From positions 5,704,001-5,768,000 of the forward strand of contig OU612075.1 in NCBI GenBank assembly GCA_914767715.1: a stretch of DNA of 64,000 nt. The letters run 5' to 3'. Positions 1 to 64,000 of the stretch are shown here, one piece after another. Below the pieces are notes generated by a model. It was not told the origin of the DNA and ran no database searches. It saw nothing but the letters and a program-made list of their open reading frames with translations. Source of the DNA: Membranipora membranacea. Its lineage: Eukaryota; Bryozoa; Gymnolaemata; Cheilostomatida; Membraniporidae. Position numbers and translations under genes: made by a program. The first letter of the stretch is position 1. Every line of letters begins with the position of its first letter.

Positions 1-648
1 CAGCCCGATTGGTCAACTAGGACAGAAGTTGCGTCCCATCAAAGTAAGGCCTCGCTGAGGTTCGCTCGCGAGCTTTGCGCAGGGGAATATGATGTCATAG
101 ACATGCATTTTGCGTATATGTCTACCATTAGAAACTTTGGACTCGTTTAATTTTATCAAAATTTGATGAAACAAGTTGAAATCCAATGTAGCTCGTGTCA
201 TCATAGAGATTAATCCAAAGCGAAAAATTGAAGGAGATAAACGTATATTTTTGTGGGGGAAAAAAGCTGGTCTCACTTTAATAGTTCCATTTACAAAAAA
301 TGTCGAATATCAGCCGAAAACCCTGATGAGACCTCACACCAAGGGTTTCTGATGTCACGAGCAAATATGAAAGGGGTGACTTCAATGCCTCATAACACAG
401 CCTGTAGTGGTCCGAGAAAGTCAATTTTGGGCTTGTTTTGAAGCTGATAAGCTGGAAAAACAGCTTTGATAACCCCAAACTTAATTTCACGGATGCTCTA
501 ATATTCAAAGTAATCAAACTGTAGACATCAATATTCTCTTCTCAGAAGAAACTGAATAAAGTCACAACTGAGTTCTGGCCCTGGAAAATATGCGTACAGA
601 ATGCTCTCCGACTTTCTTCCTCTCGAACTATTACACAAAGATAATCAC
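1..648. other. Intron or flank beside MED27, no exon seen
   Basis: This is AT-rich sequence downstream of MED27 exon 5 on its coding strand. I looked for the missing MED27 C-terminal exons and did not find them, so it is probably intron. The short open frames here have no recognisable content. Confidence 0.5.
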
Positions 649-3162
649 CTTAGATCCGCTCCATATATCGACTTGTCCGTTATCCAGACTTGTAGACTCA
701 GCGAAACCTTTAGCCAATATCCTCTCAGGTAACAACCCCCTGAATACGATGATTACCTTCATCATCTTCTCTGAAATGAAGCACAAAACGTAGCGTGAGT
801 TTTGTGTAGTACATATTCAAAATTACGTTGGCTATTCATTCTGTTTGTAGAGTCATACCATACCTCCAAATCGATTGATAGTCATGCAGGCGCATCAAAT
901 ATAGAGACTTTGGAAAACTGTTGTTTTTTGCGCAGTGGAAAGAATAGCAATCCGGCAATATTTTTTGAATTATCTAAATGTCATGTCATGTGACCTGCAG
1001 TATGTCAGCAGCACATGCAAATCATAAATATCTGGAAGAGTGGTTATTATCCAGCCAGACCTCCGCAAATTATGCCCAAACTGTGCTTCGGAGAACAACA
1101 TGAGAGATTGGAAGTTTATAAAATTAATTATATAAAAGCTAATAAAATAAAAGGTATAATGTTGAAAATTGATAATAATGGACAATGTGCCAACGCATAT
1201 ACTATGTTAGCCTGTTGGACAAGCTTTGTTTGAGGGAGGGTACAAACCTCCCCTCAAAACCTTTTCAAAATAGGAGAATACTATTTTAGAGTATATATAG
1301 GTTTTATCCATGGCACTGATACATCTTTACGCTTCATACCTATAGTCAAGACAAGAACTGTTGAGTCACCAAGCGGACGATAGTAGTCTAGCTTAGTATC
1401 CTGATGTTTGTGTTCTAGACTAGTCTTGAGCCTACTGATGATACCGTCTACGTGGGTCGGGGGCAAATTGTGTACCTCACGTTTATTGCGCTTAGCCATT
1501 AAACCTGTAAAGAAGAAGAGAATTACAAGTATTTAGCTCTGATGCTAAGCTTGCAACAGGATAGGTGGCTTAGACGCTATGCAGATAATTTTAAGTTTTC
1601 CTGTTTCTCAAAGTCGTTGATTCCAGACAAATCATAAGGTTTCCCAAAACTTTTTCTCAAAACCGGAATGTCAGTTAATCACAGTATCACGTAAGAACTC
1701 ATATGCTAACAGTTTGCAAGTTGAAGCAAAAAGTTGGTGTCGGTCTCCATTAATATAAATATTTGAGTCAAAGTCACAACAATCCCAAGTTAGCCAATGT
1801 CTCGACCCTGATATATCAGATTTCTTATAAGTTCAATTTCAGTCCTCAATTCATGTCCATACATCATGACATCCTTAGGGTTTGTTGTCAGTTACGTATC
1901 TAGGTCACTTAGCGTTACCGTTTGATGGTCCAGTTCTTTTGAGTTGGTTGTCTCTGAGAAGACTGCTGGCACACATAGAATACTCCTGCATCCTCTTGGT
2001 CCAAGTGTATGAATTTAGCACATTGTGAAACGACTGAAACAAAATCACAGCTTCATTGTTTAGAGAAGAACGTATCCGAGCAGATCGAACCAGTGAAGTA
2101 ATCAATAGTTCTGAACAATGGCCAGAGTGATGATGTATGTCACTTGATATTAATATTCTGGCTAGGAGGTGAAATTTCCAAGATTGAAATCTCGAAATGC
2201 TATCCTTTAGTTATAGGCCTAATTATCAATGACCACAACTTACAGCATTAGTTTAAACAAACCAATAATTTGCTCAGCAATGGTCAGATTTAAAATTTGA
2301 CAGGATAGCTGCCGGCATCAGTAAATACTCATAACCTTATCATTGTGTTCGCTCTAAGCCAACAAATTAACCACTGGTAACCATGACAACAAACCTCAAA
2401 GCTCTCATTTTCTGGTTCTAATGATAAGGCCATAGTGTTGATAGACTGAGGAGGATTGTTGGAAGGAAGAGAGTTTCCGGCATTCTCGAGTTCTGTGAAA
2501 GCATTGTCCATTGTAATCAGTCGCTGTTGGATACCGCGGAGGTAAGCCTGGTTCTCCTGACCTTCTGACGGCCCTGAAGGAAAGAATAGCGATAATCAAG
2601 CTCTATGACTCTATAACTACTAACATTTTATTGAGATGCCACCTTTGGCCACATAGTAACTGGAATCAGCTGCTAATTACTGAAGGGCTTCAACTTGAAT
2701 TTTTTTAACCACACAAGTTCATCTGACGCTAGTAAAGGTTTCAGGCATAGAACAAAATCAGACATGCACTATGGGTCCAGCAAGAGAGAGACCAATGAGT
2801 ACAATTTGTAGCAATTTTAAGCCTATATATACATATAGCCAAAAGCTTGTGTGAGATTCTCAAAAGTGCTCCTATGAAAAATCAGGAAATTTACAAGCTA
2901 GGCCTACAATCAAGAGGTTATTTATATTGAACTGAGAGGAAACACTCTACTAAATAGAATGAACAACATGCATGTTTTCAAATTCGTATCTATTAGAGAG
3001 AGGAAACTAATATCCACTAATATTATGAATGATGGTTGGCCTGAAATACTCACCATTGCCAAGATTGTCAAACAATGATTGCAAACTAACTCTAAGCTTC
3101 TGTAGATGTTTCAGACTATTCTTTATGTTCTCAGCAGCCTCAATATCAGCAGTAACATCCAT
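649..3162 (-). CDS. MED27: Mediator complex subunit 27, first five exons (partial)
   Basis: MED27 is a subunit of the Mediator coactivator that bridges activators and RNA polymerase II in the nucleus. Exons on the minus strand are 3162-3054, 2573-2395, 2033-1919, 1504-1340 and 770-649, all with AG/GT borders. Their lengths sum to 690 nt (230 codons) in one frame. The chosen ATG at 3162 gives MDVTADIEAAENIKNSL, in register with the N-terminal helix of animal MED27. Recognisable stretches are the helical N terminus ending LQSLFDNLGNG, the LLRDNQLKR segment, LPPTHVDGIISRL (family form LPPQYVDDVISRI), and KVIIVFRGLL followed by VDIWSGSK (family forms KVIVVMRSLF and LDIWSKSN). The remaining C-terminal third, including the Cys-rich end, should lie left of the window; I could not find it in bases 1-640. 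No frame break is seen. Confidence 0.9.
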
Positions 3163-3484
3163 ATTTTCCAATTGATAGTTTGGCAGTAAGAAAAGGTAGA
3201 AGTGAAATCTTGGAGAAGAAAAAAAGTGATTTTCACTCACTCTAAAAACAAATTAGCGTGATTGCAACACATATTGGTAACTTGGATATATATTGTCCGT
3301 CCCATCTAAAATGGATTATGGTGGTTCGGATCTCAGTCGTTCACCTTTGTTGGACCTTGAGGAAGAACGGAGAATTATGTTTTCGGGTTGTCTCCTCCTT
3401 GAGTAAGGGAGCACAACTCCTAATAACAAATTGCACCTTTCTCACTCTAATATCGGCAGGTAAGGGGGTTATTGGCAACATAGC

Positions 3485-3571
3485 CTAAGTGCTCAGACGG
3501 CTCCATTGCAAGTTAGTGGCATAACATTGTGTAATGCCACTTACGCGCAATGGCACCTTCTGAGCACTTAG
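3485..3571. repeat. Small inverted-repeat element (MITE-like), CTAAGTGCTCAGA ends
   Basis: The segment begins CTAAGTGCTCAGA and ends with its reverse complement. The arms continue inward (CATTGC/GCAATG and GTGGCAT/ATGCCAC), so nearly the whole element can fold into a hairpin. Related ends occur near 13262-13375 and in part near 58110-58160, so it is a dispersed family and not a local accident. Confidence 0.6.
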
Positions 3572-3847
3572 ACTATTGGCAACAGGGAGTCGGCAAGGTT
3601 TCTTTTAGACTTCTGTTTCAATATATTGCTCAAGTATCGAAACAATACAGGAGACGGGAGAATTCATTTCATTCTTAAAAAAACATTAATGATAAGTCTG
3701 ATCTAACATTGATTATAGGTAATGCTTTCGATTGAAGCAATATGTTAGCTCCTTGGGTGAAGGGATATATCGGATTGAATGCATCAGTACTCCAGCTCAG
3801 AGCTCTGCCCCAGTGGCGTATATTACCACTCACGGCCCACGGATTTC

Positions 3848-3942
3848 CGTGAGTGGCTGAATAGCTCAGTGTGTAGAGCGTCTGCCTTATATTCCCTGTT
3901 AATAAGATTGTTGTGGGTTCGAATCCCAGCACGGTCATTTCT
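3848..3942 (+). repeat. tRNA-like sequence (tRNA pseudogene or SINE head)
   Basis: It has an A-box-like TAGCTCAGTGTGTAGAGCG and a B-box GGTTCGAATCC spaced as in a tRNA. The flanking sequences do not pair into an acceptor stem, so this is not a working tRNA. It is a decayed tRNA copy or the head of a tRNA-derived SINE. Confidence 0.5.
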
Positions 3943-4344
3943 TTTCAAATGGGTGCTTTATAACTGGAGCATTTTTACCGTAATCTTCTACTGCTATTGA
4001 GTTGTTTTCTGAAAGTACCCAACAGCTCAGTGAGCTATTGAAATACCTCTCTGCTTGCACTATTTTGCTACCGATATGCAAAAATTTCCGTGCTTAAGCG
4101 CCCCTCCCACACCCTCCCCGCCACGCCTACGGCGTGTGGATCGAGCTGCGCCAGATTATTATGCTCATCTCTGAAAAGTCAGTGAGTGAAATTTTTTAGA
4201 ATATACGCCTCTGCTCTGCCCTTAGGTTTTTGGTGCTGTTTACATTTATTCAAGTTTATAAGAATATGATTTAAGAGCGCCAATATCAATATCAACACCA
4301 TATAAAAACAATTATCCTGCTATAATCAACTGATTACAGCACTA

Positions 4345-4432
4345 AGACTAGCTTGTCTTGGCAAGTTTTGTCAAGCCCCACCGAACAAAGCTTGTCAAGA
4401 CAGTCTACACGGGGGGGGGGGGGGGGGCCGTC
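4345..4432. repeat. Poly-G tract beside a CCGAACAAAGCTTGTCAAGACAG repeat
   Basis: A run of more than 15 G follows the motif ACCGAACAAAGCTTGTCAAGACAG. The same motif sits beside a poly-C run at 46770-46820, with a shorter related form at 11690. It looks like a small dispersed repeat with a homopolymer core. The exact G count may not be reliable. Confidence 0.5.
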
Positions 4433-5037
4433 GGACAGGGGCAAAGTCTGGGGGGCTCAGACTAAGACATTCTCTGCATTAAGTTATCTAAATATGTATC
4501 CAAGTACATTGAGGAGTCAACTCCATGCAAAAGAATCAGTAGACCTTTCAATCCAGCTAAACTTGTAATAATATCTTAGTCTATGACACTGTGTCTATGG
4601 CTCTTCAGGATCTGATGCTAAATGTTCATGTATCCTGATGCTGGTGTCTATGAAACACAGTCTATGGCACATGAAGGTGTGATGTTGATTGATTAGAGCA
4701 TCGAAGTATCAAGCATTTTCTTTTTTGCTCTCTGACGGTTTAGTTTTACAAAATCTAACCGCTGGTGGGATTCCTGCAAATGTTCATTGAAAGTATCAAT
4801 CAACGATTCATAAAACTAAGCTCTTTTGATATTCACAGTGGAAATTACATGAACTTATATACAATGATAATAGTCGCAAACGAAGACTTTGATTTAACAT
4901 CAAAGTATCCACTTCCGACGTCAAATGACAAAACTGTTGCAAGCGATTATCATTCATAGCTTTTGGACAGGTTTAACTTATGCAAAAAAAATCATAGGTC
5001 CTGTTGAGACTGTGCTTTTGCCCAATAAAATCTTTAA

Positions 5038-8000
5038 TCACATTGACAATATGGTTTTGAGCTGCAGACTCTTGACTCTACCTCGGTTTCTGTTCTGAAT
5101 CCTAATACGAGCAATGTTCAAGTTTTTCTGTCTCTGTTGCAGGCATTTCTCTTCAAGCGCTTGCAGAGTTGAGCTTATTTCTTTTTCAAGCAAATGATTG
5201 TACTCCTCCTGCAGGCAATATACTAGCAAGTTATAGATTAATGATTTGATATATTCATTTATCATTATATTAGTTTGGAAATATGATTTTCGGCGAATCA
5301 ACTCATTCCGAGCAAGAATTATCTTTACAGCCTTGTTTTATCTTATGTAGGGGGAGGGTAGTGGTATGAGACCGTACTCTCCAGAGAACAGGTGATTGAC
5401 ACCCATAGAGCTCAAAGACCCCGGGACAATTTTTATTATTACTGATAGAACACATCCTTGATGTTAGAAGGATGAGTAGTTCCATCGGTTGGTTTTGTGA
5501 TTACATGATTTGTCTGAGTCTGAGAAGTTTGTGATTTGTGAGAGTTGTAGGTTGAAGTATGATTTGAGTTGTGTGGTTTGTGGGTAGGGAGAAGCCAGTG
5601 TAAATCCCTGGAGACGAGAGCGGGAATCGAACCCGAGACCTCTCATTTGATAGCAAAGGATGTGATCATTTGCGCTATCAAAACTTCTTTACAGCATAGC
5701 AGCAGTGGTGCTGCCGCTCATCAATAAAACCAACCCAAATAGTTCAAGGTTCTCGGACTGGTTTGGGGGTTTACCCAAACTTTACTTAATCTTTACCCAA
5801 ACTTACGATACTTCCCCAAACCAAAAACTGCAAACCCAGAAAAGTGATCTGAGGCCGATAATTGTTTTTCTGTGGTGAGAACCACCATACTAACCCTGCT
5901 ATCTGCCGCCCTGTATATCTCCACCTCTCTGTTCTTAATGTGGTTTACTAGATCAGATCTACGGGAGGTGCTCAGTACTTCTGTTGACTGGAAGACTGGC
6001 TGTAATCTGAATGAAATATATAAAATAAGTTTCAGCACTAAAAAGAATGACTTGTTTAATGTACTTCTCCCATCAGGTTTGATATTGGAATGAGGTCTCC
6101 TTTCTTTGAGATATATATTGAAAGAAGACTAACTGCCTGAGAAGTTATAGGTCAATATATCAAAGGATAAGATATTGTATGAGGCAATCGATCAATAAGT
6201 AAGATGTATATTGTTATTGTAATCTGTAATTATTGGCACAAAATTAATCACCCAGAAAAATATCTAAAATAACAAGTTTCAGCACTAAAATAAATGACTC
6301 AAAACGATTCAATTTTCTTCTCCCTTCAAGTTTGATTTGGTAATCCCCGTTGGAACTGTAACCGTTGGAATGAAGTCTCCTTTCTTCGCAATATATATAG
6401 ATAGATATTTTTGTGATTTACTATGATGACGATAAACATTTTATTGCATTTTTTATGTACTGTCAGATCTAATTTATACATTTTATCGTATATTGATTGA
6501 CAAATTAAAGTATTCACACAAAAAAAAAATCTGTCTGTGAAATAAGAGGCCAATATATCATAATTATAGGATCAGATATTGTATACATCTGGTCGAAAAT
6601 TTTTGGTTTTCAAGTTTTTAAATTACTCTCAAATAAGAGAAGTTGTCATCTGTTTTTCCAGGAGGAGACAACTTTTTGTGTCATCCTTCCATTGATGCAC
6701 ATGTCTGTTCATAATGACTTAGAGTATGTATTTTCAATACTAATAACACTACCTCCAAACAAGAAGGGACAGGTTTCATGTTAAAAAGTAAACAATGCAG
6801 GTGAAGCAAGAATCAACTTAGAGTAATACGCTAGGAAGTCATTTTTTCCTATACCTTCTGATGTTTGGGGGCACTTCACTTTTGTTTCTAATTTGGGTGG
6901 TATCAGAATACTTTACCCAACTGAGCCACCTCCTAGTCCTGGGTGGTATCAGGGTACTTACCTAGCCCCTCACTCCGCTTTGACTACGGGCCTGGGTCAG
7001 TAGATGAAACTATTTAGTCTTCTCTATTTTTAATCTGATGATCACAGTTACTTACAATTTGCGAACTTCTTGGCTCCTCATATCCAATGTTACATCTGTA
7101 TGCCATTCTTTAGCTGGCACATTACCGCTTATAATAGCTGCAGTCACATCATCCAGCGATAGGTCTGCATATACATGAATAATAGTTATAAACATATAAT
7201 AGCTTGTATATGTATTTTTTCTGCCAAAAAAAATACTGTCAGTATTTTCAAAATATAAACGATATTTTGTTAAGATAATAACCTGTCGGGTGTGCTCCTA
7301 ATTTCCTTGAGAGAAAATTACAGCAAATACAGGCCTTACAGTCTAGTTTGTATTTTTTGTTGTGATGATCTGGGATCAAACAACACTTAACACTATTATT
7401 AAGTTTTTGTTCAGACAGACTTTCTAATAGTGTCAAGTAGATGTTGTGAGTCCCTACCATCATCACCAAATACACTCACTAGCCTGTAGGTTAGCCTGTT
7501 TCTGCCTTTGCTCCCATCTCTCTTTGATCTCCTGAGAGATTCTGTGAATCTTTTGTGTGATGAGCTCTTCATACTCATCCTGATACAAAAACAAACCAGG
7601 CCAGCGGGGATCAGCGTAGGCAAGCAGAGGCACTACCAGGTTACCCACGGCAACACACTCTCTTTCTAGGTTAGATTAATTTTCTAATATTCTAGGTCAG
7701 CAAAAAGAAATGACATTTGCAAAGAACGGAGCAAGGCTAGTTAGAGCCATCAAGAAATTTATCATAATACAATTTTTAGTGATGCTGAAAGGTCTGCATG
7801 CTGCTTGTGCGAGTGTTCAGTTGGCTCCTGGATATCTAAGTCTCTCGGATTCGATTTTGATGCGATCAGAAAGTATTGTCACATTTGATTTGATCCGGGT
7901 GTCAGTAAAACAATAATGTAGCATAAATACCATGCTGTGGGCAGTCTTGTACATTTCCATCTCCACTTTGTTTGCAAAATGAGTGAGACTAGCTGTACGA

Positions 8001-8424
8001 CGGTCCCTGTGGCCCTCTGTTGATAGGAGCATGGCTTGTACTCTACAACAGAAGAGGATCCTTTTAAACAATAAATATTTCAAAAAGAAAATCAAGTTTG
8101 AAATGAAGTTAAAGATATATATATACACAGTCGATAAAAGTACAAGCACTTATATCAGACCGAGCAATAAAGACAGACTGACAGACAGACACACAGACAG
8201 TGTTAACCTGACTACAGCATGAGCATTTGGTGAGGGTTTATTGGATTTACTCCAAGGTAGAAAGTCAACTTTAGCTCCGTGACAATGACAATACTGAGGT
8301 TGAGAGGTACTTACAATTGGCTAACTTGCTCACGTCTCATATCTGAAGTCATATCGGCGTGCCATTCTTTCGCTGGTTGATCGACTATCCCGATAGGTGC
8401 AGCTGTTATTGCGTTATCAGCCAT
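5038..8424 (-). CDS. Stand-alone tandem KIX-domain protein (CBP/p300-related)
   Basis: Six exons: 8424-8315, 8042-7931, 7579-7480, 7164-7056, 6006-5895 and 5208-5038. They sum to 714 nt, giving 237 residues with start and stop. Exons 1-3 encode KIX1 and exons 4-6 encode KIX2; in CBP/p300 this three-helix domain binds phosphorylated CREB, MLL, Myb and other activators. KIX hallmarks are AKEWHADMTSDMR...LVQAM, HFANKVEMEMYKTAHS and DEYEELITQKI in KIX1, and AKEWHTDVTLDMR...LLQPVF, HIKNREVEIYRAADSR and EEYNHLLEKEI in KIX2. Exon borders fall at the same places and phases in both, so a three-exon block was duplicated. Nothing else of CBP (TAZ, bromodomain, HAT) is encoded. The Tyr and Lys that contact phosphoserine in mammalian KIX (Y658, K662) align with His/Gln in KIX1 and Ser/Gln in KIX2. 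A nuclear adaptor or competitor role is inferred. Stop codon 5038-5040 overlaps an ATTAAA. Confidence 0.87.
5475..5695 (-). repeat. tRNA-derived SINE-like fragment in the KIX gene intron
   Basis: On the minus strand an A-box-like TAGCGCAAATGATCACATCC is followed by the B-box GGTTCGATTCC, as in a tRNA. There is no matching acceptor stem. It lies in the intron between exons 5 and 6 of the tandem KIX gene. Confidence 0.45.
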
Positions 8425-9400
8425 TCATATAGACTGTTGTGGAACAGTTTGACAGCTCAAATGGCTCTGAATGGCATTCAAATTTCAAAAATACAATGGA
8501 TTACTACAAAACTCCAATCAAAGCTGCTTAACTAGACTAGACTATATGCGATTTGACTGTAATAAAGTGCAGTACTCGTCTTGATGCTATGAGAAGTGTC
8601 AGTTTGCACTCTAAAACTATAGCCAAACCCTCTTGTTGTATCACTGTTTAAGTCCTTGACACATCTAACTAACGTAAGATAACATGATATAGATGTTTGA
8701 ATAGCCGATAAAAAATAAGATAAACAGTCTGACTGTTTACCTATTGAGGAGGAAGCAATTTCAATTTAAAATTGGACTGCTGTTAAATTCCTTATTCAGT
8801 TGTGACTCTCATCAAATGCATAATTACAATCATAAAAATAATATAACACGTAAATAATATATATCATATGTTTATAACTATCATTTGGCTACTTGCCATC
8901 ACTAATATTTCAGTGTTAGCACAACAAAGGGATTTCCGCCAGAACAGCTTGTATTTTGTAAGGATAAACCTGCCTTGTTAGGGAATTCCATAGCGTAATT
9001 GCATGCTTTATGACAAACCCTGAAGCCCAAACCCCTGTTTTTATTGCAATGTTCAGAGATGCTCATGGCAGTGCATTATGGAAAAGATCTAAGTCAAACA
9101 TAATTGTAATGGGCTGGGAATATTACTGCTTTAGAAGGTGAGATTTGCCTGTACCGCAGTAAATAGCAGTACACTGGAAGCTGATGAGATTCAGTCTATA
9201 GCGATGAGTAGCTCTAGTACAATGAACCCAGCTACAGATTCTCTGTGATTTGGACGATGGTAAATTTGTTCGAGCACGCTGCCATTTAATACTATAATAA
9301 ATCAGCTAGCTCTTAGGATTGTATACCACATCTGTGTATTCCGTGTTCTGACTGACACGTGGAAAGACATGCTGACAAGCTGGGTAGACAGCTAAAAACT
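8425..9400. other. Upstream of the KIX gene, no gene recognised
   Basis: This is AT-rich sequence 5' of the tandem KIX gene and should hold its promoter. I saw no exon with splice sites, no clear TATA box and no repeat that I could match elsewhere in the window. Confidence 0.4.
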
Positions 9401-9404
9401 CACT

Positions 9405-9665
9405 GCAAGGGGTGCCAGCAATGGGCCATGTAAGGCCATAACCCTAACACGTACGTTGTGTAGTGAATAGCGGGTATGCTAGCTCACATCAACACATTCT
9501 TTTTTGGGGATATGAGATGGCGCAATCCGTTAGCGCGCTTGCTATTCACTGCCAGACGACTGGTGCTGGAGGAGTTGTGGGTTTGAATCCCTTACGGGGA
9601 GCTTTCAATGTTCATTGTTCCAGCACCGAGCACCGTCGGGCCTCGGTGTATACCTCTTTTTAGGA
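9405..9665 (+). repeat. tRNA-derived SINE, copy 1
   Basis: The tRNA-like part has A-box TGGCGCAATCCGTTAGCGCG and B-box GGGTTTGAATCCC, then a shared tail containing TTGTTCCAGCACC. The preceding bases (GCAATGGGCCATG..., TAGTGAATAGCGGGTATGCTA) also match 31846-31970, so the repeat extends beyond the tRNA part. Related copies lie at 30390-30545, 31846-32160 and 54655-54815. Confidence 0.65.
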
Positions 9666-9689
9666 TTCATCTCACAATATAGACAACTA

Positions 9690-9925
9690 TGATGAAATTG
9701 CTTCTCGGACTATCGGCTAAGATCAAAGTGTCGCTGCCAATGGGCAATTAGTGCCTGTTTCAGTTTCTGGCAGCTTGCTGCACACTCACGCTTAGTAGGT
9801 CCTCTATGGCCTCACCTCTAGGATGCATTCTAGTTTTCTAGGATGTACCACACTCTCAGTACGAGGATTTTGGGCAACTTGCGTTCCTCTTTAGGGGCAG
9901 CCTCTGTTTTGTCATAAACAGGGTC
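9690..9925 (+). repeat. Dispersed repeat shared with 58676-58905 (inverted)
   Basis: The block runs from CGGCTAAGATCAAAG through TTAGTGCCTGTTTCAGTTTCTGGCAGC to GGGGCAGCCTCTGTTTTGTC. It recurs as its reverse complement near 58676-58905 with scattered differences. It has no coding content and its class is unknown. Confidence 0.6.
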
Positions 9926-11071
9926 AAAGAAATCAACAGTGTGCCCATTTCTGTCCATCTTTTGATTTAGTCCGTCCAACTATGTCCAAAAATGGACAGA
10001 CACGGGCAGGAGGACGTGAATCCCGTCCGCCCCACACCTCTGGTTGCAACTGCTTATCAAACCGCTGAGGATCAGCTGAGGATGCTGTCAGCATGTATAT
10101 TAACAATGGTGATATTGTGCAAACCTCTGATAACACGTGCCTGACTGTACTGACCATAGAAATAGAGTATCGATGTCTATGGTACTGACTTAATATCTCA
10201 ATGATTACTATAATTACTAAATGATTACTAAAAAATATTGTTAAAACTTTGAGTATTTATTAAAAATGGTATTTCATAGCTTCTCTGTCCTACAGGTACG
10301 ATGGATGATGGTGATGATGGCATTTGGATTTCTTATACTGAATGTGTTTGGCTACAAGTTAAAGCAGTCAAGCAATGATGATGATGGCCAGGCCAAAACA
10401 GTGAGTGTAACAATCATATCATCATGAATATTCTACTGTCAAATCTTTTGCAAAAGACGGCATGGAAAGATATGACAGTTAGGGACTGGCTATTTTTGCA
10501 AGCCCATTGTTTGGCAAAAGAAAGCTAATGATGCCAATCCATTAAGGAGTTCAATGAACACAACAGACAAGGAAATTTACAACCGAAAAACTTTAAATTA
10601 AATAGAAAAATAAAGAAAAATAGTCTCAAAAGATTGATTGCATCAATCAAAATATACCATTGAAATAGATATAGTCGCCTGAGTTGATACCATTACCAAC
10701 TCGATTTTGTTGTTTCCTCATATGCTATTCTACCTAAAGTCCACACTGATTTCGAGATTTCACTATTAACATGTGTATCTCTGATCGATAGAGCCTCTGT
10801 CGTAAATAATTGGCACCTACATCAGGCTAAAAGAGAGGACAACTCTCATTTTATCAAACAGACATGATCCAAAAACATATACCTAGCTCTGCATTATTAG
10901 CAATTTTTTCCTTCTCTCTTCTGAGCTTAGGCTAGCAATACACAGTTTCGATGTAACTTTGTTTGTCAAAAGTATGTACTTTATTCTCTTCTAAAACTGA
11001 AAATAGTTAAGATAAGATTTTAGGAAAGCAAAAAACAACCACTGTTCGTATCGAAGTATTCCCATAGCAAC
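9926..11071. other. Intergenic, no gene recognised
   Basis: I see no supported exon. A short open stretch around 10300-10400 (plus), with a possible acceptor at 10294 and donor at 10401, would encode a hydrophobic run (MMVMMAFGFLILNVFGYKL). It is too short and isolated to call. Confidence 0.4.
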
Positions 11072-11353
11072 GTGCAAAAACTCAGGTCTAGAAGGGTCTA
11101 GACACTAGACTCTAGAGTACGTTATCTCCCCTGTTACAGATTAACTTACTATAATATCTTTGCTAGGCTACCTTTGGCCATAACCGATTTGGCATTATTT
11201 CTGATGTATGTATAACAGCCTGGTAACTGTCCTAGGCCAACCAGGGCTAGGTTTACTGAATACTGTTAGTGGATCAATATTTTAGTGTCAATCTGTAACA
11301 AGGGAGATAATGAACTCTAGAGTCTAGACCCTTCTAGACCTTGGTTTTCGCAC
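11072..11353. repeat. MITE-like inverted-repeat element
   Basis: Two arms of about 75 bp are inverted: GTGCAAAAACTCAGGTCTAG...GTTATCTCCC...TGTTACAGATT on the left and AATCTGTAACAAGGGAGATAA...CTAGACC...TTTTCGCAC on the right. They flank about 115 bp with no coding capacity. This is the form of a non-autonomous DNA transposon. I did not find a convincing target-site duplication. Confidence 0.6.
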
Positions 11354-12190
11354 TTTGAATTCGGTTATATCTTTCAATAAGAAGAACCTGGCATTGGCTC
11401 TTCTTCTAATATATTGGCTAGTAATACTCCCAACTCAACACATTATAAAACCTATCGATCAATTATTGAGTTGTTCATTGCACAGTGTCATGCTCACCAT
11501 TAATACTGTAGTGAGGCCATCACCCATTTCTTTTCATCTTGATGACTTTAGGCACACTGATCGAGTGATATACTATTGCATGTATATCTCTGATCGATAG
11601 ACAGTGAATTAATTCACCTAGCCTCAGGGCAGTTGAAATGTAGTGTTAAGGAGACATATGGTTGATTACCCTAAAGTCTATAGCCTGTCTTGACAAGCTA
11701 CCGAACAAACCAGATAAAATCATGACAAATAGCCTCAGTGTTCTTTCATAAATAGGGAAGTGAAAACTTGGCACATGATATTCTGTGAGTCAAGCTTATG
11801 CACATATGTCTATAAGCAAAATGCTGTATGATCTATTTGACTATCGCTTTAATTTCGACGGGACAATTTTTATCGATGTCCGTAGTGATAATATCAAACA
11901 CAAGAAAACACTATAAAACATAAATGTTGTGAGTGAAAACCGAGACGCCGAGACGAGACCGAGACGTATATCGATGCCGACAAAAATAGAAAACTGCCAG
12001 TTTGTTGGGATCTGAAAATGATACATAATTGACAATTGATCAATGGTCACGATAATAGATCATAATACAGTATAGTTAGGTGTTGACCGTACATATGGCC
12101 AATTGGGTAACATGTGTCTGTCTCGGGGAGACAAGTCTCACAAGACCAAGGCATTGCCATCACTATGGGCGGCAATATCAAAAGACAAGT
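11354..12190. other. Intergenic, no gene recognised
   Basis: AT-rich sequence downstream of the TAZ2 gene. The phrase TCTCTGATCGATAGA at 11585 recurs at 10780, and a close variant occurs at 22577 and 43890, so part of this stretch is dispersed repeat. Confidence 0.4.
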
Positions 12191-12195
12191 GAGGA

Positions 12196-13484
12196 TTAAG
12201 ATTTGGGTTGTGGTTGTTTGCTGCCGCTGGTATCTCCTTCTGAAGATGGTGTTGAAGAGGTCATGGCAGCCATACGACGTCGAAGCATTGCTGCCTGGTT
12301 CTTTCGATTATTTGCCTGTTGCTGCTTTAATTTCTGTTTGATATTCAGACAGAATGGCACAGGGCACTTGCCTTCGTTACAGTTCTTAGCATGGAAGCAA
12401 CACAAAGTAATGAGATGTTTGCATATAGCACAACCTCCGAGATTTTTTTTCTACAAAACACATACAGCTTTGAATTATGAGTAAGAGCTCGATGGCATAT
12501 AAAGGCTGGTTCAAGAGCCTTCTAGCTCACCCATAAGCTAGTCTACTCAACATCGATTGATAACTTGTTGAAGGCAAGTTCTAGTTTTCACACCGGCGTT
12601 GACAAAGACTCGATTGAGCTTACCCTGCAACTTTTGGTGTGATGAACAACCTTCTTCATCTTTTGACAGCTGGGTTGTTGACAGTTGGGATCACTACACT
12701 GACAGGCATGTTTAAGTGACTGGATACATCTCTGTATGCTGATATGGCGTGACTCAGAAGCGGTCGTCGCTGCAGAGTCTTCATTGCGATTCTCGTCTGA
12801 CGTACAAGGCATATCGCTTGATTTCTCTTCTTTTTCCTCCTAAAAAAGAAGTCAATGTAGTTAAAAAGTAGCAAAGTACACTTGGAGACGATTAAGAAAG
12901 TCAAATTCTAATTACTTACTCTTTTGTCACCAATAATTGTGCTAGTTATGCTGTTGTCTTTAGCAAAGATTATAAATTGAGTATAGGGCAAATAAATACA
13001 TCGTCATTCCATACCACAATGTTGTGACAGCAAGAGGCAAAAGTGTAGCCTGGGCTGTCTCGACCGGTGGGTGGCATCTTAGACAATATTTGTGTCAATC
13101 ACCTGTTCCCTAGAGAGTATGGTCTCATTACCACTTCCACATCAGACGAGGAAATCGTTGTGTGACAGACGGAGCAAGGAAAGGACAATTTTCAAGTCTT
13201 GCACATAAAGCTTATCTGAGCCAAACCAGATAGCTGTTTGTGACACTAGTTGCTTCCTAGTCTGACTGCTCAGGCGGCATAACATTATCAAAAATGCAAA
13301 CACTCAATTTCAGTGTTGAGTCTTTGGTGATGTAATGCCATAAGACGTAGCATTGCAGATGTCTGAGCACTTAGACTAGTTGCTTCCTTGTCACCCTTAC
13401 CTTGTCAGTTTCCATATTAGTATGTGTTCCTGTATCTCTGTCTGTAGTCACATCGGCATCATTTGCGGCTTTAGGACCTGCCAT
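12196..13484 (-). CDS. Stand-alone TAZ2 zinc-finger protein (CBP/p300-related)
   Basis: Three exons: 13484-13401, 12839-12624 and 12450-12196, all joined at phase 0. They sum to 555 nt, giving 184 residues. The N terminus (MAGPKAANDADVTTD...) is polar, followed by an acidic/basic stretch (EEKEEKSSD). Residues about 60-155 form a complete TAZ2 domain: ISIQRCIQSLKHACQC, SCQKMKKVVHHTKSC, GGCAICKHLITLCCFH, and CPVPFCLNIKQKL ending MLRRRMAAM. All three His-Cys-Cys-Cys zinc sites are present. In CBP/p300, TAZ2 binds p53, E1A, STAT1 and other activators. Here it stands alone, about 35 residues before a stop, with no HAT, ZZ or NCBD. Start choice rests on the first ATG of a short exon with a strong GTAAGG donor. 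It is likely a nuclear activator-binding adaptor or competitor (inference). Its intron after the TAZ2 N-half is shared with 38690-38791. Confidence 0.85.
13262..13375. repeat. Inverted-repeat element of the CTAAGTGCTCAGA family
   Basis: It ends GTCTGAGCACTTAGAC and starts with a decayed complement (GTCTGACTGCTCAGGCGGC). It resembles 3485-3571 and lies in intron 1 of the TAZ2 gene. Confidence 0.5.
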
Positions 13485-13632
13485 ATTAGTGGATGAAGTT
13501 GAAGCCAGTTTATCCTCTCTATTTTATTTGATGAAAGCTTACGCTGATTCATAAGCTGAAACTGCAAACTAACCCACTTACCTACTTTTACATTATTTTA
13601 AGGACCAATCATGTTTCTCTGAGTTTGTTTCG

Positions 13633-15628
13633 TCATAATGAAAATGAGATCATTGGGATTCCCAGTTTCCTATTGTGCCCTTTATACTCAAGAAATCTAT
13701 CAACAAACTTGCTCAGTTCTTCTTGAGGTGTCAAAGCGCTGCTGTCCGGCTGAGGAGGCCCCTGTGGTCCGCTGCCGACAAAGCCCTGATCGCCACCGAA
13801 ATCAGGCGGGGCGTTTTGTTGTTGCGGAGGCATGTTAGTGTTCATTTGTGGGGCGTAATTTCCCTGGCTAGGCGTCCCTGGCTGCATCATCCCCACCATG
13901 TTATGGGGATAGGGTCCATACCAGGTTGCATGATAGCAGGCGATGCTGTTGTATGCGGACGAGGAGACTGGCCCGATTGCGGAGACCTGGTGTGAGAAGG
14001 TAATGGGGCGGGAGATCGTACTTGCTGCAATAGCTGATGATTGTGATGCATTTGAGCGCCTGGTGGGACTTGTCCTCTAATGCGCACCCCACCAGGCTGG
14101 TGTCCCATGGGCGGACCTCCAGGCTGTCCGGGCACCGAGCCATCAGGAGCTGGGGACCCCTGATAAGGTACCCGCGGTCCTCCGTACTGAGGAGGCATTC
14201 CGTGTTGCATCATGCTTTGCATCTGGTAGCCTTGGTTCTGCGGAGGCTGCTGGGGGTACATATTAGGCTGCATTTGATTAGGACCCATAGAGTGAGGTCC
14301 CGGAGGTCTACAGCTTATAGGTCAGCTCATACCGCCGGCACCACCGCGCTGCATAACGTTCTGATTTTTCCGCTTGATGAAAGCATCCATTAGTTGAGGG
14401 TTAGATTTCAGTAATTCCATTATCTCTTGATGTTGCTGAGCGCTATTGGGTGACTTGAGAGCTATTTCCAGCTGTCGCATGAGGTTGGCATTAGCAGATG
14501 GTGGGCCCATACCTGGCTGCCCAGGTCCACGTGGCATCATACCTCCAGCTCCCATACCTGGATGATGACCTGAAAATAATAATAGCCCAATATTATATTT
14601 GTCCATGTTATGATACATACATATATATATAGTATATATAATAATATATATGTTTTAATAAAATCATTAAATAAATAATAATAAATATATTTGTCCACAT
14701 ATAATAAATGTGGACATGGATGTGCTTGAACAGACAGACACAGCTTATTAAATTTTTTACTCTCTTGCTACCGATTGACACCTTTACACGCATATCAATA
14801 CTTCATTTTCGAACTGATTGTATTTTAATTTTTCTCCCCCATTATGTCTCACACGTTCTTATATGATGTGTATTGTCTCACAATGCATGTTTTGAATGGT
14901 TTTCAATTCAATTATATCATCATCCATTATTGAAAACGCAATAAATAACCATTTTATTACTCTTACCCATAGGTCTACTTTGGTTGTACATCGGTGGGGG
15001 TGGTTGAGGGTTGACCCACTGATCCTGTTGCGGGTGTCCGCCCATACTGTTGGGCATCATCATAGGTGGCTGCTGTCCGCTGTGACCAGGAGGCATGCCA
15101 TGGTCTCTCATGCCACCCATAGGCTGTTGACCATATCCACCAGGTTGTCCCATCTAGGAAAAAAGAAATATTAAAATTTAATTTTGTTACTTTGCTGGCT
15201 ATAATCATGTAGCTTTATTCCTTTGGAATTTTATCTCCAAATAGTGGCTACCCACTATAATTTACAACACAAGACTTATAGCGCTTCATTAATCATATCT
15301 GCACGTTGGGCATGTTAGTTTTAAACCATTAACACACAAATACTTTTATATTCATGGTATCGCACTAGCAGGAGTAAAAAGAAATATCACGTTGATAATT
15401 TCACTTTTATTTATAGTTAGAAACTGTATCAAATTGACATTCTGTGTAGAATCTCACCTTCACATTCACAAAATACTACTTCACAGCTTTACACAGATCA
15501 TGGTTGTGTTGGTCAATTCTTACCTGATTAGGAGTTGACTGCATAGACATATTCTGATTAGGAGCTTGATGCATCATACCAGCCGAGACCGCCGCAGGGT
15601 TCATACCTCTCTGCTGAGCCATAGCGGA
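13633..15628 (-). pseudogene. CBP/p300 3' exons (NCBD and Gln/Pro-rich tail), copy A, broken
   Basis: Exon pieces on the minus strand: 15628 to about 15525 (QRGMNPAAVSAGMMHQ...), 15153-14967 (Met/Gln/Pro-rich) and 14569-13633. The last carries the NCBD ([18 protein letters not shown] then [15 protein letters not shown], family form LLRTLKSPSSPQQQQQ then [15 protein letters not shown]). A Gln/Pro-rich tail follows, with an ELSKFVD end like the LEKFVE end of vertebrate CBP. NCBD binds p160/SRC coactivators in the nucleus. Defects: an in-frame TGA at 14322-14324 straight after the NCBD; a one-base frameshift in the C-rich run near 13895; and a 5' exon that stops at 15628, where a tRNA-Tyr-derived sequence begins. 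The bases after KFVD recur at 35870, so the end may also be repeat-derived. Sequencing error could explain the shift but not the tRNA junction. Confidence 0.8.
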
Positions 15629-15629
15629 T

Positions 15630-15713
15630 TTGAACCGGATTTGAACCAGTGACCTAAGGATGTCTATATTATACCATTACAGTCCTCCGCTCTACCAACT
15701 GAGCTATCGCGGG
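15630..15713 (-). pseudogene. tRNA-Tyr(GTA) pseudogene with intron, 3' end lost
   Basis: The 5' acceptor strand, D-arm, anticodon arm with GTA, intron and T-arm are present. After CCGGTTC the 3' acceptor strand is replaced by a repeat of ATTTGAACCGG and then CBP exon sequence. It is the left end of a tRNA-bounded unit (15630-16191). Confidence 0.75.
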
Positions 15714-16126
15714 TCAACTGGCGATTCTTGATCATTCCTTATATTCTACAAGTCCTCTTTCACCAGTTTCCACGACAATCTTGGTACTCATTACCTCCAC
15801 AGGAAGTCAATTTAGCCGCCCCCAGCACCCCAACCAGCACCCCCCCCCCCTGTCACAATAACGCCGATTCATGGGTAAAGTGTTTTATCGGTTGTATGTG
15901 TTCGAGTTTTTTGAATGATTAACAACTTCAATGAATTGAGATATCAAGCATTGGCAATGGATTAATGATCCATCCAAAACACAATTTTCACAGTTTGACA
16001 TTTTAAGGAGTTCTGTTGGCTTAGCACCATAAATCATTCCTTTGCTCTTTTGATTTAATCCGTAAATCACAGTGTTATTCTTCTTGGGTGTCAACTGACT
16101 TCCAACAGAGATAAGTAGGACCAAAG

Positions 16127-16191
16127 GCGGAGGACTCTCATGGTATATAATAGACATCCTTAGGTCACTGGTTCAAATCCGGTTCGCGGGA
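16127..16191 (+). pseudogene. tRNA-Tyr pseudogene, 5' half missing
   Basis: It begins within the D-arm (GCGGAGGACT) and runs to the 3' acceptor and discriminator base (TCGCGGGA). The anticodon region reads CTCTCA in place of CTGTAA, so GTA is lost. No acceptor 5' strand is present. Confidence 0.75.
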
Positions 16192-16780
16192 TCACACTTT
16201 TGGGCCGCCAGGATACAATTTATTTCTATTAATTACCAAACTTAAATCTATAAAAATATATTTCTCATCGGAATATCCGCTTTGGATGAACAGGTACAAG
16301 TATGGTTCTGGCAGGATACGATTTATATGTAGTACCAGCATTGACATGAATATGATATGATATGAAAATATATCAGTGAGTACCAGACTTCGATCAGTAA
16401 ATATATAATTTTCTTTGGAACTTCAGCATCGGATTGAAATGGACATGTGTGGTTCATTTTATGTACCAGAGAATTTCTATGTTTTTCATTTTAAAGTTGC
16501 TTGATGTCAATACTTCACATCCTCATGACATCATAATAAGCTGATATCAAATAGAGTCTCATTTAAGTAATATGTGAGTTGCCTTTCCAACATCAATAAA
16601 ATGATAATTTTCTACTACATAAATATCTGCGAAAGATAATCAAACAACAGGTGAGATCCAAAGTTTAACACATAGCCGTTTATCTGGAATATCGAGATTG
16701 ATCCTCACAAACAATTACTATGGCTGAGTTAAGTCAATTATTTAGCACACTTTCAGAGTGTTCGGTTTATAAAATTGTGA
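16192..16780. other. Spacer between tRNA-bounded units, no gene
   Basis: AT-rich sequence with partly repeated phrases (TATATTTCTCATCGGAATATCCGC, GGCAGGATACGATTTAT). I found neither polymerase exons nor the rest of the CBP exon that is cut at 15628. Confidence 0.45.
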
Positions 16781-16854
16781 TCCCGCGAACCGGATTTGAA
16801 CCAGTGACCTAAGGATGTCTATATTATACGATTACAGTCCGCGCTCTACCAACT
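16781..16854 (-). pseudogene. tRNA-Tyr pseudogene, 5' end missing
   Basis: It retains the 3' acceptor strand, T-arm, intron and GTA anticodon, but ends in the D-arm. The 5' acceptor strand is absent and three bases are lost in the anticodon stem region. It is the left end of the second tRNA-bounded unit. Confidence 0.75.
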
Positions 16855-17447
16855 GGCAAATCTTGATCATTCCTTAAAATCAACAAGTCCTCTTTCACCA
16901 GTTTCCACGACAACCTTGGTACTAATTGCAGATTCATGGGTAAAGTGTTTTATCGGCTGTTTGTGTGCATGTTTTCTGAATGATCTCATTGATGAATTCT
17001 TATGATTTTTAGTGAAGTTGAGATAAGGTTGCTATGGGCTTTCTATAGCAATGTTATATCAAGTTTTGAGCGACAACCTATCTACACCCAATAGGGAAAA
17101 GTTGTTTTTGTGTACAGAATAAAAATTTGAAATTGGACAGAGTGATTGATACACCATGACAAACTGCCTTTCATGATGTACAACTTCAATGAATTGAGAT
17201 ATCAAGGATTGGCAATGGATTAATGATCCATCCAAGACACAATTTTCACAGTTTGACATTTTAAGGAGTTCTGTTGGCTTAACACACTAAATCATGCCTT
17301 TGCTCTTTTGATTTGATCCATAAATCGCAGTGTTACTCTTCCGGGTTTAAATTTACTTCCTACAGAGATAAGTAGGACCAAAGTTGTCATGGTTACTAAT
17401 GGAACTGACTTTTTAAATTTTGGAAACTTTCTAGTAGTGTCAGCTGA

Positions 17448-17535
17448 CCCGCGATAGCTCAGTTGGTAGAGCGGAGGACTGTAATGGTATAATAAAGACA
17501 TCCTTAGGTCACTGGTTCAAATCCGGTTCGCGGGA
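17448..17535 (+). tRNA. tRNA-Tyr (anticodon GTA) with 15-nt intron
   Basis: The acceptor stem pairs perfectly (CCCGCGA with TCGCGGG) and A is the discriminator. The anticodon stem GAGGA/TCCTT encloses loop CTGTAAA with GTA, and the T-arm ACTGG/CCGGT is closed. A 15-nt intron (TGGTATAATAAAGAC) lies one base 3' of the anticodon, the canonical position; removing it leaves 73 nt. Internal A and B boxes are intact and a TTTT Pol III terminator follows. It should be functional. Confidence 0.92.
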
Positions 17536-17819
17536 TCACACTTTTATTAATTGAGCCCTCTAAAGCTGTCCTAATTTGACTTTACCTGATCTTGAATTAT
17601 TTTATTATTTATGACGATCGGTCTTGACATTTCAAATACACAGCTATTGAGAAACCTATTTCTTTCATGTACCACATGGACATCGATTATCTTTAATTGG
17701 TAGTTGCTAATTAATAATAAATGTATAATTGTTACAGTTATTTATCAGGAGTTGTCGTGTCATTGATGTTGGGAGGGCAACTCCTAGTATTTACTTTACT
17801 TATCCTCCATTCACCCTCC

Positions 17820-18545
17820 CTGCTCTATTTATATCGTTTATTTTATCAAGAAGATAATATGTAGAATTAAGAGTATGCAAATCTAAAATCGATTACTAAG
17901 GAAAACTCCAGTACACAAAAACTTTGGATGTTGGTATTAACTATCACCACAGGGGATCGATTTACCCCCCCCCCTCCTTAACCTCCAACAAAGTGAGCCC
18001 AAATTTCTTCACTGATATTATCACAAAATGGCGCAATACATTAGCAGCCTCAATGTTTATAGCATTATCTATTTTTGTGAGCAAACTTATTTATTTGAGT
18101 TTTCTGATGCTTTGAAACTTTCAGGCTTTATGGATTTGCATCATGGTCTAAATGTTTAGTCAAAAAGTTTTTTAACATAACAAAATGTGTTGCAAATTCA
18201 AGTCCAACCTATCATCGACACAAAATTGGAAATTTTGTTACTTCGTACTGAATAAAAATTTGCAATTTGATAGGGTGGCACATAATGTCAAAAAATGTCC
18301 TTCAAGATAACCACTTGATTGAATAAAGAAATTAAGCATCGGTAAGAGATTAATGGACAATCTAAGATTTAATTGCCACAGTTCGACTTTTTGAGGAGTT
18401 CTGTTGGCTTATCAGTCTGGATCTTTCCACTAATCTTTTGATTTATTCCATATATCATAGTTTTATTCTTCAGGTTTAAATTGACTTCCTGTGGAGAAAA
18501 TTAGGGGTTGTCATGGTTACCGGTGGAACTTACATTTTATACTGG
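17820..18545. repeat. Third spacer unit without tRNA (copy A)
   Basis: It matches 40260-41000 at high identity and shares the GGAGTTCTGTTGGCTTATCAG and TTAAATTGACTTCCTGTGGAG blocks with units 1 and 2. In the second copy this unit ends with an intact tRNA-Tyr (41037-41124). Here that end is missing and the sequence jumps straight to the flank matching 41430. Confidence 0.65.
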
Positions 18546-19095
18546 GAAGAATGGGATTAAAACTCAACATATTGTTTGAGAATTATTGAAATATGAAGCG
18601 CTGGATAAGAGACTACCTGTGCAACTTTTAAAAAAATTCTAATATGATATTGAAAGTAAGAAATATGTCCTCTTGTTATCTAGCGATGCAGTTTACTCAG
18701 TAACTTTGGCATCCAGCCATAATTTTCAGCCGTTTTCAGGCATAAATCCCTGTTCTCGGCTATGGTGACCTTATGAAAAGCAATTGTTGAATCGGTCATA
18801 GAAAACCATTATGGGACAACATTTCCTTAAAGTTGGGAATGTGATGTGGCGTCATCAAAAACACCAAGCATTAAAAAATTAAATCAACTTTGCATCACTT
18901 GCTGAGAAGTCTGAAACCAATCGAATTGTTTTTGCTGTAGATGCTGAATCTCCTTATTCATAGAGAGGTAAAAAGATCTAATCCACTGCCACTGAAACTT
19001 TAAGCCTTATTTAACAACATGATTGGCTGAGGATTACTATATATAGCAATGATCAAGTTGCAGTGTTGTACATTGATTTGTTTTTTCTTCCAAAG

Positions 19096-22037
19096 ATTTA
19101 GCGACTGGACCAGTGTATCCCGGGCTATACCTATCAGTAAATACTCACAGATAGCCATAGAGAAGTCTGCTATGGCAGCTCTTACTAAGCTCTGTGGTGA
19201 GGTGAAGAATTTCGAAATCTCTATCGGCTGTTTGGGTAAGAAAATTAAGATAAATTCTAGCATGATTTTTAGTACATGTAAAATGTAAATGCTCAGATCA
19301 GTTTAAAATATAAATTGACGCTCCCAAATCATTTAAAAAATCAACTAAATAAAACAGTATTTTTCATCGATTTGAAGGCGGATTTCTCTAGAAGCCTTAC
19401 TGATCTTTTCATGTGTCTTTAGTTACGGCTCTTCTGATAGATTGGTAGATCAAACCCACACTAGCTGTACACAAAACAAACATGTGGAAAATGTTCAATG
19501 TGATGTAGATAGTTGAACATGTTTGATCATATCAAATAACATTTATAATATATGTTCTGTATAATTTCAGGTCTCTCAGCTGGAAAATTTGAAGATATAG
19601 AAGGGAAAACTCTGTCACATTTTTTTCAAACTGGCAAGACTGTCGACCCGTTCGAGCTATCTACCGCATCCAAACCAGCCACAGAACCCTTCACATCAAC
19701 AATCAAACCTCCTTCCTCATTGGCTAACCAGCCAGACAACCAACCGAGCATGAAATGGTTCACTGCAAGCAAGCAGGCCAGTGTCGACCCTTTTGACATA
19801 TTGGACGAACAAGAGATTTTGCCCACCAACGATCAGTTTGAAGGAAATTCTATAGTTGATAATGCTGTAAAGGCATCTGATGGTATGAACCAAACTAGTC
19901 TAAAGTGGTTTGCTACAACTGCCAACACCGCTGACCCTTTTGAAAGCATCAATGATACCAAATCGTCAACTTTGACCTCATCGGAACCCCATACCAATAA
20001 GATACTACTACGGCCGGACAAGGGCCAATCGAAAATAAACTGGTTTGCAACATCTGGTGACAATGTAGATCCGTTTAGGCATAGTGACCAAGTGAGGACC
20101 AGTGTATCTAAACGACATTATACGCAAACTGAGAATCAATATATACAGGATCTAGATCAGCCCAAAATAAAATGGTTTGCTTCAAATGAGACCAGCATAG
20201 ATCCTTTTGAAGCTCTCGAGAGGTCATTAAATAACAGTAAACCTAAAACACCGCACAGAAAGATGTATTTACGATATTTACGGAAAGATGTCTCGGCAGG
20301 AAATGAGCAAAGTAACACTGGCATTTATCAGCCAGATATTATCGATATTGACGGTGATGTAGATTCTGATTATGACTCAAGTGACTCAGGAACATTTCCT
20401 CTAAACTATAAAGAGTTGACCGGTAAGCGAAAACACACATTGGTCAGGCACAATCTTAAAGCGGTTAATGGCAGGGTTTGGTCTGGGAGTAAAGTGTCAG
20501 ACTTGCCAAAAATAGTAATAAACTCTGCTGTCAGCTTATCAAACAAACAGAAATCTCATACCAACTCACCAAATAATACATCTGCGGAATCACAATCAAA
20601 TGTGTGCCAAGGTGGGAAACTTGCCAAGACGACGCCAGTAAAGAGTAGTGAAGTGTTGGATGACCTCATTGCAGTGTGGGACAATGCTACAAAATCGTCA
20701 GCAGCAACCACACCTCATAAAGTAGTTAAATCTGAAACCTCGGAGGCAGATAATCAAGATGTCTGCAAACAAGATGATGATGAGGACAGTATTTCATTTT
20801 TCCATGCTGTTCAACAAGAAGAGAGTCTCCACCAGGACTCGACTGACTCTAAGGACAGTGGGCTCTTAGGATACACAAAGGTGTACGATGTTGATAAAGC
20901 AGATGATCCAACCATGAGTTTCAAGGGTGTGCTTGATAAAGAAAATCAGTCCCTTTCAATCTCTCACAACACTGACCGCATAAAGCGTAAATCCGATTCA
21001 CTCGATGATGAGCAAATCTGCCAAACTACAAATGGGAAGAAGCCACGCTACCATCAGCCCAATAGCAGTCAGACAGTCTCCCATCTCCGCCATCCAGATG
21101 CTAGCGAGTTGAAAGCAATGGGTTCAGATTGTAGCTACACATTAACCCACGCCGATCTGTGTCAGTCGTCTACGCTTGAGGCAGCATCAGCGGTGGGCAT
21201 GAAACCTCCCGAGTCGACAGAAGACAATGATGATGATGATATATGTGTTGTTTGGCAGTCCCAAACGCCAGGTATGTAATATTTAAAGTTAAGATAAGTT
21301 TTATTGTTAAAACCTTCTACAGAACAAAATTTGAGAAATCGTCGAAATGGAGTAGTTTGTAGAAAAAACCTTGAAAAAAAATGCTCGGCAATAATGAGCT
21401 AACTTTAACTATTCTTTTGGCAATGTCTGCAGAATGCAATGTAGATATAAAATAATCTAACAATAAAATACAGAAAAATATAGAAATAAATGATGAAATA
21501 CCTATTGAGAAGAAAATTGGGTTATGTAATGGGAAGAATGGAACATGGTACACAGTAAATGAGTTATAGAAATATAATTTGATTTCATTCTCACCCTGTG
21601 TATGTATTTAAAATGACTCATCACTGTACTTACTCTCTACTATATCACTTCCTCACGTTCATGAAGTATGCTTGTCAGACACTCTCTATATAGTCTACCA
21701 TTCTTAATTGTATAACGGTGAATTTTGCTTGAATGACTGGTAAATTGGTGAATTTGAAAATATGTGACAGCAATGCCATGTGTACTCCATGTAACAGGAA
21801 CTTCTCTCGCTCTCATTGCTTCATTAATTTTAAGTTCTAGTTGCCCACACGGCATCATTTACTATACTGATGCTGCATCATTCTCAATTTGAACTTTACT
21901 TTTTCTCTGCAGCGCCCAAGAAGATAGGCAGTATATCCAACGGCATGATCTCAGCACATAAAAAGTGTTTGGCAAAGAAATTTAGCAGCCAGAAGAGTAA
22001 CATCAAATCAATAACCGACTTCTTCAAGGTGAAATAG
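19096..22037 (+). CDS. Y-family DNA polymerase (Pol eta-like) C-terminal exons, partial
   Basis: Exons 19096-19235, 19571-21271 and 21913-22037 join in phase. Pol eta copies past UV-damaged bases at replication forks. The first exon plus the start of the second (SVSRAIPISKY, AMAALTKLC, GLSAGKF) resembles the end of the Pol eta little-finger domain. The rest is a low-complexity tail of about 600 residues. It has SLSHFFQTGKT, like the Rev1-interacting FF motifs of Pol eta, then four modules of Q-x-x-[ILM]-[KN]-W-F-[AT] followed by DPF (from 19741, 19891, 20026 and 20158). SISFFHAVQQ and a C-terminal SITDFFKVK, a PCNA-box-like end placed as in human Pol eta, follow. No UBZ finger was found. Catalytic exons are absent; upstream are repeats, so the gene may be a 5'-truncated fragment. 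Family assignment is moderate; other Y-family members or a PCNA-binding protein are possible. Confidence 0.6.
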
Positions 22038-23648
22038 TTGACTACCGGGAAACTTGACAGAACTGACTTTTTTCGAAAACTATTATCACAGAAATGAAGA
22101 CAATCTCAACTCCTGCAGCGCCTTACCCAGTTTTTTGAACTGAGTCAGTTTGCGAGGCTTAATGCAACCCTGAACTACCTAGCGTATGACATCAAAAGCC
22201 TGACTTTGCTAAATGGACCATAAGGCCTTTTCATCTAACGAATGACTTTCACCATGGATCATAAGGCCTCTACTTCTAATGTCTTAGATTTCACACATAT
22301 ATTCTCATATATATTTTGCAATCTCACACTACCATTTTTACCTCATTATATTTGTACATATCTTCAAAGATGTTATTTCTTAATTCATCGCTATTTTTTT
22401 GTAAAACTTGTTGAATTTTATATAATAACAATTCCAAGTGATCATAATGAACGATGATGATAGAAGTCTTGTCTGGCCATGAGTTAAGAGGAGGCAGAGA
22501 GAAAGACTACCTCTGTGTATAATCTTAACCTTGTTACATTGCTACCACACTAGTACCGAGACTACGCTTTTATCATGTGTATCTCTGATCATTAGAGTCA
22601 ATTTAGAACGAGTACCTTATTTGTACCCGCCCCTAATTAGTGAAATTAAACTTGGGTCGTCACATCAAATTCTTTGTGATGGTACTTATGCTATGTGGAT
22701 TAATTCACTTTTGTCAGGATGGATATGCCCTAAGATACAAAAGATAGACCATATTGCAAATCTAATCACATTGCTTGCAATCTAGAAATCAGTTAAACAA
22801 TCAGTTATATACATCATATTTTTAACGATTCATCTGTTGTCTGCAGATACATAAAGACATATATATGTAAATATCATTGTAATAGCCTGCATCTGAATAC
22901 ATAAAATTACCAGGAAGGGTGGGTACACCACATTCCCTTGTCGCATCTGACCAAAGTTAACTTGTTACATGAATGTGAGTTATCTATCCACACATGAAGA
23001 GAGCACGACTCATCTCTGTGCGGTGAGGCTGGGTAATAAGAGCAGCCTTTGATACCATGTGCACAGTGGTGTTGTGACTGTAGAATGAAATATTTGTGTG
23101 GTGATTTTAACAAACTCATGATTCACCATGAAGCCAAGCTACCCATTGATAATTCTGCATAACTATGTGATCTCAATCAAAGCTCTCATTGATTGTTATT
23201 AGTAGTGAGTGATGACTAAAAATAGAAATACTAAAATAGAAGTAGTAAACCGTCATTGATTTTACAATGTTTAATTTTGAAACTAATGTCTGACTCATCC
23301 ATAGGCTTTAATCTTATGGAAGGAGGATGGAGAAATATACACATTTAACACATTTATTTATTTATATTGTATTATGAAGAATAAATGAAAAGACCTATAT
23401 GCTAAGGCATATAATCTGACTGCCAAACAGATGTCTCAATAATAATGTGATCCAATACATATAAATATTAATGATCAGGAGTCTTTAATGATATCGAGTC
23501 TCGCTGGCGTCAGAACTCCAGATTTGATGGATGCTGGTAGTATATATCGCACAGACAATTCCGATAAGATGATAACTCCGATTATTGTCGGCTCGGCGGT
23601 TTCCATTGCAAACTGTGTTTATTGTCAGCAGCATTCTTTTGTTTCCTC
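22038..23648. other. Intergenic between convergent polymerase-tail and TRIM genes
   Basis: AT-rich sequence with no exon. It is closely repeated at 43354-44794 with small indels. The 22577 region carries the TCTCTGATC repeat. An AATAAA for the TRIM gene lies at 23618-23623 (minus strand). Confidence 0.5.
23618..23623 (-). terminator. AATAAA polyadenylation signal of TRIM copy A
   Basis: A canonical AATAAA on the minus strand lies 25 bases after the TAG stop of the TRIM gene. The same signal occurs at 44764-44769 for copy B. Confidence 0.6.
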
Positions 23649-26600
23649 CTATTTAATTTTGAAGAGCATTACACCTGTTTCTCTACAAGCTAACACCATC
23701 TTTCCATTTCTTACAGCGATGCCATGAATCCAGGCTTCATTATAAACAGACTCCTTCATCTTCTCATGTGTCAGCTCACCTATCTTCTTACCTGCAAAAT
23801 AACAACAAAAATTTATAAGATGAAACATATTTAAAAAAGCATTAGAATTGATATACAGGATTAATCATTTGAAAATATATCCGAATTCAACTCTAGTTCA
23901 TTGACTGTAACAACACAATTCTATGTGAACACTCACCTCCTGGTGAGATGATGTAGATATTTGGTGAAATGGAGCTTGTCACATAGATGAAGCCTGATTC
24001 ATCTCTGTCTATTCCTGTAGCACCTCGCAGGTCTGAGCACACCCACATTCGGACTGGTGATGGTGACAGAGCATATTTATACAGTTTTCCTTCCTGGTAG
24101 TCTGTTACAAGTACAGCATCTGAGGTGACGTGAACTCCATACGGTTCCTGTAAGTCTGTCAGTGGGATGGTGAACTTGTGTGTATCATTGGTGGATGAAA
24201 AGACCATCAGTGTTTTATTGACATAGTCAATACACGCTAAGTATTCCTTGTTTGCTGACAGGTGTGTGATTCGGTTTGCGGTGTCTGTTTCCACACTGTG
24301 TAGGACTGTTTGTGTCGGATTATCCATCGTTCCCAGATAGGTGACATACTTCTTCCGACCTGATGATGTGACTTGGCTATAAAGCTTTTCACCGACTGCT
24401 GTTGATGAATGCACACATTCCACATCAGGATAACTCAATGTCCTATCTAGTTTTAAGTCACCATCTTGTCGTATTTCTACTTGTTTGTTCATGGCACACA
24501 GTATGCTGTCATCATCAGTCCAGCTGACTCCATAGCAACCCTCAGCAGTTTTCTCTGTCTTCACATACTCTATTGCAGTTGGTAGAAATTCTAATTTTGC
24601 GTTGACATTCAATGTGTGGATACCTGTTGGTAAAAAGTATGGTTTGAAAAACATTAACATTATAATGATAACAAAAAGTATTTATATAAATACCCTGTTA
24701 TGGATATCACATCATTGAAGTCAAAGAAAATGATTTGGATAATTTGGAAATCTTAAAAATTCCCTTGGAATTAAAGCAGAAATGACAAGTGCAGAGTCAC
24801 CATATATCATTTTAAAGGGTTCGGAAAGTTTTGCAAGCTCGTATGTTCTGATGCTGACAAATCTCTGAATTTTTGCGAATTCTTTCAAAAATTGAGTTTT
24901 GATTTCAAAGTCTTCCCTCAACCATAAGCTCCAAGTATGCAGTGGAGGCAGTAAGCTTAGAAATGAAATCCAAACTCAAGTGATCTAGTATTATAAGGCA
25001 CTTCTAAAAGATATATCTCTTTTTTTGTTGCGCCTTCCTCATTCCCTTATCTCCTAGGCTCTTTTGCTGCTGCTTTCTGCAGGGGAGATAAACCCTGGGA
25101 AGACTCCATCATGACCCCACAATGTTTTTGGAAATCCGAATTCAATCATTTTTGGCAGTTATACTGCACATTAATTCCCTGCATTGCTACTCACAGTATG
25201 ACAAGCATTCTAACTGCTTTAAAAGTAAAATTTAAGGAAATTTTAAACAGAATGGGAGCTTAGACTTTTTTATTTGTTAATGTACCAGAAAATAAACACA
25301 AAGGTGAATTATCACAGGAAGCGATTGGCAACATAACTTACCTGTGTGTAGGTAGGGTGTCCTCAGGGTTAACTCTGTCTCATGATCTTTGCTGCTGTTT
25401 GTCTGTTCAAGTTTTCTGGACACCTCATCAAACTCCTCCAGTAACTGTCTGTCTGCTCGTCTGTCTGCCAGGTGAGTACCATAGATATACAAGTCATCTA
25501 GGATGGTGGTGTTCAGTAGTGTCTCATCAGAGAACTGTTCTACTTCATCAGTAGATCTGTCAATGTGTTTTCTGAACTGTCTCTTCAAGTCTTCTGACTC
25601 TTGTCTGATTTGTCGAATCTGCAACATTTAATACCTGGAATTGCTTGTAAAAAATAAATCTGGATGTACAATGCTGAATGTTGAGCAAGCAAATCAATCA
25701 GGAGAAGTTACCGGCAGTTGGGTGGCAAGACTGCTTTTACTATCATGTCTGCCATTCTATTTGAGTATCAGTACACAAATCATGATTGTTGAATATAGTA
25801 TAGAATGATTTTGGAAAATGAAAAAGGTACGTTACCAGATCATCAGCCATTATGTCTATAGTGTGATTGATGGACTCCACATGATCTTCTAGATCACTGA
25901 GGCGTTTCCATGTAGATTTTACAGAAATTCTGCATCTCTTAATCTTATCATAGATACTCTGTGATAGGGTCCTCAGCTTATCTCTCAAGTCATCAGTGAA
26001 CTTCCTCAGTCGAATTATCTCATGATGTTCACCTACATAAATAGTTTCAGGTTTATAGTGGATTATCAAATATTCATCCACAACCTAATTTCATGCATCC
26101 CATATGAATTTACCTGCACCCTGTTTAACAGGCACCTCTTGGTGGTTTTGGTTTTTGGTTTGATTTAATTCGTTGTCACATATATACATGTACATACATA
26201 ATATAGTGAAATGATATATGGATTTGCCGCTGATGACTAAAAAACTAAAAGGTTCAAATCATAAAAAGTAATTGAAAATAAAAAATAGCACAGATACAAA
26301 CTGAATTAGAACATTGTATTAGCGTTTACTGGAATTATTGCAGACATTTATATGAGTGAGTGATCAAACTGTGATTTGGGAGTTGGGTGTTCCTACAAAG
26401 ATGAAACATTTCTGGGTTTCCCCATAAAGCAGCCAACACAGTGAGAGAAATGATGAATAAACTGGTTATGTTTGAGAGCAATCTGTATTCTGCATATTTA
26501 ATTGCAGGTTAACGGATGCAAGACCTAATGAGAACAATCCCTTGTGTTTGGTTGAGAAATTGTCCGAGGAAACAGATATCGACTTTACCTCTACTGGCTT

Positions 26601-28586
26601 GAGCTTGATTTGGAGTTTTGTCAGTTGTATCAGAGAAGATGTGTCCACATTCAAAGCAAGACTTAGCTTGTGCTCCTTGTCTTGTCTTTGCTCTTGGAGC
26701 CTCACATTCCTCACATATTTGGGTTTCAGCTGCTGTTTTTTCTTCTGCTGTTTCTCCTGCTACTGCCGCTGATGATGCTGTTTCTGCAGGATATCAAGTA
26801 AACATGTTGCGGTGAGATCCTGTTCATAGGAAGAGGCAGCACTTACCAGATGTTGACAAGAACAGGTACAGAAAGGTCTTTCAATTATAATGAGCAGCAC
26901 TCATGCGCACCAAAGCATTGCTATCACTTTGAACAAGATAATCATTCCTTTGATCTTTGCAAATTCTTTTCCAATACATTCACTCCCAAGACATGAAATT
27001 CCATCAAGCAGTGAAGAATTAAAAAACTCTGGACGGTAGCGCTCACTCAACAAGGTATGATCTGATCGGATCGAAACTTTGGCTTGGATTGAAAGACCCC
27101 CTTCGTTTTTTATTGTCATTCTAAGAGTGAAAACATTTCAGCAGTTCTACTTATGTTTTATTTACAGGTTTATAGTTTTCTGTACAGTTTTGGGTTTATA
27201 CTACTTGTTCATAGATGCATACCATCATGATAGAATTTTGCAGCTGCTACATAACTTTGCTGTTGCAGGATTAAAGGGTTACCGAAGTTCAATCAAGATA
27301 TTATGCTAAACCCTGGTTACTTCAATTAATGTACTTCAGGGATTGTTGCAAGTTTGGTTGATAGTCGTTAGAGATGTCTATAGCTCTATGAGTCGTTTGG
27401 ATGTCTATAGCCTACCGAAAAAAACTAATTGTCGACTCCGGTTTGGTTACCACCTACCTTGCTCTACCAGTCCTGCAGGGTGATGGCTGTCTCTATTTAG
27501 AGCGGAACACTTTCCTTTGGTGTCACACCTTCTGCAGAACTTAGTTTTACATGACACACAAATTTCATCCAACACATGTTTATTGTGTGCTGTACACCTC
27601 TGGACCTCGTAACGCTCTGGCGCCATCTCATCTTCAATGGGGAGCATTTGATGGTCCCCACTGTGAATTTCGTGTTCCTGAAACATGAGATGTTAGTCAG
27701 AACAATAATATAAGCCATTAATGGCCATCCCGATCGCATATTCACTCTATTACTATCATAATTCATAACTATTCTCATTTCCCCTGTCTAAAATTTTCTT
27801 GCTATACATTTCATATCTCTGAAACAGAGATAAACAATCAGCAAAAGAAGGTGGGAAATTGATGGTCCTTTGCGATTCTATATCTTGTAGCTTGCTCTAA
27901 GGGAATTTTCTACAATTAGCCTGAGATAAATACAAAACGAACAAGCAGTTTGGCCATTCACAGCAATCAACATCATAGCTATCCTATTTTTCTCCACTCG
28001 TAAAGCATGCTTGTAGTGATTTCACAACCGGTAGATTGGGAGTGTTACTATCATAATACCAGCAATCTTCAGACTTACGTCCGCATGCTTTCGGCAGAAT
28101 TTCCGCTTGCAGTCGGCACAGCAAACCACAGATCTAACAGAGTCTGTCTTGCACAGCTCACATTTCAGCTCAACTGGTATCCAGGTTACAGGCTTAGCCA
28201 GTGCAGATTTAACAGCTGCCTCTGTAACTCCTGGCAGTGACCGGATGTCGATGTCTTTAAAAATCTTTCTGCAATGCGTTTGGAAACAACCAATAGTTAA
28301 GATTCATGAGTGGGAGTTGTCTTCAATTCACATCGTGATATCGCTTCATCTGGCATAAAATTAAATTAAAAATCAAAATCAAAATTTGATAAATCACATT
28401 AATATTTATTCTAACTTACTTGCAGACCTTACACTCTATCTCCTTGTTTTGATAGTTCACATATATACATTCTTCACAGTGAGTGTGTCCACAGGGAAGA
28501 GCCTTAGGATCTTCAATCTCACAAAGTCTCGCAAAACAAAATCCACATTCTGTATCTCTGGTCACTGGTACTAACTCTACATCCAT
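23649..28586 (-). CDS. TRIM-type RING/B-box/coiled-coil/beta-propeller protein, copy A
   Basis: Eight exons: 28586-28420, 28268-28079, 27677-27458, 26783-26589, 26032-25836, 25618-25342, 24623-23937 and 23791-23649. They total 2076 nt, giving 691 residues in frame. Domains in order: RING (residues about 14-55, C-x2-C-x11-C-x-H-x2-C-x2-C...C-x2-C), B-box1-like (about 90-128), B-box2 (about 140-185, RCTAHNKHVLDEICVSC...), a CxxC...CxxC zinc ribbon (about 215-245), coiled coil (about 260-410), then a region of short beta repeats (about 416-690) resembling an NHL/YVTN propeller. TRIM proteins are cytoplasmic ubiquitin E3 ligases; the propeller is the likely target- or RNA-binding part. The ATG directly precedes the RING; 5'UTR splicing is unresolved. 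It lies downstream of, and on the same strand as, the zinc-finger gene at 28859-35320 and converges with the polymerase tail. No defect is seen. Confidence 0.85.
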
Positions 28587-28858
28587 GATGACTGGCTTGT
28601 GATCATCATTCTTGTTACCTGATAATTGATGGGCATCTAATTTGATTTTAATTGTATATGAAGGTCTTTTCACAGTTTTTTTCGAAGTGAAGCAACCTGT
28701 ATGTTATTGCAAAACTCAAACTACCATTATACTTTTCTGTCATCGCCTTCATATGTTTTTGCAGTCCAGTTCGCAGTCATTGTTAGTTCTAATCTGCATG
28801 ATTTCAAAAATAATAAACATAATTAAAAGCTAAGAGTGAATACAAGCCGTCATTATGG

Positions 28859-31800
28859 TCATGAGTGTTTGAATGCCTTATTTGCGCCCCTCTCAGAACG
28901 ACAGTCTTTACCACAGGCGTAGCAAAACTGGAAATAGGAGCCATCCTCCTTTTTAATCAGAGCAGTGCTGCAACCATCACACTTTGTCTTCTTCTTCTCT
29001 GCTACACCTACATTTCAGGAGAGAATATAAGACAACATATTATACAAAAATAGGTAGAAGAAATATACAAGTGTGCTGACGGGGAACTCAAACATTCTAT
29101 AGATACTCTTGCATCACTTATCCCCAGACAGTCAAAAACAAGCATGCTGACAGCTAGTGTCATCTCATAAGGCTCAAAAAGAATGGGTTGTGTTGATGAT
29201 GCTAAAAGAATGAGCTGTCTGGCATCCCATTCAGCACGGCACCATACCACCACCAACAACCTTAATTTACGCAGCTAATGCATTTTAGGGGTTTGCAGCA
29301 TACATGACCCAAAGCTTGTATTTAGGATCCGATAAAGTTATTAATAAGTTCAATGACTGTGAGGGGGATAGCGATAGCCCCTCCAAAAAGCTGAAAACCT
29401 CTACCAAACATAAACGGAAAGTGACTGCCAGTCTCTGAAATAGAATGAGTATTAAGTTAATCAATTTATTTTTAATCTTACGAGCTATGCTATAGTAATA
29501 CATCCCTACCTTTGTCAGTTTGTTTGTTCTTACTGGCCTCATCTTTCATCACAGAGTGAGCGGCTTCTACTGGCAGAAGTTTATGGCTGTCAAATCTGAG
29601 CAGGTGCTCCTGTAAGGAAAAGGTGGGCATAAATTATCAAATTAACCCAGACATGATGCAGCGTTTGTTTGGTTTTTCAGATTCATCTTTATAGCGGTGA
29701 AACTATAGTGCAAGTTTAGATGTCAATTCCAAAAGCGTAGATACCCACTATGGTAGTTCTTCCGGATTAGAGACATAATTCTTAGAACAGGGTAAAGCAA
29801 AGCAGATTTATCTTAGCCAATGTGATTGCTCTTATTGGTGGGTGGGGTGATCAGATCCATCACATTGGCTAGGTTTATAGTTACCTTGCTATGAGGGTCA
29901 CAGAACCACTTCTTACAATAAGTACAGCACACTGCTGCCTCTACTGGCTTTTCTTTACACAGATCACATCTCGGTGGTTCAAAAGCTTTTTTCTCTAAAG
30001 AGGAATATAAGTCAGCTGTTTGAGATGTGTTATTTTTTATTTTCCACACTTTGAAACCTAATTAGAAAAAAAACCTGTAAATGTTAGCTTTCTTCTAAAA
30101 AAAATATGAGGACAAGAAAATTTAGGGCATAATAGATTGTCGCAGCATTTCTATCAATGACAGCAAAGTACACATTAGGTCATATGTGAGTTCTGATGAT
30201 GATTATGTTGTCAAACTCAACTTTAGTAATCTGCTTTAATGACATTTCAATTGGATATGCGAGGCAAATCACCCTATGCTGTGTTGCAAAGGGTTGCGAT
30301 GGTAAAGCGTAATATTTTGGGGGATGCGATTTGACAACTCTGAAAGATGAAAAACAGGCTTGCTAATTGAGGCATCACCACATTTTTTTTTGGATTTAAG
30401 ATGGTAAGATTGCACAATCGTATAGTGGGTTTGCTATTCACTACCAAGCAATTGGTGCGGCAGGAGTCATGGATTTCAGCACCACTGAGAGAGCGTCAAA
30501 AATTGATTGTCCCAGCACCTTCTAGTGTGTATATCTCTCTTCAATCTTAATTTACCTGTGCTACTTTTGGTGTTATTAGTAAGGGAGCAATCTTCACCAC
30601 AAACATCACAGAACTTGTAATATTCTCCGCTGTCTGTTTGACCGAGAGCTGACCCACAGCTGCCACATGCTACCTTCTCTTCCTTTCTATTTTCTGCAGC
30701 TGTAAAGAATGGAATAATGGGATATTGAAAATGTTTTCAGTGTTTTTATAGTCAATGGCATACTATCTATGTTGCTAAAATGTTGAATCCCTAAGAAAAC
30801 TTTAACTCACATGGAATCATACCAGCTTTGCACAACCTGAATAGTTCAGATAGGATAAAAGTGAACAAATTGCACAACCTCAATCTCTGTACAAATTCAC
30901 ATCAAACTGAAATCAAAATGTACTGATGTTCTGATAATGCCATCAGTGTCACTTGCAGTCTCTTGTGACGATGCTTGAGTTGAAAGATAATCAAAAACAT
31001 TCATCTGTGTTTTTAATTTATTGGACAGCCGTGTATCTAAACTTTGGACAGTAGTATCAGCCCTTAGGTTGAACTTTAAGTTTAAAGAGTAAACAGTCTG
31101 CGGAACTAAAAATCATACCATGTCACCAGATCAGGTCCGATTCAACTTTCAGTGTTGAAGTTGTAGTTGGGCTCTGAGTTGGAGGGGAGGGGCAACTACA
31201 CCAGCGGCAACATTGATGAACTATTTCACAGGCATTTTGCCGATGTTTGGTAAGAACCACCCAAATTAAGGCATGCGAGTACCAGGGGCCCATGGTCACA
31301 GGGTACCTTATATCATTGTTAATGGCATACTATCCATATCTATTCAATCCTGTCAAGTTGAGACCACTATACAACATACCCAAATTACTCATTGCTGTTC
31401 CTGTTTCAATTTCTCCATTCTCTTCATCTTCATTGATATCAGACGGATCTGATTCCACTGGTAGAAGCTTGTGGTTACTGATACTCAAATGTTCCTGAAA
31501 TCATGGTTAGGGTTTATTGTAATCATCGTAAACAGCTGTAGTAATAGGTTCTGACATAATCATATAAGTATTTATATGTTTATGGCTCTGATAACTATAG
31601 GCTGTATAGGCTGTATATCTTGTTTCCTGGTGACAGATTTGATATTACAGCTTTCACACAGTCCCTGTCATGGTCACAGTCACAGAAATGCTAGCCTGTG
31701 ACTAATGTGCCTATTTTAGTATCACTTTGGCTTTAATTAGTGAGAACACTTTCATGATACAACAACAACCTGCTCCCTTTAGCAACCCTTTGACTACAAT

Positions 31801-34800
31801 TCGTTAGACAGAGCAATCACTTGTTGTATGCCTTCACAGCAATGGGCCATGGAACGCCAACAACCCTAACACGTACGCTGTGTTGCATAGGGTGGCAATG
31901 GTGGAGTGGAATGAGCTATGGGACGAGAGAATACAACTCTGAGTAGTGAATAGCGGGTATGCTATTTAGCGCCATCAACCCATTCTTTTTTGGGATGGTG
32001 AGATGGCACAATCGGTTAGCGCGCTTGCTAATCACTGCCAGGTGATTAGTGCTGCAAGATATGTGGGTTTGAATCCCATTGGGGGAGCTGTCAAAAGTTG
32101 ATTGTTCCAGCCCCCAGCACCCTTGGTTGTATACCTCTTCCAACTGAAAGTAATGGTTACGCCCAAAAAAAAAGGTCCACTGCGTTTCATACCCAAGAAT
32201 TGTTGGACAATTCTGTACAATTCTAGAATTGTTCGAAACTGACCCATATATCATTACCCAACCAGCAACCATTATTGTGTAATTAACCCTGCCTGCTAAA
32301 TAAATTACATTCATTATTGCTATTGTATAGCTATAGTATAAGCCTTTACAGTTCTAGTCAATATTATATAATTGGATTGACATTGTATTCAATGAGTTTG
32401 TATTTAGATGACCAGGCAATAATAGATATTGCTGTGCAAGGTAGCATCAAAGTCTATAATGCAGGAGGCCCAGGTTCAAATTCCGCCGGGGCAAAACTTT
32501 TCTTTTCGTCATGATGGAAATCGAAAGCATTCCATTCGAATTGTCCACTCACAATTTTTGTAAGCACAGAAAACTCTTAGTAATGAGTATGATGACCCGA
32601 CAAAATACTTATGTTCAACTCTTCTGTGTTGTACCATACCCTACGTTATATTTTGTGCAATATGTTAATATTGGCAGCAACTGCATAAATAGAATACATC
32701 AGCTAAACTATGCTAGCAGAATTATCAGAAAACTTTGCTACTAATAAAAATGTACAACATCGCTCACTAGTTGAGCGAAGAATTAGTTTGTATCAATTGT
32801 CCTACATGCCTAAGTGGAGAGAAGTGATATGTGAATGAGGCCATATTTTACACAGAACCACTGACTACTGAAAATATGCTGACTGAGCTAAAATAACTCA
32901 AACTTGGTGTCACAGCAAGTAGTACGAGTACTGATTATTGGCATAGTCTAAACTACGCTTCTTGTGATTATTGAGAGTGAATGGCTCTCAGCTATTTCTA
33001 TTTGTTAGCAAAAGATGCTCTGAGCATGGAGTTAGCTCTGAATGTTATGGTATGTGGGCTGAGGGAGTCAAAGGTAAATCAACTATTGTAAGCCTGGTAT
33101 ATATTCATTACCTGTCTACAAAGGAGCTCTTGTTTGTTGTTATACTATATCATTCTCAGCCATCTCAGTTATATGGTGTACAGGAAGCAATTTTGGCATT
33201 TTTCTCTCTCACTCTTGGATGGTAGTTCCCTAGTAGGTGTTGGCACTAGTACAGATAGTATTAATATGTTAGACTAAGACTAGTGGCAACACCATTTAAA
33301 GTAATAAACCTTTCAATCTAATGGAGAGAGTTGAGTTTGATAGACATAATACAGGCTTCTCAGATACACAACAATTATATTGGTTGTATTTTTGCTCTTT
33401 AAACCAGGCCTGCATGTCATTCACTATGGTTCCATGCCTCGAATGAGTGGTCCAATTTTGATTTTGAAACTGAAAAACATCTGCCACGGCCGGGACTTGA
33501 ACCCGGATCGCCTGCGTCAATTGCACTTCAAGGCATTGTGTGCAAGCCGCCACGCCGCCTATTTGGAATAATTGTTTGATTCAACAAGCTATTTGTATTT
33601 GCGTCAAAAAATGTCATTCGGCAGAAGCGGAAGTTGACTTATTAGAGGTCATTCCCAGGTATCGATCAAATTTAAAACTGGTGTCAAATCGATCTATGGA
33701 AACATAGTGAATAGGTCACAATGTCTTTACCTATTGATATCCACACAGTTGGTAGCTTTGCAGGCTATCACCACGAATCCCCTAATGCTCATTTTTCTGT
33801 CAGTAATGCCCATTGATATCTCATCTCTCATGTGTACACTGCAAGCGTTATCGTGTGAATAACAGGTTATATATTTTAAACGAGGTACTTCCTACGGGTC
33901 AAATTTTCTCCGATTTATTCTTACTGATTTTCTAGGGAATTTTTCATTTCCAAAAAATGACTTCATCAGGGAAAGAGTGCCAAAGGTTGAAATTGGTTTG
34001 CTTGTTTTCAGTCCCTTCCAGTGGACAAGACAAATATAAAGCATCACATTTCAGTAGTAAGTATCTGTCGTGTAAGAGGAAAAACTCAGCGCAAGTCTGA
34101 ATTCCCCTTGGAAAAATCCCAATCAGGGGGGATTGTGAGCTGATATTTAGACTGAGTCCCCAGTACTTTCAACTTTTCCTGTTCAGTCCCATTATGTCAT
34201 ATTATCTTTGTAATTGAGCACAGGCCTCTCACTTGTTTCCTGGTAGTTATCTTCAATATTTTGTGAATCACTTAGTTGGCAATGCTCCCAAATTATTACG
34301 TTTAACTTTGTTTATTAATTTGATTTGGCGACTTAAAGTCTATGGGAATTGGGGAGTCCCCTAACTGGAATTGGAACTATATGGGGAAACACCATGAAAC
34401 AAATCGTTTTCAAGTTGTAGTATATGATTTTATGCCAAAAGATTGATAAAAGCCTGACAGTGATTAATTTTATTTGGGGAAACCCCTAACTGGTAATGTT
34501 TTTTATGGGGAACTCACACTCTTTGTACTGTTTCCTGCTGGGATTTGAACCTGGGCCTCCCACATTATAGACTTTGATGCTACCTTGCACATCAATATCT
34601 ATTCATTACAGGAGATCTTGCCTGGTCATCTAAATACAAACTCATTTGATACAATGTCAATCCAATTATATAATATTGACTAGAACTGTGTAAAGGCTTA
34701 TACTATAACTATACAATAGCAATGGTGAATGTAATTTATTTAGCAGGCAGGGTTAATTACAAAATAATGGTTGCTGGTTGGGTATTGATATATGGGTAAG

Positions 34801-35320
34801 TTTCGAACAATTCTAGAATTGTACAGAATTGTCCAACAATTCTCGGGTATGAAACGCAGTGATCTGGAGGGTGTCCGTGGACCGAAACTACTCATATTTG
34901 ATGCTACTCAACAGGATCCACAGCATCAATTGCCTGGCCAAATATGTAAACTGAAATATTTCACAAAGCTTATTTCTCAAAATGGCCATATGAAAAGAAA
35001 GTGATTGATTTTCTAAAATTTCCGAAGATATCAGGCAACATCACATGACATGTCTAGACTGGTCTTTCTTGAAGTACCTGACATAAACTACCTCATGATA
35101 TGTCATCAGCCTGTACCTTTTTATCATCGTGTCAACCCTTTATGTTTATGTTTTATCTTTGGATTACCTGGCCATGATGGTCACAGAACCACTTCTTACA
35201 ATCAGAACAACACATCGCTGCCTTTGCTGGCTCTTCTTTACACAGACCGCATCTCCTAGTCTCAGATTCTGGATTCTCAGTTGTTACAGAAGGTTGGGGG
35301 TGTGCTGAAGCTGCAGCCAT
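28859..35320 (-). CDS. RING-less B-box/zinc-ribbon protein, copy A
   Basis: Six exons: 35320-35168, 31494-31380, 30699-30556, 29994-29885, 29609-29510 and 29007-28859. They total 771 nt, giving 256 residues with start and stop. Two identical three-exon blocks each encode a B-box1-like finger (C-x2-C...VCCTYCKKWFCDPH then EHL...SHKLLPVE) followed by a zinc ribbon (ACGSCGSAL...FCDVCGEDC; KCDGCSTAL...FCYACGKDC). These modules match exons 2-4 of the adjacent TRIM gene, including the phase-0 junction in the B-box. RING, B-box2, coiled coil and propeller are absent. The sequence starts MAAASAHPQPSVTT. It may have arisen by duplicating TRIM's zinc-finger exons and could bind the same partners without ligase activity (inference). 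Large introns hold SINEs and a long inverted repeat. Confidence 0.78.
30390..30545 (+). repeat. tRNA-derived SINE, copy 2 (decayed)
   Basis: GATGGTAAGATTGCACAATCG and the tail TTGATTGTCCCAGCACC align with the family at 9405-9665. The B-box is eroded (GAGTCATGGATTTC). It lies in intron 3 of the zinc-finger gene and is duplicated at 54655-54815. Confidence 0.55.
31846..32160 (+). repeat. tRNA-derived SINE, copy 3
   Basis: A-box TGGCACAATCGGTTAGCGCG and B-box GGGTTTGAATCCC are intact, with the family's TTGATTGTTCCAGC tail. The leading part CCCTAACACGTACGCTGTG matches 9440. The element ends at a short A-run just before the long inverted repeat at 32178. Confidence 0.65.
32178..34861. repeat. Long inverted repeat (arms about 310-320 bp, 2 kb apart)
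   Basis: The left arm 32178-32490 and right arm 34540-34861 are inverted copies, starting CACTGCGTTTCATACCC and ending with its complement. Each arm's inner end holds a tRNA-like B-box (GGTTCAAATTCC) preceded by AGCATCAAAGTCTATAATG. The 2-kb middle holds no recognisable transposase. Its form fits a non-autonomous DNA transposon, or two insertions of one repeat in opposite orientation. No target-site duplication was seen. Confidence 0.65.
33487..33565 (-). repeat. tRNA-like sequence, probably a SINE head
   Basis: On the minus strand GGCGTGGCGGCTTGCACACAATG is followed by the B-box GGGTTCAAGTCCC. Acceptor strands are not clearly paired. It sits inside the long inverted repeat. Confidence 0.4.
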
Positions 35321-35589
35321 TATGTATCTGTAAAGTGTTATATCGATGAAGGAATCAATGAAAAGGTTTAGTTCATCAATAAAAGGTTTAGTTCATTGAA
35401 GGAATCGAGCAGTAATAAATAAACACTTTTACGAGTAACCTTTTAAGATTTTGAAGCAAAAGCTTATACCTCGAGCCGCTTTATTTGAAGAAAATCACTG
35501 AATGGTACTTAAAACTATAATGGGTAACTGATCACATGCATAAAGGCTATCACAGAACCTGAGTGAATAAGCGTCATGATGTATACTAG

Positions 35590-35844
35590 TAGGTAAATTC
35601 GCGCCCTAGGTATCTATATTAAATAATCATTACTCATAATCATTTTCATGGGGAAATCCAATTGAAAAGATTTTATGATTAGGTATACGGTTTTTCTATA
35701 TCAGCCAAATGAAACTTAGAATTACCTCCTCATTGGTAATAGGGAGACAACTTGATTTCAAGTTGGATTCAGTTGGATTTCCCCATGAAAATGATTATGA
35801 TTAATGATTATTTAATATAGATACCAAGGGCGCGAATTTACCTA
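35590..35844. repeat. MITE-like palindromic element
   Basis: Inverted arms of about 75 bp (TAGGTAAATTCGCGCCC...ATTTTCATGGGGAAATCCAA) flank about 100 bp. The first 17 bases and the arm centres are nearly perfect inverted matches. Downstream, 35870-35897 repeats the bases found at the end of the CBP tail at 13671-13698. Confidence 0.65.
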
Positions 35845-35897
35845 ACGGAGCAGGTCGCGAGTTTGCCTATTGTGCCCTTTATACTCAAGAAATTCTC

Positions 35898-37240
35898 AAG
35901 TTCAGTGTGTATACTATGTGATTTGTTTATGGTTTAAAGTCATGAGAAACAAATATTGGCTAATTTGGTATTTCCAATAAAATGTTTGATGCGGGACTTT
36001 TCCTCTTTCTAATTCCATACTCCGCTATGGTAATTACTATACTAAACATGAACATCATCATAGTGCAATCATATAATTTTCTTGATTGAACTATATATGT
36101 TATCCGACAAATTACCAACACAGCAAACAAAGTTCAATTTAAAACAAACTTAAAATATCAGAGAGAAAATTCTTTAAATAGAATAATTCAAAATTAGTTT
36201 TCGTCATTTTTCTGCTAACATTATTTTCTTGGCACAAATTGTGAATAAACATCAGTCCATATAAAGCGCATGAAGTCATGTTTGATCCAATTTGCCTGCA
36301 TTCCAGTTGCTCCACTTCCACTGGTCACACCGCAGCCTTATTGCCTATGGTGTGACCAATGGAGGGGGAGCAACTCTGAATTCAGGCTAATGGACCAAAC
36401 TTGGTCTAGTCAGGGAGTTGGGTCTAGTTTATACATGAGTATATAACAGAGCCAGAACATTGAATACCATGCCTTCAGCACTAATTAGAAGAGGTGTTTG
36501 ATAACGAAACCAGAGTAAATCATCCAATGTAAACTTCACTTTGTACATAGAGAATGAGGGTCTAGTGACATATAGAATACATATTACATTCATTCGTCAC
36601 TTGATGTGAATACCATAATGTGAGAGCAATAAGAGAATAACCATTGGTTTGAACTTTCACCTTTGACCTAATGACCTGTTTGTTCTGATTATGAGCCATG
36701 GCCAATGAGGATATTGTAGCGTAGTCCCAAGCAAGGGTGCAACAAGTTAATAGGGCACACGACTATTTTGAAATGTAGAAATTCATTAAAACGGTATTTT
36801 ATACATTACAGAGCAGTGGGCCTCAATGCAATAATGATTTTCATATCTTACATAGACCAGCTGCATAATTGTTATGTGTATTGTAAAAAAACACTCAATC
36901 AGTAGCGATCCGACAGATGAAGTAAATTTAATAAATATAAATGGAATAAGACGAATTGTCACCACAAGAAAAAATAAGGTCGTGGCAGGGGTCTTGCGTC
37001 TTTTTTGAGATGCTTATAACATGCATGAAAAAAAAAATGTTTACTATTTTACACAATTATGGCTGATTGCTTGAATCAGCAAGGCATAACAAATGCAAAA
37101 TATTATACGGAGGATTCACATATTATATTTACACTCCAGTCCCTTTTTTTTATCGCCGCATTGTCAACAGGTGGAGGTACTTTACAAGTTCTGGGCAGCC
37201 GACTATTTCAAGACTATTTCACAATAACTAGTTTTGTCCT
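35898..37240. other. Junction between the two large repeat copies, no gene
   Basis: I see no exon. In the second copy the NCBD exon of CBP would be expected here and is missing; the sequence becomes similar to copy A again at about 37240 (matching 14885). Confidence 0.5.
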
Positions 37241-37321
37241 GCATGTTTTGAACGTTTTCAATACAATAATATCATCATCCATTATTGAAAACGCAATAAA
37301 TAACCATTTTATTACTCTTAC

Positions 37322-38108
37322 CCATAGGTCTACTTTTGTTGTACATCGGTGGGGTTGGTTGAGGGCTGACCCACTGATCCTGTTGCGGGTGTCCGCCCAT
37401 ACTGTTGGGCATCATCATAGGTGGCTGCTGCCCGCCGTGACCAGGAGGCATACCCTGGTCTCTCATGCCACCCATGTAGCTTCATTCCTTTGGAATTTTA
37501 CCCCCAAATAGTGGCTACCCACTATAATTTACAACACAAGACTTATAGCGCTTCATTAACCATATCTGCGCGTTGGGCATGTTAGGTTCTAACCATTAAC
37601 ACACAAATATTTTATATTCATGGTATCGCACTAGCAGGAGTAAAAAGAAATATCACGTTGATAATTTCACTAATATTTATAGTTAGAAACTGTATCAAAT
37701 TGACATTCTGTGTGAATCTCACCTTCACATTCACACAATACTACTTTACAGCTTTACACAGATCATGGTTGTGTTGGTCAATTCTTACCTGATTAGGAGT
37801 TGACTGCATAGACATATTCTGATTAGGACCTTGATGCATCATACCAGCCGAGACTGCCGCAGGGTTCATACCTCTCTGCTGAGCCATAGCTGCGGGCTTG
37901 CCTCCCATACCACCAGGTCCTACAGGCTGTCCGGGGTGCTCCCCGGGTATCGGCTTGCCTCCGACTGAAGGGGGTCCCTGAGTAGCTTTGAGAGCCTGGT
38001 TGAGTGCGTGGTGTGCGGCGTGGACGGCTGCTGGTGGAGCGGCTGGCTGCATGGGTTTACCTCCACCGTGATTACTGCTGGCGGGGTACAGACTAGACAC
38101 TGGCTGGC
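37322..38108 (-). pseudogene. CBP/p300 3' exons, copy B, broken
   Basis: Exon 38108-37789 encodes a Pro/Gly/Gln-rich linker with PPAAVHAAHHALNQALKATQ (CBP/p300 region before the NCBD). Exon remnant 37454-37322 matches copy A 15120-14967. Relative to copy A, 89 bp are missing at the 5' side of the second exon, including the splice acceptor and first codons, with CAT at the join. The NCBD exon is absent. The phase-1 start of the linker exon cannot join the phase-0 donor at 38792. It is therefore not translatable as CBP. Confidence 0.75.
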
Positions 38109-38791
38109 CTGAAACATCCAGTACACAACACATTATAATCATGTGTGGAAATACCATGCATCCTTTTTTTTGCAACACCTGTCTGTGTTAGTGATAGAAA
38201 TACATATATAAATCATTACAAGGAAATGAATCACCTAAAAATAACACACCTCAAATACAACATCCCCATCACATATTTTCATTATTTTCATAACAAACAT
38301 GTTTACTAGAGCAGCAAAAATGTATCACTCAGTTGATGTTCTGAACCAATTTTTTTCATTGTTTTACAATTATTTAGGGAGAGATGGAACAGGAAAACAT
38401 CACTGACTGCTTATGGTGTTAGCAAGGACTAAAATATCTTTTTGACATTTGTCTGGTTGACATTTGTGGCCACAAAACTCTTGTGCCAAGGTACCATGTA
38501 CAGATGAACTACATCCTGGTTGGAAAAAATAGTCGTTCAGTAAAGCGCCAAAGAAATGAAATGAAATTTTAATTAGTCTCATAATCGCTCCCTGTCAATT
38601 ATGCGCAAAAGTTATTCTTTCCATATTCAATTTCTTCCCAGTTTCATGTTGCTAGTATAGAGCTGGAGTTAGCTAGGGGAAAAGAGCCTTCTAGCTCACC
38701 CATAAGCTAGTCTACTCAACATCAATTGGTAACTTGTTGAAGGCAAGTTCTAGTTTTCACACCGTGTTGACAAGGACTCGATTGAGCTTAC

Positions 38792-39529
38792 CCTGCAACT
38801 ATTCGTGTGATGAACAACCTTCTTCATCTTTTGACAGCTGGATTGTCGACAGTTGGCATCGCGACACTGACAGGCATGTACAAGTGACTGTATACATCTC
38901 TGTATGCTGATTTTGCGAGATTCGGCCGGTGAGCACATTGCCGCTGAATCCTGATTGCCGTCCCCGTCCAACAAGCCGAGCTTCTCCATCGGATGCTGAT
39001 GCTTCTCCTTTTTGTAACACTGAACACAAAGGTCAAAGTCCTGAAAAACAAGACCAAAAACATTGTTGAAAAATATGCAAGGAAATGGTGGATCAAGTTT
39101 GAAAGAAGTAGTGATTCAATTATTCCATCATGTTGTTCCATTGGCAAAATTATTACCATCTAACTTTCTATATTTAGGAATACAACTGCGTACAATGGGG
39201 CATACAGTTATGAATGAGCATATAGTATGCTCAAAGCTAACTAGGTATAAAATCAAGACATAGGTCATAGATAGTCCATGCCTTTCAAATTATTCAACAA
39301 TAGAAATCTGTTGTACTAGACACTGATTGCTTGGTAGTATGCTAGTCAAATTAAAAAAATGTTTTATCACCTGACAGTCACAAACACAACCCTCAAGATC
39401 TAGATACCACTCTGCCTCTACCGGCACTGGTATAGAATCAGGCAGAGTCTGAGCCGACATCATGATCGGCGCAATGCTAGCAGAAGGTCTCGGTATAGGA
39501 TACAGCACCGACCAAATACCAGAATCCAT
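38792..39529 (-). pseudogene. CBP/p300 ZZ-TAZ2 fragment with its own ATG
   Basis: Exons 39529-39371 and 39040-38792 join at phase 0. The second encodes the end of a ZZ zinc finger (DFDLCVQCYKKEKHQHPMEK) and the N-terminal half of TAZ2 (ISIQRCIQSLVHACQC, KMKKVVHHTNSC). The first ends CVCDCQ, which supplies Cys residues for the ZZ finger, and opens with an ATG in AACAACAAATATGG. The exon for the second half of TAZ2 is missing: similarity to the intact TAZ2 gene stops at about 38685, so two zinc sites are incomplete. The first 40 residues (MDSGIWSVLYPIPRPSAS...) are not recognised. It could be a broken stand-alone ZZ-TAZ2 gene or a leftover of full CBP. Confidence 0.6.
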
Positions 39530-40250
39530 ATTTGTTGTTGTATAGTTTAAAATTTAATCGCCAGATGTTAAAAACACAACCTAACTCTCCACTATCCAAA
39601 TGACGAATGACATACAGCACTTGTTTTTCAGGATTGGCTACAGGGAATCTGTCATCACTGTTGTCTTGTACGGGATGCATGTATTTCCCCAAAACAATTG
39701 CGAGGTAAAAACTTGTGCCACCGATATTAATATAAGCAACAGGAAGCTACCTTTCAATCATACATAGTAGCGTATGATCAAGCACGTTGCAAACCATGTC
39801 ACCATGTTGCAAAATAAAATCACATTTTATTGGCTACCTGCATGAGGAACAATCTGAACCAATCAAAAGTGATTTCTCATCAATGCAACCAAACCAAAGT
39901 GATTTTTCATCAATGCAGAGACTAGGTGGCTGCCCTAGATTATTTAGTATGCAGAAAAACAACCAATCCCACAGTTCACTGAACCTAAATATCAATGTTT
40001 AATCCAGACCAGGTACTGAGGGGAAAGTATCCCAGTACAATTATAACGTAGTAGTAGGCAACAAAGAAAATTAATTGTAGAACTATTGCAACGGAACCAA
40101 TACTACAACAAATCTAATTGGTTATTTTTAGTTACACCTGTACTTACAGTGATGAGTTTCTGATGGGAATAATATATTTATTGATCAAAGATTTTTGTAA
40201 TACAAATATATGGCATCCTGTCAGTCAAATTTTGAGCGAAGATTGCTATT
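39530..40250. other. Unassigned stretch upstream of the ZZ-TAZ2 fragment
   Basis: A minus-strand open stretch at 39575-39692 (MGKYMHPVQDNSDDRFPVANPEKQ..., then VLYVIRHLDSGEL) looks exon-like but I cannot assign it. It could be the edge of a CBP HAT region. The rest shows nothing. Confidence 0.3.
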
Positions 40251-40259
40251 TTTTTCATC

Positions 40260-41124
40260 AGCATGCAAGGTTTATTTATATCGTTTAATTTATCAAGAAG
40301 ATATGTAGAATTATCAGTATGCAAATTTAAAATCGATTACTAAAGAAAACTCCAGTACTCAAAAGCTTTGGTTGTTGGTATTAACTATCACCACAGGGGA
40401 TCGATTTACCCCCCCCCCTCCTTAACCTCCAACAATAAAGCGCATGATCATGGTCAAAGTGAGCCATAATTTCTTCACTGATATTATCACAAAATGGTGC
40501 AATACATTAGCAGCCTCAATGTGTATAGCATTATCTGTTTTTGTGAGCAAACTTATTTATTTGAGTTATCTGATGCTTTGAAATTTTCGGGCTTTATGGA
40601 TTTGCATCATGGTCTAAATGTTTGGTCAAAGATTTTTTTAACATAAAAAAATGTGTTGCAAATTAAAGTCCATCCTATGATCGACACGAAATTCGAAATG
40701 TTGTTATTTCGTACTGAATAAATATTTGCGATTTGATATGATGGCGCATAATGTCAAAAAATGTCCTTCAAGATAACCACTTTATTGAATAAAAATTAAG
40801 TATCGGTAAGAGATTAATGGACAATCTAAGATTTAATTACCACAGTTCGACTTTTTGAGGAGTTCTGTTGGCTTATCAGTATGGATCTTGCCACTGGTCT
40901 TTTGATTTATTCCATATATCATAGTTATATTCTTCCCGGTTTAAATTGACTTCCTGTGGAGAAAATTAGGGGTCGTCGTGGTCACCGGTGGAACTTACAT
41001 TTTAAAATTCGTGAATATTCCGGAACAGGCAACTGACCCGCGATAGCTCAGTTGGTAGAGCGGAGGACTGTAATGGTATATTGGAGACATCCTTAGGTCA
41101 CTGGTTCAAATCCGGTTCGCGGGA
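40260..41124. repeat. tRNA-bounded spacer unit, copy B
   Basis: It matches 17820-18540 and then continues into a plus-strand tRNA-Tyr at its right end. The blocks GGAGTTCTGTTGGCTTATCAG and TTAAATTGACTTCCTGTGGAG are shared with units 1 and 2. No minus tRNA is seen at its left end. Confidence 0.65.
41037..41124 (+). tRNA. tRNA-Tyr (anticodon GTA) with 15-nt intron, copy B
   Basis: The mature part is identical to the gene at 17448-17535, including the perfect acceptor stem, GTA anticodon and T-arm. The intron differs (TGGTATATTGGAGAC), which supports selection on the mature part only. A TTTT terminator follows. Confidence 0.92.
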
Positions 41125-41603
41125 TCACACTTTTACCAATCTATACTCATCAACTATGCGAACTCAATTTGACAGCGTTGGTCATGCTGCTTTTTAGAAA
41201 TAAGTCATGAGTGATAATGGCGGCTTGCTTAACAGTTACTTTTATTAATCATTTGGGCAATTTCTCATGGCTTGATTACCTGACTCTTATTCTTTAGTGC
41301 CCTTGCTAAAGCATAATCAGTAGCAGGTAATATTTTGGGAGCTATGTGTACATTGATGTTGAAAACACAACTCCTAATATCTTTTCGAAAATGTTTATAT
41401 ATTTTTATTTAGCCGATGTGAAATGTTGGGATTAAAACTCAACATATTGATTGAGAATTATTGAAATATGAAGCGCTGGATAAGAGACTACCTGTGCAAC
41501 TTTTAAAAAAATTCTAATATGATATTGAAAGTAAGAAACATGTCCTCTTGTTATCTAGCGATGCAGTTTACTCAGTATCTTCGGCATCCAGCCATAATTT
41601 CGG

Positions 41604-43353
41604 CAGGAAATGAGCAAAATAACACCGGTATTTATCAGTCCGATATCATCGACATGGACGGTGATATATTAGATGTAGATTCTGATTATGACTCAAGTGA
41701 CTCAGAAATATTTCCTCTAAACTATAAAGAGTTGACCGGTAAGCGAAAGCACACATTGGTCAGGCACAATCTTAAAGCGATTAATGGCAGGGTTAAAGTG
41801 TCTGGGAGTAAAGTGTCAGACATGCCAAAAATAGTAATAAACTCTGCTGTCAGCGTATCAAACGAACAGAAATCTCATACCAACTCACCAAATAATACAT
41901 CTGCGGAATCACAATCATATGTGTGCCAAGGTGGGAAACTTGCCAAGACGACGCCAGTAAAGAGTAGTGAAGTGTTGGATGACCTCATCGCAGTGTGGGA
42001 CAATGCTACAAAATCGTCAGCAGCAAGCACACCTCATAATGTAGTTAAATCAGAAAACTCGGAGGCAGATAATAAAGATGTCTGCAAACAAGATGATGAT
42101 GAGGACAGTATTTCATTTTTCCATGCTGTTCAACAAGAAGAGAGACTCCACCAGGACTCGACTGACTCTCAGGACAATTGGCTCTTAGGATACACAAAGG
42201 TGTACGATGTTGATAAAGCAGATGATCCAACCACGAGTTTCAAGGGTGTGCTTGATAAAGGAAATCAGTCCCTTTCAATCTCTCAGAACACTAACCGCAT
42301 AAAGCGTAAATCCGATTCACTCGATGATGAGCAAATCTGCCAAACTACAAATGGAAAGAGGCCACGCTACCATCAGCCCAATAGCAGTCAGACAGTCTCC
42401 CATCTCCGCCATCCAGATGCTAGCGAGTTGAAAGCGATGGGTTTAGATTGTAGCTACACATTAACCCATGCCGATCTGTCTCCGTCGTCTACGCCTGCGG
42501 CAGCGTCATCGGTGGGCATGAAACCTCCCGAGTCGCCAGAATACAATGATGATGATGGTATATGTGTTGTTTGGCAGTCCCAAACGCCAGGTATTTAACA
42601 TTTAAAGATAAGGTAAGTTTATTTTTAAACCTTCTACAGAACGAAATTTGAGAAATCGTTGAAATTGAGTAGTTTGTAGAAAAAACCTTGAAAAAAAATG
42701 CTCGGCAATAATGAGCTAACTTTATCTATACTGTTGGCAATGTCTGCAGAATGCAATGTAGATATAAAATAATCTAACAATAAAATACAGAAAGATATAG
42801 AAATAAATGATGAAATACCTATTGAGAAGAAAATTGGGTTATATAAGGGGAAGAATGGAACATGGTCCACAGTAAATGAGTTATAAAAAGATGATTTGAT
42901 TTCATTCTCACCCTGTGTATGTATTTAAAATGACTCATCACTGTACTTACTCTTTATTATATCACTTTCTCAAGTTCATGAAGTATGCTTGTCAGACACT
43001 CTCTATATAGTCTACCATTCTTAATTGTATAACGGTGAATTTTGATTGAATGACTGGTAAATGGTGAATTTGAAAATATGTGAGAGCAATGCCATGTGTA
43101 CTCCATGTAACGGGAACTTCTCTCGCTCTCATTGCTTCATTAATTTTAAGTTCTAGTTGCCCACACGGAATCATTTACTATACTGTTGCTGCATCATTCT
43201 CAATTTGAATTTTTCTTTTTTTCTGCAGTGCCCAAGAAGATAGGCAGTATATCCAATGGCATGATCTCAGCACATAAAAAGAGTTTGGCAAAGAAAATTA
43301 GCAGCCAGAAGAGTAACATCAAATCAATAACCGACTTCTTCAAGGTGAAATAG
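41604..43353 (+). pseudogene. Pol eta-like tail, copy B, 5' truncated
   Basis: It matches copy A from residue SAGNEQ onward: 41604-42590, then exon 43229-43353, in phase, ending in the same SITDFFKVK. A deletion equal to about 18725-20287 of copy A removed the little-finger exon, the FF motif and all four WF/DPF modules. The join reads CCATAATTT then CGGCAGG, with at most one or two bases of homology. The remaining frame stays open for over 320 codons with many substitutions and a short in-frame insertion (ILDVD), so it decays slowly or is still expressed from a nearby ATG at 41519 or 41540. Confidence 0.65.
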
Positions 43354-44794
43354 TTGACTACCGGGCAACTTGACAGATTTGACTTTTTTCTAACACTATT
43401 ATCACAGTAATGAAGACAATCTCAACTCCTGCAGCGCCTTACCCAGTTTTTTGAACTGAGTCAGTTTGCAACCCTGAACTGCCTAACGTATAACATCAAA
43501 AGCCTGACTTCGCTATATGGACCATAAGGCCTTTTCTTCTAATGAATGACATTCACCATATGGATCATAAGGCCTCTACTTCTAATGATGTCTTAGATTT
43601 CACACATATATTCTCATATATATTTTGCAATCTCACACTACCATTTTTACCTCATTATTTTTGTACATATCTTCAAAGATGTTATTTCTTAATTCATCGC
43701 TATTTTTTTGTAAAATTTGTTGAATTATATATCATAACAATTCTCAGTGATCATAATGAACGATGATGATAGAAGTCTTGTCTGGCCATGAGTTAAGAGG
43801 AGGCAGAGAGAAAGACTACCTCTGTGTATAATTTTAACCTTGTTACATTGCTACCACACTAGCACCGAGACTACGCTTTTATCATGGGTATCTCTGATCG
43901 TTAGAGTCAATTTAGACCGAGTACCTGCTTTATACCCGCCCCTTATTAGTGAAATAGTCACATCAAATTCTTTGTGACTGTACTCATGCTATGTGGATTA
44001 ATTCACTTTTGTCAGGATGGATATGCCCAAAGATACAAAAGGATAGACCATATTGCAAATCTTATCTCATTGCTTGCAATCTAGAAATCAGTTAAACAAT
44101 CAGTTATATACATAATATTTTCAATGATTCATCTGTTGTCTGCAGATACATGAAGACATATTTATGTAAATATCATTGTAATAGCCTGCATCTGAATACA
44201 TAAAATTACCAGGAAGGGTGGGTACACCACCCTTCCTTGTCGCATCTGACCAAAGTTAACTTGTTACATGAATGGGAGTTATCTATCCACACATGAAGAG
44301 AGCACGATTCATCTCTGTGCGGTGAGGCTGGGTAATAAGAGCAGCCTTTGATACATGTGTACAGTGGTGTTGTGTCAGTAGAATGAAATATTTGTGTGGT
44401 GATTTTAACAAACTCAGGATTCACCATGAAGCCAAGCTACCCATTGATAATTCTGCATAACTATGTGGTCTCAATCAAAGTTCTCATTGATTGTCATTAG
44501 TAGCGAGTGATGACTAAAGATAGAAATACTAAAATAGAAGTAGTAAACCAATATGCTAAGGCATATAATCTGTCTGATATCTCAATAATAACGTGATCCA
44601 ATACATATAAATATAAATAATCAGGAGTCTTTAATGATATCGAGTCTCGCTGGCGTCAGAACTCCAGATTCGATGGATGCTGGTAGTATATATCGCACAT
44701 ACAATTCCGATAAGATGATAACTCTGATTATTGTCGGCTCAGCAGTATCCATTGCAAACTGTGTTTATTGTCTGCAGCATTCTTTTGTTTCCTC
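43354..44794. other. Intergenic, duplicate of 22038-23648
   Basis: No exon is seen. Compared with copy A it lacks about 150 bp (23250-23410 in A) and has many small changes. AATAAA for TRIM copy B lies at 44764-44769 (minus). Confidence 0.5.
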
Positions 44795-47700
44795 CTATTT
44801 AATTTTGAAGAGCATTACACCTGTATCTCTACAAGCTAACACCATATTCCCATTTCTAACAGCGATGTCAAGGATCCAGGCTTCATTATCAACAGACTCC
44901 TTTATCTTCTCATGTGTCAGCTCACCTATCTTCTTACCTGTAAATTAATAACAAAAGTTTATGGATAGCCATTCTGAAAAAATGAGAATTGCTGTTCACG
45001 ATTCTACGTGGGAGTTTGAAGTATTCAAACCCACTCAGCACAAATAATGTTCGCATAGAATATAAAATGAATCATATCAAAGAACTATAGCTGGCTTACA
45101 TGCCACAAAATTATAATGAGTATTCAAATCCACTTTAGCTAATTTACTGTAATAACTAGAAGCCCTTGCACCACTCACCTTCTGGTGAGATGATGTAGAT
45201 TTGTTGCGAGTCAGTGCTTGCTACATATATGAAGCCAGACTCATCTCTGTCTATTCCCGTAGCATCTGGCAGGTCTGGACACACCCACATCCGGACTGGT
45301 GATGGTGATAGAGCATACTTATACAGCTTGCCTTCCTGGAGATCTGTTACAAGTACAGCATCAGAGGTGAGGTGAACTCCATACGGTGACTTTAAATCTG
45401 TCAGTGGGATGGTGAACTGGTGTGTATCATTAGTGGAGGAGAAGACCATCAGTGTTTTATTGACATAGTCAATACTCGCTATGTAGTCCTTGTTTGCTGA
45501 CAGGTGTGTGATTTGTAACGCATTGTCCGTTTCTTCACTGTGTAGGACTGTTTGTGTCGGATTATCAACCGTTCCCAGAGAGGTGACATACTTTTCTCCA
45601 CTTGATGATGAGGCTTGGCTATACAGCTTTTCACCGACTGCTACTGATGAATGCACCGATCTCACATCAGGAAAGCTCAATGTCCTATCTAGTTTTAAGT
45701 CACCAGCTTGTCGTATTTCTACTTGTCCATTCATAGCACACAGTATGCTGTCATCATCAGTCCAGCTAACTCCATAACACAACTCAGCAGTTTCCTCTGT
45801 CTTCACATGCTCTATTGCGATGGGTGGAAATTCTAGGTTTGCGTTGACATTCAATGTGTGGATACCTGTAGGTAAAAGTATGATTTGAAAAAATATGTGC
45901 AACAACAATAATGATAAAGATATATACTATATACTCTGTTTTGGACACCGCATCATTAAAGTAAAATATAACAATTTGGAAAATTTGGAAATCTCAAAAA
46001 CTCTCTTGGGGTTTTAAAGGGAAACATTATGTAGAGTGAGAGTTTGTCGTTAACGCTGGCATCTCACTTTTGGGATTTATACTTTTTTATTTAACAGACA
46101 TGACTTTTCCATAATGTACCAGAGAGATTAAAACAAAGGTGAATTAAGTCCTCAATTACTGACCTGTATGTAGGTAAGGTGTCTTCAAGATTATCACTTT
46201 TTCATAATCTTTGCTGCTGTTTGTCTGTTCAAGTTTTCTGGACACCTCATCAAACTCCTCCAGTAACTGTCTGTCTGCTCGTCTGTCTGCCAGGTGAGTA
46301 CCATAGATATACAAGTCATCAAGGACGGTGGTGTTTAGTATAATCTCATCAGAAAACTGTTCTACTTCAACAGTAGATCTGTCAATATGCTCCCAGAATT
46401 CTCTCTTCAACTCTTCTGACTCATGTCTGATTTGCCGAATCTATGAAATGTAATAGTTTGTAGGGCTTACGAAACTGAATCTGGATGTACAACACATTTA
46501 ACAATTATGAGCACTCAAATCAGTCAGGGGAAGTTACCAGCATCAAAATGGCAAAACAGCCAACTATAAATATCTGCCTTGGTGACATGGAAACCACCTA
46601 GTATTATGTCTGTTTTTCCATTTGAACATCATGACAGGTATTCATCCCGCTGAATATCCATGTTTAGAGTGAAAGGTGAATATTTTATATGTTATTAGAG
46701 GTACAATCGAATAGGATACACTCAACGAAATTGCTCAACAGTCGAGCATGCAAGCTTTGTTCGCCCTCACCTTCCCCCCCCCCCCCCCCCACCGAACAAA
46801 GCTTGTCAAGACAGGCTAAAGGAAAATATGCTTATGGCAAATACAAAGGCACATTACCAGATCATCAGCCATTATGTCTATAGTGTGATTGATTGAGTCC
46901 ACATGATCTTCTAGATCACTGAGACGTTTCCATGTGGATTTTACTGAACTTCTACATCTCTTAATCTTATCATGGATACCCTGTGATAAGATCCTCAGTC
47001 TGTCTCTCAAGTCATCAGTAAACTTCCTCAGTGGAATTATCTCATGATGTCCACCTACATTAATAGTTTCAGGTTTATAGTGGATTATCAAATATTCATC
47101 CACAACCTAATCTCATGCATCCCATATGAATTTACCTGCACCCTGTTTAACAGGCACCTCTTGGTGGTTTTGGTTTTTGGTTTAGTTTAATTCGATGTCA
47201 CATATATACATGTACATACATAATATAGTGAAATGATATGTGGATTGTCCGCTGATGACAAAAACTAAAAGGTTCAAATCATAAAAAGTAATTGAAAATA
47301 AAAAATAGCACAGATACAAACTAAATTAGAAGATTGTATTAGCGTTTACTGGAATTATTGCAGACATTTATATGAGTGAGTGATCAAACTGTGATTTGGG
47401 AGTTGGGTGTTCCTACAAAGATGAAACATTTCTGGGTTTCCCCATAAAGCAGCCAACACAGTGAGAGAAATGATGAATAAACTAGTTATGTTTGAGAGCA
47501 ATCTGTATTCTGCATATTTAATTGCAGGTTAACGGATGCAAGACCTAATGAGAACAATCCCTTGTGTTTGGTTAAGAAATTGTCCGAGGAAACAGATATC
47601 GACTTTACCTCTACTGGCTTGAGCTTGATTTGGAGTTTTGTCAGTTGTATCAGAGAAGTTGTGTCCACATTCAAAGCAAAACTTAGCTTGTGCTCCTTGT

Positions 47701-49604
47701 CTTGTGTTTGCTCTTGGAGCCTCACATTCCTCACATATTTGGGTCTCAGCTGCTGTTTTCTCTTCTGCTGTTTCTCTTGCTACTGCCGCTGATGATGCTG
47801 TTTCTGCAGGATATCAAGTAAACATGTTGCGGTGAGATCCTGTTCATAGGAAGAGGCAGCACTTACCAGATGTTGACAAGAACAGGTACAGAAAGGTCTT
47901 TCAATTATAATGAGCAACACTCATGCGCACCAAAGCATTGCTCTCACTTTGAACAAGATAATCATTCCTTTGATCTTTGCAAATTCTTTTCCAATACATT
48001 CACTCACAAGACATGAAGCTCCATCAAGCAGTGAACGATTAAAAACTCTGGACGGTAGCGCTCACTCAACAAGGTATGATCTGATCGGATCGAACTTTGG
48101 CTTGGATTGAAAGACCCCCTTCGTTTTTTATTGTCATTCTGAGAGTGAAAACATTTCAGCAGTTCTACTTATGTTTTATTTACAGGTTTATAGTTTTTTG
48201 TACAATTTTGGGTTTATACTACTTGTTCATAGATGCATACCATCATGATAGAATTTTGCAGCTGCCACATAACTGTGCAGTTGCAGGATTAAAGGGTTAC
48301 CGAAGTTCAATCAAGTTATTAAGCTAAACCCTGGTTACTTCAATTAATGTACTGCAGGGATTGTTGCAAGTTTGGTTGATAGTCGTTTGAGATGTCTATA
48401 GCTCTATGAGTCGTTTGGATGTCTATAGCCTACCGAAAAAAACTAATTGTCGACTCCGGTTTGGTTACCACCTACCTTGCTCTACCAGTCCTGCAGGGTG
48501 ATGGCTGTCTCTATTTAGAGCGGAACACTTTCCTTTGGTGTCACACCTTCTGCAGAACTTAGTTTTACATGACACACAAATTTCATCCAACACATGTTTA
48601 TTGTGTGCTGTACACCTCTGGACCTCGTAACGCTCTGGCGCCATCTCATCTTCAATGGGGAGCATTTGATGGTCCCCACTGTGAATTTCGTGTTCCTGAA
48701 ACATAAGATGTTAGTCAGAACAATAATATAAGCCATTAATGGCCATCCCGATCGCATATTCACTCTATTACTATCATAATTCATAACTATTCTCATTTCC
48801 CCTGTTTAAAATTTTCTTGCTATACATTTCATATCTCTGAAACAGAGATAAACAATCAGCAAAAGAAGGTGGGAAATTGAGGGTCCTTTGCGATTCTATA
48901 TCTTGTAGCTTGCTCTAAGGGAATTTTCTACAATTAGCCTGAGATAAATACAAAACGAACAAGCAGTTTGGCCATTCACAGCAATCAACATCATAGCTAT
49001 CCTATTTTTCTCCACTCGTAAAGCATGCTTGTAGTGATTTCACAACCGGTAGATTGGGAGTGTTACTATCATAATACCAGCAATCTTCAGACTTACGTCC
49101 GCATGCTTTCGGCAGAATTTCCGCTTGCAGTCGGCACAGCAAACCACAGATCTAACAGAGTCTGTCTTGCACAGCTCACATTTCAGCTCAACTGGTATCC
49201 AGGTTACAGGCTTAGCCAGTGCAGATTTAACAGCTGCCTCTGTAACTCCTGGCAGTGACCGGATGTCGATGTCTTTAAAAATCTTTCTGCAATGCGTTTG
49301 GAAACAACCAATAGTTAAGATTCATGAGTGGGAGTTGTCTTCAATTCACATCGTGATATCGCTTCATCTGGCATAAAATTAAATTAAAAATCAAAATCAA
49401 AATTTGATAAATCACATTAATATTTATTCTAACTTACTTGCAGACCTTACACTCTATCTCCTTGTTTTGATAGTTCACATATATACATTCTTCACAGTGA
49501 GTGTGTCCACAGGGAAGAGCCTTAGGATCTTCAATCTCACAAAGTCTCGCAAAACAAAATCCACATTCTGTATCTCTGGTCACTGGTACTAACTCTACAT
49601 CCAT
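44795..49604 (-). CDS. TRIM-type RING/B-box/coiled-coil/beta-propeller protein, copy B
   Basis: The eight exons are 49604-49438, 49286-49097, 48695-48476, 47803-47609, 47054-46858, 46440-46164, 45865-45179 and 44937-44795. Each is exactly as long as in copy A (2076 nt, 691 residues). The RING, B-box1 and B-box2 exons translate identically to copy A, while the coiled-coil and propeller exons carry many amino-acid changes (for example REFWEHIDRS against RQFRKHIDRS). The exon 6 donor is GTCAGT rather than GTAAGT. A repeat with a poly-C run was inserted in the intron between exons 5 and 6 (about 46690-46840). No stop or frameshift is seen, so both copies look functional, with diverging target-binding ends. 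Confidence 0.85.
46690..46840. repeat. Insertion with poly-C core and inverted AAGCTTTGTTCG arms
   Basis: Absent from the matching intron of copy A. AAGCTTTGTTCG lies on one side of a poly-C run and CGAACAAAGCTT on the other, followed by GTCAAGACAGGCT, as at 4345-4432. Confidence 0.55.
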
Positions 49605-49876
49605 GATGACTGGCTTGTGATCATCATTCTTGTTACCTGATAATTGATGGGCATCTAATTTGATTTTAATTGTATATGAAGGTCTTTTCACAGTTTTTTT
49701 CGAAGTGAAGCAACCTGTATGTTATTGCAAAACTCAAACTACCATTATACTTTTCTGTCATCGCCTTCATATGTTTTTGCAGTCCAGTTCGCAGTCATTG
49801 TTAGTTCTAATCTGCATGATTTCAAAAATAATAAACATAATTAAAAGCTAAGAGTGAATACAAGCCGTCATTATGG

Positions 49877-52800
49877 TCATGAGTGTTTGAATGCCTTATT
49901 TGCGCCCCTCTCAGAACGACAGTCTTTACCACAGGCGTAGCAAAACTGGAAATAGGAGCCATCCTCCTTTTTAATCAGAGCAGTGCTGCAACCATCACAC
50001 TTTGTCTTCTTCTTCTCTGCTACACCTACATTTCAGGAGAGAATATAAGACAACATATTATACAAAAATAGGTAGAAGAAATATACAAGTGTGCTGACGG
50101 GGAACTCAAACATTCTATAGATACTCTTGCATCACTTATCCCCAGACAGTCAAAAACAAGCATGCTGACAGCTAGTGTCATCTCATAAGGCTCAAAAAGA
50201 ATGGGTTGTGTTGATGATGCTAAAAGAATGAGCTGTCTGGCATCCCATTCAGCACGGCGCTGTACCACCACCACCAACAACCTTAATTTACGCAGCTCAT
50301 GCATTTTAGGGGTTTGCAGCATACATGACCCAAAGCTTGTATTTAGGATCCGATAAAGTTATTAATAAGTTCAATGACTGTGAGGGGGATAGCGATAGCC
50401 CCTCCAAAAAGCTGCAAACCTCTACCAAACATAAACGGAAAGTGACTGCCAGTCTCTGAAATACAATGAGTATTAAGTTAATCAATTTATTTTTAATCTT
50501 ACGAGCTATGCTATAGTAATACATCCCTACCTTTGTCAGTTTGTTTGTTCTTACTGGCCTCATCTTTCATCACAGAGTGAGCGGCTTCTACTGGAAGAAG
50601 TTTATGGCTGTCAAATCTGAGCAGGTGCTCCTGTAAGGAAAAGGTGGGCATAAATTATCAAATTAACCCAGACATGATGCAGCGTTTGTTTGGTTTTTCA
50701 GATTCATCGTTATAGCGGTGAAACTATAGTGCAAGTTTAGACTTCAATTCCAAAAGCGTAGATACCCACTATGGTAGTTCTTCCGGATTAGAGACATAAT
50801 TCTTAGAACAGGGTAAAGCAAAGGAGATTTATCTTAGCCAATGTGATTGCTCTTATTGTTGGGTGGGGTGATCAGATCCATCACATCACAAATATAGTTC
50901 TGAGGCTACAGTTTTAAGACTTGGTTTAAGCAGCTCCTACAAAAATGAGACATTTTATCATTTTTATCATCTATAATGTACTAGTCTACAGTTCCCAGTC
51001 ACACCAGCAGAAAGATCTTCCTGCAAGCTTCACAACGGTACTCAGAATGGCAAAACAACACCTGACATACTCTAGAGAACAACTACTGAAAATCCATCCT
51101 TCTGCACAAAGGAACAACAAATTTGAATGGAGCCATATTGACTCTATACTCAAGCAGAGTAATCACCCGACCTCAGAACCTACTGGATCGAGAATTCAGA
51201 CTATTATAAGTAGCAAGCTACCATCAAACTGCTACTCATACAAACAAAGAGCCTATTATCATAATCTGATAACTGCTCCTACTTATCGATCAGTGATGCG
51301 CTATGACATTCCAACATATCATCACAGGACCAGATCCAGCGGTGTGAAAGGGGAAGCAGGGGTTACACTAGTGCAACCTTGGTCAATCCCCCACCCTGGC
51401 TATGGCCGCCTGGCAAGCACACAATGCTTGGCCAACCGAGCAGGCTATACTAAAGGTTATAATAATAAGAAACGAACAAATGAAAATCTTCTGAAGATAC
51501 CGCGGGCAAGCGAACCAACTTTAATTAGTCCATCGAGACCCACAGTATTTCTTGGAAATTGCCAATCCTTGACCTCAAAGAAATCAGATGAACTTCGTCT
51601 ATTATGCTCGTGCCACAAAATCGATGTTATCCTAGCTACAGAAACGTGGTTCAAGACAACAAAAGACATCCAGATGCCAGACTACAAGCTATACACGTCA
51701 CATCGTGTGCAGCGTAGCTGTGGAGGCGCAGCTATATATACATCAAAAGATCTACCATCACAACAACTACATGCTTACACCTTCAATGATGACATCGTTT
51801 CTGCAATCTGGGTGAAGGTTCCAGTCAGCACCAGCTCCTTCACTTCTCTTATATACGGCTGCCTCTATCATCCGCCGAGAGCCAATGAGGAGACAACTCT
51901 AGACTACCTAGCTAAGACTCTAACCGACATGATCGTCAGATACCCAAATCATACTATTGTATTAGGCGGTGATTTCAATACCCTGAATTGTAACATCCTT
52001 GAGGCCGTATTCAAACTCACCAACATAGTTTGTTTTCCAACCAGAAAAGATGCTTACCTTGACAAAATTTTTAGTAATGATAAATCTTATTTGAGTGCTA
52101 ATGTGACTAAGTGTGCCCCCCTCGGCAAATCTGATCATGCTTGTGTTTTAATTAATGATGTTGTTCTCAAGAAATGTGAATATAGGACAGTGTATAAGCG
52201 CTCAGTTACCACAACTGCCAGGAACAATATCAGGCTTGATATAGCTAAGATGGACTGGTCATATCTCGATCCCATTAAGAACCTAGATGCTAAAGTAGAA
52301 GCGTATCAGACAATAGTCACTGATGTATATCACAAACATTGTCCGCTTATGAGATTCCGCATTCCTCAGAATAGCTCACCTGCATGGGAAACCCCCCTCA
52401 CACAAAAGCTTAGGCGTGCAAAGGAGAAAGCTTTCAGCCAAGGAAAACCCTCATATACCTATCTCCGGACTATGCTTGATCTAATTATAACAAAATCAAA
52501 GCGAAGCTTCTTCGATCAAAAGATCAATCACCTGAAAGCTGGTACTGCTAATTGGTGGAAGAATGTCAGATCCTTTGATAGTAAATCGAAAGCCAAGGTA
52601 CCGACACACTATATCATTGATGACACACTTCATGACCCACAGCAGTTTGTCAACAAACTCAACAACTACTACGTTACTATGGATGTTCAACCACCAACTG
52701 ATTATTCAAGTTACCAAATTGATGAGCTCTGTTCTGTTGACGATGTTCCAATAGGTCAAGTGAAAACTGCGCTGAGAAATATAGAAACTCAGAAGTCCGT

Positions 52801-55800
52801 CCACAGTAAAGATTATCTTCCCTGGATAAGCAAACTCTGACACGAAGACCTCTGTGTACCGATAGCCGATATAATCAACCATTCACAAAGAGAAGCAAAG
52901 TTCCCAGCACTCTACAAAACTGCAGAAGTTATACCGATGCTAAGGCCATGGACAATTGTAACAACATCGGGGCCCAGATGATATTATATGATTTCAGCAA
53001 GGCCTTTGACCTTATGAATCACACTCTTCTTCTACAAAAGTTGAGACAGTTTGAGCTTTAGTCGCGAGTTATCTAGAAAACAGAAAACAACAAGTAGTGA
53101 TTCATCAGCACCAAGTGAAATCTCACACTGCATCTTCCAACATAGGCGTTCCACAAGGGACCTTGTGTGGACCTACTCTATGGTTGGCGTTTGTTGATTC
53201 GCTTCAATTCTCCACTGCCAGCACTGTGAAATACGCTGATGACACAACCAACTACCTGTCTCTCCAGAAAGCTGATCTTCAAATAATAAGCAATACTTAC
53301 AACGCTGTCAAGTTTGAACCTCCACCCGTCAGTCAGCAGCTTATCGATGAATGTACTAAATGGGCGCACGACAACAAAATGCTACTGAATGCTACAAAAA
53401 GTAAGACATTGAACCTTTCTCTTAAGAAACAGATGATACTGTCGAAAACTCTCACAATGAATCAATCACACAACGTAGACAACGTAGCTTCTACCAAACT
53501 ACTCGGTCTTACCATCGACCAACATCTACGATTCAATGAGCATGTGGCTAACATCACTAAGTCAGCGAACAAAAGATGTCACGGTCTGCTCGTATTAAAA
53601 CAGTCCGGAGTAAACCAACAAAGCCTAGTACTAATGTACAAAACCCAAGTAGTCGCAGCTATCACCCACGCTGCAGGTGCTTGGTACCCTTACACCACCG
53701 AATGTCTGAGGAATGATATTGAGAGATGTCAGCGGCTTTCTATGAGGCTTATTTTCTCTGACCTCGAACACTACGATGATCGACTTGCAGCTGCGAATTT
53801 GCTACCACTAAATGACTTACTAAACGACATATGCCACAAATACGTACATCGTATTTTATCTGACGATAACCATCCCCTACACAATCGACTTCCGCTCAAT
53901 AAAACCAGACTCAGACGCTCAACCCGTAACTCTGACGGCACCATTTGTATGCCTAAATGTCGAACTGAGAAGAGAAAATGTGGAATTTTTGCCAATCCTT
54001 AGTTTTATGCCGTTTGAAATGATTTATTTTATTTTTGTTCATATATTTTTAGAGGGGCTTTTTGAAAGCACACTACTTTTATTATGTAAGCATTCTTGGA
54101 TGAGAAGTCATAAATTAAACAAACAAACAAACAAACAAAGGTTTATAGTTACCTTGCTATGAGGGTCACAGAACCACTTCTTACAATCAGTACAGCACAC
54201 TGCTGCCTCTACTGGCTTTTCTTTACACAGATCACATCTAGGTGGTTCAGAAGCTTCTTTCTCTAAAGAGGAATATAAGTTAGCTGTTTGAGATGTGTTA
54301 TTTTTTATTTTCTACACTTTGAAATCTAATTGGAAAAAGAACCTTTAAATGTTAGCTTTCTTCAAAAAAAAAGCGCAAAGAAAACTTTTGGCACATTAAA
54401 TTGTCACAGTTTTTTCTATCATGTCAGCAAAGTACACATTGGGTCATATGTGAGTTCTGATGATGATTATGTTGTCAAACTCAACTTTAAGTAATCTGCT
54501 TTAATGACATTTCAATTGGATATGCGAGGCAAATCACCCTATGCTGTGTTGCAAAGGGTTGCGATGGTAAAGCGTAATATTTTGGGGGATGCGATTTGAC
54601 AACTCTGAAAAATGAAAAGCAGGCTTGCTAATTGAGGCATCATCACATTTTTTTTTGGATTTAAGATGGTAAGATTGCACAATCGTGTAGTGGGTTTGCT
54701 ATTCACTACCAAGCAATTGGTGCGGCAGGAGTCATGGATTTTAGCACCACTGGGAGAGCGTCAAAAATTGATTGTCCCAGCACCTTCTAGTGTGTATATC
54801 TCTCCTAAATCTTAATTTACCTGTGTTACTTTTGGTGTTCTTAGTAAGGGAGCAATCTTCACCACAAACACCACAGAACTTGTAATATTCTCCGCTGTCT
54901 GTTTGACCGAGAGCTGACCCACAGCTGCCACATGCTACCTTCTCTTCCTTTCTATTTTCTGCAGCTGTAAAGAATGGAATAATGGGATATTGAAAATGTT
55001 TTCAGTGTTTTTATAGTCAATGGCATACTATCTATGTTGCTAAAATGTTGAATTCCTAAGAAAACTTTAACTCACAAGGAATCCTACCAGCTTTGCGTAA
55101 CCTGAATAGTTAAGATAGGATAAAAATGAACAAATTGCACAACCTCAATCTCTGTACAAATTCCCATCAAATTGAAATCAAATTGTACTAATGTTCTGAT
55201 AGTGCCATCAGTGTCACTTGCAGTCTCTTGTGACGATGCTTGAGTTGAAAGATAATCAAAAAACATTCATTTGTTTTTAAGTAATTTGACAGCCATATCT
55301 AAACTTTGGACAGTAGTATCAGCCCTTAGGTTGAACTTTAAGTTTAAAGAGTAAACAGTCTGCAGGACTTAAAATCATGCCATTTCACCAGATCAGGTCC
55401 GATTCGACTTTCAGTGTTGAAGTTGCAGTTGGGCTCTGAGTTGGAGGGGGGGGGGGGCAACTACACCAGCGGCAGCATTGATGAACTATTTCACAGGCAT
55501 TTTGCCAATGTTCGGTAAGAACCAACCAAATTAAGGCATGCGAGTTACCAGGGACCCATGGTCACAGGGTCCCTTTCATCATTGTTGTGACTTTTCACCC
55601 CATTCACTCCTGTCTAATGGTGTCGTAAAATAATAGCAAAATCGTCACCAACCCCCCACCCAACAAGAGTAATTTCAAGCAGATATTTTACCTGGATAGC
55701 ACAAACATTACATACTAATACGCAATACAAAAGAATTCTAGTATGAGAGCAATCTCCTTGAAAGCTTTGTACCTAAAAATAACATTTATTGATTATTGAT

Positions 55801-56864
55801 AAGCCATATAGTTTAGCTCTTATGTGAGCCTGAATAAATCCAGTCTAGTTGATAATTGAGATTTATCAGGAGGAAACGATTCAATTGAGGAAATATAATG
55901 CGGATGCTTGAGTTACAGTGACTCACTGCTAGATACAATTTTGTTGAAAGTGAGCAGTGGTGGTGCAATAGTTCAGGCCAAAACTCGATTCAGATTAAAA
56001 ACATGACCAGCTAGGTTCCACTAAAGTGAACTATACTAATATACCCACAAAATCTTATTGAGACTATAATATCAAATGTGTAGAAAAGTGACATTCTGTT
56101 CTGGGGGAACTTGTCAAGGCCACAGCCAGCCCTTAATGGCTTTCAGGATGGCGATCGCGGCGGTAAGCGGTCTTTCGGCTGTGGGTCGAAGGGCCCTAAG
56201 GGCTTGCTGTGGTCAAAGCCTGCACCAGTGGCCAGAGTGTGAGTGAGTGAGTGTGTGAGTGATTGTTTTTCTGACATCTCCCATCAAACACTTGAACCTG
56301 AATAACATGAAATCTCTGTACAATATTAAACATACCTGAGACACTCGTAGCTGTTCTTGTCTCAGTTTTTGCCTTATCATGACCTTTGTTGACATCAGAC
56401 GGATATGTTTCCACAGGTTGTAGTTTGTGGTTACTGATATTGGAATGTTCCTGCAAATAATCAAGAAAAGGGGCACCCCAAGTTTGATTTGCAAATCAAG
56501 GAGGTAAGAAAAAATAAGTGTTCGTCTCAAACTCCTTTGGAGAACCATGCTGATGTTGCATTCTGGGAATGTTGTTAAAATATTGATTGAGTCAAAGACT
56601 GGTGTATCATGTTTTGCCCTATCTCAGAGGCCTCTTTTTTGTTTTGTTTGTGAAACATAACGTAAAATAAGGGTTGAAGGTGATATTAGACATTAATATT
56701 ACCTGGCCGTGGTGGTCACAATACCACTTTTCACAATCAGAACAGCACACCTCTGCCTTGACTGGTTTGTCTCTACACATATCACATCTCCTAGTCTCAG
56801 ATTCTGCTGGCTTCTCCTCAGTGGCAGCAGGCTGGGGGTGTGTAGGAGCAGCAGCGGCCATCAT
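49877..56864 (-). CDS. RING-less B-box/zinc-ribbon protein, copy B
   Basis: The six exons are 56864-56703, 56450-56336, 54964-54821, 54262-54153, 50630-50531 and 50025-49877. They total 780 nt, giving 259 residues, with the same phases as copy A. The N terminus (MMAAAAPTHPQPAATEEKP) differs in length and composition. The two B-box1-like plus zinc-ribbon blocks are retained with all Cys/His residues. The fourth intron carries a 3.2-kb antisense non-LTR retrotransposon whose tail ends 12 bases from the exon 4 donor (GTAACT intact). The second codon is also ATG, so either ATG could start. Confidence 0.76.
50887..54140 (+). mobile_element. Non-LTR retrotransposon (APE-endonuclease type), defective
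   Basis: It is absent from copy A at 29865-29872, which gives exact borders. It ends in an (AAAC)n tail. The first frame (50945-52840) has an apurinic-type endonuclease: GNCQSLTS, ATETWF, LGGDFNTLN and KSDHACV carry the catalytic Asn, Glu, Asp and His. Reverse-transcriptase pieces follow: LYDFSKAFD (about 52990), GVPQGTLCGP and YADDTTNYL (53097-54002). Defects: a TGA at 52838 splits the frame, the RT segment between VIPML and LYDFSKAFD is deleted, and a frameshift lies near 53060. The target lost about 6 bp instead of being duplicated. It is inserted antisense to the host gene. The clade is uncertain (CR1/L2/Rex- or Jockey-like). Confidence 0.87.
50945..54002 (+). pseudogene. Retrotransposon endonuclease/reverse transcriptase reading frame
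   Basis: Residues about 1-190 are unassigned, with LTYSREQLLKIHPSAQR near residue 40. Residues about 195-405 form the endonuclease; a connector and the start of RT follow up to the stop at residue 632. A second frame of 301 residues carries the RT palm (YADD) and thumb and ends KCGIFANP. Activity needs an intact RT, so this copy cannot move by itself. Confidence 0.82.
54655..54815 (+). repeat. tRNA-derived SINE, duplicate of 30390-30545
   Basis: Nearly identical to the copy at 30390-30545 and in the same intron position of the duplicated zinc-finger gene, so it predates the large duplication. Confidence 0.55.
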
Positions 56865-56949
56865 CTATCAGTGCAGTATAAAATGTTGAAGTTTTCTACA
56901 AGGAAACATTGTTTGGAAATGAAGTTTATTGAGAGAGGACATGAACTCT

Positions 56950-58660
56950 AGCACTCACAGTGTGGAATTGTCCAAACGCTGTGACAGTGAGTGAAGGAGG
57001 GAACAAACCAGCTGTAAGTCCTCATGAGAAATCCGTTTCGTTTGGTACCGAGTAATTCCTGCTTCAGTTTTGAATATTTTGGGAATGTGCCAGTCCGCAT
57101 CCATTAATTGTTGCAGGTTGGCCAGGGTGAATGGTCCGCGACAGCCATATCAGGCAGTACTAGACAAACAGTGCACCTGGTGGGGTTGATCAGAAAACTA
57201 CTCTTTTTGAGTGATAGGATAAGACAAAGAGGGAGAGTAAAGAAGCATTGTTCACCCTACAACACACTCTAAATATATCTCTTACCTGTCAATGCTGATT
57301 ACTAAATCAGGTCTCTTGTTTCTTGACTTTACAGGTGCCCCGCTCTGCTCTCACTGATAACTGTGCAAAACAAATCATTTACAATGTGTAACTTACAGTC
57401 ATGGGATTCAGATTTCCCAGCTGTGCAAAAGGTCTATGGGAAAATCCAGTGGAAAATCCCTTCTCAATCGTGTCTGATGTTTTATAGAAAGCAGTATTGA
57501 TTATTGTTGTGACGCATTCAATTTCACTCGTAAGGGCGTGTCCTTAAAATTTGGAAGCCACAAGGCTATTGTACACTGGTCTGATAGGAAGCTAATGCAA
57601 TGCTATAATGATTGTTCAATCTGAGCACATTTTTTTGGACGTTATTTTACAAAGAACAACAAAACCTCCAAGTAAGATTGTTCAGCTGCTTAGCAGAATA
57701 GTCAGGTTCTTGGTTGAAACAGAATCGCTAGAATCTGAAGAATGGGCTGCGAAATTGTGGGTGCGGGCACCGTCGCAATAGCTTGGCCAATTTTCTCTCA
57801 GTTTTGTAGGCAGGTCAGAGCACACCTGGGGAGTCCAACAAGTAACAGTTACTGAATGGACTGCAGTGGGATTTGAACTCATGATCATCAACACTTACAT
57901 GTTGAAGTCCAGGGTTCTAACCAATTAAGACACCTCCCGTTCACTTAATGAATTATAATTGAATGTATTACAATTATACCCCAGAGAGGTAAATGATAGA
58001 TAGAAATAAGTACTGACAGGTACTGATTTTATGTTAGCTATTGTTACATTTGGCTAGGTGAGGAGGGTTTCTAAATAAATGTGAAATAAAATAGGCAAAC
58101 CACCGTTGATAATGTAATGCCACTAACTCGCAATGGAGCAGTCTGATCACTTAGAATAGGTTGAAATACAAACATGATGTTGTATCTCGTTGGAAAGTTT
58201 TAGGTATTTTGCTGGTATATACGTCCTAAATTGCCAACTGACTTGTGGGATAATGCTTTTCTATTTTGAAGTCGTAACCTATGAAAAATACTAACAATGT
58301 AATAACGGAATAGGAGATGACGAAACGTTTTAACATGGTGTGCAATAAAGCTAGTACATGTAATTAAATTAAAATCAGAATTAAACATTGTACACAAATT
58401 ACCAAATAAATTGAAACTCTTACAATTATTGATTGGAGAGGGCGTTGAATAAACCAGCGAAAACATAAATCCTCCAAGTAAATAATTTGCACTGCAAAAA
58501 AGGGTATAGATAGTCTTATATAACATTTGGTTGGATGATGTAATGAATACTGAATACAGTGTACTGAATACTGAATACTTGACATAATAATATACACTAA
58601 AAATTAAGATACAGCCATTGATATGAATGTATATCAGTGAATACAGCCATAGCAATTGAT
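56950..58660. other. Upstream of the zinc-finger gene copy B, repeats only
   Basis: It should hold the promoter of the gene starting at 56864. A tRNA-like SINE fragment (57845-57945, minus) and a piece of the CTAAGTGCTCAGA family (58110-58160) are visible. The long minus-strand open frame at 58200-58763 is AT-rich, runs through repeat and a poly-C run, and is not a gene. Confidence 0.45.
57845..57945 (-). repeat. tRNA-derived SINE fragment
   Basis: On the minus strand GGTGTCTTAATTGGTTAGAAC (A-box-like) is followed by the B-box GAGTTCAAATCCC. This is a different tRNA-like head from the SINE family at 9405. Confidence 0.5.
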
Positions 58661-58675
58661 AGAAGTCCCCCCCCC

Positions 58676-58905
58676 CCCCCTGTTTATGACAAAACAGAGG
58701 GTGGGCTGCCCCTAAAGAGGGACGCAAGTTGCCCGGAGTCCTCATACTGAGAGTGTGATACATCCTAGCAAGCTAGAATGCATCCTAGAGGTGAGGCCAT
58801 GGTGGACCTCCTAATCGTGAGTGTGCAGTAAGCTGCCAGAAACTGAAACAGGCACTAATCAGCCATTAGCCATGAAACTTTGATCTTAGCCAATAGGCCG
58901 AGAAG
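58676..58905 (-). repeat. Dispersed repeat, inverted copy of 9690-9925
   Basis: Reads GACAAAACAGAGG...GGGCTGCCCCTAAAGAGGGACGCAAGTTGCCC through GAAACTGAAACAGGCACTAAT, the complement of 9690-9925. A poly-C run precedes it. Confidence 0.6.
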
Positions 58906-61850
58906 TCTCCACAAACAATTTGCTACATATTAAGAACGCATCAGATTAAACTTGTGCATTTAAAAAATTGAACTGACATAGTGTAGGATTCTATCAGGTT
59001 TCTGACTTGGAGCTGAGTTGAAATACAGTAATCATAAAGAAATTCACTGGCGGCCAGAGATAAACCTTCCTCTGGCTGAGCTGCTGCGTGTAATAATGCT
59101 GGCTGATGGTCCAAACAAATGAGTCGTAGCTTAAGAACAATGAGAAGGCGAAACAGCTGAGAGAAATAGCTTTGACTGCTTTAGCTTGTTTATAATATTG
59201 GTTACAATGAAGACATATACTACTAATGCTAATTACCTTAATTGACTGGTCTTTTAAATTTCTTATGGCATCAAAAAATATATTTATAAAAATGTCTCTT
59301 TTGACCAGATATTAATCATACTACACAGATCCGAATTTCTGCATAATTTGATCTTGAAATTGCAAAATTCTCAAAATGACTTTTAGAGAGTTAGAGTACC
59401 CACAAAGAAAGAGGTACACTTAGATAAATGCTGAGGGACTCTAGGCTCAGCGCTTGCCCAAAACAGCTGGGTGGTTAGGGGGGCCCTGTTGGACCCACAA
59501 AGGGGACCCGGGAAGCAATCAGTCTGCCTGTGAAAATTGAAGGATTTCACATCTTTACGCATATTAGACCGCTGGCAGCCTATGCAAAATGTGGCTAGAA
59601 ATGCAACTTCATTTACGACTATGGGTGGATAGGGTTTGACAGTTGTTACACATAGAGTTTTTCATGCCGATGGCAATGATAATATTGCACCGTTCACTAA
59701 GTTGCACAATAGGTGGTAAATTGCCAAAAATGCTGCTGTCAAAAGGGAAAGTGATCTGAAAGAGCATGTCATAATTAGTGGATCTACACACTCGCATGGA
59801 TCTGCTATCATAAATAGGCGATATGCGGCCAACAACAGTTGCAATACCCCCTTATATCACCTGTATATAACCATCATTGAAGCGAAAGCACATTTTCAAT
59901 TTTGGTGCAATCCCGGGAACTGGCTTAGAATGTTTGTATAGCTCTAATTTTGTATTGTGGTTTTGTCGCCGAGTTAAGGGCAATAACATATCCTGCATGA
60001 TTATCAAGTTTGTCTCTGTTTGCAAGTATGGTATAGGAAAAAAGTTTTGAGCAGACTTGAAATAGTAGGGCTTATTGTAAGATAACATTATCTAGCTCTC
60101 TTTACTTATTGTAGCTAGCCAACAATAAAGGTTGGTGGTGGCCAACATAAAGCCTCCCGCAAACCAGCTAAACCAAACTCTAAATAATATTAACTCCTCT
60201 AGGGCAGATTCCTAAGATGACATGGGTGTATGACTCACCTCACTGCACCATAAAAAATGAGCAATTGTTATGTGAAAGTCACGCTCCATGGCTTAATGCA
60301 TGTGAGGGACCTGGATTTAGGATAATTAAGAGGTTGCACTTTGTGTCCAGGATTTGATTAAGTAGATCCTTACGTAGTAATTCCCAAAAAAAGAATAAGG
60401 ATGTGTTACAACAAATTGCAACAATATTACAATATTACATCAATATCCTCTCCATTGAGCACAATATATCCACGTTTTAACCAGAGGAGGGGTGATGAGA
60501 GGTCTAGAGCATCCTAACGCAAGCAAAAGTGATAAGTAACTCATCGCTCATGCTCATTGATATCTGTCATACATGGCAGGTAGCCCTATTTGGTAGGGTA
60601 ACACCAGATATTTGAACTGATTACCCATGAGACCAGATGACCCTATAGCCACCCCACTTTTTTGCACCTAAGAGCTTTTTGTGAAACTTTATTTGCTTAG
60701 TTTGCTGTCATGAGGTCAATTATAACCCAATATAACCCATTATATATATATATCATTTAGTTTAAACTTTTTTTATATAATAACACTCTGTGTAACACTT
60801 GCTAGAACTGGGCAAATTATAGTTATTTGATAATAAAATAACAGGCTTGAATGCTGCCCTGTGCTGCTGGCGGGAGGCTTTCAGGGTCTCCCGGACCAAA
60901 CCAGCCCAGCCCAGATATAGACCCCTGCCAATTTGTCATGTTTGATATCCGTTGCTTACACTGCCAGGTAGATGATAATATTTACTGTGATATTTGCTGT
61001 AGGTTTGCATGGTCAATGGTCACCATGCAACCCATGACCGTTTACACTTGTTAGATAGATGGATTAATTATTAAACTCCTCCGCTTTCCATTTTTTTGTC
61101 ATCCCTTTTAATTACCATCCATCAGATTAAAATGCGGAAGTTGCCCTTTTAAATTGTCTGGACAATACAATGTACTACCATCTAATCATGTCTCACATAT
61201 ACCACATACCACATATACCACCTATATAAAACAGTCTTTTTTATTATTATACCAAAGAAATTATATATTATACCAAATATTTCTTTGGTTTAATTAAAAG
61301 AGATTTTTGTTTAGTCATAAGGATTAGTTATCAGTGGTTGGTTAACACCTGCATAAGAGTTTTCTGTGCCACCTCAGTCAGTTACTGTGAGACTAGAGTT
61401 CCCAGGAGTGGATAGGCTAGAAACATCAACAATCACTCACTTAATTCAGCAATAAAATAGATATATATACCAAGTCCAAGGACTCATTTTGGATATACAC
61501 TGTCTACAAGTGAAGCAACTGAAGTGAATATGAAGTCAAGAGAAAGTAATGGTCCGATTTAATTGTTCTCACAATTTTGCTAGCGTTAATGACTTACATA
61601 TATTGTGTGTCCAGTCATCAGCCAGTGGGTTGTAAAAAGATTATAAGCTGTTATGCCTCCTTGCGGGCTATAAAATGTTTCCCGCCATATGACAAATTGA
61701 GTTGGTCCGTCCATTAGTTGTGTTGGGGGGTCTGTGCATTTCTTTGTGGTACGGGAAATATCAAAAGGGTGGAACACCTGGCCGTTACCTGGCTAGGGTT
61801 TGATTTTCAGGCTAACTGTATCTAGCAAAACAAACTCACCATGAATGAGC
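58906..61850. other. Intergenic, no gene recognised
   Basis: AT-rich sequence with a short TA run near 60740. I see no exon with convincing splice sites and no recognisable protein motif. Confidence 0.45.
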
Positions 61851-61907
61851 CGAGAGAGGACAACTCCTGGGTAGAGAACTCCTGAATAGACAACTTCTGC
61901 CTAGAGA

Positions 61908-62087
61908 GGGTCGTGATGGTGGCCAAGCCAACCTAGCAGAGCTGTTTACTGAGGGTCGTACTGGTGGCAAAGCCAACCTAGCAGAGCTGCTTACTGAGGG
62001 TCGTACTGGTGGCAAAGCCAACCTAGCAGAGCTGTGTACTGAGGGTCGTACTGGTGGTGAAGCCAACCTAGCAGAGCTCGTGTCTAG
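61908..62087. repeat. 45-bp minisatellite, four copies
   Basis: Four head-to-tail copies of a 45-bp unit (GGTCGTACTGGTGGCAAAGC...GCAGAGCTG..TACTGAG). The period is a multiple of three and the plus strand reads open as EGRTGGKANLAEL(L/F/C)T repeated; differences between copies are few. Whether it is coding is unknown: no exon borders were found, and the upstream ATG at 61842 is in another frame. Confidence 0.75.
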
Positions 62088-62099
62088 AGTAGCTTACAA

Positions 62100-63211
62100 G
62101 TGGAGCTTGTAGCGGGTGCATTTACATCTGATAGTATACGTTGCGAAGTGGGATGTACCCTGACCTTGCCCTCTGAGCAGATTAAGCGGGACGCACCCGG
62201 AACCTTAACTGTGTAGCCTTAGCTGTATGAGGCATATTGACTATAATATTCAGACTTGACACTGAAATGAAATGAGAATAATAATGGAAATGCTATAGAC
62301 TGTCTGTGATAATACTGTAAGACGGTGCAGCCGTCTTAATATTGAGTTCCATGTCGATAATTGCCAAGATTAAATGTGTATAGAATATATATTTATGATG
62401 TCCGTGAGATTGCTTCTGCGATAAATATATATATGTTGAAGCCGTCTACATGATATTGGTATAATATGTTCAAGTTTAAATCAGGGTAGATAACCCTTTT
62501 CACATCAGAATTACTCTGTTTGACTTTGAATATTCTATATTTAGAATATTCGATATTAGTAGGCATGATACATCCATTATATTAGCAGATAGCAAGAGTT
62601 GTCCCCTCAATAATGCGTGTTACTGGGCTCGCTTTATTATCTATAGCCTCAAAACTACCTCATTCTTGCAAATAAATTTAGGTACTCAAACCATAACACC
62701 GAGTCCAACTATTTGCTTAGTTACCCATTGCTTTTTTGAATTTCTGTCTCTGCTTTAAAACATGGGCCTCTAGCAACTCAACTCAGATGAAGTTTATTGA
62801 ATTGATAAGCCCATTGCCAGTTGGTTGATACAAAAAGGGATTGTATGTGTAAGGTTAGCACATATATTGTTATACACATAGAATGCCCGCAAGAGTGATA
62901 ATCATACAACCACACACCTTGGAGTCCTAGATATAAGAGCTCCTATAAGTATCCTAGTTCCCGCCATGTGATGTCACAACCTCAGGTCACTATCAATTCA
63001 AGAGCAGACAACTCTCACAGTATGCATGTTGCATTATGGCCGGAGCATCAGTAGTTGGGGAACAAAAAAAAAGGACAAGGCAAACAAAATAGACTAGCCT
63101 AGTTAGGTTAGTAGGTAGGCCTACAGTTGAGTTGCCTATGGTGGGGTAAGGCTGTTTCTGCAAGGGTTATTATATGACCCTTGGTTTCTGCATTCTGGTT
63201 TGTAGTGATCC
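62100..63211. other. Intergenic, no gene recognised
   Basis: No supported exon or repeat beyond short AT-rich runs. Confidence 0.4.
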
Positions 63212-63436
63212 TATGTTAACCAATGGCTTGCAAGCTTGAAACTCAGGATTACAGCAGAGGCATCTGTTGTTACAAGCATGTATTGTATACTAAGCCAAGC
63301 CCAATGTCCATGAATAATCAATACTGTTCGTTGTGGGGGTGGTTGATCATAGACATTAGCAACTATACATGCTTGTATGTCCAAATGCCTCTGCTGTAAT
63401 CCTGAGTTTCAAGCTTTCAAGCCATTGGTTAACATA
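63212..63436. repeat. Long hairpin / MITE-like inverted repeat
   Basis: Arms 63212-63284 and 63365-63436 are inverted copies: TATGTTAACCAATGGCTTG...GCTTGAAACTCAGGATTACAGCAGAGGCAT against ATGCCTCTGCTGTAATCCTGAGTTTCAAGC...CCATTGGTTAACATA. The loop is about 80 bp. It has few mismatches, so it is recent. Confidence 0.7.
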
Positions 63437-64000
63437 TAAGCACTACAATTATATAAATTATGAATGAAGGCCGAACTCAACTGCAGTATTCAACAGTAAA
63501 GCATTGACTATGTGCATAATGTTACGGCAGTTGCAACTGCAGTATGGGATGAGTGCGGGTTTTGAAGTTATACGGAGTGGAGAATGACGGATGAACGTTT
63601 AGGTCTTTATTGGTGTATTGGCATCGTAAAACTGTAATAAAGATTGTGCTTATAAAGTTTTGTTCTCAGAGACAATCGGTGCCATCAATTGGAAGAAAAA
63701 TAAACATGAAATGTAAATGCAAATTGCATCAAAAACATAAGGCAAATTACATCAAAACATACAAACCAAAAAGACTTTATATATATTTACCTCAGTGCTC
63801 CTTATGGATATTATATCCTTCATTTACTCTATTGCTGATAATAATATAATGACAAAGATGTTCACTCATCTGTCAGCAAACCCGCACTGAAAGGCAATTA
63901 TAATTAACAACGCTGGGGCCCTGCACTACACTCAGCTATCACAACAAGACAATGGCTCGCGTCACAAATAGCAATTACAAGCTACCCCCCAGACCAGATC

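Follow-up and report, generated by a model that had tools for sequence, protein, structure and literature searches.

Introduction

Partial CBP duplicates that lack the HAT domain and are clustered with their parent gene have been described in C. elegans. According to the excerpted text of PMC10320766, cbp-2 (first zinc finger and KIX) and cbp-3 (zinc finger only) are HAT-less, lie together with cbp-1 within 160 kb and are expressed, and RNAi of each alters promoter activity. The excerpt of PMC10743222 disagrees with this account on the domains of cbp-3, which is given there as KIX only and as a likely pseudogene, although RNAi of cbp-3 lowers a stress reporter. Genes of this kind are therefore pseudogenes to some authors and functional to others. 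Tandem KIX proteins, in turn, are known in plants, with up to six KIX domains in one Brassica oleracea protein (excerpts of PMC3936767, PMC5668377 and PMC10565003).

Here we describe a gene of the bryozoan Membranipora membranacea encoding two tandem KIX domains (KIX-KIX), KIX being the docking domain of the gene-activating enzyme CBP. It resides in a 64,000-nucleotide stretch of DNA, referred to below as the window (C11:5704001-5768000), and was compared with the whole genome (339 Mb, 18 contigs). Like cbp-2 and cbp-3, it is a partial, HAT-less CBP duplicate, of which one copy lies near the parent gene; unlike it, neither nematode gene is described as KIX-KIX in the available parts of PMC10320766 and PMC10743222. 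The plant proteins share with it the repetition of KIX domains, but they belong to another kingdom, whereas the animal gene derives from the animal's own CBP, so that the origin is presumably independent. The initial annotation knew of no described animal protein of this form. As regards the layout, no description of an animal KIX-KIX protein was found in the literature searched (KIXBASE, which includes animals and mentions standalone KIX, lay outside the search), and the excerpts of PMC12153100 and PMC3305381 contain nothing on proteins of the KIX-KIX type. For the kind of gene the statement does not hold, since HAT-less partial CBP paralogues, at least one of them with a KIX domain, are known in C. 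elegans, as far as the excerpts of PMC10320766 and PMC10743222 go. The locus provides a second case, after cbp-2/cbp-3, in which function can be tested against decay.

Structure of the KIX-KIX gene

In-frame splicing of six minus-strand exons of the window (8424-5038) yields a product of 237 aa. The exons are as follows:

KIX-KIX exon 1, 8315..8424, minus strand: start codon, N-terminus and opening part of KIX domain 1; donor GTAAGT
KIX-KIX exon 2, 7931..8042, minus strand: middle of KIX domain 1; the codon position at which it begins equals that of the corresponding CBP KIX exon on C11
KIX-KIX exon 3, 7480..7579, minus strand: final helix of KIX domain 1 and linker
KIX-KIX exon 4, 7056..7164, minus strand: opening part of KIX domain 2
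KIX-KIX exon 5, 5895..6006, minus strand: middle of KIX domain 2; 112 nt and phase both as in exon 2
KIX-KIX exon 6, 5038..5208, minus strand: final helix of KIX domain 2, basic tail, stop included

All five introns (272, 351, 315, 1049 and 686 nt) are of the GT-AG type, and the phases at the junctions are 2,0 in domain 1, 1 between the domains and 2,0 in domain 2, i.e. the borders within the two domains agree. The coordinates, length and phases initially annotated were thus right, including the correspondence of exon borders between the domains. Exon 4 is 73% identical to exon 1 at the nucleotide level over 83 nt, in a stretch that crosses the donor site. An in-frame TGA immediately precedes the ATG; exon 1, read from upstream, therefore cannot be an ordinary internal coding exon.

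The assignment of both domains to the KIX family was borne out by Pfam. The whole spliced product matches PF02172 with E = 1.5e-20, and each domain taken alone (47.0 bits for domain 1, 34.8 bits for domain 2) passes the curated cut-off of 27 bits. Six PDB sequences are matched at E ≤ 1e-3 by the whole product, and also by domain 2 alone, and all of them are KIX domains of CBP or p300. Ten Pfam families are listed for the product at E values up to 10, and HAT (PF08214), bromodomain, TAZ and NCBD are not among them, in agreement with the annotated lack of catalytic and zinc domains. The combination that defines a CBP/p300 co-activator acetyltransferase (HAT, bromodomain, TAZ and NCBD in one protein) is missing. 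Compared with CBP/p300, the protein lacks TAZ1, bromodomain, HAT, ZZ, TAZ2 and NCBD, contains KIX twice, and has lost KID-side residues. It is a free-standing reading frame of two CBP-type KIX domains.

The two domains have an identical residue at 39 of 99 aligned codons, and differ at 45%, 26% and 58% of first, second and third codon positions, respectively. The Arg600-Tyr640 pair, which locks the fold, is retained in all four domain copies of the two gene copies found in the genome (see below). The conserved KIX core network given in the excerpt of PMC3936767 (residues 603, 607, 611, 628, 653, 657 and 660) is identical at four of seven positions in each domain; the remaining replacements are conservative, with the exception of 603 (Q/E) and, in domain 2, 660 (T).

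A chance resemblance or wrong splicing is ruled out, as each domain exceeds the Pfam cut-off, the exons are joined at the positions seen in the C11 CBP gene, and a second intact copy exists. An origin from MED15 or RECQL5 is not favoured, since the KIX_2 and Med15_N models give lower scores and every PDB match at E ≤ 1e-3 belongs to CBP or p300. Within the window, queries with KIX-KIX, KIX, bromodomain, TAZ1 and HAT found no further KIX or CBP N-terminal exons, and no relative was found in the phage and viral collections. In the protein database, by a search that needs shared five-residue words and similar length, the full product gave 462 candidates, none at E ≤ 1e-3, and domain 1 gave a single candidate and none at E ≤ 10, which under such a prefilter does not demonstrate absence.

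The parental CBP locus and its small neighbours

A genome-wide search for the KIX family gave three exon matches among ten candidates, two in a CBP gene on C11 and one in a CBP gene on another contig (C5); it missed the window's own KIX exons, so that diverged copies escape it. The corresponding HAT search gave three matches among six candidates, one in the C11 gene and two in the C5 gene. C11 CBP (C11:6110445-6091984) is located about 390 kb from the KIX-KIX gene of the window. Its exons, in the stretches fetched, follow the order TAZ1 (6110445), KIX, bromodomain, HAT, ZZ/TAZ2 and NCBD (to 6091984), and the last one is open over 305 codons to the stop; judged from these stretches, the gene is apparently complete. 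A RING/PHD query gave no match in it. The KIX exons of C11 CBP have splice positions and phases identical to those of both KIX-KIX domains.

Downstream of C11 CBP, on the same strand, lie a second TAZ2-only gene (6088438-6087004) and then a second KIX-KIX gene (C11:6083231-6079830), with GT-AG sites at the same places as in the window and no internal stop. C11 CBP therefore shares with KIX-KIX the KIX sequence, splice positions, phases and strand, and lies next to the second TAZ2-only and KIX-KIX genes, on their upstream side. Since C11 CBP possesses its own KIX, bromodomain and HAT exons and KIX-KIX exists in a second intact copy, the annotation of a free-standing gene is upheld. The tandem arrangement of all these exons on one strand, within about 13 kb at C11 CBP, might suggest that the KIX-KIX exons serve CBP or the TAZ2-only gene as alternative 3' exons. 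We consider this highly improbable: C11 CBP reaches its own stop ahead of both small genes, each of these has its own ATG and stop, and the KIX-KIX ATG has a TGA directly ahead of it in the same frame.

The TAZ2-only gene is also present in the window, between KIX-KIX and pieces of a broken CBP, all on the KIX-KIX strand and upstream of it:

TAZ2-only gene exon A, 13401..13484, minus strand: first ATG; 74/84 nt identical to the second copy
TAZ2-only gene exon B, 12624..12839, minus strand: first half of TAZ2; 216/216 nt identical to the copy at C11:6.087 Mb
TAZ2-only gene exon C, 12196..12450, minus strand: second half of TAZ2, stop; 252/255 nt identical to the second copy
Broken CBP C-terminal piece, 13636..15625, minus strand: linker exons, NCBD (14570-14331), tail with in-frame TGA (14324-14322) and frame change near 13.9 kb
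Second broken CBP piece, 37278..39049, minus strand: end of ZZ and first half of TAZ2 (39049-38792), linker exons

The three exons of the TAZ2-only gene splice into a product of 184 residues that contains a single complete TAZ2 domain (PF02135, 47.9 bits) and matches the TAZ2 of p300 with E = 1.8e-47. The two copies show 3 differences over the 471 sites of exons B and C, as against 63 over 803 in the remainder of the gene, exon A (10/84) included (P = 5e-10), and dN/dS is 0.18 to 0.32 against CBP and 0.55 between copies. The domain exons of this gene thus look constrained, as judged from these comparisons, although gene conversion between the copies could be an alternative cause of the likeness of exons B and C. 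In the protein database 93 of 133 candidates matched the TAZ2-only product at E ≤ 1e-3, animal proteins, fragments and constructs among them. They include short animal "CBP-like" proteins with a reduced set of CBP domains, namely bromodomain and TAZ2 in Aphidius (P0044), NCBD and TAZ2 in Brachyhypopomus (P0012), and TAZ2 only, again in Brachyhypopomus (P0026) as well as in Acropora (P0079) and Littorina (P0035). These resemble the TAZ2-only neighbour of KIX-KIX, and carry TAZ2 because they were found with a TAZ2 query; some of them may be gene-model fragments.

The window as a rearranged duplicate

Positions 499-15625 and 36281-40117 of the window match C11:6075430-6095967 piecewise, with 88-98% identity, which identifies the window as a rearranged copy of the segment downstream of C11 CBP. 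In the window an insertion of about 20 kb, a duplicated array containing RING-domain frames, interrupts this segment. The tail of the first broken CBP piece has an intact counterpart in C11 CBP, where 305 codons are open to the stop; at the second piece (37278..39049) the second half of TAZ2 was not found. On the other side, downstream of KIX-KIX, the exons of a further gene, joined by eye, match MED27 (E = 1.4e-28); a Pfam scan of this MED27-like product returned no family at E ≤ 0.01.

The divergence of the duplicated segments is only about 2-7%, a range that falls within the heterozygosity of some marine invertebrates, and it might be argued that the window copy is a false duplication, in which the assembler placed a divergent second haplotype of one locus elsewhere on the chromosome. 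This appears improbable, given that about 370 kb of a single contig separates the two places, that these are mutually rearranged, and that the window copy contains broken CBP parts and the inserted array of about 20 kb. Even if it were true, the KIX-KIX gene beside C11 CBP would stay.

Origin

In a tree of seven KIX sequences (87 columns), domains 1 and 2 pair with each other (support 77) and are nearest to the KIX of C11 CBP (support 75), both supports being moderate. Domain 1 is 47-51% and domain 2 43.5% identical to the C11 CBP KIX, the value for the human CBP KIX being 70%. Among these seven sequences, DQPAKEWH occurs only in C11 CBP and in domain 1 of both copies, and KVEMEMYKTA only in C11 CBP and domain 1 of the window copy; the second copy has KVEIEMYKTA.

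The tree and the shared splice structure point to a simplest history in which CBP KIX exons were copied, the unit was doubled, and the whole segment was copied. A CBP segment with three KIX exons would have been placed downstream of CBP and would have gained its own start codon, after which doubling of the three-exon unit would have produced a small HAT-less protein with two KIX domains; later, the stretch comprising the CBP 3' end, the TAZ2-only gene, KIX-KIX and the MED27-like gene would have been duplicated into the window, at a distance of about 370 kb, although this order of events is the one we infer. The dating is loose, with the domains about equally far from each other and from CBP.

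Constraint or decay

The two KIX-KIX copies are identical at 689 of 714 coding bases, and all six exons align without a gap. Their comparison gives dN 0.034 and dS 0.042 (NG86), and a dN/dS of 0.8 by NG86 and YN00 and of 1.0 by ML. Exons (25 differences in 711) are not significantly better conserved than introns (118/2660; P = 0.35). Twelve indel events fall in introns, and their scarcity in exons is likewise not significant (P = 0.32), in a test that scored one exon event because the input stretch omitted the stop codon, the six exons themselves being gap-free. The spacer towards the TAZ2-only gene is 97.6% identical over 3756 sites, and so more conserved than the KIX-KIX exons; overall, the duplicated segments diverge by 3.5% in exons, 4.4% in introns, 2.4% in the spacer and 7.4% in the introns of the TAZ2-only gene. 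No current purifying selection was thus detected on KIX-KIX by dN/dS or by the comparison of exons with introns between the two copies. With near-neutral dN/dS and exons no better kept than introns, at least one copy seems now free of constraint.

Older constraint, on the other hand, is visible in the alignments. Against the KIX of C11 CBP, domain 1 gives dN 0.33 and dS 0.91 for the second copy, and dN 0.35 and dS 0.87 for the window copy (by NG86, domain 2 is saturated at synonymous sites); dN is therefore lower than dS, and codon position 2 is the least variable between the domains.

These data bear directly on the possibility that KIX-KIX, a partial CBP duplicate, is in decay and, even if it may still be transcribed, yields no useful protein any more, its frame being open because the decay is recent. 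Apart from the near-neutral dN/dS and the equal conservation of exons and introns, such a history is consistent with the adjoining CBP pieces of the window being already broken, with simulations in which 22% of KIX-KIX copies were still stop-free at 0.05 neutral substitutions per site, and with the precedent of cbp-3, "probably a pseudogene" in the excerpt of PMC10743222, though cbp-3 RNAi has an effect there. Nevertheless, at 0.2 or more neutral substitutions per site a stop-free frame survived in fewer than 0.5% of simulations, and over half of the residues differ between domains 1 and 2, yet the frame has acquired neither a stop nor a frameshift and second codon positions are spared. Moreover, the copy beside C11 CBP is also intact. 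We therefore regard decay as possible but rather doubtful.

Binding surfaces and predicted function

For the KID side of the domain we used a set of nine positions (591, 599, 603, 606, 649, 650, 654, 658 and 662), of which we take 599, 603, 606 and 654 to belong there, and for the MLL side a set of twelve (611, 612, 624, 625, 628, 631, 632, 635, 639, 656, 660 and 664), which, except for 631, we likewise take to belong there; the reference was the human sequence. KID-side matches number nine in C11 CBP and seven in C5 CBP, but only two (window) or three (second copy) in domain 1 and three in domain 2 of both copies. MLL-side matches number 12 in both CBP genes, seven (window) or nine (second copy) in domain 1, and four or five in domain 2. 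In the excerpt of PMC3936767, residues 591, 649, 650, 658 and 662 are placed at the KID side, 631 at the Jun/MLL side, and 603, 611, 628 and 660 in the core; Tyr658 and Lys662 are linked there with the phosphoserine of CREB, and their absence is named as a likely cause of the failure of the MED15 KIX to bind CREB or Myb.

All four KIX-KIX domain copies have replaced Leu603, Tyr650, Ala654, Tyr658 and Lys662, all five of which are kept in C11 CBP. Positions 658 and 662 are H/Q in domain 1 and S/Q in domain 2 of both gene copies, which therefore lack the KID/Myb site. Position 603 is Gln or Glu throughout, and the loss of Leu603 could weaken the fold. On the other face, the window copy of domain 1 also lacks Phe612 and Met625, and in domain 2 positions 632, 635 and 660 are occupied by Ile, Arg and Thr; a convincing MLL-type groove is therefore seen in domain 1 only, where most of it is kept.

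The initial annotation proposed that the protein could compete for KIX-binding activators. With regard to phospho-KID this is unlikely, given the replaced residues, while competition at the MLL-type groove of domain 1 is possible. Accordingly, although two CBP-type KIX domains without HAT might at first sight act as a general KIX decoy, competing with CBP for phospho-CREB (KID) and Myb, the replacement of both phosphate-holding residues and of groove residues 603, 650 and 654 in every domain copy leaves this reading with hardly any credit.

KIX-KIX is a partial CBP duplicate with a doubled KIX, and a role as a non-catalytic adaptor or competitor is what we judge most likely, with about even confidence in this reading, in which expression, folding, binding and competition are all predicted. 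The retained groove of domain 1 would receive MLL/Jun-type activators, phospho-CREB and Myb would be bound by neither domain, and the protein would divert some activators from CBP, or bridge pairs of them, with no acetylation involved. Such a function is plausible; recent constraint, as noted above, is not visible. More speculatively, the CBP locus may have split off a set of enzyme-free, single-purpose adaptors, i.e. the TAZ2-only protein and a KIX-KIX protein without the phospho-CREB/Myb surface in both domains but with the MLL-type surface kept in domain 1, which would compete with CBP for subsets of activators. The locus also exemplifies the way in which enzyme-free adaptor genes can arise from an essential co-activator, a process discussed for cbp-2/cbp-3 of C. 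elegans.

The KID/Myb and MLL faces of KIX are usually distinguished by means of engineered mutants. If the proposed reading is true, the two KIX binding sites would have been separated by nature in KIX-KIX, and a protein with one face lost in both domains, next to a parent CBP keeping it, would offer a ready-made test of each face. The tail encoded by exon 6 is basic, with a pI of about 12, and could aid nuclear entry.

Divergent and single-domain CBP relatives

Among the CBP-related sequences of the window is a three-exon gene whose 184-aa product has TAZ2 as its sole domain; a second copy resides elsewhere on contig C11.

13484-12196, minus: TAZ2-only gene
C11:6088438-6087004: second copy of the TAZ2-only gene

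Conservation is far higher in its domain exons than in the remainder of the gene, so this is probably a working gene, and it is perhaps more telling than KIX-KIX. The short CBP-like proteins of the fish Brachyhypopomus matched by the TAZ2-only query (P0012 and P0026), in which NCBD precedes TAZ2 or only TAZ2 is present, derive from equally long contigs and may be partial paralogues of CBP whose domains have been shuffled.

The same genome also carries a second, divergent CBP gene on contig C5 (C5:15396501-15370371), with exons encoding TAZ1, KIX, the bromodomain, HAT and TAZ2.

Broken CBP pieces and neighbouring elements

An inserted array of approximately 20 kb is flanked on both sides by broken CBP C-terminal pieces, the first of which is disrupted by an in-frame stop codon as well as a change of frame.

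15625-13636, minus: broken piece 1
39049-37278, minus: broken piece 2

The window also contains a segmental duplication (about 14884-31320 and 37240-56461), which includes tRNA-Leu(TAA) genes as well as frames with RING domains. Sequence related to this duplication is also found at C11:6.04-6.06 Mb.

Two further features were identified.

3162 to about 649, minus: exons resembling the gene for the Mediator subunit MED27
50930-53999, plus: frames resembling a non-LTR retrotransposon

A duplicate of the MED27-like gene also lies beside the C11 CBP gene. Among the retrotransposon-like frames, the endonuclease frame scores at the PF03372 cut-off, and a downstream frame may, by its appearance, encode a reverse transcriptase.

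The start codon of KIX-KIX is overlapped by a short upstream frame (ATG AAT GGC TGA; 8428-8417, minus), which might dampen translation.
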